A stretch of 64,000 bases of DNA, from positions 30,385,375-30,449,374 of the forward strand of contig CAIIXF020000005.1 of the NCBI GenBank assembly GCA_903813345.2, given 5' to 3'. The position numbers and the translations under genes were made by a program. The notes beneath the pieces are model-generated. The model was not told the origin of the DNA. It did no database searches and worked only from the letters and a program-made list of their open reading frames with translations. Below are positions 1 to 64,000 of the stretch, piece by piece (within the stretch, counting starts at the first letter, position 1; every line of letters begins with the position of its first letter). The DNA comes from Owenia fusiformis (taxonomy: Eukaryota > Annelida > Polychaeta > Sabellida > Oweniidae).

Positions 1-3000
1 GACATTGCTATCACCTCTGCAGATCCCGTGGACATAATTGCCATGAGAATCATAAGGAAAGTGAGATATTCTCCGGTTGTTCCTAGTAAAATCTGCGCCA
101 CTCGTGGAAGTGCCAAACCTACAGAAAAATGTACAGATAATAATCGAGAGACAGAAACGAACCACGGGAGAAGTGCGTAATCATTATTATTTTGCCAGGA
201 CAATGGTATGGTCAACCAAAGTCTTTCTCTGTTTCCCTTTTCCTAATACCAATTTATACAAGGTACTTGCCTCTAAAAACATCAGTCTCTAGCAATAATG
301 GTTCTCCTTGGGCTTCTTCTATAGCAATGTATGCCAAACCAAACGTCGTGGCCATAACGAATGGGATTGTAAACCACGTCAATCCAGCTGCTACAAATCC
401 CCAAACACCATGCGAAGGTTTAGCCGCAATGCTACTTTGCCAGTAAGACTGGTCGCACACAATTACCCCTACTGCAAGTAATGCTGAAGTAATACCAAAC
501 ATAAGGCTCCCGGATGACAACATGGTGAGAAAACTTTCATTGTAATTACCAACTGGACCAGTTGCGTTTATAAGATGAGTGAACATCTTATCTGCGCTAC
601 CAATTGGCAAGTCATCCTCTCTCGGGGAATCATTTAAGAATACCTCCTTTATCAAAACAATCATGAAGCAAAACACAAGAGTGGTGTTAACGTAAGAGAC
701 GTAGAACGTTGCGCCAAGACCGCCGATGAGAGTATACGAGCCTATCACGAAAGCCATGAGCATGCAAGCAAGTTCTATGGACATATCCAAAATAAGACCT
801 TTGAGAAGAGCCGAGCCAGCTAACAACAATATCAACATAACAAGAACATTCGTAAGGCCAGCGAAGACACAGAAGATGATATGAGTTGCCTTTCCGAATC
901 GCACGCGAATAACCTGAAGATAAAACGTATTTTCATAGATAGGTCTAAAACATACAGTGTGGAAGTGGTTCTATCATTACGATTCTCTACGTCAACTATC
1001 TGTCTTACAGGCTACTTTTCAAAAAGTGACATTGGGATTTGGTTTGAAGTAGCCTTATCCCGTTTTTATATAGGGTGGTCCAAAAAATGGGACACTCGTA
1101 TTTCAAAAATAAATATTGATTTTCTTGATCAAAACATGTCATATTCTACTTGTATACAAGTTGATAGGGAATTTACTCACCTTTAATTTGGTATATCATA
1201 ACACCACTTTTTACAACGTAAACCGCGAACGGGAAGGCGCGCGCAGGTTTATCTCATGATGTGACGTCATATTGTTCTACTTATTTCCCGGTTTACGTAC
1301 ATCCAAACGTGAAAAATCAAAGTCTAGGTAGGTCGTTCCGTAAAGGATTTTTCATACTTTATCAAGTTCGATTGAGATAAATATGATATAGGTCGAATAC
1401 ATAAATATGTTTGACACAAATCTGTGTATATATCGAGATCATTTGTGTCCAATCTAATCAAATATAACTTGAATATTGAGGCACCCATTCCATATGTAAA
1501 ATTTGATGAGATTACATGCAATTGCAATTACCCACATGTCAACTCATCCATATTGTGACACCATAGTAATAAAACTATGAATGCCTTGAAGACTTGCTTC
1601 AAGGAGGATTGGCTCCCAGAATCGAAGTTGATATTTTCCAACAATGAAAACGCCGAAATGTCGTTATTTTCTGAAATTATAACCGATTATAAATTCAAAA
1701 TAAACAGTTCAAAAGATTCGAACCAATATCTCGATCATTTCCTGTGAGTTTTGGAATTTTTCGTTAGGAAATAAGACCAAAATTCCCCGATTCAAATGTT
1801 GAAGTGAACAAAATGGCGGTGGTTGGAATTCAAATTTTGTAGCACGACATGCCCATATATGGAACAGAATATCGATGTTGCACTCTGGGAGCCAATCCTC
1901 CTTGACTTGCTTAAAAGATATTATTGCGACCACTTGTATTTTGTAAGATTCAAGATGTCATAGAACACTACCAGGGTGTGAAACATCTTCTTTGTCAATA
2001 AAGTAATCTTTTTATACTTTTAAAGTAGAAAATAAAACGAAACGCCGCTAAGAAAAAGAAAAAAATTATTTTGAGGTTTGCGTTTGCGTTACGTCTAAAG
2101 TGCTCAGCTTAAAGCACGTTTGCACATAGTACGTATACGGGAACGTAAAGGTTTACGTTTGCGGTTCGCGTCATAAAAAATCGTCTTGCTTAACCTCTCT
2201 AATGTCTGTCAACCAGCGTCCATATTATAAATAACGTCATTTTGCTTTCAAAACAGGTTTTCCAAAACTTGCAAAAAACAAGTTTTTTGTCAACTTTATT
2301 TACATACATAGACGTTCAATATATCCACCATTTTGACCTTGACTGGTCAATAGCATCGTTGATATGCTGTTGAGACAATGAATTTCACTTTTCATTAATT
2401 CTGTTCTTAAGGGACTGAATAGATGTAAAGGAAGCCCAATCCTGTTCGGTTTAATGATTCGTAAATGAGCTCATATATCAGGATGGTTCAAAAACAACAT
2501 AATTACATCATCCGATGTAAACGTCTGCGACTACCACGTATTGGAAGAACTAAAGATTGGTCTACCACGAACCCCTTACATCTACTCAGTCCCTTGTTAA
2601 GGATAGAATTGTCGAAAAGTTGAATTCATTGTCTCAACAGCATTTTAATGAAGCTTGCGACCAGTTTAAGTCAAAATTGAGGGCTATAATTTATCAAAAT
2701 GGTGGACATATTGAACGTCTGTTTATGTAAATAAAGTTGACTCAAATTTGGTTTTTGCAAGTTTTGGAAAACCTGTTTTGAAACCAAAATGACGTCATTT
2801 ATATTATGGACGCTGGTTGATAGACATTATAATAAATTTGAACTTATGACATATCAAATTAAAGATAAGTTAATTCCCTATCCACTGGTATAATATGTCA
2901 TGTTTTTAATTTTTTGAAATACGAATGTCCCATTTTTGGACCACCCTGTATTGTTATTATTTAAATTGACATACAAGTGCTAGAATTTGAATTCTTGTTA

Positions 3001-4194
3001 CATGTAATGTGCTTTATTCTAGAAAGGATGATTTTACTAGCCTGATTTGGTACATATGGAGATACATGTACAGGGAAATACATGTAAATGTAATTAGGTA
3101 AAGATAAATTAGAACGAGGAAATTATTTCTTGCGGACCCAATATAAACACGATCACGTCATCCAAAATGCGTTTGAAATAATGACTCCATTGTTAAAAAA
3201 ATGTCATACCTGTAGAAAAGTTTTTGCTCCCGGTGACTTCGTTTTAAGATGTATGGACAAAATTGCAAAGAGGAATATAACACACATGGCGGATGCGCCA
3301 TACCAAAACGCTCCACTAATGCCATACTAAAACACAGTTTGACATATAAAACAAAAACAAGTCACCCAGATACATGAGATATCATATCACCACTATCAAT
3401 GTACCCTTTGCATTCGTTTGACTTCACTTCTTAAAAGAGAGCTTCGTCTTCGTCTGTAGTTTAACTAGACTCTACGCGCAGGGTACTATCAATGATTTGG
3501 TGTTACTGCTCAAAGCACAGCATTTCGATTTTATAATATTCGTAACCTTAATTTGCCGGAGACATATATGTTTTATATGTCTCTGAATATGCATGTAAGA
3601 TCAGTACCAGATACCAGAGGTTTTGAGGTACATATTTTAAACAAGCTCGTTTGGTGATATATATGGAGGTAAATCATGCATGACATACATCATCTTCTTC
3701 AGAAAGAATACTACTGTGCATGGTATACGATGGTTATTCACCTGTCAGGATGATATGGATGATACTGCGTTCCCTCGGGAAATATTGATATCATCCTTGT
3801 GATATTTTCAATATTAAATCCCTCTCGGTGAATAACTTCTTTATATTCACATTAAAATCTTTCCGCTTACGTTTAACTTGTGCAAGCTTAAGCTCTCTAA
3901 CGGTTCCCAATACAATACACACACCCATTGCATTTTATTACCTGAACCGCTACGGTGACAGATTGCAAAATGCTGGCTGCCCACGTCATTTGAGACACAA
4001 GCGTCGTTGCAGTTAGCCCAATAGACACTTTACCACCCGCATCGAAGGTAGTATCCAGGTTAGCCTTATCGTGAAAAATAGTCTTTCTTACATATCTGAA
4101 TACTGCTGCAATGATCATGGAAATCAGACCAAATCCTACGATTAGAAGCACAGCATTTCTCAACTCAATCGAGGAAGTTACGGAACCTGTTTTC
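1..4194 (-). CDS. DUR3-type sodium/urea symporter, partial (four exons)
   Basis: Member of the sodium:solute symporter family, closest in motif to DUR3 urea transporters of the plasma membrane. Exons on the minus strand are 4194-3942, 3326-3210, 913-271 and 118-1 (runs off the window). Codon phases agree at every junction (0, 0, 1). Exon 4194-3942 encodes a membrane segment with LLIVGFG followed by SQMTWAASILQS, the family's SQWTWAATLLQS-like motif. Exon 3326-3210 is 39 codons starting YGISGAFWYGAS, the DUR3 YGISGPFWYASGA motif; it is too short to stand out as an ORF and was found from motif and splice sites. Exon 913-271 starts VIRVRFGKATH and carries several membrane helices including YTLIGGLGATF. 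Exon 118-1 reads GLALPRVAQILLG and then STGSAEVIAMS, matching the family's STTSAELIAVS. The amino-terminal exon (entering in phase 2) and the carboxyl half were not seen. Family call is confident; urea as substrate is inferred. Confidence 0.88.
119..270 (-). other. GC-AG intron in the DUR3-like gene
   Basis: The donor reads AGAG/GCAAGTACC and the acceptor TTTTCTGTAG/GT. No GT donor keeps the frame here. The GC donor leaves one base (G) that joins GT of the next exon to give the Gly of VFRGLALP, as expected in this family. The GC donor context AG/GCAAGT is the typical strong form of this minor intron class. Confidence 0.75.
1600..1904. mobile_element. hAT-like MITE with 8-bp target duplication
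   Basis: The 21-bp ends are perfect inverted copies beginning CAAGGAGGATTGGCTCCCAG. The flanks are the direct repeat ACTTGCTT at 1592-1599 and 1905-1912. An 8-bp duplication points to the hAT superfamily. It is nested in the mariner-like element at 1071-2948 and has no coding capacity. Confidence 0.8.
2201..2828. repeat. Inverted repeat inside the DUR3 intron element
   Basis: The arms start AATGTCTGTCAACCAGCGTC and end with the complementary GACGCTGGTTGATAGACATT. They run about 140 bp each (2201-2345, 2690-2828) with a spacer of about 340 bp. They are probably subterminal repeats of the surrounding mariner-like element. Confidence 0.65.
3401..3485. mobile_element. Short hAT-like MITE, GTACCCTTTG...CAGGGTA family, copy 1
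   Basis: This 85-bp element is flanked by the 8-bp direct repeat CTATCAAT (3393-3400, 3486-3493). It shares its ends and the inner GACTTCACTTCTTAAAAGAG and GTTTAACTAGACTCT blocks with copies at 32102-32470 and, inverted, at 59638-59734. It lies in the DUR3 intron 3327-3941. Confidence 0.75.
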
Positions 4195-4289
4195 CTGAAA
4201 TATGAGATCAACTGAATGATGTAGTTACAATAAGTACAATACGATATATGTAGACTCTTGATCGCATTTGCCAGGGACAATAATAACGC

Positions 4290-4705
4290 AGATGCGAGTA
4301 GGTAGTTACCAGTTTCACCACCAGGTGGTTCGTTCGGGTCAGATAGCATGGCGGGTATAGTAGAAACAGAGACATAATGTTATGTCTAGATCTCTGGTAG
4401 AAAGTTCCCTTTAACTAAATAACATCTCGTTAGTGGTTCAATTTTCATATGTCCAGTAAAAGAAAATGTTATCTGTCCAATACAAGAAAAGATATTTCAC
4501 TTTTGGTGCTTTTGTAACATGTGGCCTATGGGGAATCCACCCGAACTTAGAAGCTGAGTTAGAAGTTACATTTTCCCAAAAAATTTAATTTTCAAAGTTG
4601 ATAAACAATTTTTGAAACCATATTTCTAGATTTCTAATATGACATCACTTTGACTGAATTTTGAATATTTAATTTCGTAAATCAAGTTTATTTCTACTCG
4701 CATCT
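4290..4705. mobile_element. MITE-like repeat, AGATGCGAGTAG ends, copy 1
   Basis: The ends AGATGCGAGTAG (4290) and CTACTCGCATCT (4694-4705) are inverted. The whole interior recurs at 41964-42704 in the same orientation. On the minus strand it offers an open frame starting MLSDPNEPPGGETGN that runs into the DUR3 exon, but the same frame exists in the second copy, so it is repeat sequence rather than a conserved transporter start. Confidence 0.7.
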
Positions 4706-7700
4706 AGTCTATTTATCGACATTTTCCCAAGGTGATTCTATTTTATAACCTTGACTAAGTCTAACAGTACCGCATTACGGTTTCTTCTTAAAGACCCAGT
4801 GCAAAGTTGGAAAATATAGTTCAAAATCAAATATTACTTTTCATGACTTAAATATGACTTTTGAAAAAAGGTTGTTCATCTAATAATTTTCAAGTTGGCG
4901 TAGCGTCATATACACATAAAACTACATGGCGAACTCTCAAAACTTAGAAAAATCTTAATTTTTCTATATTGAATGGCATTTTTACATTTTATTAGTCCAT
5001 ATTTAGTCGGGATTTCCTATTTGAAAAACCCCAGGACGCTTCAACCCCCTCAAAGCTCGTTCGCTTCGCTAACTCGTGGCGTACACTCACAAAATACGCT
5101 AGGCCACTGAAATTTTTGCTAGGCATATTTAGAAACAAAAATATAGATTTTCAGATCATCAACACTTAACACTGCACTGTGGTTTAAACTTTATATGGGG
5201 TCTTTAATAAAAAACGAATAGGGCAAGGTCATAATTGTCAATGAAACGATATTATTCATTACGTCCAGGTACGTGAGCTAATTGTCCATTACTAAACACT
5301 ACTCATATAGCTTGCATCTGAAGAAGATATTTAAGGAAAACATACTAGTAACCAAGTTATAAGATCCTACATGGATAAAACGATGCGATGTATAAATAAA
5401 AAATGTCTGTGTATAGCTAGTAGTTTTAATAATTCGCTAACGTTCCAAAACGTTGTTCAAAATATATAAAACCAAATGTTACCTTCATTTTTCCAAGCAT
5501 ACTTATAAAATGATAGTTCTATTTATTGCACAACAGACCTGATTTCGTCTACTCCTCCCTCCATATTTGCTTCCAACCTAACCTATGTGACACAATTTAT
5601 CTGAAGGATTTTAAGCCTACATGGAGAATTTCATGACATCTTCTATTCACCTCTCGAGAAAAGATGATAAAATTGTAATACACAATGAACAGACTATGCA
5701 ATACAATTAATGCAAGTAATTTTTCTCACGAAAGTGTTATATGTCATTATAACTGAATAACACAAACAAACCCGTGGCAAAGGAGGCGTTTAGTCGTCTT
5801 GGTTTACGGTATTCATAAAAATATGACACTCACACTATTATACTACTTATTAAGCTTTTGATTTGCCAAACTCATTGAAGTAATGTGAAACTGAAGAATT
5901 ATATCTTAATGAGACCCAGCAAAGAGTGCAGTTGCGCAATGCAATTTTTTGGGCAAGACCAGTAGAAAGAAGGGGGAGGTCCTATCAAAGTATGGTCCTA
6001 CTTTCCAATGGCGTAGCCAGCAATTGGTGACCAGGGGTTCGATTTTTTATGTATCCACAAATCTCCCCCTTCATTGGTGTACCTCACATAAAAGCATTTT
6101 TTTGTATTTGTCATACATACAATTTACACCCCTCCAAAGGTTTGGCAACAATTTGATTTTCTATATTGAAATAGTTTTTGGTGAATCTTACTGAAAGATA
6201 TTGAAATCTGGTAGCAAAATCATACATTTTATATAACAATTGTTAAATTGTTCAATGAAATCCAAATAAAGGGTTAGCATACATTGAGACAACTTTTGTT
6301 AAGGGAAAATTACAACATATCTCTAAGGAACATACTTTCTAACGAGCTACCATTGAAAAATCGTCATTCCCAATTCATCATTCAAAGATATGTCAAATTC
6401 TGGCATGCTATTCCCACACTTTTAGATGATTTTTGAAAAGAATCCAAATCAAAAGAATTTTATCTGCCATTTCATTTTGGAATAGAGGAGTTCATAATGA
6501 CCTCATGAACTTACAGTTAGTTTCTGAATACTATATTCAAAAGCAAATATTTTTGAAGAATGTAATACTTATTTAATCATGGCGCACAATAAAAGTCGTA
6601 ATGGCTGCACGAATACTCTCAATTGGTACTGACGATAGAAGTGACAGATGACAAATAGTATTGTATTAATAGAATGAAACATAGGCGAGAATCATGAACG
6701 TTTTGAGAAATGAAAACATTTTAGATGAACTTGTGAATCATTATAACATGTATAAACGTTAATTTGTTTTTGAGAAATGAACATTTTATTATCTTATTAA
6801 AGAATGCTGTCAAATCCTTTTTAGACACACGATTTAAAACTTGTGGTAGGCTAATCCTCTAGTCTTTCTGGAAAATACACTCCCCTCCAACCTTAGCTCC
6901 CTGCCTCCTCTTTATATTCGAATTTTTATTTACATAACCTGCGAAGAAAATACTTATAATATTGATGAAAATGTAACTTGACTTCATTTCCAATGCCTCC
7001 AAATTTTCCCAATTTCCCTTTCTTCTAAAGATGAATTTTTGAAAATCGTCATTCCCATGTAAACCAAGAGGAACCAATGGGCTCTTTATTTAATTAGTAG
7101 ATTAGATTCAACCGCAGGCCATCTGTAATTAGGTCTTTGAAGTTTAAAAATCTCGATAATCTGTTGGCAATTATTAGTGGATCAGTTTTTTTAGAAAATG
7201 AAAAGTGATTATCAGGAAGCAATGCATATTGGTACATCACGTTATTTTTTTCTAATATTTTTTTATGATGAACTTTTTCCCTTAACTGTGAAAATAAAAT
7301 ACTCATTCGAAATACTTAATAAATCTAGACTTATTAGATATAATCCTCCTTATGACTTTGTTTTCCTCAGCAAAAGATGACTGCAACTGGCTTTTTTATT
7401 GGACAGAACTTTCCACTGCAAGTAATGTGTGTACCATTTTAGCTTACACTTGTATCTAGTACCAGAGACATACTCACCTAATTGCCTCCCTTAATCCATT
7501 TATTTGCTAAACATATATAATTAATGACATTAACACGATTCACTAAAGTTTGATATTCTTGAAAATAGAGTAAACACTAAATACACTGAAACAGCAACAA
7601 TTTAATCTTAAAATGATCTCCGAGATGAACGTGCATCTGCAAAAACAAAACTGATTTTTTCGCAATGGATTTATTTTTCCTTAAAAAGTAATGGATAATA

Positions 7701-8287
7701 AATACCCATTCGATCAAATGCTTGTGTTTATAAATGATACATATGCTTTAAATAATAACTCATTTCAAAATGTTTCTATTATTTAATATTTGCTTTTGAG
7801 GACTTATCAGCCCCGGGGACTTAACAAGATTTTTTTTGTTTGAAATAAAACAAAACGGAGGGGCACAGATTTGCCAATAATCGCACCTCTTCCTTTACTA
7901 TTTTACCTACTGGCCATATAAATTGAATATATGTTTCTGGTTATTGCAATGAATTTTTCCACAAATATTTTTTTTTGAGAAATCCCGACCGGGGGTTCGT
8001 CCGAACCCATCGAACCCCCGGTCCCTACGGCTATGCTTTCCATTGATTTATATGGTGACCTAAATACAACTCTCCCTTATTATTGTATCCACAATCAGGG
8101 CCAGTAAGGGCCTTTAAGAAAGGGGACCATAATCCCCGGGGTATCATAATTTTTTTCACACCGGGGATAAACCTATCTTCATGTAGAGATGAATATTGTA
8201 CTGGAAGGAATATGTAATCGATTATTTAACTGACGCCACTCTATTATTGGAAAAAGTCATAAATAGTCATATATAATAATGAATTAA
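4706..8287. other. Gene-free AT-rich stretch upstream of the DUR3-like exons
   Basis: No recognisable exon was found on either strand. The missing first coding exon of the DUR3-like gene should lie here or further right. A weak inverted pair is visible: GGCGTAGCCAGCAATTGG with CCAGGGGTTCGA near 6010-6045, and TCGAACCCCCGGTCC with GGCTATG near 8010-8040. It may mark the ends of an old 2-kb DNA element. Confidence 0.4.
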
Positions 8288-8691
8288 GGTACAGCTGGAA
8301 AGTAACATTTTGGTAATAAATTGCTATACCTGCACATGTTATTTTCTGGTACAAAATAAAGTATGAAGGCATGTGTCAATTTCCTTGCTTTTTTCAGGAA
8401 AGTATCATTACATTGTCTTCTTTTAGAATATCTGGTAGACGTTCAATGGGACCTCCAGGAAATTCTGATATTTCACACTTTCTATTTTTCCAAATTTTCT
8501 TTCAAAGTTTCCAGACAACACAGGAGCTACCATTGACCTGTTTCTAGATATTCTAAAAGAAGACAGTGTAATGATACTTTCCTGAAAAAAGCAAGGAAAT
8601 ACACACATGCCTTCATACTTAATTTTGTACCAGAAAATAACATGTGCAGGTATAGCAATTTTTTACCAAAATGTTACTTTCCAGCTGAACC
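8288..8691. mobile_element. TTAA-flanked piggyBac-like MITE
   Basis: Inverted ends of about 180 bp start GGTACAGCTGGAAAGTAACA on the left; the right end reads GGTTCAGCTGGAAAGTAACA on the other strand. TTAA lies on both sides (8284-8287, 8692-8695). TTAA duplication is the hallmark of piggyBac-type insertion. There is no coding capacity. Confidence 0.75.
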
Positions 8692-8766
8692 TTAAAACAT
8701 ATTTCATTCAAAGTCGTTAGCCAGTTAGGCGTCTTCGGTTTCTTGAGCCCAAGTTCGCTATGAGAC

Positions 8767-8915
8767 ATGGTTGGATATACACAATCGTGTGTACATGTTG
8801 GCTAGTCAAGTTGCTGAAATACATGCAGACGACATTGGAAATAATCTTGGGAAAATCAATGTATCAGTCTTCTTCATCCAAGTAAAAAAGCAACTTTACA
8901 ACGAATAGGGATGAT
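8767..8915. repeat. 149-bp direct repeat, left copy
   Basis: Nearly identical to 9583-9732 and in the same orientation, beginning ATGGTTGGATATACA and ending GAATAGGGATGAT. The pair brackets about 670 bp that begin with a dispersed repeat (8916-9398). The long duplication could come from the insertion or from local segmental duplication. Confidence 0.8.
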
Positions 8916-9398
8916 ATGTCTAAAATAATTAGCTACTTCGTTCGTAAACAGTCTTCAATACGTCCATCACGTTCGTAGTTCGTTCAGGTCGCACCACGTC
9001 GGTGTGCAACGTAGTATAAACCGTCCCTTAGTCTAGAAGGTCATCATGACCTGATTACAGAACGGTATGGTCGCAATCGAATTTTGAATCGATTCAAAAT
9101 TCTAAATCACATACCCCGTCCGGGAAAGTCCATGAAGTTCGTAAACAGACCGTCGAACGTTGTAGCTACGTTCATTCAGTTCGCACACAGTTTAAAACCG
9201 ATTCGGCAACGTTTTGATGATCACCAGAAAATGTTGAGCATGCTCTAAGTGCTGGAGGACCTACTCGTTCTAGTAGTTTCATGAAGTTTGTAAACAGATC
9301 CCAAACGGTTCTTAGTTGGTTCTTAGTACGTCAAATCCGTTCGTGCACAGTTTAAGCCCGTTTTCGAGAACGTAGTGAGAACTAGTTTGGTGTGATAG
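8916..9398. mobile_element. CTATCACACCAAAC-ended repeat family, truncated copy
   Basis: Shares most of its sequence with 45539-46336, including the block GGTCATCATGACCTGATTAC. It ends in AGTTTGGTGTGATAG like that copy but lacks the matching left end. It is rich in GTTCGTNAACAG and ACGTCC motifs. No coding region was recognised. Confidence 0.65.
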
Positions 9399-9582
9399 TA
9401 GGGTTATAGTACCCCCTGAAATCGCAGGAATTGGAGTCCAATTCGTCCGTGAAAATTGTTTTTACCACTTTAAAGGCCATCACCTTATATTTTCTTACAC
9501 CTACTAGGTTAATCTAACATACTGCATTGCCAAAAGTTACTTCTTGCAAACTTCCGGCAAAACTGTGCCAGCATCTGATACA

Positions 9583-9732
9583 ATGGTTGGATATACAACA
9601 ATCGCGTGTACATGTTGGCTTGTCAAGTTGCTGAAATACATGCAGACGACATTGGAAATAATCTTGGGAAAATCAATGTATCAGTCTTCTTCATGCAAGT
9701 AAAAAAGCAACTTTACAACGAATAGGGATGAT
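9583..9732. repeat. 150-bp direct repeat, right copy
   Basis: Partner of 8767-8915, with only a few substitutions (for example GCGTGTACATG against GTGTGTACATG). Confidence 0.8.
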
Positions 9733-10116
9733 TTTACACTGAATGAAACATGGGAAGACTGACTGAGTACTTATGGATTATGGAAACTTGACATACGTTG
9801 GCATGGGCATGATACATTATAATTCACATATACTATCTATTTATTATGGTCAAAGTCAAAACTGGTTACTCAAAACAAGTTAGCCAGAGTTTAAAACACA
9901 TAGAATTGAATTAATATAAATATAGAAACATGACCCCGCTGCTCCACCATTTTATTCCATTGACTTTATTTCAATTATTTATGTGCCCTTATCAAGGTCG
10001 TGTGTTGATATTTAATGCAGCTATATGGAGATATACCCACATAAGTTTCATCATTAGAATAGCACGTGACTAGGAGAAATGACTGATACTAAATACTAAT
10101 ATATTTAGAGTATATA

Positions 10117-10645
10117 CAGGGTGGCCCAAAAATGCCACCCACTATTTTTGGAATAACTTTCTCAATAATGAAGGGATCTTCATGATTTTTTATGTGTAGA
10201 TATAGTGTTCACAGATGAAAGCGACTGGTATGGTTGCATAACATCAACAACCTGAAAATTAAGAGATATCTCATTTTCCGAGGAGGTATGCTCACTCAGA
10301 AATGTAAATTAGGAAATCTGTCTTTTCTAAAATTAATCAACAAACGAGTCAGTTATTATGACAATATAGAAGTGAAAGCAATCCAAAAATGACTCAAATA
10401 ATGGCTAAGACAGAAATCCCAATTTCAGAAATTTTTTGATTTTTGAACATTTTTTGAAGATTTCATCGAAAGCATACCTAGACGGAAAATGTGAGATCTC
10501 TAAATCTCAAAGTAGTTGATGCTAAACAAGTACAGCAATCTTTCTTCCATTGAACACTGTATAATCACAAAGAAATCATGAAGATTCTTTCATTACTGAG
10601 AAAATTATTTCAAATATAGTGGGTGGCATTTTTTGGGTCACCCTG
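10117..10645. mobile_element. Mariner-like MITE, CAGGGTGGCCCAAAAATGCC ends
   Basis: Left end CAGGGTGGCCCAAAAATGCC is preceded by TA. The right end is its inverted copy GGCATTTTTTGGGTCACCCTG, followed by AA, a degraded TA. The arms are about 100 bp or more. It lies 122 bp past the NitFhit stop codon, so it may be in the 3' untranslated region. Confidence 0.7.
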
Positions 10646-10766
10646 AATTAAGAGAAATGTCCCATTTCGAATGTGTTGAAAAGAATGTGGTGATCTCCCA
10701 AAAGCAAATGCTTCACATGTTGAGTATTCCATTTGCATTACATTTTTGTTTTTGTTATATTTCGTG

Positions 10767-13700
10767 TCAGGAGTCTTTAAAAAGCTGGCGTAAGGTGCTG
10801 GCTTCTGCTGCCATATCCTCTGGTGTTCTCCATTCTGAAGATGAATCTTCAAGTTCTTCACCACTGGAATCTTTGTCGTGTTTTTCCATCTGAAAAGTTT
10901 AATCAATTGTGCGTACACAAAGCAATCAAGCACATGTTACATTGGTCTTCATTTAAGGTTATACACAGAACTGTGACATTATTAACAACCCATGGTGAAT
11001 TGCTAGAGCAGTTATTGAATGCATTTAGTACACGCTATAACATGGAAGAACTGTTGAATGTGACATAAACAACAATTGAGTGAAATAACATTATTTAAAT
11101 CAACAAATGAATGAAAAACAATATACAATATACTTGTAAGATCACTGCATATTATTACATTCTATGGCACAACCATTGAATGTATGTAACACAATTGGAC
11201 AACCATTGAATAAAATACTATGGAACAACCATTGAATGGAAAAGCATGAACTCACCTCACTGTAAATATCATCATTTCTCTTAAAGTCTCCTGGTTTCCT
11301 CGGTAATATGTGAACGTGGACATGCTGAAAATAACAGAGTAAAATATTTTAATGTTCTTGCAATGTTCAACAAGAAACATGACAAAAGATAAAAGTTGTT
11401 ATATTAAAATAATATTTTGTGTTAATTTTGTTTTTTTGTACTAATCTTAATGATTAATCATTATCAAGAAAAGTTTTTGTAAATAATTTATTTAATTTGA
11501 TCTAATGCCTTGAATCCTGTTTCAGATTAACCAATATACGAGGGGAGATTCATAAGTAGTGGGACTTTTCTGAGGCAGCAAGTCCCTGTGTACATATCTC
11601 AACCAAAGTTGGCACATGAATGGACTAGGATATAAGGCATTGTTTGGTGAAATTTCAATTTAATTCATTTTGTTCACTAGCAACAATGGTTGCTATGGTA
11701 ACCAAAAGTAGGGGTTAACAGAGCAGTTAAAAAATGAAGGGCTTGATCAACATAAATATGCTCATAAATATCTCAAAATGACAGTTATTTTCAAATATTT
11801 GGTTTCATATTGTCTCAAGCCTTGTAGTCATGACAACTGTAACATATATTACATCATCAAGCTATTGTGATGTCACACAAAGCAGTGACACCAGGACACT
11901 GCCATTTTCAGTCCTTGTTGGATGGAGCAAAATTTGATTAAAATAGCAATGAAAAAGCAAGAATCAGGTATAAACATCCGTGCTGTGATTAAATTTAATG
12001 CTTTGAAGAAGTTTTCAGTATTTGGGACCTATAGAGGTTTGTTGGAAGTCTTTGGGAAAGAAGAAGCAAAAAAAATCTACAGTATATAGGTGGTATTCTG
12101 TATATGTATTCTGAATATGCTGTGAGAGCCAAGATGACCAATCTTGGAAAATATGGTTTTGAGGGTGCATACCTAGAATGGTTGAGGAGATGCCAAAAAT
12201 GCATTGATTGTCATGGCGAATACTTTGAGAAAGAGTGGGATTGCACCAGAAGGATAAGGAATCAATAGTCTTGCACAGAATTGATGTGCTCCACAAAAGG
12301 ACTCGCTAGAAGTCACGGATTAGATCAAGTCCTGAATATCAGTTGAGACTTGTATATTTAACGAGCAATTAGTGACAAACAATGTGCTCTGTGGACCCTG
12401 TTGTGACGTCATAATTGGAACTCTCACTTTACTGAAGTTGGGTGTAACTTTTTGAAATTTTCACACAATGATTATCACATGTTTGTGGTTCTGTGTTCCA
12501 AGTTTGAATAAAATTTGGTTGATATAAGTGAAGTTATAGCATTTGTCCCACTACTTATGAATCCCCCCTCGTACATGTAGTCCCCAATCAAAATTATGAG
12601 TCATATAATATAGTTTTTAAATCTCCCATATAATTTTTCTTCTCTTTTTAACTCCACGGCTGGGGAAAAAGAACAAGTATACTTGACTAAACCAGCTTTT
12701 AAAGAGATAAAGAACAGCCATCTAATCATAAGATATTTGTAGCTTACCATTACTGTTTGCCCAGCATCAGGACCATCTTGCAGGCCAACAGTCACTGATG
12801 AGCATCCATAGTGACTTTCTACAACAGTTGCCACTCTTTGTGAGACAGTGAACAAGTCTGATACTTCTTCAGGCGTCATCTCAGAAAACCTCTGCACTAC
12901 ACGTATAGGTGACACCAATACATCTGATCTTCGATTTAAGTATTCATTTGATCTTAGAGTTAAGTATTCATTTGATAATTTTACTGTTATTTCAACTGTT
13001 GCCTTACAAACTGCTACCCTTTAACTTTTTCTGAGCATTCAGTATGGTAGTAACAGGTTGAGCCACTTTAAATAAAAATGAATGATGGTATTTTGAGAAG
13101 CCATTTAAAAGAGGTACTCTATCATTCATTTTTAGACTCCAAAGGGAACCTTCTATATTTGTTTTTTTGTATGCTACACCCCCCCCCCCCCTTCAAATAA
13201 TAGTACTAGCATCCCTCTAATACAAGTAGATCTACTTTATTAGCTATCATTTTGAGGATACGACCAGGTACAACACATTTCCTGTTGACAAATGCCATAG
13301 TAAGATGTGTCTTGTAAAATATAATATCTCGCTTTATGGTGTGCTGACCAAATGCATATGTGGCATTATCTACAATGGGTTCTGAAATAAATAATACTGC
13401 AAAATTAGAAAACAATAACAACACATCATACATATGTATGCACACTGTACATGTATTTAATATTTGCTCAAAGAAGAACACACATATAATATATGTGGAA
13501 TATATAAGGAAACTGTACAAGAACTACTGTACTAGAACTTTTGAAAGTCAGTAGGATTTCTTATTACTCACACAGAATATATTACACAATAATTGAAAAG
13601 CATAAAGGGAAACATTAGAAGGCACAGAACAACAGCTATGAACTGTATATGGCATCAAATTCAATATTCTACCTTTTTGTGATGTGACTGTAGGCCTATA

Positions 13701-16343
13701 GATGTCACAACGTCTATGCTGCTGTACAGGCATTTGTGTGCGTACTTTATTGAGGTAGGTGAGGTCTATTTCTGTAACTGCAACATCTTCACCCTCCTTA
13801 CACTGGCACACTACTGCTCCCCAGGGATCAACCACCTTCATATTACAACAATATGGTCTCATGGTAAAATTAAACCTTCAATTGTATAAGGGTTTGTTGA
13901 AAATCACACAGGATACAATTTTGAAATGAAACTCAAGACTCCTAAATTCCCTCATGGGGAGATGCTAAATTGCTAAAAATATGTTTTTGACAATATTGTA
14001 CACTATGATGTTCATGATATAAAGTACATATACAGGGTGAGACATTGTACATACCATTGCATGACCATATGATGAACGTTTTGCATGATGTTTGCCTGTT
14101 TGGGCAGCTGCTACAACATAACATTGGTTCTCAATTGCACGACTACGTAAAAGAACCTGAAATATGACAAACATAAACAATACTTGAACATCAGATTATA
14201 GTACTTAAAATATATAATTATTATTATTATATTATAATATATTTATGTTTTACTTTCTTTAATATAAAACATAATTATTGACAAGTTCAAGAATATGGAA
14301 GCAGGGAGTCATAAACCAGAAATCACTAATCCATGGACACCCCCTCCCACATGAGTGGAGGTGGATGAATTGGCAAGACAGGGGTTTTATGTATTGTATG
14401 TACATACCTCCCAATGTGCCATACCAGTTGGTTGTGTGAAGGCAGAGGGATAGGTGAGTATCTGTGCCCCCTGTTGTCTCAGGGCAACAGACATTTCTGG
14501 AAACCGTAGATCATAGCACTATGCAATTGTTAAAGGAGACATATCTATGTATTTTTTCCAAGATGAACCTGGCTATTTACAAGAAAAAGGGATCAATAAT
14601 CCGGGGTCCATATCTTGAAAACATTCAAAATGACAAAACTGTTTGGAGAAGAATTTTGAGGATCTACCAGTTTCAGAGGACTGATTAAAAGCAACAAAAT
14701 AAAGTTTGACTACTAATGAATATTTCTATATTTATGGATTTTTATTGAAAATAAGAACATGTTTTATTTTTACTTCCCAGTTTTATAAAATCATAATTTT
14801 CATGGAATTTACTTTTTAGCTCAAGTGTTTAGACAATTGACCCCTGGTTATGAATGGTAGATTCACGTGAATTCTAAAAAGGATACTGTTGCAATTCCTA
14901 GGTTTCCCAATGGAGTTTTAACAGGGGGTTCTATTGCACTGCCAGGTATTGTAAAGTCTGTTTCTTTCAACTTCACACCTCCTTTAATGTCCACATCAAA
15001 CAAGTGTGTCTTATGATAGGTGGCGACAATGTCTCCTTTGCTGTTGATTATGATGTGAGTATTGTATATTCTGCTGGCATCATGCTCAGGGCCCTAAAAG
15101 TAAAGAATAAGATAAAAGTAGTTGTGCCTATGTAATAAACATTTACCTAATTTCAATTCATTAGGGATCTTCTCCAGGGAAAAATTATAATTGCCTTCAA
15201 AGAAATGTTATCAATAATCCAAAATTTTGTGAAACTATATCAACCTCAGTCATTATAAATTATCTGAAGGAATATTAGCACTGAATGCATTTAATGAAAA
15301 AAAATCTTTTTTTTCAGAAAATAAAATTAAGGAAATCATTGACATAATTTTTGAAAGCATTACTTCCAACACTTAAAACAACTCTCTATCTCTTCTAAAT
15401 CTTATAAGAACATCAGTCTAAGGAATGTAGTTATTGAGGAGAGACACAACATTGGATCAGCATACACAAAAAAAGATGAATGACTCACCTTTTCATGAAA
15501 GCCTCCCAGAGAGAGCCAAACATTCAAGGACTTTGCAATATTCTTATACTGTGTTATAACAGGGCCATCCAAGTTCTCTGCCATGGAGATTGACTGCTCT
15601 CTACTTTCACCTACATAATCAAAGCACTCTGGTAGAAAAACCATCTGAAACATATTCAGAATTACAAGTAAGCATCATGTTTACCCTTATTGATTATTGA
15701 ACCATTTTTGGATATATCTGCCGTCAATGTCCATTAAATCTTCAAGTTAATTTAATCTCTTTACTTCATCGGAGCAGCTTTTATTTGCAAAATATGTGCT
15801 AGGTACAGTGCATGAAGTTTTCATTATTAAAGATAAAAGTTCACAATTATAAACTATAATGTTTTGGCAATCAATAAATTCCTGGAAAGATTATATCCTT
15901 TCATCAAGATCAACATTTAAAACTTCAATTGAATGGATTATTTTTAATTCCATCATTTTGCTAAATTTTGCCAAACTTCATGATTACTTATAGACAAGGT
16001 AAATGTCACCACCTAGTTGCTCACAATATTATGAGTTCAATCTTAAGTCAGATTTGAACTTCTGAGAACTTGTGGTGGTAAATATATTGTGTAACAATGA
16101 TTTTACCTTAGCACCTCTAACTTTAGCTTTCTCAATCAACGATTTCCCTGTCTTTATATTTTCGTCTTTGTTAGGTTTGCAATTCATCTGGCAAACAGCA
16201 ACAATTCCAGGACCAGTAATTTCAGTATTTGATGGCAAGCCATTGGTGGTGCTCATCTTGCAAATTCGAAGACTTTGAACCTTATATGCATGTACAAGCT
16301 TTCTCACTGTTGCTTTTGATAGACATGAAATCTTGTCAAGCAT
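10767..16343 (-). CDS. NitFhit: Nitrilase-FHIT fusion protein (NitFhit), complete, ten coding exons
   Basis: An amino-terminal nitrilase (Nit1-type amidase, in other animals acting on deaminated glutathione) is fused to a carboxyl-terminal FHIT domain (diadenosine triphosphate hydrolase). Coding exons: 16343-16107, 15644-15489, 15093-14887, 14518-14408, 14156-14055, 13835-13673, 13381-13262, 12923-12748, 11324-11256 and 10889-10767. They total 1464 bases, 487 residues plus stop, and all phases agree. The nitrilase triad is visible: Glu85 in FLPECFD, Lys159 in YHKTHLFD, Cys201 in CYDLRFPEM. The FHIT part holds AFGQHTIK, the substrate-binding DGPDAGQTV, the histidine triad [10 protein letters not shown] (nucleophile His427) and the conserved IYSE tyrosine. 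The first ~30 residues are rich in Lys and Arg and could be a mitochondrial presequence, with Met30 an alternative start. The acceptor of exon 13835 (AATATGAAG) is weak but gives the family sequence YGHAMVVDPWG. Length compares well with the ~440-460 residues of fly and worm NitFhit. Confidence 0.95.
11539..12571 (+). mobile_element. Degenerate mariner element, CGAGGGG ends, in a NitFhit intron
   Basis: Inverted ends CGAGGGGAGATTCATAAGTA and its complement, ending CCCCCCTCG, are flanked by TA (11537-11538, 12572-12573). The interior plus strand encodes a broken transposase start near 11920: MEQN, then [16 protein letters not shown], which resembles the amino-terminal helix of mariner transposases (IRAVIKF type). 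Frames are interrupted, so it is inactive. It fills most of the intron between the two FHIT exons 12748 and 11324. Confidence 0.75.
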
Positions 16344-16580
16344 AGCTGTAAAGTACAAATGATTAAGATTAGCCCTAAACTCTGTTAAGCATGATAAAAG
16401 GCAAGAAGTTTAGTTAGAAATAAAAGAGTTATCTCATGAATGGGACCCTTACATAGCTCCTAAAAGGTAGAAGACACTAAATGGTGTAACACTATAAGCT
16501 GAATTTTGTCCACATAGAGCATGTGCACAATACTAAAGACATGTAAAATTGAACTGTCAAAAGAACTGAAATATACTTAC

Positions 16581-16610
16581 CAGCTCGCCTCTTCCGGAAG
16601 TTATGATACG
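16581..16610 (-). promoter_or_regulatory. Noncoding first exon and ETS-like palindrome of NitFhit
   Basis: On the minus strand GAGGCGAGCTG/GTAAGTATA gives a strong donor at 16581. The acceptor TTTACAG/CT at 16346 leads two bases later into the first ATG, so an untranslated first exon ends at 16581. Just upstream is CTTCCGGAAG (16591-16600), a palindromic ETS/GABP-type site common at TATA-less housekeeping starts. The transcription start itself is not resolved; the right edge is approximate. Confidence 0.5.
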
Positions 16611-19277
16611 TTATGGTGTAACTACGGTAATTAATTTTAAAATATTGAAAAAATCACAAAATACAAGTTCTGAGGTATATATCGCCATTTTTAAGCGAAT
16701 TAGCCCATACTATGACTATATATTCGCACCCCCATATAGTCTACAGATATATATAAACTTCATCTTCACAATAAATTGAGCTTCTTTCAAATTTCCATTT
16801 TTTGAGATAAGTGCCATTTTCTTACAATTCAAGCCGTAAAAATAGTTGGAAAGTGCTTCCCAGTTGAGGTTAATGGCTTTTATACTTACATTAATGTATG
16901 GAGCACTTAAAATGTACTTAGAATCGTATAAATAGCTCTATTCTGTGAGATTTATTTTTGTTTTTATTTTTATATTTTTCTCACCTCATAATTGAAGAGC
17001 TCCGCTGTTGATTTACATTCAGTTACACGTATTTCCTTGAAAATTCGCCATGATTGGAACAAATGATGGTTGGTTTATGTTTTATTCATTTAGTTTGTAT
17101 TTGAATCTAGCTACTTAAACACAAAACATGTCTTCATGTTATGCTAAAGAGCAAAGATCGCGAATTCTAGGTGAAGCCAATTATTTTGCACAAGTCATAT
17201 CCTGATTGCATCATAGTTACTTTGTACTTGTCACATCCTGATTGCATCAGCCAATTCACGTGATTTACAGTTTACACATGGTTTCAATATACATGTTATA
17301 CTACTTCCGGGTAGGGTAGTGTTTTTTATACTTTAAAAACGAAGCCATTTCGATCAGTTTTTATAATCCTTGGTAGAACTGAGAGGTATTACAATACATA
17401 TTTAAATTAATACACATGAGTGTATTTGATGAACTCTCAAAAAATAAAACCCACAATAATATCTTTTTTATTCACAATTTCATGTCATTGTTTCTAACAA
17501 GTCACCTCTTTCTCTCTTTTCTTTATTTTTGTCAACAGTCAAAATCGGAATTTAAAACTTGGTTTCTTTACAAGCTGTACTTCTGTAAATACTAAATAAC
17601 ATGAAAAATGTTAAACCTTACATCCTACACTTATTTGATATGAAATAGGCGATCATTGATATCATTTTTGTGCTGTTAAGTGTGGATCTTTTAATTTTTT
17701 AGTCAAACTTGATCGCTGATCTCTGTCGATGTGACTTCACGTATTAAGTATGCACGCATGGGCAGTACAATACATAAGGCAATATGGCGTCTTAGGCCTA
17801 TACATGAGCCAGAATGGAGGTCTGCAAGTTGAAATGAATATGTTTGTTTATGCATCAATCGATCACACATATAATCCAGACAATCTTTCAAATCATATAC
17901 TTAACATTGTAATGGATTTATTTATTTTGTGAGCTAACGTTCCCTTTAATTTTCATTGGTGAAGCAATGATTTTACCTAAAATGAGTCCCTGTCTTTGCA
18001 TAGTGATATTTAAAAATCGAGAAGCAAAACCTATGTTGAATATACTGTGTATTGATGAATTTTATATATAGCCTAGGGGAACTCAAAAATATTGTTATTA
18101 TATCGGCAAATTCGCTCGAAAATGGTTGTACACCCTAGAAATTGAATGTTGTGGATTTTTTCAATATTTTAAAATTAATTAGCTGATGGAATTCTATAGA
18201 AAAATAGGGAAGGTTTATTTTCTTGAATCTAAAGGTTTTCAAATAACTGAGTAGGAGGTTCTATATTCTATACAGAAGGTCCGTGGTTAAACCTTCTTCC
18301 AAGTTATTTGTAAGCCTTTGGCATCGTTTGATCCTTACCTTATTCTACATGTATGGCCACTGAGACTCGAGTAAGTTTATCCAATATATATTTTGTAGCC
18401 AGGGGATCTTTTAAGATTTCAAAACTCTGATCCCTAATGGAAGCTATGGAAGCTGTAGATATATGACCTTTCAAATCTTTGCAAATAAAAAACAAGTACT
18501 CGTATTGTATCAAATCAGGTACAGTAGTCCCAGTCTGTACAACCATTTTCACCCGAATAAAGATATTTTTAGAAAATTGTTTCAACTTTGACTTCAAAAT
18601 TAGATCACTTTATCTGTGCTGATGCTGCAACAAACTATACTTTACGAATCATCATATATTCAATAATCATATGGTACTTACCAAACCTTTATTTACCTGC
18701 TGGTAATCATAAAAACAGTGAAAAACTAAGACATATCTCGTGCAATTTTTTCTCAAGTTTTGTTGACATGACCTTGACATAATACACTGGACGAAAGTAA
18801 GTTATCTTTAATCCCCGGGAGCTAACTGCAAACACATCCATTTGCAGTTAAGTGTCTTAAGTGTAGTGTTTTCACATTTATCATATTCTTTATCATTTAT
18901 CTAGTGCACAAAAACAAAATTTATATAAAAATGCAAATAATTTATTATTTCATACAAAATATCTATATAATAAGTACAGTATATCATTTGCCTCATTTAT
19001 TCATAAATAGATGGATAAAAAGATTCATGGATTTAGGAATCAAGGCATATTGTGATATTCCGAAAAATGAAAGAGATATTACTTATTTTCTTGGAACATA
19101 TATGTTGGAATATGGGGTGGAAGAATGATATTGGTGGTGGAACCAGGGACTTAAGAATCTTGAAGTTCATGTTACACATAAAAATCCAAGTTTTGTCATA
19201 CTGACACTTTAAATTAATGCCCAACAAGTAATAATTTCTCGTATGACGGTGAATAAAGTTCATAACTTATTTAATGG
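16611..19277. other. Spacer between NitFhit and the MITE before the CUB/LDLa gene
   Basis: AT-rich, with no recognised exon. An open frame on the minus strand at 18340-18597 (85 codons) matches nothing known to me. A short hairpin TAACTGCAAA/TTTGCAGTTA sits at about 18823-18850. Otherwise nothing seen. Confidence 0.35.
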
Positions 19278-19406
19278 GGAGTTTAAGCTTGCAATGTTTT
19301 TTCACAACCTAAACGTGAACGGAAAATATCCAAGCGATGTATTTGTATGGGCGATTGGTTATACGTATTGGTTGGCGTTTCGATTTTATATGCAAGCTTA
19401 AACTCC
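19278..19406. mobile_element. MITE with GGAGTTTAAGCTTGCA ends
   Basis: Perfect 16-bp inverted ends lie at 19278 and 19391-19406 around a 97-bp interior. It sits 60 bp past the stop codon of the CUB/LDLa gene, probably in its 3' untranslated region. No clear target duplication. Confidence 0.6.
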
Positions 19407-19466
19407 TTCGTTATTTTTACATATTGACCAATTGAGAATATAAACCCCGGGAATGCATCCGATCTT

Positions 19467-22400
19467 TTATACCAAATGTACTGTATCGCTTATCACAACC
19501 GGCTCTCTTTCATGTACTATCTCATGTAAGGTTATTTCTTCATTTTCAGAGTTTGATGCATCATTTCCTGACACGGTAACAGGCGTGTCTGATTGACTAG
19601 AGTTTTGAGAAAGTCTGGTGGCATTACTATTAACTGCGGGTTGGCTGGAATGATTGTCTAGATCACACGTTGCCTGAGTAACATTTTGTGTGAATGTTGT
19701 TGCGTTAACAACGGTTGCCATGGCAACATTGGAGAATGTTGTATGTGTGACAGAAGCTGGTTGAGATCTACTTGTAGGAGAGTATGGGGGTGGAGATTCA
19801 TTAACGGACCCCTGATTGCTGAGAATCGCATCGTCTGCGCTGACTGTGTATATAGGAGGTGGCTCATTTGGGCGTGGTTCATGCCCCTCATAGGGTGGAG
19901 GTGAAAATATTGAGAATAAGTCCGAGGGAAAACATCTATTCAAGCTGGCTTGTCTGCTCTCAGCAATCTGTCTGTAATAAGAAAAATAAAGAGATGAAAA
20001 GCATCCAATAAGAGCAACATCAACAATTTTATCGTTCCAGATATATACATAAACTGTGTAGTACTAGATCTTTTCCAACTGATATTTTTCTAATCAATAT
20101 AAAGTCGGGATTGATGTTCTCAAGATTAGACTACAGGCTACCTTCAATTCCCTTGTCATACTACCCCACCTCTGACTTACATACAAAACGTCAAATAAGG
20201 ACTTTTCTAACATGACTGAGGAAAACAAGTTCCTATACATTATGTCATACAAATCAAATATGGAGAAAGTCCTGCATTTCATTGACATGTGCTTTAAGAA
20301 AAGAAACCTATAACATCGCAACCATTACAACACAATATCTTTGTAGATTAATGTGACTGTATAAATGTAACTGTATAAATGTAGTTTGTATAATTGTAGT
20401 CTGGCCATGCCCTGATAACACAGTGGCCGTGCCTTAATAAATTCTAAATTCTACATATGATCTTAGCTATTAATAAGGAGAATTGTATGCATGTTGACCT
20501 TAGTAATGCCTCAGTCACATTTGCTCTACGACGGGCGTATTAAAAAATTGATATAGAAAATCTACATCGTACTGCTTATCCCTATATCTTATGCTGCATA
20601 TTTCTCTTGATTTTGGTAAGCTACAGCCGCCCTCAGATGTGACTGAGGCATGAGGCTAGATTAAAGATTCAAAGAATGTATTTAATGTGTGTCCACATAG
20701 GAAAACAACACACTCGCAGTCGGATATAGCTATAGCCTTACCTATTTCTCTTGTAGCAGGATCCAGCGACAACACCAAGTAACACCACTACCAGCGCCCC
20801 AACAACCACACAAACAGCAACTATACCAATGTCATAGTTCAGGGAGCTGTCATCTACAGACCCGTCTTCTGTAAAAGAAAAATATAATATAGGTTCATGA
20901 AAGTATATTTGGATTTTTATTTTGACACAATTGACCAGCTTACAATGTACAGGTAGCTTGCATCTAACGCTCTACTTTTGTTTCATATTGCTAAGAAAGG
21001 CAATTCAATTAAGTATACTTAGAAGGACAATCGTAAACAAATGTTCAATTCATTGCACATTGTAAAAGCATCTTTCGACCGCGAATCCAGACCGAATTGT
21101 TTCCCCGTTCCCCAAATCAATTGATTTGTGCGTTCAGAGATTAGTCGAAAAGAGATAATTTCAAAACATGAAAAATATCTTGATGATGCTGGCCAACAAT
21201 GTTCACATGTACATGGTGACATACCTTTATATTCTTGTTTTACGGAGACCGCCTCTTGCCCTGGTGGAGTGTAACAACCAGCTTCATCACTGCGATCTAA
21301 TTCTCCACAGTTGGGATAACCATCGCACCTCAACTGCGAATGAATACAACGTTTGTTGGAGCACAGAAAATAGTCCAGTGGACAGGTATCTGCTACAGAG
21401 TCTGAATTGTAAAGTGAAGAAATGATTCATTAGATTGAGTGTGTGTTCTTTTAAAATGTTTTACAATGTACTCACATGAAAACGAACAACCATTTGAGCC
21501 TCAGTCACATTTGCGTCTACGGCGGCCGAAGGCGTCACAAAATCGATATAGCAAATCTACATCGTACTGCTTATCCCTATATTTTATGCTGCATATTTCT
21601 CTTGATTTAGGGAAGCTACGGCCGCCATACGGTTGCCGTAGATCAAATGTAGCTGGGGCATTAGTCTCAAATCGGTTATAAATTAGTACCTATATAGGCA
21701 GTGACCACCAATCTGAAATGACTGGACCGCAAGGCTGGAGTGGCGGTATAATAGACTGTCATTCCGTCATTCGTTGAAGTGCTATAGTCATGGACACCAG
21801 GATGGATTGTTTCTTCTCCGGGAATTAGGCTCCCATATATTCCCCCGACCGGTGAAAGAGCATTAAGTCTGTGTACACCAATGTTCTCATAGATGAACAA
21901 CCTAAAATGTAAAAGCAGATTGCTTGATTTAAAGCAGACGTCATGTATTCTACCATTGATCATCACGTCTTGTAATAGTCTTGCATCAGCTTCTCCACGC
22001 CCATTGTCTATTTCCGTATCTCGTTCGTTTTGAGTGTGAGGTACACAAAGGCTCACTGGCGAATCTGGGGGCCCAGCCCCTCCCCCCTTATGTTGGCCCG
22101 GAAAAAAATTTGGGTCCAAAAAAGGCCTCAAGGCCCCAAAAAGTGGGCCTTTTGGTCATTACTGGGCCTTATAAGGCCTAATTTTTTAATTTCAGGCCAA
22201 ATTTCGAAACATTGGCCTCTAAATTTTAAAATTTGGGCCCACTTTTGGGTTTTAGGAGCCAGAAGTTTTTTTCTCTGACCTGAAATTTGCCACCCCGATT
22301 GTTGGTTCCCAGATCCGCCCCTGAAGGCTTGATGCAAAACTTAAAGTCATCATCAATGTGTCAACATGATCTCACGAAAGAGTAAGGATATGACATGTTT

Positions 22401-23397
22401 ATTCTGATTATGCAGTCTCATTGATTCATATTGGAATCGAGTCTTAAAAAGTATGCAAGGAGCAGTCCTCCAGGGGACTTCTTTTTTCTGTAATGGGTCT
22501 CATTTAGAAATGCCATTGCCAATATTTCAGTTATTATTGATTGATGAGAGCTCTGCTATGTTTCATAAATGGTATTTATCCAAATCATGATAAATACTTC
22601 TCAGATTCAACAAGCAGCTTGATATTATTTTGGCTACTAAAATATTTTCTTGGTGTGGATTCTTCATACTGAAAGAAATTATGGTCCGCATGGATTGTGG
22701 TCCCCATTTCATATGATCCTTACTGGCCCTGATTGAGTTGTTATGTAAGGTCACTATATGAATTGACAGAGATAGATGGAGATGGGGACCGTGGTAGATG
22801 ACCTTCACGTAATAAATGTACACAGCTTACTTTGCATATTTGGTCTGCCTCGTGTATAATAGGCTTGATACTCCAGTTCCGGGGGTTAAACAATTGAGAC
22901 TAAGGAGCCCGTTTTTTGGAACCATCGCAACTTAGGATTCAGGGGTCCGTTTTTGAAACCATCGTAACTTACGATTTGGTCGTAAGTCATTGTTCATCAA
23001 AACAGAGACAAATGGTTTTTTCGGAATCGTAAGTTACGATCGTACGAAAAACGAACCCCAGTCACATATCATAATTCACAGTAGACAATGACTTTCTAAG
23101 AATCGTTACATACAATTGTATCGAAAACGGACCCCAGAAAAAGTTATGCCAGATCACATTTAAAGCCTTACCTTTCAGTGTACAGGTTGAGATTGAGTTT
23201 TTGGAAATGAAGGGATACTTTCATTCCGATTTCTTTCACAGTTACGTAACAATCAATGTATTCTTCATTTTGGCTGGAATGGTCGAAGTCTAATACAGCT
23301 GCCTGGTCAATGTGTAGTACCTTGTTGTCCAGAAACACTCCAACAGATTTCGATCTAAGTCTGCATTGTTCATCAAATTGGTACACCTCTGTAGCAC
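19467..23397 (-). CDS. CUB/LDLa single-pass receptor-like protein with PPxY tail, 5' end missing
   Basis: Exons on the minus strand: 23397-23172, 21901-21690, 21401-21225, 20868-20742 and 19971-19467, encoding 414 residues plus stop, with matching phases (2, 1, 1, 2). The first two exons form a CUB-like fold (two cysteines, then LHFQKLNLNLYTERLFIYEN). The third carries one LDL-receptor class A repeat with all six cysteines and the calcium-binding acidic end CDGYPNCGELDRSDEAGC. The fourth gives an acidic stalk and one membrane helix (IVAVCVVVGALVVVLLGVVAG) followed by KRNR, a cytoplasmic stop-transfer. The last exon is a ~168-residue Ser/Thr-rich tail with three PPxY motifs (PPPYEG, PPIYT, PPPYSP), ligands of NEDD4/ITCH-type WW domains. 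The plan recalls LDLRAD3 and LRP10/12, but no exact orthologue is claimed. Signal-peptide exon not identified. Confidence 0.82.
20211..20456 (+). mobile_element. 3' end of a CR1-like non-LTR retrotransposon
   Basis: The plus strand carries a short open stretch ending at 20312 (MTEENKFLYIMSYKSN ... FIDMCFKKRNL, stop), of the type found at the carboxyl end of CR1-like LINE polyproteins. An untranslated tail follows and ends in the short repeated AATTCTAAATTCTA. The 5' part is decayed. It lies in an intron of the CUB/LDLa gene. Confidence 0.5.
20506..20651. mobile_element. ATGCCTCAGTCACAT MITE family, copy 1
   Basis: Perfect 15-bp inverted ends ATGCCTCAGTCACAT / ATGTGACTGAGGCAT. The core ACATCGTACTGCTTATC is shared with 21496-21661 and 27221-27386, all in the same orientation. 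Confidence 0.75.
21496..21661. mobile_element. ATGCCTCAGTCACAT MITE family, copy 2
   Basis: Starts GAGCCTCAGTCACATTTG and ends GTAGCTGGGGCATT, with the shared core ACATCGTACTGCTTATC and a GGCGGCC/GGCCGCC subterminal pair. It occupies most of the 288-bp intron between the CUB exon (21690) and the LDLa exon (21401). Confidence 0.7.
22054..22323. mobile_element. CACTGGCG-ended DNA element fragment
   Basis: Ends CACTGGCGAATCTGGG and CCCAGATCCGCCCCTG are inverted copies. The 6-bp AAGGCT lies directly on both sides (22048-22053, 22324-22329). The interior has repeated GGGCC/GGCCT words. A relative with CACTGGCGGATC ends lies at 24622-24785. It is within the long intron of the CUB/LDLa gene. Confidence 0.55.
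22942..23135. mobile_element. GGGGTCCGTTTT-ended palindromic MITE
   Basis: Ends GGGGTCCGTTTTTGA and TCGAAAACGGACCCC are inverted. Inside, ATCGTAACTTACGAT and TCGTAAGTTACGATCGTACG form further hairpin arms. No coding potential. Confidence 0.5.
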
Positions 23398-24621
23398 CTG
23401 GAAAAAGTTTGTTTGCTGAGTTAAGATTTGCCTGGGATGAAACTGTGATGAAAAGTGGCGAAATGTACCGTTTATTGCCATGGCATCCTATTTGAGAAAC
23501 CATATACCAAAAATATTCGATCTAACATTGTGGGATCCGCGCCGGCCACTACAAATCACTCGGAGCTTTAGATAAAGAGAGACTGATAAATGTTTTACTC
23601 GACCCAATTCTGATCATCAATTCGACATTATTGGACTGCAAATGGGAACAAATGGTATTCCTACATTGTACAAGTTGTGAACACGATCTGTCTGACTTAG
23701 CCTAGTTTTATCATGGACCATTATTTTCTAGATTTTGACATGTCACCACAAAGAGTGGTGACATATTGTTATGGTCTCCAACTTCTGGTGGTTGGCTAAA
23801 AAAGTATTTTCAACTTGCTTCAAATTGACTAATTTTTTAGATCAGCTACAAGTTCTTAATGTTCAAATCTGACTTCAGATTGAACTCATGATATTGTGAG
23901 CAACTAAAGTGGTGACATTTTGTAATGTTAATGCCTTTACATGTAGTCTCAGATGCCTTGTATTTGTTTGTTAGTACCCGGGTTGTGTGTTTGAAGTCAA
24001 AATGTAACCTCTATTTCCCGTTGTATTTGAATCGTATCAAGATGCTATATACGAGCTGACGTATATTACTAAAAATGTTGTATTAATAAATCTGCTACTC
24101 TCCGATAACCTAATTTCAACTCCCAATGGTCAAAATACGATTGTAAGGTGAGAGTATGAAAATGCTACACGTGTAGTACTCTTGAAAGTGACTAATCTGG
24201 ACCTTGTATGATTTACACATTACCTTGATATACTAGTATGTCGATTAATTGCATTTTATATTACCCACGGATTTGTTTGAAATAGGTTTATTAAATTCGA
24301 ATATAGGTAACAGATAGTGGGGACGAGCTGAATGAGGAACGAAAAAATTGTGTCCGTTTTACAAACTGCATGGCCCATCTTTTTTACTTTTCTGATTAAT
24401 TATAAATTTGGATATTCCTGCATTTCAATTCCTGAAGTTTAATCTAAAAAATAAATAAATAAAAGAAATGAATAATCTGAGATATCTCAGACAATAAAAT
24501 GAGGATCATTGGTTGATTCTTTAAATATTTTCTAAAAAGATTGCTTCCGCGGTGGAGTGCAAGAAACTGACATCATTTTAAAGCCTTTTAAATCAATTCT
24601 TGATTTTTCCAATGCAGTAAA

Positions 24622-24785
24622 CACTGGCGGATCAAGAAACTAACAAGGGGAGGGGGCACATTTCGAGTCAGCCATAAAAATTGGGCCCCTAAAACCAAAA
24701 ATTGGGCCTAAATTTTGAAAATTTAAGGCCAAAAGGCCCTTTTTTGAGGCCCTACAAAATGTTTGCCCCCCTGGATCCGCCAGTG
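24622..24785. mobile_element. CACTGGCGGATC-ended MITE
   Basis: Inverted ends CACTGGCGGATC / GATCCGCCAGTG enclose a GGGCC-rich 140-bp interior. Such ends are common in hAT-like nonautonomous elements. No clean target duplication was seen. Related to 22054-22323. Confidence 0.55.
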
Positions 24786-27220
24786 GGAAATACTTCTAAA
24801 ACACAACGCGACTTAGAAGAGCGACGAAGACGAGCTACTCATTCTTTGAAAATGTACATTACTAATACACAGAGAAACTTGATATCAAACAGTTTAACAA
24901 GTAATCCTAGTCGTATCTTGTTCTTTTATTTAATATGAGTAGTATGACCTAATGTTTTAAAAATGAGGAAACATCACAATCTGATAATGTATCCCGACAG
25001 ATGGTATCGATGTGTTATCGGAACGCTAGTTCTTCCCTTTGTTGAGTTGTAAAGTTAAACAATCATATGTACGTTTGTTATCTCAATTATCAAACACTCA
25101 AATGAATTCAGGTGTTTTATTAGACCAGGAAAGTTTTATTGTGCTGGTTCTCATGTTATCTGAAGTTGAGTACTTCCTGAGAGTTGCATTATCTCATGGG
25201 GTGCGGGGAAACGTGGTATCACCGATGATATCGCCGGTGTAGTCTTGTGATGGGTCATGGGTGCGTTTGTCACATGATGTCATATTTCAATGTCACATTT
25301 CAATGCTCGAGACTAAATGAGTGGCGATATTGCCAGATGGGCCCAATATGATGCAAGACACGTGTTAGGTGTACCTGCATGTATCGAATGATGGGTGAGT
25401 GCGAGGGGGGAAATGTCTAAAAGTATTAGGATGAGTTATCTTTTGTCAGAAGGCAGAGATATGTGATGAGTATCAGAATGGTCTTTTGTTGTTGGCAGTG
25501 TTATTTTTCAGTGCGAAACGATGTTACTTTGATATTTTACATTCAAATCACGAATATTAAAAATCTCAATGGAAAAGACCAATAGCTATTTTTGTGTGCT
25601 TCGATTGCCTTAGCTGCCTGTGCGATGTGCGGTGTGCTAATGTGGCACGCCATTTGTGGTGTGCTTCTGCTAGTGTGCTGTGCTAGTGTGATGCGCTAGT
25701 CACGGTTGTGTGGTAGGGTGTTGTACAATGTACTTGAATCTGTTTTAGTCATGTTGCAAATTGTACTGGTGTCCGGTTTATTGTGTTTAAAGGCTGCTCA
25801 GTACTCATCCGTATGTTTTGATGTGATTCCAAAGATAAAAATGCGGTTAGTTTGATGTCCAGATCTGATCTGAAAGCACCACTGACTTATTGTTTTCATT
25901 GGCAGACAACTGTAGTAAAATTCCACGCTAGTGTTGTGATACTTTCAAGTATTTCCGTCTGTTATTGCTGATGTGGTCTATGAGGAAATGAGTTCTATCC
26001 GAGCTGCGATGGAGAAGAAGCGCGTGTCAAGTGCAGTCTTTGAACGTCAAAATGAAGAAATCAATGTCGACGTGTCCGTTTAGGCTTTCATGCCCCGATA
26101 TTTTAGTCTTGGTAATTTTAAACCATTCACTATGAGAATAATCATTAAAACTAAAAGTTGTTGTTTCTGTGTGAATGTTGATCTGCTGAAAGCTTTTCTG
26201 GCGATCAGAAAACACTGGCCAACGTCAAGAAAACAAATAAAAACAAACCCCGTTAAAAAGAATTCCATTGCGGCCATACAAACTAATGCCCTTTGTGATT
26301 TTGGAAGGTTCCTTATTGAAGTTTTAAATTAAGACATAAATGAGTTGACGTAATCTGTTATGTTACGAACTCGATCGAACGTAAAACTTACATATTCGGC
26401 ATTTTAAAATGTGAGAACACACTTAAAAGTTAATATTATTATTTTCACCAAATTTGAATAAAGTTGAAATTCTCTTTAATAACTTTGACTCACCTGAAAA
26501 CGTTAAAACCAACGCCAGTGATAACGCTGCTAATGGGGAAAGACAATCCATTAATATTCAGCTCCTCCTTTGTCACCTTGTTGTCAAATGGCAGTTCAAT
26601 TCTTACTAGAACCAGTCACTCGCTTCTATTTCCTCAAGTTATTTATAATTTTGAGTAATTTGTAATTTTTCGCAATGAGTCAAGGAAAAACAATTATTGT
26701 ATTTCTTTGTTGAGAAAGAAAGTGTTCCTGCCTCTGATAGCAGCAATTAACCACATAGAAATTGACACTGTGACTTAAGTACAATATGTATATCAGTACA
26801 AGCTGTCGTTCTGTGATTACATGTATATATGTGGGCTAAATAGTATTGTAAACTATTTTATATACGATTGTAGACTGGATAATTATTAACTTTTGATTAA
26901 TGCTATTGATTTTGATTTGAGGACAAAGAAGTTTGATTAAATACGTCATTGTTTGGGTATAGCCTTAATAACATGTGATTTTAGAAGCTTATTAGCTCTC
27001 TCCAAACTTTAAGTAGCGCCCAAACAGTTTCCTTTCTATCATTTACAAACTGTATTTTCTTTCACTTATAGTCTGCTAATACATCCTTTAATCATGAAAC
27101 TAATAAAATACTTTAATTTGGTTTGAACTACATGTTTAAGTGAATATTGTTGAGATATACCGTGAAAACGTAAAGTTTGATTTGACTTTATTTTGTTTCC
27201 TCTGTCACTCATGGTTTAAG

Positions 27221-27386
27221 TCTCAGTAACATTTTATTTACGGCTGTCGTACGACGTCCGTAGCTTCACAAAATCGATAGAAAATTTACATCGTACTGTT
27301 TATCTCTATATTTCGTGCCGCATATTTCTGTCGGTTTTGGGAAGCTACGGCCGCCACACGGTTGCCGTGGATAAAATGTGAGGCAT
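27221..27386. mobile_element. ATGCCTCAGTCACAT MITE family, copy 3
   Basis: More diverged copy (TCTCAGTAACATTTT ... AAAATGTGAGGCAT) sharing ACATCGTACTGTTTATC and GAAGCTACGGCCGCC with 20506-20651 and 21496-21661. Confidence 0.65.
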
Positions 27387-28269
27387 TACCGAGGAATATG
27401 GTAGTCCCAGACAGTTGAATCTGGGATAGGCTCCGGGAGGATTTTGGACTTAAAAATGGTCCTCAATATGGGCCCAATTTTCCAAAATAGGCCAACGTTG
27501 ACAGAAAAATACTAAATACTTAATTTTAAAAAATAAGTTTCATTTTGCTTGCTCAATCCCCCCGGCCACCCTCTTCCGCTTCTACCACACTGGCTGCACT
27601 AATATAGTATCTCCATATCACATTTGATGTTTCAGATCTTGATGACTCGCTAGCTAGATGGGAGATCAAATTATTTCAACGAGAACAAGAAACACTATCC
27701 CTGTACTACTACTGAAGTATTGTATTTCTTTGAACAATAAAATAACCTCAACATTAGTATGGAATTTATTTCATATATCGTTACTTCAGAAATCATTGGA
27801 AACTTAGACGCTCTCTATCATCCTTCAATATCCCAAAACTAAAACTATTTTTCAACCATTTAAAGGGGCCGTTCCTTTATCTCTGATCTTAAATTACTCC
27901 AATCATTTGTTTAAAACTTTTTATTCCTCCTTATTTAGATCATAACGATTTATATGTATTTGTACTATCAAAAGATACACTTTAATACAATTCTTTTCAG
28001 AAAGGAATGTCAAATTTACCTTTTCTGGGAGCTATTTAGAGGTAAAGTACCTTTAACTTATCTAACCCTGCAGTTTTGCCATATGATGGGTTTTCATAGG
28101 TCAAATGGCAAAATGGCAAAAGAAAAATGATGTTGCACTAGCCTGCAACATTTTTTTTATATTCGATAGCGATTTTACAGATGATAAATGTAATGACTTT
28201 TGTGATTTGTCTGTCAAAAACGTGTCGATCTTTTTTACCAAATCATATTTTGTTTATTTTCGGTAATTT

Positions 28270-31200
28270 CTATTTTCTACCCAATAATGGAGAGTCCTCC
28301 TCAGAACTACTTTGCCCTGACTCCCGGCGCCAAATTGAGTTATTGTCATCTAAATAGCGTCGCCAAATTGAACTTTCTTGTCCGATTCCCTTTTTCCAGA
28401 TACTACTTGGTCCATCAATATAGCGTCTCCATATGGAGTTAAAGTCTTCGTTTGGATATCTTCTCCAGATGGACGCCACATTGTCTAAATCACGTCGCCA
28501 AATACCATACTGATTGTCCAACTGACGCCTCCATATTGAATTCTGTCCACCATTTTCAAGATACCTTCTCCAAATGCTCTGGGGTCCGACATGAGAACGT
28601 TTCCATATACTGCTCTGCCCAAATGGTTCCCTTCTCCAGATGGAATTCTGACCGCCGCCTAGATGACGTCGCCATATGGCGTTCATACCATCCATATCGC
28701 CTCCTAAGTAACGTCGCCATATTGCCATCATACCGGGATCATCCATCCCTCGTCTCCAGATTGAGCTCAACGTTTCATGATCCAAAAGGCGTTTCCAAAT
28801 AGATTCCATTTCAGACAACTGACGTTCGCTTTTCTCCTGCGAACTCGAGTCTAATTCTCGTTTCCCAAGACCGATATGTCTGTAGCCTAAACTTACGGGT
28901 CGTTTAGCAACTTTAGATATGCCTGTCTCGCGTTTTGCACGTACAGAGGCATCAGCAGATTCCACATCCTTGTCTTCAACTATGTTTTCTGAAATTAAAT
29001 TGTTTAATTTAGAGGGCGGGGACAAACTACGTATACGGTGTATTTCAAAGCTTCAATTGGATACCGCATGCCTGTTCATTTGAGTAATATACCTTTTCAT
29101 CCCCAAAGCATGTGGATAAAAGCTTGAATAGTACCTGCCACTAAACCATTCATATTTAAATGAGTTGATCATAAAAGAGTAGGTTAATCCGGAAGCACAG
29201 TCGAAAATCGCATTCGCGAATACAAGCTGAGCTCCTCTTCTGCGTTTGGAGAATGAAATGGTTCAAGAAGTTCAAAGGTTCCTCCCACCATGGGCAGGTT
29301 CACTAATACTATACGTTTGGGGGTCGCATCTTTAATTGAATATCGTAGAAATGTTCATTTAAACAAAATACGTTTTGTCAATTATTTCCATAACTCTGAT
29401 TGATGTATTGGTCAAGTTCCGTCGCGAAGAAAAATGAAGTAACGGTGTTGATCGACAAAATATTTTAATTTCCGAGTGAGTTAAGTCGAACAATCAATCT
29501 CAGTCATCAACTAAAACTAATAGCCGACATTAGAAAACAGATTTTAGATTTCATCCAAATATCAAGATTTAAATAAGATTTACTACGCTTGGTGATGGGT
29601 AAATTCCGAGAGAAGACAAAGGATATGGTTAGGCCTAATCCATTGTTTGGATCATCGTGAACTCACTTTATGTTCTCACATAGCGCCTGATGCTCATAAA
29701 ACTAAGCGCTTGTGAACATTAGATGATGATAGATACATTATTTTCCACTATCAACACCATGATTGACAATAAAACTGTTTATAAAGACAACCTAGTTGAT
29801 CATGTTTTATCGCAATTCGTTTTGATTTGTAGGGATTCCAATAAATAACAAATGTTCTGTACTTTTATGACAACTGTCGCTACACCTTCCCCTTTTAGAC
29901 AAAGTATGTCCTCGTAGTAAAATAAAGGTGTAAATATTTCCAAGCAAACAATTAATTCGTGTAAATCCTCACGGACTAAGCTATAATCCCCTCCCACATT
30001 TCCACGAGTGCGTAAGAAACAAAGAATGTGCTTGTTGAGGATGAGTTACAACAATCTCTGGATGCAATGATTGATTATTAAAGCGTAATTGATTTTAAAA
30101 TCTCTTCTGCTGCACGTTTTACACGTAACGATCATTCCATACTTGTATCGGATTTAGACCATCAAAATCGGACTGAACAACTTTACACAATCTCTGATAA
30201 ATAATGAATTAAGAAACCATTTAATAAGGTGATTCCTAGTCGACGTTGTTCTTCTTTATCACATTATTCTCGTTAAAGCCCCTGCCGTCTCTAATTAAGC
30301 ACTACATTAATCATAGTATCTTAACATTACAATCGGGAAAATATAACTATTAAAACAATTAAACTGACATATTTTCAAATCAAGTTTGGCCCTTGGGTAT
30401 TTCGTATGGTAGCTGCAACATACAAAGGAATCGTTTTAACTTCATTGTCATTTCTTTCTTGGAGGCTTTTTATGCTAATCTTCGTTGACGTTGCTTGAAT
30501 TAGAAATTTACTTGATACCATCAAAGGCATAAAAGCTCAGGATAAGATGATCCATAATGAAACGCAAGTGAAAAGCTAGACATACGAACTGCCCACATGA
30601 CAAATATATCCTTAAATCTGCATTCTTAAAGCTGCGACATTTAACATTTAGCAACTTGGGAAAGGGAAGTCTCTGGTTTATCTAGTCAGACTCTAGCAAA
30701 TTGATCTATTTTTAAGATGATTACTTAAGCCCTCTTTTATATTGTGCTCACCCGACAAGAATATCATATAGATTTGATTCCTATCGTTTGTTATGCCCAC
30801 TAATCTTTTTGTACCTAATACCTAGTACCTTTTCGAAAAGAAAACTACAGGTATTGTTCGTACAAACTTCAGCGAGATCGCGGGAAGGGAGCGAGATTTT
30901 TACATCTTAGGAGTGGCCATGATCATAATATGTTAATTATTGAATTGGTTAACATGACTGACCATTGGGATTTCTATTTCTTTTCCTAAAACATCAAATT
31001 TATTGTGTCTGGGTCTTCTTTCATGTCAATTTGCATAATACCAAAAATTGTGAGTCAAGAGGGAGCATATTTTACTTGGTTTACTTTTTATTTATCCCAA
31101 ATGTGATTTCCCACTTTAACCATTTCCTTCAATTCCTCATCAGCTTTTGTCTAAATATGATTCCTATTTTGTCATCAACCCTTCCTTAATCTTTGCATTT

Positions 31201-34200
31201 GGTGTACGACCCCCAAAATTTCCCCTTCTGTATTGCCCCTTTTGTATTGCCCACACTGGATCACAGGAAGTTGCTGTCTTATATTCTACACCCACTCCCA
31301 TCCATATTTTACTAGATGAACAGAACAGACATTTCATCAATGTAGCTATGAGACAGATCCGGATGATTAAATTTAAGTACATCACAAAGATAAGGTTGTC
31401 AACGTAGAAATCAGCTATCAAAGCCCATACCAAAGGCTATTCAAAACATAAGTAGCATACGAGTAGAACTCTCGATAATAGGGTGAAGGAACATATAGAG
31501 ATGGAAACCCGGCTAAAATTGCTAGGAAATCCCTTCCTAAATGATAGTAAACAACATACGATACAATATACCATAGATCATGATATAATCCTGTTATAGA
31601 TTCGGACAAAATAATACAAAAGTGTTGTATCGAGAAAGCAATATAAGACAGCTATTAATTAGAGAATCAATAAACATTGGAGAAAGAGAGATGGCATCTT
31701 TAACACAGACAAAGGGATAGATTTGATTCGATCGTCCCCTTTTAGTTAAATTAGTACAAGTGAAATATTTCAATTACAACTACTTTAAGGATATTGTTCT
31801 TCGAAATCCTTGAAATATTTCAATTACAACTTCTGAGTAAAGGATACTGTTCTTCGAAATCCTTTGACATGTATTTGTGAATCCCATCACATCGTCGATG
31901 TTCTGTTTAATACTTAGCAGCATTAAGAGCTCTTGGGATTTGTAAGATATGTCATAACAGATCTTGGTGTCGGATGGTAAGATTGATGTCACAAAGGGAT
32001 TTGTCGGACGATTTCGTAATTTCATATTCTCGAAATGTGTAGATTTCTTATCTTCGACTTTCCAAATAAACAAATAGAATTTTGAAATTGTAACCTTGAC
32101 AGTACCCTTTGCATTCGTTCGACTTCACTTCTTAAAAGAGAGCTCCGTCTTCACTCTTTCAAACTAAAATAAACCTGTGAACTCACCGCGCCAATCAGTG
32201 CTCGTCGGCCAAATTTGACCGACGTTCTATATATGGTCATTCCTTCTGACGTCATCGTTAAGCCCGGAATTGACCAATGACAATTCAGAATTTATTTTGG
32301 CGCGTGTTTCTTCAAGCTCGCTGATTGGTGGAAGAAAGGTCAGCGCGTAGGTCAGAAGTGATTTATTACCCGAACTGTCATCGGCACCCGTCGTGGGGGC
32401 GGGGCTACTAAACTGTAATATGGTTTCTACTAGGCAGAGTGTAGTTTAACTAGACTCTGCATGCAGGGTACCTTGACAGGTACGTAAAGATGCGGATTTC
32501 TTGACTGGTGGCAAGCCGCGTATTTCTCTTTCTATCGATCTCAGAGACAATTCTAGAAGTCTGTTCAGATATAACGCCGGGAGTCGATTTATTAAACTCA
32601 TCACACTTCCCCCATCGTATAAAAATGTTTGCATCGTTCATCGTTGTATGTAGCCAATATTTGAGTTTGGGTCTAATCTTGATCTAGAGACGTGCAGAGA
32701 GATATAAGAGATAAGTCCTAATTGTATGTTTCAGTACATTTGCAATCTACCCAAGGATTGGATGGATTGTATCATGGAACAATAATGAATGTAGCTTTAC
32801 ATTTTATTCAAATCAGATCACCGTTAAGTTAATATGATTAGAGGATTGCGATTTATTGGCCATATTTCTGAGATATCAGGGCGGATTACTTTCTATTCTA
32901 TTCAAGTAATTCATTGGTTTATGAATTGTTCCGAAGAACATAAGACTCTAACCTATCGGAGTTTAATTACAACCTCAGTATCCAGTAGATACACATACCG
33001 ATAAAGAAAATGCAAAATTGATGAAACTCAACTTACAAATATGAGAATACTTGTTGTGTCTGATAATAGCTAGTAATACATAAATAGAATTCGTATCAAA
33101 TCTCTGATTGTGGTCATAGTCATGGGATGAGAAAGACGCGTGGTTAGTTTAAAGCACATTTAAAAGACGATCTTTTTTCTCCATAGTGCCGAGTGCCTGG
33201 AGAATACCAGTATTTTACGAGAATACATCAAATTAACGAAAAATCCAATTAGTATATCTAAGTATAGAATAGAAGTAATACTACCTATATTTTCGACTTA
33301 CAAGTCATCTCCTAAGTCTTGATTTATACCTATGCCTACTTCTCCCTCCTTTCCTCTTGGAGGCTTGATGAAAAACTATTGTCACATTTGAACAAAAACT
33401 TGCAAAAAGATGAATTAGAACATTGGAAATGTCACTTGCCAATCCTACATCAATCAATCCGGCTAATGAAATAAAGTTGATGTAATGATATCACAGGAAG
33501 AAACACGGTCGTCTTAATTTAGACTATCCTAGCAAAATAATTTTAACTTTAGTTTGACTTTTTAACAATTCCTTCACAAGACTATGGCTTCCTTTCCGCT
33601 ATTTAAATTGAAGATTCTTCAATGCAGAGTCCCTTCGCAGGCAAGTAATGTACAATCAGATACAGGGTGACCCAAAAAATGCAACCCTCCATTTCTTCAA
33701 TATTTTTCTTAAATGGAGGTAAATTGCTCTGAGATTTGGCACACAAGAACTTCATTCAATGTGAGATCCTCTGGCAAAGTTTTAATAACGATCTAGTCTT
33801 ATATTGATCGAGTTATGGTTGTTTCAAAATATGCTCCATATATCGTCAATTTCGCTGAAAACAAACTTGCAATGTTCAAGGAAAACTGTTCATAACACAG
33901 ATGCATTCTTCCCCATGGGTATGGCTCAAATTTTTGCAGGAATGCTTGTTGGAGTTCTGCAATTGCAGTAGGGTTATTTTCATACACATTATCCTTTAAA
34001 TAACCCCATATATAGAAGTCAGGGGCATTGAGATCAAGACTGTGGGATGACCATGGGTTCTCCATCCTAGGAGAGATAATCTCATCATAGAAATGACTAG
34101 TGAGCCAGGCTATGCTATCATAAGAAGTGTGAGGAGTAGCCCCATCCTTCTAGAATCACTGTTCTTGTCTATTGAAGCCTGTATGTCATTCTAGAACTGC

Positions 34201-36485
34201 CTAGAACTTCCTGGGAATGCCAATATTGCACTGTGTGTATATGGCGTCCATTTCGACCTGCAACCGGCACCGGTACTTGTGCACCATGGTGCACCATGGT
34301 GCACCGGAAGTGACGTCAAAGGTCACGTGCACCGGAAGTAACGTCATAGGTCACGTGCACCGGAAGTGACGTCATAGGTCACATGGTTACTGATATAACT
34401 GGTCAAAGGTTACTGATAATTGATAAGAGAGAGATAATAAACTGATAAGACAGTGGTAAAGATAACTACCATGGTTTCTGATATAACTGAACAAGTCACA
34501 TGGTTACTGATATAACTGGTCAAAGGTTACTGATAAGAGAGAGATAATAAACTGATAACACACTGAAAAAGATGGTCAAAGGTTACTGATAATTGATAAG
34601 AGAGAGATAATAAACTGATAAGACAGTGAAAAAGATAACTACCATGGTTTCTGATATAACTGGACAAAGGTTACTGATAATTGATAAAAGAAATAGGTTT
34701 GAGTTGAATGCACAGAAATGATGTCATATGTCACATGGTTACTGATATAACTGGTCAAAGGTTACTGATAACTGATAAGAGAGAGATAATAAACTGATAA
34801 GACAGTGAGAAAGATGACCAAAGGTTACTAATAATTGATAAGAGAGAGATAATAAACTGATAAGACAGTGAAAAGATAACTACCATGGTTTCTGATATAA
34901 CTGGACAAAGGTTATATTGATAAAAGAACATAGGTTTGAGTTGAATGCACAGGAATGATATCATACGTCACATGGTTACTGATATAACTGGTCAAAGGTT
35001 ACTGATAACTGATAAGAGAGAGCTCAATTGATAAGATAATCAAACAAACACTGTTAAGGTAACCTGGTGACTATGTGATAAGCTATCTTGTCTACTTCAT
35101 GGATGTTTCATTGTTATAGGCCAAAGGTGGATAATAAACTGATAAAACAGTAAAAAAGATAACTGCAGAACCATTTCAACCAAACAGGTTTTAACTTACA
35201 GAATTATGTTAACCAATCAGAGTACAGAATGTTTTAACCAATCAGGTTTCGAGATGCAGAATTATAACAACCAATCAGGGATAGTATGTTTGTATTATCT
35301 GATCCAATCGATGTACAGTATATTTTCATCCATTATTTTAACCAATCGGGTTGCAGTATATTTTCATCTAATCAGAAAGCAGCAAATTCAACCAATCAGA
35401 GATAAGTTCCACCAGTAAACCAGTTTAAACATTCTGGTATTATGCAACACAAATATTTACTGAGAGATTGACATTGCTAAGGTCCGGTCAAAGGTTACTG
35501 ATAATTGATTAAGAGAGAAGTCTACTGATAAGATAACCAAACCAACACTGTTAAGATAACTTGGTGTCTAAGTTATTCAAGCTCTTAAGTAATATGTAGA
35601 ACAAACCTTTGACATATGATATCACTGGTTAATGATAACTAATAAGAGAAAAGTAGAGAGTGTAAGTGTACATCATTAATATTATTGAGAACAACAACAT
35701 AATAAATAGATTAAAATAAACATTAAGAAGGTTGATCTGGGGATCAAACCCAGGACCTTTTGCTCCTAAAACAAGCATCATACCACTAGAACAATCAACC
35801 ATAGATATGGAGAGAATATTTGAATATACTTCATGGCAATCATAAAAGGTATAGCATGTTTTGAATCAGATATTATGTTATGGTCAGGAAAACAATAACT
35901 GCAGAACTATTTTAAACAATCGGGGTACAGTATGTTTTCATCCAGTCAGATATAAGAAAATCACCCAGTAGGAGAATTTTTGCAACATTACAAGTTCCGA
36001 CTGGTATTGAAGTTTTATAACCAACAAGCCTCCTGAGTCATTTTAGAATAATTTTTAAAGTGTCACGCTTGAACGATTTCAGTCACTGTTGGTCGATTTC
36101 TACTAATTTTTGGAGTTTGAATCTTTTGTTGTTCGATGTATGTAAATAATTCCTCTCAGTTGAATTTGCAAACAGAACCTAGGTCATTGCTACATGCTGC
36201 TACAAAGGTAGATTAACCAGTTATTTTGGACAGCGACCAAGTGTGAAGCGAAAACTGGCAGCTAACTGGAAGCCCAGCGGGTACTATTTATGTTTACATG
36301 AGTTTTCCCTCCAATTGTAATCAACCCCTCAAATGTCTAAAAACCATGTAAGTGTACTTTTTTAGAATCTTTTTTGGAATATTTTCGACCAATCAAAGTG
36401 TATATGCAAATGAGCTGCAGAACCATTTCAATCAATCAGATCAGATTATTGCACTCTTTGACCCCGCCGCCACCGCCGCCGCCAC

Positions 36486-36516
<31 letters not shown>

Positions 36517-36705
36517 ACCACCGCCGCCGCCGCCACCGCCGCCGCCACCGCCGCCGCCACCACCGCCGCCATCGCCGCCGCCGCCGCCGCCACCGCCGCC
36601 ACCCGTTGTGCCTTTAATGGCACGTGATATTCATATTTAAATAAGTTTTCTATCAAATTGCAATCAAACCCGGTAAAAAGTAAAGATGGCGGTGGCGGCG
36701 GTGGC

Positions 36706-36748
<43 letters not shown>

Positions 36749-39700
36749 GTGGTGGCGGCGGCGGCGGCGGCGGTGGTGGTGGCGGTGGCGGCGGCGGCGG
36801 CGGTGGCGGCGGCGGCGGCGGCGGGGTCAAAGAGTGCAATAATCTGATCTGATTGATTGAAATGGTTCTGCAGCTCATTTGCATATACACTTTGATTGGT
36901 CGAAAATATTCCAAAAAAGATTCTAAAAAAGTACACTTACATGGTTTTTAGACATTTGAGGGGTTGATTACAATTGGAGGGAAAACTCATGTAAACATAA
37001 ATAGTACCCGCTGGGCTTCCAGTTAGCTGCCAGTTTTCGCTTCACACTTGGTCGCTGTCCAAAATAACTGGTTAATCTACCTTTGTAGCAGCATGTAGCA
37101 ATGACCTAGGTTCTGTTTGCAAATTCAACTGAGAGGAATTATTTACATACATCGAACAACAAAAGATTCAAACTCCAAAAATTAGTAGAAATCGACCAAC
37201 AGTGACTGAAATCGTTCAAGCGTGACACTTTAAAAATTATTCTAAAATGACTCAGGAGGCTTGTTGGTTATAAAACTTCAATACCAGTCGGAACTTGTAA
37301 TGTTGCAAAAATTCTCCTACTGGGTGATTTTCTTATATCTGACTGGATGAAAACATACTGTACCCCGATTGTTTAAAATAGTTCTGCAGTTATTGTTTTC
37401 CTGACCATAACATAATATCTGATTCAAAACATGCTATACCTTTTATGATTGCCATGAAGTATATTCAAATATTCTCTCCATATCTATGGTTGATTGTTCT
37501 AGTGGTATGATGCTTGTTTTAGGAGCAAAAGGTCCTGGGTTTGATCCCCAGATCAACCTTCTTAATGTTTATTTTAATCTATTTATTATGTTGTTGTTCT
37601 CAATAATATTAATGATGTACACTTACACTCTCTACTTTTCTCTTATCAGTTATCATTAACCAGTGATATCATATGTCAAAGGTTTGTTCTACATATTACT
37701 TAAGAGCTTGAATAACTTAGACACCAAGTTATCTTAACAGTGTTGGTTTGGTTATCTTATCAGTAGACTTCTCTCTTAATCAATTATCAGTAACCTTTGA
37801 CCGGACCTTAGCAATGTCAATCTCTCAGTAAATATTTGTGTTGCATAATACCAGAATGTTTAAACTGGTTTACTGGTGGAACTTATCTCTGATTGGTTGA
37901 ATTTGCTGCTTTCTGATTAGATGAAAATATACTGCAACCCGATTGGTTAAAATAATGGATGAAAATATATTGTACATCGATTGGATCAGATAATACAAAC
38001 ATACTATCCCTGATTGGTTGTTATAATTCTGCATCTCGAAACCTGATTGGTTAAAACATTCTGTACTCTGATTGGTTAACATAATTCTGTAAGTTAAAAC
38101 CTGTTTGGTTGAAATGGTTCTGCAGTTATCTTTTTTACTGTTTTATCAGTTTATTATCCACCTTTGGCCTATAACAATGAAACATCCATGAAGTAGAAAA
38201 GATAGCTTATCACATAGTCACCAGGTTACCTTAACAGTGTTTGTTTGATTATCTTATCAATTGAGCTCTCTCTTATCAGTTATCAGTAACCTTTGACCAG
38301 TTATATCAGTAACCATGTGACGTATGATATCATTCCTGTGCATTCAACTCAAACCTATGTTCTTTTATCAATATAACCTTTGTCCAGTTATATCAGAAAC
38401 CATGGTAGTTATCTTTTCACTGTCTTATTAGTTTATTATCTCTCTCTTATCAATTATCAGTAACCTTTGGTCATCTTTCTCACTGTCTTATCAGTTTATT
38501 ATCTCTCTCTTATCAGTTATCAGTAACCTTTGACCAGTTATATCAGTAACCATGTGACATATGACATCATTTCTGTGCATTCAACTCAAACCTATTTCTT
38601 TTATCAATTATCAGTAACCTTTGTCCAGTTATATCAGAAACCATGGTAGTTATCTTTTTCACTGTCTTATCAGTTTATTATCTCTCTCTTATCAATTATC
38701 AGTAACCTTTGACCATCTTTTTCAGTGTGTTATCAGTTTATTATCTCTCTCTTATCAGTAACCTTTGACCAGTTATATCAGTAACCATGTGACTTGTTCA
38801 GTTATATCAGAAACCATGGTAGTTATCTTTACCACTGTCTTATCAGTTTATTATCTCTCTCTTATCAATTATCAGTAACCTTTGACCAGTTATATCAGTA
38901 ACCATGTGACCTATGACGTCACTTCCGGTGCACGTGACCTATGACGTTACTTCCGGTGCACGTGACCTTTGACGTCACTTCCGGTGCACCATGGTGCACA
39001 AGTACCGGTGCCGGTTGCAGGTCGAAATGGACGCCATATTAACAGTAACAGTGTTGCCATTATCAACCTCAAACCAAAAGGGGCTGATGATTTCATGTTT
39101 GGAAATTGGCAGCCCAAGCTGTGCATTTAACAGGATGAAGGGGCCTTTGAAGCACTTCATCTTGAATTTGTGATCCCAGAACACATTATTTCTTGAGTTT
39201 ACATGTTCAGAAAGAAGGGAATGTGATTCTTCCGAAAACCTAACATTGGAAATGGACGACATTTGGAGCATATTTTGGAACGACCATAACTCTATCAATA
39301 TAAGACTCTGATTATTGAAACTTTGCCAGAGGATCCCACATTGAATGAAGTCCGTGTGTGCCAAATTTCAGAGCAAGAAAAATATTGAAGAAATGGAGGG
39401 TTGCATTTTTTTGGGTCACCCTGTACTTACAAAACTTTACTTTTGCCAAACCCAAATTTGCCTTACAATATTTTCATTTTCATTTTAAAAGAGAGCTTCA
39501 TCAATTAAAGTTTTGGACTCTGACACACAGTGTAGTTTCACATTTATAAAAATCTCAATTCCGATTTTAGGCCGATTCCCCACAAACTATCATCCTCTTT
39601 CCAAAGATAGTCAGAGGGCGTGTTAAGCCAATGGGGATCAAGGGTAACTCCTTCAGGTTGTCAACATGCATTGTAAACAATTTAGACTATATGTGTTTTG

Positions 39701-42700
39701 GCATGCTCTATGTACCATGCGTCCTTTTGGTAGTTCACAGAGAGAGGGCCTTCTTGATGATTTTTCAAAACGTCGATACTACAGTATTCTCCCCCAGCCA
39801 AAAATTCTTTCAAAATCAGTTTTTCAGCATTCTGAGCACTTTTTTCTAGTGATTTTGGCCATTTTTTGGACCAAAATTGTCAAAAGTGAACCCTTTTAAG
39901 AAGTGACCCCCCCATGGAAAAAGCTGGCTACGGACCTGGGGATATGCCCGTTTACAGAGGCAATTCTTGAAACCAACATTACCACAAATTGACTGTACAA
40001 CAAACTACTTACAAGAAATTGGATTACTAAATTGAATTATGGGTTTTTGAGAATTCGTCCTATCTTCAGGGGTTAACGCAATTACTTTTCAGATCAGTCA
40101 AATACTGTTGTTTGCCACTGTCCCATATCATTTCCATCAAATAATTTACGACATTATCATGGTTGTCGTTCAGTGTTGTTCTTGTTCTAATTATTTAGGA
40201 CGACCTATTTTCCAAAGGATAGTTCGTTTGCTAAGCGTACGGGGGGTCCTTGCCGATTCTGTTTGATTTACAATTTTCACTATTGTTGAACTTGAGCTGA
40301 ATGCGCATTACTTGATTAAGAGATTAACAACGTCTTTTATTACTGTAATCTTTTTTCATAGCAGGTAATGCACATATAATGTCATTAACACTAAAAGTAC
40401 AAATAAACGCACTAACTCTGAATTACGACTGGTGTTCTGAAGGAATGTTTGTCTTGAATAATTATCTTATATCGCGACCGTTGCGTCTTTCTTTTGTAAG
40501 AAAAGATCAAATTGCGGATGAACCTTATACGCAATAGATAAAGACAGTAGAACAATTTGCAATTACATCGCGAACATTAAAACACAGGTCTGAAGTCAGA
40601 ATCTCCATTGTGTTAAGAAAAGAGCTCATTCATATTTAAAATTTTAATTTGACCCAGAAAATGAGTGGAAATAAATGCAAGACAATACATATACAGGGTG
40701 TTAAAAAACAAAAGTACTCCCTCTACAGCAAAATGCATACTGTGTCATAACAACTTGATTCTGTGGTTACCTGAGAAAATTCAGCTTTGTATCGTTTAAA
40801 TTTACCGTCAGTTGGTGCTCAAACAACAGCTAATCTGGATGGATATATGATTTCAATAAAGATTCAAATAAAGCTTTAATAGAATTACGTACTTTCCTTA
40901 CATTCTGCATAAATACATCCTTAATTGTATTTGTTTTCAAGAGGCCCCGCGTCCAACGATTCCCCTACCATGTCTTTCACAATATTGAACCCATGCGCTG
41001 ATGCGTTCAGCTCAGTTGAGGTATGGGCTATTTCCTACATATTTCCAAGATTTGAGCTTTTACAAGTAACAAAGCAGCAAACAAAGAACTGAAGCAGCCA
41101 AAATTACTGTATGTAGCTTTTTGATTTAAAGTTTTATTAAATAAATATTAACTCCGGAATTAAATTATCCTTCAAATGAGATTTAACACGCCATGTATCA
41201 TCAAGGAGTTTCTGCGGTAGAGAAAGGGATGTCTTTGGTTTTTGACACCCTGTAGAAGCAGTTATTACCGTCACGACGAAACAATGTAATTGATAATAAC
41301 ATAAATTATTCGTCATTTCTTCTAATTATACCAGTTCATGTTTCATAGACCATGTCAGCATATTAAATGATTTATTTTAAGTGCTAAATGGCATTGCAGA
41401 GGTGGCACATTATAAAAACATACTGGTAACCTCCGCCCGGAATATAATTACATTTACACTCAGCATGTAATAGTATGGTCTGTAAGAAAAACTATGCAAA
41501 CAGGTGTCATTATAAGACTACAACGCCCTAAATAATCATGAAAAAGATCGTTATCCAGCAATTTATAATTTTAAATTGCCACTGCTCAGCTGGACTCTAT
41601 AAGAAGAAATATATAAAATACGTGTTATTATACTCCTTTCATAAACAGAACGATTAATTTCAAGGATACGTGGTAAGCGGAAAGAAAATTATAGAAAATT
41701 TATTTTCATCCAACCTTTTTCGTGTCCCAATCAGACGAACCGTTTGTCATTTCTTTTTTGCTTTCTCCCCAGAGGTGCGCAATCTATTCTAAATCGATTA
41801 TTGTCACGTTAAGAATTCCCTTTTAAGAATCTAATAACAAATGGTTGCATTGTGCATATTTGTAAATCACTCTACTTTTTATAACAAGGCTATTTAACAA
41901 TGGTACGGTGAAGAAACACAGGGTTACGATTTGTATACCACGAGGCCCGATTACTAATAACGCAAGTGCGAGTAGGTAGTTACCAGTTTCACCACCAGGT
42001 GGCTCGCTCGGGTCAGATAGCATGGCGGGTATAGTAGAAAGTTCCCTTTAACTTAAATTACATCTGTTTTAGTGGTTCAATTTTCATATAGCCCTAATGA
42101 ATCGAATAGTTATTAGAGGTTATGTCACTATGACGTGAAATATGCCTGAGTTCTCCCAATATAGGCCGACCTTGGGAGGCTCTATATTTGGGCAAGAACG
42201 AAGGCATATTTCACGTCATAGTGACATAACTGATGTATTACATGCCTTTGTTCCCATGGTTACTTTGTATCAATGACGTGACGTCATGATATTATCATGG
42301 TTATTAAAGAAATCTAATATCAAAACGAGGTAAGCGGGCTATATCGGGGTAATCGGGCAATATCGGTGGATATAGCTCGCTAACTTTCCCATTGACTTCC
42401 ATACAAATGCTTCGCTAGGTATGTAATACTGCAAATTAAAGTATGTCCAGTAAAAGAAAATGTTATATGTCCAATACAAGAAAAGATATTTCACTTTTTG
42501 TGATTTTTTAACATGGGGTCTATGGGGAATCAACCCGAACTAGAAGTCACATTTTCAAAAAAGATTAAATTTTCAAAGTTGATAAACAATTTTCGAAACC
42601 CTATTTTTGGATGTATTTTTACATGTAGATTTCAAATATGACATCACTTTGACTGAATTTTGAATATTCAATGACGTAAATCAAGATCATTTCTACTCGC

Positions 42701-43781
42701 ATCTAGTCTATTACTAGGGTATAATCCCTAAGCTGTTCATCTATTAGTTCTAACAATAATGACAAAATTCCTCTGTACAAGCCTTTAAAATAAACTAGCT
42801 AGTTTCATAACTTTTGAATACGAGTTTCTGTATACTGTATCCTTCGTCAGTGACGTGTTTTAAAACAACAAAAAAGCTATGGAGCTAGCGCTAGTTTTGG
42901 CAACATCAGAATTAATCTATTTCAGCACCTCAAATTCTATAAAGATCACTCTGTTGCCAAGCTGTAATAAAATTTCCCACGAGACCATTTAACAACCCCA
43001 CTATTATTTTCAAGGAAGTGCAGAGGAATCTTCAGTTATTACTGCGATATGAGTTGACGCTCTCTTTTGAAAGAACGAAATGTATAGCATTCGTACGTCA
43101 CACTAGAGCGAAAACAGACCTGTGCTCTTGACCATCCGAAATATATGATTAAAACGATTTTTGACATCATTATACACGATTCGAAAAGTGTTGGTGACTT
43201 TTCATGTTCGAATCGTAATATAGACCTAAAAGCAGGTGTTATATGGATGAATACATACCTCAAAGTTAGGCGCAAACGCTTTCGAATTCCTTACTCATTT
43301 CGGTCATTCAGGGTACAGAAAACGTTTGTGCCTAGCCCTGCGATGTGTATTCGTCGGTATAACACTTGCTCTTCAGGCTATATTTCTTAAATATATGAAC
43401 ATAAAACAAACACATGATAATTTTCGAGGTTTTTTTAAATATACAATTTTGGAAAAAGTTGTTCGCTATTTATGATGCTTCCTTTCATGAACATGGAGTC
43501 GAGGACAAACATTTTTCAACCTTGAGCGCAATGTAACGTAACCAATTTGCGAAAAAGTTAAAAGAATAGATTCGAGCAGTTCTAAAAACAGTTTTGATTT
43601 GCAGCGCTAGTTAAGATATTCAAAAAGTAATGAGTAAATATGAGAGAATTGACCATAAACAAATTATCAATATTTGTATTTAAAATTACGTTTTCATACC
43701 TTCGTGAACGGATAACGGGATCCCAACAGCAAACGCCAATCCAGAAAGATAAAGAACGAACGCTCCTCGAAAACCTTTCAT
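28270..43781 (-). CDS. Neuropeptide precursor with 14 peptides ending in -IW, two exons
   Basis: Secretory prohormone. Coding exon 1 (43781-43700) is 27 codons forming a signal peptide (MKGFRGAFVLYLSGLAFAVG) and ends in phase 1 at GAAG/GTATGA. Exon 2 (28988-28270) starts after ATTTAATTTCAG with AA, completing a Glu codon, and runs 238 residues to the stop. The joined precursor is 266 residues. After a short acidic spacer come dibasic sites releasing ETGISKVA, the amidatable PVSLGYRHIGL-Gly, and then 14 peptides mostly of 9-13 residues (the first lies at the end of a longer segment), each ending in Ile-Trp directly before KR, RR or KK, such as DLDNVASIW, YIDGPSSIW and HLGGGQNSIW. No Gly precedes the cleavage sites, so these would be free acids. 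The tail ends LLGRK. Exon 2 is certain as a prohormone; pairing with the distant exon 1 (intron 14.7 kb) rests on phase, strand, signal-peptide logic and the promoter. No known neuropeptide family is recognised. Confidence 0.8.
28989..32101. other. Intron sequence of the neuropeptide gene, no gene seen
   Basis: AT-rich, without recognisable exons or paired transposon ends on either strand. Confidence 0.35.
32102..32470. mobile_element. hAT-like MITE, GTACCCTTTG family, long copy with promoter-like interior
   Basis: This 369-bp element is flanked by the 8-bp direct repeat CCTTGACA (32094-32101, 32471-32478). It shares both ends with 3401-3485 and 59638-59734. The extra ~280-bp core holds CCAATCAG, TGACGTCA, TTTTGGCGCG, GATTGGTGG and GGGGGCGGGGC. 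These resemble CCAAT, CRE, E2F, inverted CCAAT and Sp1 sites, as in a CpG-rich promoter. Confidence 0.75.
33799..34065 (-). pseudogene. Mariner/Tc1-like transposase carboxyl fragment
   Basis: The minus strand reads a WSSHSLDLNAPDFYIWGYLK-like stretch followed by DNVYENNPTAIAELQQAF. This matches the catalytic end of mariner-like DDE transposases (SPDLxPxDFFLWGYLK). It has no amino half and ends at a stop soon after, so it is a dead remnant inside its own inverted ends. Confidence 0.7.
35730..35800 (-). tRNA. tRNA-Pro-like sequence, left arm (probably pseudogene or SINE-like)
   Basis: This 71-nt sequence has a perfect 7-bp acceptor stem (GGTTGAT/ATCAACC) and a perfect T-arm (CTGGG TTTGATC CCCAG). 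Its internal promoter boxes, TTCTAGTGGTATGA and GGTTTGATCCC, resemble those of tRNA-Pro. The anticodon stem is imperfect (four of five pairs) and by position the anticodon is UAG, not a proline one, so function is doubtful. No 3' intron or long variable arm. Confidence 0.5.
36461..36603. repeat. Impure (GCC)n trinucleotide tract, left
   Basis: GCC/ACC trinucleotides run about 140 bp and form the inner end of the left palindrome arm. Apparent poly-Pro and poly-Ala frames here are artefacts of the repeat. Confidence 0.9.
36604..36686. other. Spacer (loop) of the giant palindrome
   Basis: About 84 bp of unique sequence between the two trinucleotide tracts, AT-rich, containing GGCACGTG. It would form the loop if the palindrome extruded as a hairpin. 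Confidence 0.7.
36687..36826. repeat. Impure (GGC)n trinucleotide tract, right
   Basis: Inverted partner of 36461-36603 at the inner end of the right arm. The interruption pattern is similar but not identical, so the tracts have changed independently. Confidence 0.9.
37488..37558 (+). tRNA. tRNA-Pro-like sequence, right arm (probably pseudogene or SINE-like)
   Basis: Inverted copy of 35730-35800, identical as far as read, at the exact mirror position. The same structure and doubts apply. Confidence 0.5.
39745..39939. repeat. Dispersed repeat ending GGCTACGGACCTGG
   Basis: Reads as a diverged inverted relative of 52031-52198. Shared words include AAAAATTCTTTCAAAATCA, CTGAGCACTTTT and GGCCATTTTTTGGACC. 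The right edge is defined by GGCTACGGACCTGG; the left edge is approximate. Confidence 0.5.
40694..41252. mobile_element. TA-flanked mariner-like MITE, CAGGGTGTTAAAAAAC ends
   Basis: Left end CAGGGTGTTAAAAAACAAA and right end TTTTTGACACCCTG are inverted, with TA on both sides (40692-40693, 41253-41254). It is 559 bp long, with no coding region recognised. Confidence 0.7.
41964..42704. mobile_element. MITE-like repeat, AGATGCGAGTAG ends, copy 2 with insertion
   Basis: Second copy of 4290-4705, interrupted by about 340 bp (roughly 42100-42440) that include the hairpin at 42119-42231. Outside the insertion the two copies align along their whole length. Confidence 0.7.
42119..42231. repeat. Perfect-armed hairpin
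   Basis: Arms of about 29 bp, GTTATGTCACTATGACGTGA... and its complement ...TCACGTCATAGTGACATAAC, separated by about 55 bp. It may be the end of the element that split repeat copy 2. Confidence 0.7.
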
Positions 43782-43815
43782 TTCTTTCTGTTTGACACAA
43801 TCAATTACGGTGCGA

Positions 43816-43880
43816 TCTGACTGATAGTGTTGGTATTAAATTTCTTACTTTTATAAAAGTGGACCAGCTTCTGCGCATGC
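43816..43880 (-). promoter_or_regulatory. Core promoter of the neuropeptide gene
   Basis: On the minus strand a TATA box TATAAAAG (43855-43848) lies about 33 bases before TCAGTCA, an initiator of the TCAGTY type with its A at 43822. Upstream is GCATGCGCAG (43880-43871), like an NRF-1 half site. The signal-peptide ATG follows 41 bases after the predicted start, at 43781. Spacing is ideal for a TATA/Inr promoter. Confidence 0.6.
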
Positions 43881-44557
43881 TCGGTTAAATGATCGCACCT
43901 GATGGCAGACAGAATCCTGACACCTGAATGTGGTCGGTGTATGATTAACATTTTGAGTAATTTATTGGGAATGTAAGTTAAGGGCGTTTCGAGTCATCTT
44001 TAGTGTAGGCCGCACAGAATCAATAACGTACGCAGCTTCATATGCAAAGTGGGACAACCCTTCCACGATAACAGCAGTTCCCGTAACATTCGTAACTTTT
44101 CTAATATGTCGGAAAATAGTACATTTAAATTTTTAATTTTGCTTTCTGTCGCTCCGTCAGTAGTGGTAGTGTTACCTTATAATTTTGCAAAGTTAGATAG
44201 TCCCATCCTTCACATTTGAACCAGGGATGGATAAACCAATCGGGGATTATTCCGAATATGAAATTTCATTACTACTGGCTGCCTTGATTTTTTGGAACGA
44301 ATAAATTACCCAACTGACACGATTAGATTCTCCGCCCACTCTCTTATGAAATAAATAAAGAAGTCCCATGATCTTGGACCAACAAACTCACGATAGGGTC
44401 AGACGATCCCTTTCGTGTATTCTCCATATCCCTCGTCGTTTGCAACACTAATGGAATCAAGCAATGTAATGTCTAACTATTAAACAGTTTAATACCCAGA
44501 GCACTTATGGAAATCTTGCAATCGAAGTGTTATTCATCCTTTCAATAGAGGGATGTA

Positions 44558-45201
44558 CAGGGTGTCCCGAAAGTATGCCCCCTCCCCTAGGTAGACATAT
44601 TCCAGTGTCGTCAAAGTATGTGTCATATACCATTTTAAAGCTTATCCAAAGTTACATTGATTCGCCAAGTATCATGGTTCTACTCTCAAATGTGAAAAAA
44701 TTACAGGCATTTCAAAATTTAGTGTTTGGTCAAAATTAAGTTAAATTTTACACTAAATCACAAGTCAATGTGTCCTCCCGGGCCATCTTAACAGCAGCAA
44801 TTCTTTTCCGGGTCGGATGGATATTGAGTTGAAAAAGAGAACGATGGGGGTAGAAACTCTAGGGAAACTCTTCTAAAGTGCCTTAACAGGTTTTAGGAGG
44901 GTTATAAAATTCCACACCCCTATTTGAAGGGCTTTTAAGGTCATATCTGAAAATAATTGCTGCTGTTAACATTGCCAAGGGGGGACTCATTGACTAGTAA
45001 TGTGGTGTAAAATTGAACTTTATTTTGACAAAACAATAACCTTTAAAATGACTGTAACTTTTTCCCATTTGGGAGTTAAACCATGATACTTGGCAAATCA
45101 ATGTAACTTTGGATAAGCTTTAAAATGATATATGACACATACTATGAGGACACTGGAATATGTCTACCTAGGGGGAGGGGGCATACTTTCGGGACACCCT
45201 G
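44558..45201. mobile_element. TA-flanked mariner-like MITE, CAGGGTGTCCCGAAAGTATG ends
   Basis: Ends CAGGGTGTCCCGAAAGTATG and its complement are flanked by TA (44556-44557, 45202-45203). The inverted arms run about 190 bp or more, and weaker pairing continues (CAGCAGCAATTCTTT with ATAATTGCTGCTG), so most of the 644 bp is palindromic. Confidence 0.8.
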
Positions 45202-45538
45202 TACATGCCTACACTAGCAAATAAAGAATCGTTGTTCATCAATATATAACTCAGTGCCCATAAGCAGCCCCTGGGACATCATGCTGTCCTACTGGATGTT
45301 TTGGTTGTAAAATAAGCATCAGCACTCAGCAGCCTTCACGATGGAGTAAATGCTAAAAGGCCCATAGCTGTGATTCTCATTATAAATAACCCTAAAATAT
45401 ATTTCATTCACAATGATAAACTACTTGCAAAATCAGAGGCTTGGATAAACCTTCCTTTCAGAAAATGTCAATGCTCGAAAAGATAAATAAAAGATGGCAG
45501 TTTTGGTGAAACGTCATAAACAAAAAATAGTAACCCCC

Positions 45539-46336
45539 CTATCACACCAAACTATTCTTACCCGTTCTTGCCAGTCCTACGAAAACGTCGTAAAACGGGC
45601 TCAATCTGGCTGTGGTCGGGAAATTTGTCTAATATAATTAGCTATTTCGTTCATAAACAGTCTTCAATACGTCCATCTCATTCGCAGTTCGTTCAGGTCG
45701 CACCACGTCGGTGTGCAACGTCGTATAACGCGTCCCTTAGTCTAGAAGGTCATCATGACCTGATTACAGAACGGTATGGTCGCCATCGAATTTTGAATCA
45801 TTTCAAAATTCTAAAATCACCTTCCCGTCTGAGAACGTTCATGAAGTTCGTAAATAGTCCTTAGAAAGTTGCAGCTACGTTCATTCCGTTCGCACACAGT
45901 TTAAAACCAGTTTTGAAGAACGCAGTGGCAACTTGTTTGGTGTGATAGCTATATTTTTGCTAACTCGTTCATAAGCAGTCTTTAATACGTTCTTAATCAG
46001 TTCAAACCCGTTTGCAATTCGTTCTACCTCGTTCTCAATACGTCCTCAAACAGTTCAACTCGTTGTAAAAACGTCCCTAGTAGGATTGAAGTACGACGGT
46101 TCCGTTCGTAGTACGTCCAGCTCGTCGTTAGTACGTTGTCACTCGTTCTAATTGTAGAACGTGACGACCACAAGAGCATTTTGAGCATGTTCTAAGTTCT
46201 AGAGGACCTACCCGTTCAAGTACGTTCGATGAAGTTTGTAAATAGGCCCCCAAACGGTTCTAAGTACGTCCATTCCGTTCGTACACAGTTGAAGCCCATT
46301 TTCGAGAACGTAGTGAGAACTAGTTTGGTGTGATAG
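45539..46336. mobile_element. CTATCACACCAAACTA-ended DNA element
   Basis: Inverted ends CTATCACACCAAACTA / TAGTTTGGTGTGATAG. The interior is filled with GTTCGTANACAGT and ACGTCC words and shared with 8916-9398. An extra internal TTTGGTGTGATAG near 45937 suggests two units fused or nested. No coding region. Confidence 0.7.
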
Positions 46337-46989
46337 TAGGGTAACGTGGGTATAGGGCTCACATGGTGTTGCTTTACTAGTTTTTTGGATAAAAACTTCA
46401 AAATCGCTACCTAAAAATCTATCCAGAATGTCTAGATGCTGAGCATTTGTGGACTTTAATACCAAGAAACATACCTGAAAGTTTCAGATTGATCCATAAA
46501 ATCATTTGGCTCAAAACATGTAGAGAAGACTTTACAGACAAGATTTTATGATGGAAAATTCAAATTGGCCACCTTAAAACTCACCATGTGAGCTAAAAAT
46601 ATCACATTTCTCAAGTATGGAATACTATATCTAGTAACTATTCATAGTTGAATGAAGTATTAAAGGAAACTGATATTGAAATTATTGAAGGCACTTTTTA
46701 TTTACTTTTAACTAAACAAAGACTATTGAATTAAACCAAGCAAGTAAAATTCTGAGAAATATTCCCGAATATGGAGAAGAGACACAAAACATTTATAAGT
46801 ATATTACTGGTTTATTTCATAATTTTAATATATTTGTCCTACTTTCCTAATATTATATACACTATTTATATCCATAAAAATATTTCAAAGACCTGATTTT
46901 GTGAGTTTTGTACTTTTAGTCATTAATTTGCACATTTTCCTCAGTTCAGTCATTTCAAAACTGTTGCAACAAATTATGTCCAACAATCA

Positions 46990-48590
46990 TAACTGTGCAA
47001 CATTGCAACTCTTGCACAAGTAAATGCCCAACATTGCAACTCTTGCACAGGTAAATGCCCAACATTGCAACTCTTGCACAAGTAAATGCCCAACATTGCA
47101 ACTCTTGCACAAGTAAATGCACAACCTTGCAACTCTTGCACAAGTAAATGCCCAACATTGCAACTCTTGCACAAGTAAATTCTCAACATTGCAACAAATA
47201 ATGTCCAACAATCATAACTGTGCAACATTGCAACTATTGCACAAGTAAATGCGCAACATCGCAACTCTTGCACAAGTAAATGCCCAACATTGTAACTCTT
47301 GCACAAGTAAATGCGCAACATCGCAACTCTTGCACAAGTAAATGCCCAACATTGCAACTCTTGCACAAGTAAATGCCCAATATTGCAACTCTTGCACAAG
47401 TAAATGTGCAACATAGAAACTCTTACACAAGTAAATGCCCAACATTGCAACTCTTGCACAAGTAAATGCCCAACATTGCAACTATTGAACAAGTAAATAT
47501 TCGATATTTCAACTCTTGCACAAGTTAATACCCAATATTGCAACTCTTGCACAAGTAAATGCCCAACATTGCAACTCTTGCACAAGTAAATGCCCAACAT
47601 TGCAACTTTTGCACAAGTAAATTCTCAACATTGCAACAAATAATGTCCAACAATCATAACTGTGCAACATTGCAACTATTGCACAAGTAAATGCGCAACA
47701 TCGCAACTCTTGCACAAGTAAATGCCCAACATTGCAACTCTTGCACAAGTAAATGCCCAATATTGCAACTCTTGCACAAGTAAATGTGCAACATAGAAAC
47801 TCTTACACAAGTAAATGCCCAACATTGCAACTCTTGCACAAGTAAATGCCCAACATTGCAACTATTGAACAAGTAAATATTCGATATTTCAACTCTTGCA
47901 CAAGTTAATACCCAATATTGCAACTCTTGCACAAGTAAATGCCCAACATTGCAACTCTTGCACAAGTAAATGCCCAACATTGCAACTTTTGCACAAGTAA
48001 ATTCTCAACATTGCAACAAATAATGTCCAACAATCATAACTGTGCAACATTGCAACTATTGCACAAGTAAATGCGCAACATCGCAACTCTTGCACAAGTA
48101 AATGCCCAACATTGCAACTCTTGCACAAATAAATGCGCAACATCGCAACTCTTGCACAAGTAAATGCCCAACATTGCAACTCTTGCACAAGTAAATGCCC
48201 AATATTGCAACTCTTGCACAAGTAAATGTGCAACATAGAAACTCTTGCAGAAGTAAATGCCCAACATTGCAACTCTTGCACAAGTAAATGCCCAACATTG
48301 CAACTATTGAACAAGTAAATATTCGATATTTCAACTCTTGCACAAGTTAATACCCAATATTGCAACTCTTGCACAAGTAAATGCCCAACATTGCAACTCT
48401 TGCACAAGTAAATGCACAACATTGCAAATCTTGCACAAGTAAATTTCCAACATTGCAGCTCTTGCACAGGTAAATGCCCAACATTGCAACTCTTGCACAA
48501 GTAATTGTCTAACCTTGCAACTGTTGCACAAGTAAATGCCCAACATTTCAACTTTTGCAAGTGTAAACATCCAACTCATGCACAAATTAA
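46990..48590. repeat. 31-bp minisatellite with higher-order structure
   Basis: About fifty tandem 31-bp units (consensus CTCTTGCACAAGTAAATGCC plus CAACATTGCAA). A variant block with TCCAACAATCATAACTGTGC recurs at 46979, 47204, 47646 and 48026. The last two intervals are 442 and 380 bp, differing by exactly two units, so larger blocks were also duplicated. 31 is not a multiple of three and the minus strand is mostly stop-free in all frames, giving long Cys-rich open frames with a 31-residue period. These are most likely non-coding. Confidence 0.9.
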
Positions 48591-50540
48591 ATCTCGGACT
48601 CCTTTGAAATGTAGATTACTATTGTAATGTAATGTAATGTTTTGAAATGTAACGCCTTCTAACTGACACTGCTAGCTGAAATAATGGCATCTTAAAGTAA
48701 TTGAAAACACATTTTCATGAATATGATCCTTTTAAAGCGATTACCTTTCAGTCATTTTATACCGTAATAGAACAAATTAGTTCGAAAATGTACATCATGA
48801 GATATCACAGCCTTCTCTCAGTTTCCTTCTTGAACTTCTTGTGCATTGCAGAGATGGTCTGAGTATCAGAATGCAAAATGTAGAGCACAATGGTTATCTT
48901 TCATGAAGTGATTTTACCATCATATTACACCCTATACAAAATGAATACATATGGATACGGTAAAGGATGAGAGAAGGTGACTAAAATCAAATAAGCATAG
49001 CACCTCTGAGCTGAGCTGAGCTAACCTCCTACACATAGCCATTTCTCATCACCATTATGACCTCAACATAATATGGAATCTGATACAATTATCATCGAGT
49101 ACTTTACAGACATGACTTTGAATTTGTGACACCTTTTCTCATCCTTTACTATATCCATTATCGCTGACTTTGTATAAGGTGTATTACTGAAAATTTCGAC
49201 AATGCATGTTGTTGACTTCAAAATTTCACATTATGGCCACCAGAAATTATTTTCCCCTTTGTTTTTAACAGGGACTAATTACTTTTCTTATACCCTTAAT
49301 AGTATACTCAATCTGGTAAGTAAAGGGCACAAAGGTGAAAAATAGTCACATGTTCACATTTTTCAAAACGTGTGCTTACTTAACCTCCTTACTGAAAAAT
49401 GCACACAGAGGCAATCATTACAGTATAAACTTGGTAATACAACAATATTGCACATTTTAAATTTTACAAAAATTTCTGTTTATTCATGTATTGCAGTGTC
49501 ATAATTTTGCATTCATTTGTCACTTAATGATAATGCTTAGCGACTTTTTATATAATATAGGAACTCAGACTTTATATACTCATACTATTATAGTGATATA
49601 GAGTTCGGGTTCACTTTTGGCATGATGATTGGTAATGTCAACATAGTAGCAATTATTAACATCATTATTTGGTTCCCATTTGGAGTAATTTACAGTAATT
49701 CTTAATTCTTCAAAGATAGCGTCGTCTACACTTTTTAAGTTTAAACTTTTTAACTGGCCCAGTCGACAAGATATTGTCATTCCCAAAAGGACAATCTTTT
49801 TTATATGGCCATATCCTCTGACCCTAAGAAAATGTCAGCACAATGAGCTTGAAATGATTTATGATCCAGCCTGTGATGGCCAGTGACAGCAGGGGCTGGC
49901 AGCTAAACTGTAAAATTGTCTAACTTGAACAGTGATCAGGGTAAATGTCCATATTAAGTGAAATTGAAATAGCTTTAAACAACAAAGAATTCCTTTAAAG
50001 AGACCAACCAGTTCAATAAGTGATGACACCATCATAAGTTGGTTGTTTCCATTCCTCCATGATAGACTCTACCTTATAAACCTCATTAACTAACAACACC
50101 ATCTATCAAAAATATTATGAAACAGTCAGCTCTAATCGAATCTTTTACAGTTCTAACCCTTATCAATAGCTTAATTTTGCTTCTTAAAAAAAGAGCTTCA
50201 TGTACACTTTTTGCATATTAGAATAGATAATCCTTTGATCTAGCCTTAACCAATCAGAATAGAGAGAAAATGATCAAAATCTAGCTACCCATTCAAAATT
50301 GCTTCTCTTTGGCTTTCAGAAGTGCCTGGCAGTTATTTCATATAGAAACTACCATGAATTGAAATGCCATGCCAGCTACTTTTGAGGCCATTAATATCGT
50401 ATGGTGGCACTTTTTGTAAAACAATACTACTCATCAATCATGCAAAATAAGTTGACAATAGTTAGCATATTCTCCAAAACGTTGAAACAATCAGTCATTA
50501 TTACTTCATATCAAGCTACATGTATTCCAACTCATCCTCC
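48591..50540. other. Gene-free spacer downstream of the TBC gene
   Basis: No exon recognised. A diverged inverted pair at about 48924-48980 and 49130-49185 (ACACCCTATACAAAATG with CTTTGTATAAGGTGT, plus GTAAAGGATGAGA with TCTCATCCTTTAC) suggests an old MITE of about 260 bp. Confidence 0.4.
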
Positions 50541-50651
50541 GATCACAGGGCTTCAAAATCCAGAATATATTCTTTCTTTTTACTCCCTGCGATAAGCAGT
50601 TAGCATTTCCCCGATTAAGAACTCGCAATCTGATTGGCTGTCGCAACACTA
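50541..50651. repeat. Dispersed ~110-bp repeat, copy 1
   Basis: GATCACAGGGCTTCAAAATC ... GTCGCAACACTA recurs in the same orientation at 63181-63290 with few changes. The two copies bracket the seen part of the TBC gene. Confidence 0.8.
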
Positions 50652-50965
50652 CGACAGAAATCATGTATTAGTCATTGCGCATAATTAGATCATGTGATTC
50701 AGTTTAATCCGGCGCTTACAAATTGGTTATAGCAGGGGAAAGGAGGTACAGATTCTGGATACCTACTTAGGAGGATGATTCCAACTGGACACATTAAGAG
50801 CTTCTATGTCCTAGTGTTGCTTTTTTACACTGTAAATAGATACATCAAGTGATAGATTTGCCCTAGTTACACTTTCCTTCCATTTTCTACTGCATTGGCT
50901 ATTCCCTCGTCTTCACTAGTCTCATAGTAGTCATAGACATACACCAGGTCTTCACTGGCTATTCA

Positions 50966-53900
50966 CTACCTTTTCTTGACATGGCTAGGTGCATCGGCGA
51001 ACATGTATTTCAGTTTATAAGCCTCCGCTAGCATGAGGCCAATTTCTTCATTCCCCCAATGATGTGTGGGGAGGTTCTGTAGTAATAGCATCAACCCCTG
51101 GAATTATATAGCAACACAGCATAAAGTATTTGTATAGCTCATGTTATTCAGGGTATTTTCAACCTTCTCCAGATACAGTCCATTGAAGTTGAAAAACAAA
51201 TTAAATTTTATTGCAAAAATATTAATATTATATTTTCTTTATGTCTTAACCATACCTTTTTCTTTGTGACATTATTGAAAATATACCATATTAGTAAACT
51301 ATTACAGAATATGGGGGTCATTAACAGAAACTTCGTAAAATTACAAATTCGTAAATTAATCGTTGTAACCATGGATGTAATGATGTCAGTTAGAGAACAA
51401 TGGATTTTATGAATTCTTAACTTTATGAAGTTTCTGTTAATAGCCCCATGGTTATTTGTACATGTCATTCTATGCCATGTGTTATACTATACTAATATAA
51501 ATCAACGTTCAAAAAACAAACACAAATATTATTGTCACATAGCTTACCTGAAAATCTTTCTCTCTTTTCAAATCTGCTGAAAAGCGGCTGAGAAATGCTG
51601 CACATACGTAAAGGTGGAAGCTGGCGAAACCATCTGGCTCACACAAATATGTGTCCCATAGGCGTATAGTACAGCGTAAAGGCAACTCTCTGGTCAACAG
51701 ATTGTTCATCCAACGAAATGAAAACTGCAAGAACTCGACATTTTGTCTTTCTAAGTGGTTGTGTAGATCAACTGAAATGAGAATGTATACAATCTTACAA
51801 TTGTATTTGTTAAGTGCATTTTCCTGAATGACTTCTGTGCCCAATTTTTAGATATATATCTAAATAATCTTTAAGGTGGGACCTTGTCCATCAATACAAT
51901 ACATGTACGTAGACAGGACAATTTTTTGACTGACTGACCAGGTCTTATTCTAAATGTTCTAACATAATGCCTTATTTTATTAATCCTAATTTTAAATCTA
52001 TGCGAAACAGTATTCTAGCCATGAAGATTTCAGGTCCGTAGCCTGATTTTGTTCTCTTTTCAAAAAATTCTAGGGGAGGTTGACATTTGACAATTTTGGC
52101 CCAAAATCACTTGAAAAGTGCTCAGAATATGTGAAAAACTGCATGATTTTGAAAGAATTTTTGGCCAAGGCTGAACCCCTCCACCTAGCTATGGGCCTGG
52201 ATCTACACCTAAAATATTTACATAAAACTCATACCATCAATTCGTTTAATTAGATTCTTCAACTCATTGACTTTTTTCTGGATGCCAGGTTGAGCGAATG
52301 TATAGTTGTCTTGTATTCCGTCAAGCAGTTTAGACATGCACCAAAAACTGTCAGCTTCTATAGTCTCCAAACGCTCCTTTGGAAGCTGGGTGAGGTCACA
52401 GTTGTCAAGCTCAATATCTGAAACATATAAATATATAGTTTAGTATGAGTATTTCAATGGATATTTAGCATTCGTAGCTCATTTAATATAGATATTTTAT
52501 TACAAAATGTATAGCTATTGCCAAACCATCAATACCCTGTTAATGCACATGTGCAAAAACAGTATGTACAAGGAATACTTGATCTTAAAAGAGAGAAAGC
52601 TATACATAGTTGAACAATGTATTATATATTTTAGCAGCATAAGTAAGCAAGTGGGGTGTAGAAGTCAAACCACTAACCAAGCAAAATCTAAAGATTAAAT
52701 GTAATAAAGCATATATATGTTGTGCCTAGAGGAGAGCTGAATAAATCCAAGCTATTGCATGTAATTCAAAAATCCCACTTGTGAATACAATAAAGGATGG
52801 AGTTTCATACTTAAACCTGACTTTTATTTAAGCACTATGATATATCAGTACTAATACAACCACCCTTAATTTTACAATCTGTTCATTTTCTACCAAATAA
52901 AACTTCTATGTAATTGTAATGAGCTGATTTTCATAAGTGGTGTGGTAATAGAGTGTAACCTTAAGCCCAAACCTCTACTAATATGTAAAAAAACTTGTGT
53001 GGGGTACTAGAGTCTCTTTCAAAGGAATCAACAATTACATATTTTATAAAAATAAGCTTTTAGAATGCCTTTGAAAATTTTCGGGTACCAGTAGTTGGAG
53101 ATTTAAGGAGATAAATGAAAAATATTTTTCCAAGAATATGTATGTTCAGTACTATTTTAGAGTAGACAGACAATTCATAGTCACTCTTTGTATTAAATGA
53201 TAATTACCACGTTGCCATTGATTATATAAGACAGCCGAAAACCTCAATTTTATTATTCACAAATCTGTCAAATCAATCCAATCAAATGTTTTTTTATTTA
53301 TGGCATGAATGCCTTTACAAATGAGGTGCGACTAGTTATATACAAAGAGTTCAATGGGAACACAGAAAAATAATCAAGTTATTGGTAAATATCCATCCAT
53401 AGAAATGCATGTCAATGAATATTGAACTTTTTCAAACATACTGAAAACATTTTTTTTATTTTGTAGAAAAACATATTTTGATCCACTTTGATTTTTTATA
53501 TTGACATACTTTTAAAATATGTCTCACATATTCTTAATCTTCTGAAATTGATAAATCTATAATATAGAATCTTGTTGATTCAAATTAAAGGCCTATTACG
53601 TTTTATAACTAGATGTATAACAATTATGTACTACTTTATTTTTTATTTGCCAAGAGAACACATAGTAGATTAATCTATTCTTTAAGAGAATCCCAATACC
53701 TGAATGATATGTCTTCACTTTATAATAAAATAATTCTTCAAGCCAGTTTCTCAAATACATTTACGTTATTCTGATTCTTATTTTTAAAACCATAAAAACA
53801 AAATTCCACATCATCATGAAATAAATGTTCTTTTCTTCATAAACTTTTGCTAATCAACTAGAATTGTCTATGGTTCTAGCCAGGATAAAGATACCAGTTC

Positions 53901-56900
53901 TTCAACTCGACAATGGGAAGAACTGCTCTACCTAAGTGACTAATATGTCATGATATGACATCTAAAGAGTCGATAAAAGATATATATATATATATATAGT
54001 GTTCTTTTTATAACCATTAGTTCTACAATTCAAATGAAAAACTCACAACAAACTTAAGTTATAATTTCATGTTTAGCAACCTTTTCAAAAATTCTCTCTT
54101 AATGATAAAGTATGGGAATTGCATGTCTACGAATTTGTCATAAATTGAATCAACTCTAGATGTATATTTCTTGATCATGAATCAATCATATAATCTCTCG
54201 AAAACATAAACATGCATGCATAGCGAGAAAATCAAAGTAAATTGCAAGTGACATTTTATTTGTTAACCATTTACATAACCAACTGTGTCATAGATAGTTT
54301 ACAAAATGACATATTTTATGAAAAATGGTGGGAAAGATTTTAAAGGGTGACGCATATCGTTTAGCAAATCGAACGCTCGTTTCTGGTGTTGCTCACCGTT
54401 TAGTATAAAAGGCCTGATCCCGGAATAACACTCAAGGGTTCACAGCTTCGAGGTCGTTGTGTCAACACCTCTAACTGTTATATAGCATAAGTATATTGAC
54501 GTCACACATTTATAAAAGGGTGATTTTTATTTTGACAAATCAATTCCACATTTATGGGTGAAGTTTCAGGATCTTCTATTTGTGTATAATAAGGAAAAAT
54601 TGGCATCTAAATTTCCCCATAACGTAATAGCACACAGCTTGGCATATGAAATATCCTACAAATGAAACAAAGCAAGACAAACCGGTTTCTTATACAAGGA
54701 TTTATATTGGCTGTTGTACATGTATTCTTTGAACGCAATCACTCTTTGGATAACGTTTTCAAAATCATTATAAACGGATTACTTTATCTCAAAGACAATT
54801 TCAATAAACTGGATTTTACAGAACTCCCCTTATTTCTTAAACATGGACTGATCCAGTTGATTCGCCTGGAGCCGCCATATTGTTTTTATATGGGATGCTA
54901 ATCGGAACCCTTTAAAGGCATTTAACAAATTCAAATTTAAAAATGACCATTGGTCCCACGATCAGCACCACGCACTCATGTTATCTGCACTAAGTGCTTT
55001 CTGTAGGCAGTATCTGCAAGGGGTGATGTCTACCAGCCCAAACCCACATGCATGGACAGCTGATAGCAGTGAAGTGAATGACTAATATGTACTGGAATAT
55101 ATTAGTGACAGTTCCAACCCTTCAACACCAACCTACCTTGACTATATTTGTCACCTATCATAAATAAAATGAAAAATAATATGGGATAAATAAAATGAAA
55201 AAATGCTATGGGATAACATACTGTAAAATAGGCAATTATTAGCTGGTAATTATAATACATTGAACTGTGGAGGGCCCTGGATGAGTGCATTATTGCCCCC
55301 CCCCTTGTAAGTGCTCTCCAAATAAAATTCTGCCAAACTGAAATGTGCATCTATTGTTTGCCAAAATTAATCATGGAACATTTTTCCAAGCAGAATTAAT
55401 CAAATGACTGAAACTTGATTGCAGCCAAAGATAACAGTATATAACAGTATGTGAAAATAAATAAATGTGAAATAATGTCTTACAAGAAATGTTATCATTC
55501 ATTCAAAGACATTGATGCAATTTAATCATATCAAGAAAAATTAAAAAGAAAAATAGAAATGAATGTGGTGATGCAAAAGATACATATAAAACAACATTGA
55601 GAAAGCTATAACACAATAGGTACAACTTTGAATATCAAATATGCAATACATTAGTCAACATACTTTTCATTATGATGATAAATATTTCCTATTGCAATGA
55701 TGAGGGGAGACTTACATGTATAACTATGTTTCTAAACTATAGGCAAACTAACAATGCCTAAGGATAAATAAGAAACTACCTAAGGGTTTTCCATCGAACT
55801 TCCACATATGTGGTTCATTCATCCGGGACTACTTCAACCATGGCTGATAATTCAAATTTCCCCTTTCAGCCATCTTGGATTAAGAACGATTCACTTTTTA
55901 ATTTTCAAAAAACCAAACATGGCAAATTGCGTAGATTAAAATTTATAGCCAATGTCAAAATAATCCCATGGCCGAAATAGCCCCATGACAAAGCAACCCC
56001 ATACATCAAAGTCCGATGAAGAACCCCTATACTACATATTGAGATCTACCTATTATGACAGGGTAAAATGGAAAGGTGAGATCATCTAGGAACTTACCAT
56101 TGTCAATATACTGTGATAGGAAGACCACAAAGAAAGGTGTGACTAGGTCATTGATACCCTGCACATAACCACTGGCAGGGTGTCTGATTGCCCAAATGTA
56201 TAGGATGCGTTCAAACAACTGAAAATAACCAAGAACATAAATATTAATGCAAAGAGCGGCTATCAATTAAACTTTCTCTTATATATATGTTTTTAGTCTC
56301 AGAGATTTGTTTATTCATGTGGAAATGAAAAGGTATTGTTCTTAATTATCTAAATGTACAAGTATATGTTATGATAATTTAAATAAAATAACAATGTACA
56401 TAAATGCAAGAATAAGATATAATAAAAAAATTAATGTATATATCAAAAGGTTTAGAAATACTTATAGATTTAGATTTACAACAGTACAAGTTTTTATTTC
56501 AAGACTTATTTAAGTGAACTAAGGATACTTATTTGAAGGAAAGGGTTAGCACAGGCACTAATACTAGAGAATGAATATTTGAAAGTGAATATTTGAATGG
56601 ACTTGACAAGCCAGATTTACAAATATTGAACTGAGAGAACATAACAGATTTGGGTCAACCTTCAATTTCAACAAAATGAAATGTTCATAGGGCTATATTT
56701 CAGTTTCATAGGTCCATAGTTCAGTTTCAACAATAAAGGTACGTTCACACCAACGGCGAATGCCACGCTTTAAATCGGCGAGCAAAGCGCCGTCATTTTT
56801 GTCATTTTTCCTCATACCAACGGCGCTTTGATGGCGCTTTAAAGCGGCTTGTAAAGCGGCACCAAAGCGTAACAAAGTTTGATTAAAGCGTCGGGGTCGT

Positions 56901-59900
56901 AATAGGTCGTAGAAAAGCTCAGAGTAAAGCGGGATATTCGGCAAGAGCGCCAAAAAATTTTAAACTCTTAAAAAATTTTGGGCGCTCTGTTACGAATCGA
57001 TTAAGCGCCGAGAGCGTATCAAAGCTTAACAAACCGTAACAAAGCTCAGAAAAGCTTGATCCAAAGCGTAGGAAAGCTTAACATAGCTCTAAAAGGTTCC
57101 TCACGCTTTGATCCCGCTTTGATCAGGCTTTGTTACGCTTGAAATCACGCTTTGAAAAGCTTTGATAAGCATTATTACGCTTTGATGCGATTATGACGCT
57201 TTAAATCAGGCTCTGATACGATTGCAAAACTCTGTTGTGCATTGTTACGCTCTGTTAAGCTCTGTCACGCATTGGAAAATGTCGAGATCGCCGATTCCAT
57301 GCCGCTTTTGATCCAATGACTATATAAAGATGCAGTAGATCCATAAAACCATTGCATCTTTGACTCGAGAACACGATGGCAGAACAACGAGATCCAGAAA
57401 TTCCAGATGGACCAGAGCATGACCTATCTGAAGAAGACATGACGTTTGTCGCATGGCGTGATATAGCGTGTGAAAACTTGTCAAGCGTTCAGCAAAGCGT
57501 TTCAATCCTTGATTAAAGCGTCTCAATTCGTTGGAAAGCTTGAGAGTCCCTCAGGAAAGTGTAACAAAGAGTGTCAGATATTGATGAAAGCGTCTGACCT
57601 CGTGTCAGATCTTCATGCCAGATCGTAGCAAATCTTGAGACATCTTAACGAAGCGTGTCAAGTGGTAACAGACCGTGAATAGACTGGGGTCCCCGCTTTG
57701 AACCAAGCTGTGTTAAGCTTTCCTACGCTTTGAGTCAAGCTTTGTTGAGCTTTGTAACGGTTTGTTAAGCTTTGATACGCTCTCGGCGCTTCAATCAATT
57801 CGTAACAGAGCGCCCAAAATTTTTAAACAGTTTAACATTTTTTGGTGCTCTTGCCGAATATCCCGCTTTACTCCGAACTTTTCTACGACCTATTACGATC
57901 CCGACGCTTTAATCAAGCTTTGTTACGCTTTGGTGCCGCTTTACAAGCCGCTTTAAAGCGCCATCAAAGCGCCGTTGGTGCGAACGCTTAAACAGTTTAA
58001 TTTTTTTAGCGCTCTTGCCGAATATCCCGCTTTACTCCCGAGCTTTTCTACGACCTATTACGATCCCGACGCTTTAATTAAGCTTTGTTACGCTTTGGTG
58101 CCGCTTTACAAGCCGCTTTAAAGCGCCATCAAAGCGCCGTTGGTGTGAACGTACCTTAAGGAAATGTTCAAAGAGCCATGGCTCAATTTTAGAATTTTTA
58201 GTTTCAACAACACCATGTAAATGTTCATACTATACCTCCTGGACTACAGGTTGTTGGAATATGGGAATAAGTGGGTTCATTCTGGGGATGTCTATATGGA
58301 TCTGTAAATAGCAGAGTAAAGAGGGCGTCTCACTTAAGTAACCTTAGCCACTTACATGTGAACTTATTTACTAGCCATTCTCCAGATGCAGGTCTATGGA
58401 ACAACATCCATTCAGTGTTTGAAGATTGAATTCGTAGCCCTGAGCATGGAGAATGGTACAACCAAAAGCAACTGCTGTATTGTCCCTGGGTTCCTCAGAC
58501 CTTGTTTGTTGCTTTTGATTTTTAGCATGTTAATAATGAGACATGTCATTTACAATTTAAATGTTTTTAAACCATATACATGTACTTGGAACTAAACACT
58601 CTCTATTATACATTTTACTCAATGGATATAAGTAGGGGACTTGGTCCCATGTTTTACATTTTCTATAAATATCTATAGAGGTATACAGCATGTACGAACA
58701 AGGCATTAACATGCAAAACGCCACCACATGCCATTTGTTACAGATGGCTTAACACCAACCGCTGACACAAAAAGGTCTCTTGAAATATCACAAAAATGAG
58801 ATATGTTGAGAGTTAATACACACCTCATTGGCTTGTAATATAAGCCAAAACAACCAAATAAGGTGTGTATTAATGATTAACTTTCCTGTTATCTCAAAAT
58901 CTGCTCAAAACTATTACCATTGGATTACAATTATGGGAAATTCATCAAAGTGAAAATTCTATGGATTAAGGAAGGGGTACCATTTACACAATTTGAGAAA
59001 TCATTGGCATACATGAAACTTATTTAAAACAGCATTAATATTATTCAAAAGCGATCGTAATAATGATTCCCAGCCCTCTGAAGTTTTAAAATTAACAATA
59101 TCTGAGTGTTAATCCAGAGACAATCCTCGAGAAATATTTTTTGGGATTATACAGTACATTCATATAGTCAACTAAATGTTTTAAAGTGTACTGATGTTTT
59201 TAGATGAAAAACAAGCAAAATGCATGAAAAAACTACCCGGATTCATTCTACAAACAACTCGTGGTCCTTTACAACTTTAATAAAAAAATATAGTTATTCT
59301 ACTGCATTAGATTTTAGACTTTGATCCAGTTAGTGCAACAATGATGTATCATCAATCAATAATTATACTTAAGCACTGAATGTGAAATTAATAAATATTA
59401 TCTGATAAGTTACTGTATTCAACAATTCACTAATGAAAGACAGGTATTTATCTAGAGTATTAACATAAACACCTCACAAATCTAGTGATAACCTTGAAGA
59501 AATGTGTAGTTATAAACACATTCAATACCTAGATTAACAGTCATGCGATGTGTGCACTTACTTGGTTATAAAAGATTAATGGAAGGACTGGTTGAATTAT
59601 AAATGGTTCAAGAGTCTTGAAAGCCAAACAATTGAACTACCATACGTGCAGAGTCTAGTTAAACTACAGAGTCTAGTTAAACTGAAGACAGAGCTCTCTT
59701 TCAAGAGGTGAAGTCGAACGAATGCAAAGGGTACATTTGAACTGAATCAGATTTATCTCCGCATAAAATGTATACAATGTATACAGAAAACTAAAAGGCT
59801 ATCCTGTTATGTAAAAGGCTCAAGGAATCACATGTATTTATCTCACTGGGACGACATTAAGAGGACCACCTTAAGAAAATAACATTACACTGTAAGAACG

Positions 59901-62900
59901 TACAAGTGAAAGGCAGAACAATGAGACTGGTGCTTATCGTAATCCTGTGCCTGGTGCCAGCTGAATCAGGCAAGATTGCAGTCTTCCCATATGGCCAGGG
60001 ATTTAATTCAAGGCTCATGAACATGGAAAAAATAATAGGCATGTTGGCTGATGATGGACATTCAGTGACGATGATAATTAGTAGCGTATATGATGAAACT
60101 ACAAGACCTCTACACAACACTGCAAAAGTTATGAAATATCCAGCACCGGTTAATACCCTATTGATAACTGACAAAGAATTTTTGGATCAAATCAACAAGG
60201 CATCATCTGAATTAGAGATGCCTCAAATATTTATCAAAACGCAGGTGAACTTTTGTGAGAGTTTACTCAAAAATGGCCTCATGGAAAAACTTAAAATGGA
60301 AAACTTCGAGCTCCTGATTCTAGACTATGCAGACTACTGTTCTAGATTTTTAAATGATTATTTGGATATTCCAACAATAGTGTACTCCAATTTTGGTCCA
60401 ATATCTGAGGGTGAAATAGGTTTTCCATCAACCACTTCTTATATTCCCACATTTATGGTAGGATTTCAAGATACTATGACATTCTGGGAGAGATTGCAGA
60501 ATTTGTTAAGCTACAGTGCGTATGAGTTTATAGGACGTGAATTATTCATGAAGGAATTCCGTAAATTGCGCCAAAAATATGACTACAACAGAACTCTTAG
60601 TTTATGGGATTCTCACAAGAGGGCAGCTCTGTATATGAGTCATGCGAATCATGCCTTGGACTTCCCACGTCCTTTAATGCCAAACCATATATATGTTGGA
60701 GGCATGTTTTTCTCTCCTAAAAAATACATCAAACCTTCTCTACAAAAAATCATATATGACTCTGCGCCACATGGCGTGATCCTTATGAGTTTTGGGACCC
60801 TACTTTCTCATATGGCCATTGAAAAAGCTGAAATTTTTGCAAAGGTATTTGCTCAGTTACCTCATACAGTTATATGGAAATATGAAGGCATAACACCAGA
60901 AAATCTTGCTAATAACACCATATTGATGAAATGGTTACCACAGAATGATATCCTTGGGAACACAAGAACGAAACTGTTCATATCTCATTGTGGTATATCT
61001 AGCTTGTATGAAGCCGTCAACCATGCAGTTCCTACTCTAGGGATACCTTTCATGTTTGACCAGGATACAAACGCAGCTAAGATCATAACAAGATACAACA
61101 TTGGACTAGTTGTTAAATTCAAAACAATCACAGAAGAGAGTATTTATAATGCCATTAAAGCTATGCTTGAAAATAAAGTCTATAAAGACAATGCTGTTGA
61201 ACTGTCAAAAATGGCAAAAGATACTCCTGTGACGCCAAAAGCAACATTTCTTTATTGGGTGAACTTTGTTTTACGACATAAAGGACCAGGTCATTTGAGA
61301 TCTAAACCTGCTTATGAGATGTCTTGGATTCAATACTTTTCATTGGATGTGATAGCATTTGTTTTAACTGTGTGTTTGATAATCTGCACAATTGTTGCAT
61401 TCATACTGAGATGTATATGTAAATGCATATGTAGATCTAAAACTAAGTTAAAGAAACACTGATCATAATGATGCATGCCTCATTAGACATTTATAATTAC
61501 AATAAATGATCTCACCACAAGGTGACTTACTAGGGTCAGTTGTCATAGAGGACATACAAAAAGTCTCTCAAAAACTTCCTACTGGCATCCATTTTAATGT
61601 ATAAAATGTGACTTCATTTGTAGTTTTTGGTATATCCAAAAAACAATTTATTTTGACTTGAATTGAAAATTTTGACTTTTCAATTTGGTAAATCACTGTA
61701 CATGTAATATGGCAAAAACACCTAACCTCAGCAACATAGGCCATTGTAGTCTGACATGTCTTCAGATGATTCTAGACACATGGCTAATGGGCCTAGACTC
61801 ATCATCTTTAAAGAAAAGCATCTAGACAAATGAACCTCTGCAAAAATGAAGCAATAAAGGAAAGCCTACATAAAAATACTATCTAAGAGTATTATTTCAT
61901 CGACGTTTTTGTTTAGCCCTCAATTTTTTGAAAAATGCTCCCTTATCTCAAAATGGAATTAAATTACATATTTTTGGCATTTTCATACCAATCTGAGCAC
62001 CCATTACATTTATAGTACTTAAAAAATAAATCTTGCTTCATTTTTGCTTGAAGTTTTTGTCTGTTAATGCGAGAATAGTGATCTCTACCTGTGAGACCCA
62101 TGAGTTCTCAGCAATAAATCTCTCCATACGGTTTATATCTTTCTCAATCTACAAAATAAGCATGTATATAAGCTGCATATACATCACTTATACCCAGAGC
62201 TATTGACTTGAAATCTGGGGGAGTCATTTATGCAAAAACTGCCATTTGTGAGAAAGCTAGTCTGAATACTTCTTGCATTCTTTTTAGCCAGAATAATGCA
62301 AAGTACAGAATGTTTATATTACAGCAACAATATCAGCTTATATAATGTATTAAGATTTCAATACTTGTCTCGCTACACTCATACATTGTCAAATGTACAT
62401 AGACACTGTACTATATAAAGACAACATGAAGTATTGAAGGATTCATATTTTAGTTTTACGTAATTAAACAGTAAGCTCTATGTAATGATATTCAAATTAT
62501 GCTTTTCCATAATAGAAGTATGTGTTAAATTTATTACATGATACACCATACCAGATATATTACACAAACTGATATGCTATAATGAGTATAAAATAAACTT
62601 CACATTTAAAGAAAGATGTCACTAGTAGTTCTCTTACCTGTCTGAATGTGTCTTGATGGATCTCCTGGTGCCGAGTATCAAAGTATTGGTCTATAAAACT
62701 AAAATATTCTTTTCTTTTGCGTTCTAAAGTTGGTTGGCGTCTGTCCAAACTGGCAGGTAGGTAACCCTGGAATAGTTAAGGTAGAAAGATTAATTTTTGA
62801 GACCAGAGTACTCTAGTAGCGCTTGACAAATAAATTTTAATTTTCCTTGGAACAATCGCACAGACATGACTTACAGTCCATGAAAATAGCCAGTTGGCAT

Positions 62901-63430
62901 AAATTATCTCAATTTATATTATTTAGGCTCTCATTGATCATCATTCATTGTCATGCCTATTTCAAAAAGACAAAGTTCTGACTACAGGATAATCTGATTT
63001 TGAAAACTGCCAAATAATTAAAAAGTGAATGTCGGCATAATTATTACACACTAATGAATTTCAACATTTTCTAATCTTGGAAAATGTCTATATCTGATCA
63101 GATATCTCTTTAAACAAGGAAAGTAAGGGAAACACTAGCATTACTTTTGAAGATTGATACCAACATTGTATACATCCTTGGATCACAGGGCTTCAAAATC
63201 CAGAATATCTTCTTTCTTTTTACACCCTGCTATAAGCAGTTAGCATTTCCCCGATTAGAACTCACAATTTGATTCGCTGTCGCAACACTATTACACCATC
63301 ACTGATACACCATCACCATTAAAGTAGAACTAAACAGGTAAAACAAATTTTTTACTTACTGATAAAATTTTCCAGCATGTGGGTCGAACCTGCTTAGGAA
63401 TCCCTGACCAGCTGAGCTTTCTTAAATCTC
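50966..63430 (-). CDS. TBC1D22-type Rab GTPase-activating protein, 5' part outside window
   Basis: The TBC domain switches off Rab GTPases by supplying arginine and glutamine fingers. Exons on the minus strand: 63430-63360, 62766-62638, 58301-58236 (with alternative 62148-62089), 56218-56098, 52417-52235, 51771-51548 and 51097-50966; phases agree. Readings match TBC1D22A/B closely: DLRKLSWSGIPKQVRPTCWK; GYLPASLDRR; HQEIHQDTFRQ; IHIDIPRM (arginine finger); RHPASGYVQGINDLVTPFF (glutamine finger in YVQG); ADSFWCMSKLLDGIQDNYTF; FRWMNNLLTRELPLRCTIRL with WDTY; FADAPSHVKKR then stop. The acceptor of the first seen exon requires a phase-1 donor from an upstream exon that was not found. The largest intron (58302-62088) holds a glycosyltransferase gene on the other strand, and another holds the Harbinger-like element. 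The seen coding part is about 308 codons. Protein family is very sure; the exact orthologue (A or B) is not decidable here. Confidence 0.93.
52031..52198. mobile_element. MITE-like repeat with CAGGTCCGTAGCC end
   Basis: CAGGTCCGTAGCC at the left and CTAGCTATGGGCCTG at the right are imperfect inverted ends. The interior is a diverged inverted relative of 39745-39939. It lies just after the TBC exon 52417-52235, inside the next intron. Confidence 0.5.
52418..56097. other. Intron of the TBC gene, with an orphan promoter-like patch
   Basis: Mostly very AT-rich and featureless, with a short (TA)n run near 53980. At 54350-54480 a CpG-containing patch holds TAGTATAAAAGGCCTGAT (plus strand TATA-like at 54402) after CGTTTAGCAAATCGAACGCTC. 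A 79-codon open frame at 54662-54901 follows but matches nothing known to me. Confidence 0.3.
56737..58156. mobile_element. PIF/Harbinger-like nonautonomous element, TAA-flanked
   Basis: Ends AGGTACGTTCACACCAACGG and its complement are flanked by TAA (56734-56736, 58157-58159), the TWA duplication of Harbinger elements. Long inverted arms pair, with the right arm partly duplicated (57840-57985 and 58010-58156). The 1.4 kb is saturated with AAAGCG/CGCTTT words in both orientations. It lies in a TBC gene intron. Confidence 0.75.
57376..57516 (+). pseudogene. 46-codon reading frame with TATA box inside the Harbinger-like element
   Basis: CTATATAAAGATGC at 57320-57333 precedes an ATG at 57376 opening MAEQRDPEIPDGPEHDLSEE then DMTFVAWRDI, ending at a stop where CGCTTT-type repeats begin. 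This is the only non-repetitive core of the element. It is probably the start of an accessory protein from an autonomous parent, cut short by repeat sequence. Confidence 0.4.
58236..58301 (-). other. Canonical arginine-finger exon of the TBC gene
   Basis: 22 codons, phase 0 on both sides, IHIDIPRMNPLIPIFQQPVV then QE. It carries the IxxDxxR arginine-finger motif and matches TBC1D22 (IHIDIPRMSP). Acceptor CTATTTACAG, donor GAG/GTATAG. Confidence 0.85.
59638..59734. mobile_element. hAT-like MITE, GTACCCTTTG family, copy 3 (inverted)
   Basis: 97 bp with near-matching 8-bp flanks AATTGAAC (59630-59637) and ATTTGAAC (59735-59742). In reverse orientation relative to 3401-3485 and 32102-32470. It contains a doubled AGAGTCTAGTTAAACTA block. 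It ends 186 bp before the glycosyltransferase ATG. Confidence 0.7.
59921..61462 (+). CDS. UDP-glycosyltransferase (UGT family), intronless, catalytic His replaced
   Basis: Full-length single-exon member of glycosyltransferase family 1, 513 residues; UGTs transfer sugar from UDP-sugars to small lipophilic acceptors in the ER lumen. The ATG at 59921 was chosen because the open frame upstream begins only with GTG; MRLVLIVILCLVPAES is a signal peptide. The donor-binding signature is present (WLPQNDILG ... FISHCGISSLYEAVNHAVPT ... FDQDTN). A membrane helix (about residues 475-496) is followed by a Lys-rich tail ending KLKKH, as for ER-retained type I UGTs. Unusual points: the catalytic histidine (SHxMN in human UGTs) aligns with Arg31 in NSRLMNM, and the usual HGG of the signature is HCG. 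The acidic partner in LDYADYC is kept. AATAAA follows at 61501. It is nested on the opposite strand in a TBC gene intron, which with the lack of introns suggests a retrocopy or a compact UGT lineage. Confidence 0.93.
   Translation: MRLVLIVILCLVPAESGKIAVFPYGQGFNSRLMNMEKIIGMLADDGHSVTMIISSVYDETTRPLHNTAKVMKYPAPVNTLLITDKEFLDQINKASSELEMPQIFIKTQVNFCESLLKNGLMEKLKMENFELLILDYADYCSRFLNDYLDIPTIVYSNFGPISEGEIGFPSTTSYIPTFMVGFQDTMTFWERLQNLLSYSAYEFIGRELFMKEFRKLRQKYDYNRTLSLWDSHKRAALYMSHANHALDFPRPLMPNHIYVGGMFFSPKKYIKPSLQKIIYDSAPHGVILMSFGTLLSHMAIEKAEIFAKVFAQLPHTVIWKYEGITPENLANNTILMKWLPQNDILGNTRTKLFISHCGISSLYEAVNHAVPTLGIPFMFDQDTNAAKIITRYNIGLVVKFKTITEESIYNAIKAMLENKVYKDNAVELSKMAKDTPVTPKATFLYWVNFVLRHKGPGHLRSKPAYEMSWIQYFSLDVIAFVLTVCLIICTIVAFILRCICKCICRSKTKLKKH
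61501..61506 (+). terminator. Polyadenylation signal of the UGT gene
   Basis: AATAAA 39 bases after the stop codon, on the gene's strand. Confidence 0.6.
62089..62148 (-). other. Second arginine-finger-like exon of the TBC gene
   Basis: 20 codons, phase 0 on both sides, IEKDINRMERFIAENSWVSQ. Acceptor TTATTTTGTAG, donor CAG/GTAGAG. It shares I, D, I, R, M and a later I with the exon at 58236-58301 at matching places, including the IxxDxxR motif. It sits between exon 62766-62638 and the canonical copy, so it looks like a duplicated, possibly mutually exclusive exon. Confidence 0.65.
63181..63290. repeat. Dispersed ~110-bp repeat, copy 2
   Basis: Same-orientation copy of 50541-50651, in the TBC intron between exons 63430-63360 and 62766-62638. 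Confidence 0.8.
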
Positions 63431-64000
63431 CTGAAACACATAAAAATTATATGATATATAACATACAGTAAAAAAAAACAAGTCACACACTGAACATTAC
63501 AGTACCACAAGCGATATGTCTGGAAATGTACAAACCTGAAAAATGAGACACTGATGACCACGCCCCACCTGCCCACCTGTCAAGCTGGCTATAATGATGA
63601 CATCGCACATAAAAGAGAAATTATAGGCCAACCTGTACCACAGTCAACAGACTCTCTTTATTACTTATTTCTCATATCTGGAATACCTTTCATAATGCAA
63701 ATGTAGAATGGTTGGTGGGATATTCAGAGATATGGATTGGAGTACATACATACCAATCAAATTCAAGAAATAAAATCTGCATATGAGCTTTAAATAAAGC
63801 AGAAATTGAAATCCAGCATCAAACCATTTGAGGCAGATCCTTTACTGTAAAGAAAGAGTGACGATCAACAAAAGTTTATTTCAAATCAAATGAAAAGAAG
63901 ACTGACAGTGATCTTGGCCATTCTTTGATACTAGATTTTCAGCATACACACAGCGCAACAGGAAAAAGTAATTGTATCAAATTAAAGTTGAATTTTGAAT
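63431..64000. other. Upstream intron of the TBC gene, no exon seen
   Basis: The preceding TBC exon, expected to end in phase 1 and to encode the linker before DLRKLSW, was not found, so it probably lies beyond the window. Confidence 0.4.

Follow-up and report, generated by a model that had tools for sequence, protein, structure and literature searches.

A candidate neuropeptide precursor with 14 tandem, non-amidated Ile-Trp peptides in the annelid Owenia fusiformis

Introduction

An open frame on the minus strand of a 64,000-nucleotide stretch of the Owenia fusiformis genome (here, the window) encodes a run of short segments, each closing with Ile-Trp just ahead of paired basic residues. This layout raises the question of whether the locus is a gene for secreted signalling peptides and, if so, whether those peptides (IW peptides) belong to a family that has already been described. 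A first-pass annotation, made from the sequence without database searches, took it for an unrecognised neuropeptide family. On the sequence evidence we regard the locus as a real gene for a multi-copy secreted peptide precursor. This is very probably a neuropeptide precursor, and the IW peptides are probably an undescribed family, although of a well-known neuropeptide kind.

A tandem array of peptides ending in Ile-Trp

Re-counting on the minus-strand translation of 28270-28988 confirmed the proposed number of tandem segments: a C-terminal IW stands before a dibasic pair in 14 of 14. The pair is RR in 11 segments, KR in two and KK in one. Ser precedes IW in 11 of the 14, so that most copies do end in -SIW as first annotated, with Ala in two and Gly in one. 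Gly is found ahead of the basic pair in none of the 14 segments, and the earlier prediction of a free C-terminal Trp holds for all of them. The segments are 9-13 residues long, with net charges of 0 to -2; this range counts the first copy from a single Arg (SER|QLSEMESIW), and cutting at dibasic sites alone would make that first piece 21 residues. Computed [M+H]+ values are 1032.50 for DLDNVASIW and 1037.49 for YIDGPSSIW.

Chance and protein-level constraint

The mature protein, shuffled 20,000 times, never gave more than two IW-dibasic motifs, against the 14 observed. Beneath the constant residues the DNA varies. All three Ile codons are used in the motif (ATT five times, ATA five, ATC four), its Arg is encoded by all six Arg codons, and Tandem Repeats Finder detected no DNA-level tandem repeat in 28200-29100. 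Comparing all 91 pairs of copies over the five-codon core gives 214 codon differences that are synonymous and 81 that are not. The synonymous fraction is thus 0.73 of 295, against a mean of 0.20 and a maximum of 0.25 in 300 simulated runs with random changes of equal size; because the copies are related and the pairs non-independent, the simulation is a guide rather than an exact test. Taken together, the use of all Ile and Arg codons, the synonymous bias and the lack of a DNA repeat argue that the motif is held at the protein level. The copies look old and diverged, with their ends under selection, rather than like a young DNA repeat.

Alternatively, the array could be a chance open frame or a minisatellite, as the genome does contain repeats that read IDIWRTSLNVN. 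These repeats belong to one C10 minisatellite, within which all five of the precursor's other genome matches fall (E 1.8e-5 to 9.2e-4). It has a 33-nt unit, 85-88% matched, its arrays in L003 and L004 cover all five matches, and several frames are open in L003. We rejected the five matches as paralogues because they lie in this minisatellite. Counter to the repeat explanation, exon 2 has no DNA repeat and a strong synonymous bias, whereas the C10 array is built of its 33-nt unit and, in L003, is open in several frames. This explanation is already largely refuted, and we give it almost no credence. No paralogue was found in the genome (498 Mb, 525 contigs) in one six-frame search that scored only its best candidates.

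Predicted gene structure

A good acceptor lies directly before 28988, where the frame begins, so that 28270-28988, the span of the original annotation, is predicted to be a complete terminal coding exon, with its stop codon at the far end (Table 1). The 35 kb upstream were searched for exon 1, requiring an ATG, a signal-peptide-like beginning and a phase-matched donor, with a home-made score, not SignalP, and one assumed acceptor. The best candidate starts at 43781, with a summed score of 5.11. Its donor, GAAG|GTATGA, is in phase 1 and phase-matched to exon 2, and the predicted two-exon gene, spliced at 43700|28988, joins into a 266-residue precursor with no internal stop.

Two other phase-1 candidates are nearly tied with it, at 61101 (5.10) and 39096 (4.99), both with weak donors, and a further one at 44990 (4.83) pairs a strong donor with a signal-like start that is weaker. 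Among five candidates checked, 43781 and 61101 carry TATAAA in the 150 nt ahead of their ATG. The latter has its TATAAA 47 nt upstream and lies antisense within a UDP-glucuronosyltransferase frame. As a chance control, 150 length-matched first-order Markov sequences contained hits that equalled or exceeded 43781 in both measures at a rate of 0.087 per 35 kb, and hits that also had TATAAA within 150 nt at 0.007 per 35 kb, with thresholds that were 43781's own scores, set post hoc. We regard the predicted signal peptide, which was absent from the first reading, as a good candidate. It supports, as a prediction, the view of the product as a secreted, multi-copy precursor cleaved at dibasic sites. 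Its distance of 14.7 kb from exon 2, the home-made score and the near-tied candidates count against the gene model.

Neuropeptide precursors are recognised by a signal peptide, one or more basic cleavage sites, the lack of other Pfam domains, and repeats (main text of PMC3890597). These general features are found here, with the signal peptide judged by our home-made score on a predicted exon. Against Pfam the full precursor scored once, with an EF-hand that stays below the cut-off (E 0.023; 14.9 bits versus 27), and searches of NCBIfam, a bacterial and archaeal library, and of the PDB found nothing.

Table 1. Coordinates of the predicted gene, its candidate products and a homeobox group elsewhere in the genome. 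Positions are those of the window unless a contig is named.
Feature	Position	Strand	Remarks
TATA box (TATAAAAG)	43848..43855	-	31 nt before an initiator-like TCAGTC starting at 43824
Predicted exon 1	43700..43781	-	Start codon context AGAAATG; encodes signal-peptide-like MKGFRGAFVLYLSGLAFA followed by VGIPLSVHE
Predicted intron, 14,711 nt	28989..43699	-	Acceptor tttaatttcag; palindrome and transposon-like fragments inside
Predicted exon 2, remaining precursor	28270..28988	-	From translation; stop codon 28270-28272
Candidate amidated PVSLGYRHIGL-amide (PVSLGYRHIGLG-KR)	28858..28899	-	From translation; Gly before the pair; predicted processing
14 IW peptides, with KR, RR or KK after each	28324..28821	-	From translation
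C-terminal acidic peptide ESGQSSSEEDSPLLG-RK-stop	28273..28323	-	From translation; candidate LL-amide (...SPLL-amide); predicted processing
AATAAA polyadenylation-type signal	28253..28258	-	11 nt past the stop codon
Clustered homeobox matches (L014-L021, L023, L024, L026)	contig C1, 17.97-18.47 Mb	one strand	From homeobox search

Other peptides of the precursor

Two candidate amidated peptides flank the array, PVSLGYRHIGLG-KR before it and ESGQSSSEEDSPLLG-RK-stop after it; for the first, PVSLGYRHIGL-amide, the expected mass is 1210.71. The claim that amidation is absent is therefore right for the IW peptides, 14 of 14, but not for the precursor as a whole, in which both flanking peptides carry Gly. 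If both are processed accordingly, amidation would be available in the cells that make the IW peptides. The lack of Gly in all 14 copies would then point to selection for a free Trp, and not to a missing enzyme.

Comparison with known families

In annelids and molluscs, non-amidated multi-copy peptides such as the pedal peptides are no rarity, which tempers the suggestion that the lack of amidation is unusual in itself. Pedal peptide and orcokinin precursors have many copies and dibasic sites, are mostly non-amidated, and share a conserved N-terminal motif around Asp. The IW precursor is likewise multi-copy and dibasic, and in 5 of the 14 copies Leu/Ile-Asp at positions 2-3 recalls, by eye, that Asp-bearing N-terminal part. 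IW peptides are fixed at the C-terminus, where all have Trp, and vary at the N-terminus.

What defines the Wamide superfamily (MIP / allatostatin-B / GLWamide) is a C-terminal Trp-amide, and MIPs have as a further hallmark an N-terminal Trp (main text of PMC7270403 and PMC6425005), usually 5-8 residues before the C-terminal one (main text of PMC7737342). Like these families, the IW peptides come from a repetitive precursor with several cleavage sites and have a conserved C-terminal Trp. Unlike them, 14 of 14 copies are without the amidation Gly, and a second, N-terminal Trp likewise occurs in 0 of 14. Annelid WI peptides, known from Platynereis and Capitella precursors, are non-amidated, follow the pattern x-W-x6-7-W-[G/I/L] and are regarded as a divergence from MIP (main text of PMC3890597). 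The IW peptides share with them an annelid origin, the lack of amidation and a Trp near the C-terminus. WI peptides, however, have two Trp and end in W-[G/I/L], whereas each of the 14 IW copies has one Trp, as its last residue, and ends in I-W. Given that WI, and possibly also NGEW, is a published non-amidated family of this kind (PMC3890597, main text), the earlier suggestion that free-acid Trp peptides lack precedent went too far.

Could the locus nonetheless be a derived MIP or WI-type precursor, one stripped of its amidation Gly and its N-terminal Trp, with just the aliphatic-Trp end kept? One copy, YLDDNNSIW, can be aligned by eye with an annelid MIP form. The MIPs of Urechis and Platynereis end in MRVW-amide (main text of PMC7737342), so that in these two annelids too an aliphatic residue precedes the C-terminal Trp, and with WI annelids already have a non-amidated MIP offshoot. 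A genome query with a composite MIP motif, which may be insensitive, gave five weak matches, the best with E 5.3e-4. By eye, we saw no canonical MIP exon at these loci: frames at four of the five (L009-L012) are repeats, and L013 overlaps L012. Finding repeats in place of a separate MIP gene would suit this origin, as far as the query was sensitive enough to reveal one. Against it, the family-defining second Trp or Gly is seen in 0 of 14 copies. We consider descent from MIP or WI unlikely.

A further alternative is that the IW peptides are a divergent member of a described annelid family, above all Platynereis NGEW, or HIGA, the latter suggested by YRHIGLG-KR in the precursor. NGEW and HIGA are Platynereis precursors with two or more similar copies; NGEW has mass-spectrometry support and is missing from the list of amidated peptides (main text of PMC3890597), and HIGA is also listed in nemerteans (main text of PMC8557429). 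Compared by description, NGEW resembles the IW precursor in being annelid, multi-copy and not on the amidated list, with a name that suggests a C-terminal Trp. Compared by name, it differs, as the name points to an NGEW end rather than SIW, with Glu before Trp where the IW peptides have Ile. As to HIGA, the precursor holds a single HIGL copy. Neither PMC3890597 nor PMC8557429, papers whose peptide sequences sit in supplements, has the string 'SIW' anywhere in its main text. Kinship with either family appears to us rather unlikely.

In the open-access literature, SIWRR, SIWKR, IWRRYL and similar strings turn up in a few papers, none of them about neuropeptides to judge by title; one of the searches, by whole words, would overlook motifs embedded in longer peptides. 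'SIW' is also absent from the main text of PMC5996578, PMC7737342 and PMC6425005, where, as in the two papers above, peptide lists usually belong to the supplements, and further literature searches gave leads but no IW family. Within the main text of the papers covered, the statement that no described family has the IW-dibasic signature stands. The proposal of an unrecognised family is supported in part: the IW copies depart from the definitions of Wamide/MIP and WI, and for NGEW and HIGA the comparison is by name and description.

Proposed function

We think it highly likely that the locus is a two-exon gene for a 266-residue secreted neuropeptide precursor that yields 14 free-acid IW peptides. 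After removal of the signal peptide, prohormone convertases would cut at 18 dibasic pairs and possibly also at one single Arg before the first IW copy, and a carboxypeptidase would trim the exposed K/R. This would release 14 peptides, acidic or neutral and 9-13 residues long, ending in -[S/A/G]IW with a free carboxylate, as well as two further peptides with amidation signals. As only the C-terminal end is conserved and the bodies vary, a receptor would be expected to read the constant Ile-Trp end. Most likely, the IW peptides are redundant with one another as ligands and signal through a G-protein-coupled receptor or a peptide-gated channel.

The architecture by itself is no proof of expression in neurons, and the same repetitive secreted precursor could have a non-neural role, as a source of glandular, epidermal or antimicrobial peptides. 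Counter to this, the peptides are short, acidic or neutral and free of Cys, and they share one C-terminal dipeptide; together with the two amidation signals, this would fit signalling better, and we hold a non-neural role to be distinctly improbable. For a neuropeptide precursor, the fuller reading is of a new annelid family, the IW peptides, whose free-acid Ile-Trp end is fixed by selection in 14 copies while two co-encoded peptides keep amidation signals. The receptor would then have to read the carboxylate of a free Trp and not an amide. We give this reading an even chance. If real, the annelid peptidome would gain an orphan family, with 14 natural variants for finding a receptor of free Trp carboxylate, in contrast to Wamide receptors. 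It would also allow a test of whether amidation was lost once more among MIP-like peptides in annelids, beside WI.

Other features of the window and genome

Inside the predicted intron, 34289-38999 is a near-perfect palindrome with arms of 2313 nt, 99% complementary, around an 85-nt spacer; each arm contains one tRNA-Lys(TTT)-like copy. A minus-strand frame at 33799-34149 resembles a mariner-type transposase fragment by eye, and gave no significant match in Pfam. At 32227-32254, also on the minus strand, a CRE-like TGACGTCA and a TATA-like CATATATAG are followed by GTGAGT at 32186-32181, possibly a second promoter within the intron. As an alternative promoter for the precursor it was rejected, since the stretch from there to exon 2 gave, whatever the phase, no candidate signal-peptide exon above the scan thresholds.

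Elsewhere in the window, 46998-48559 is a minisatellite of 31-nt period with about 50 copies and long open frames. On the plus strand, 59861-61462 is a UDP-glucuronosyltransferase gene in a single open frame with a signal-peptide-like start. On the minus strand at 12601-13877, a HIT-domain frame adjoins frames that by eye are FHIT N-terminal-like and nitrilase C-terminal-like, and this region is perhaps a NitFhit fusion gene.

Across the genome, Pfam Eryth_link_C (the annelid erythrocruorin linker) has three matches over the family cut-off, spread over less than 15 kb of C6. Two of them are in open frames and the third is interrupted by a stop, and they fit an annelid genome. A PDB search with one of these exons found no relative. 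COX1 did not turn up in the assembly, nor did a molluscan haemocyanin domain, in a search whose control likewise matched nowhere. Homeobox matches number 45, and the 11 of them that group on one strand of a single contig (Table 1) include the eight best. This group is apparently a Hox cluster. One member (L017) has the motif KLTGP past its homeodomain, which we take to be the Lox5 signature of lophotrochozoans.
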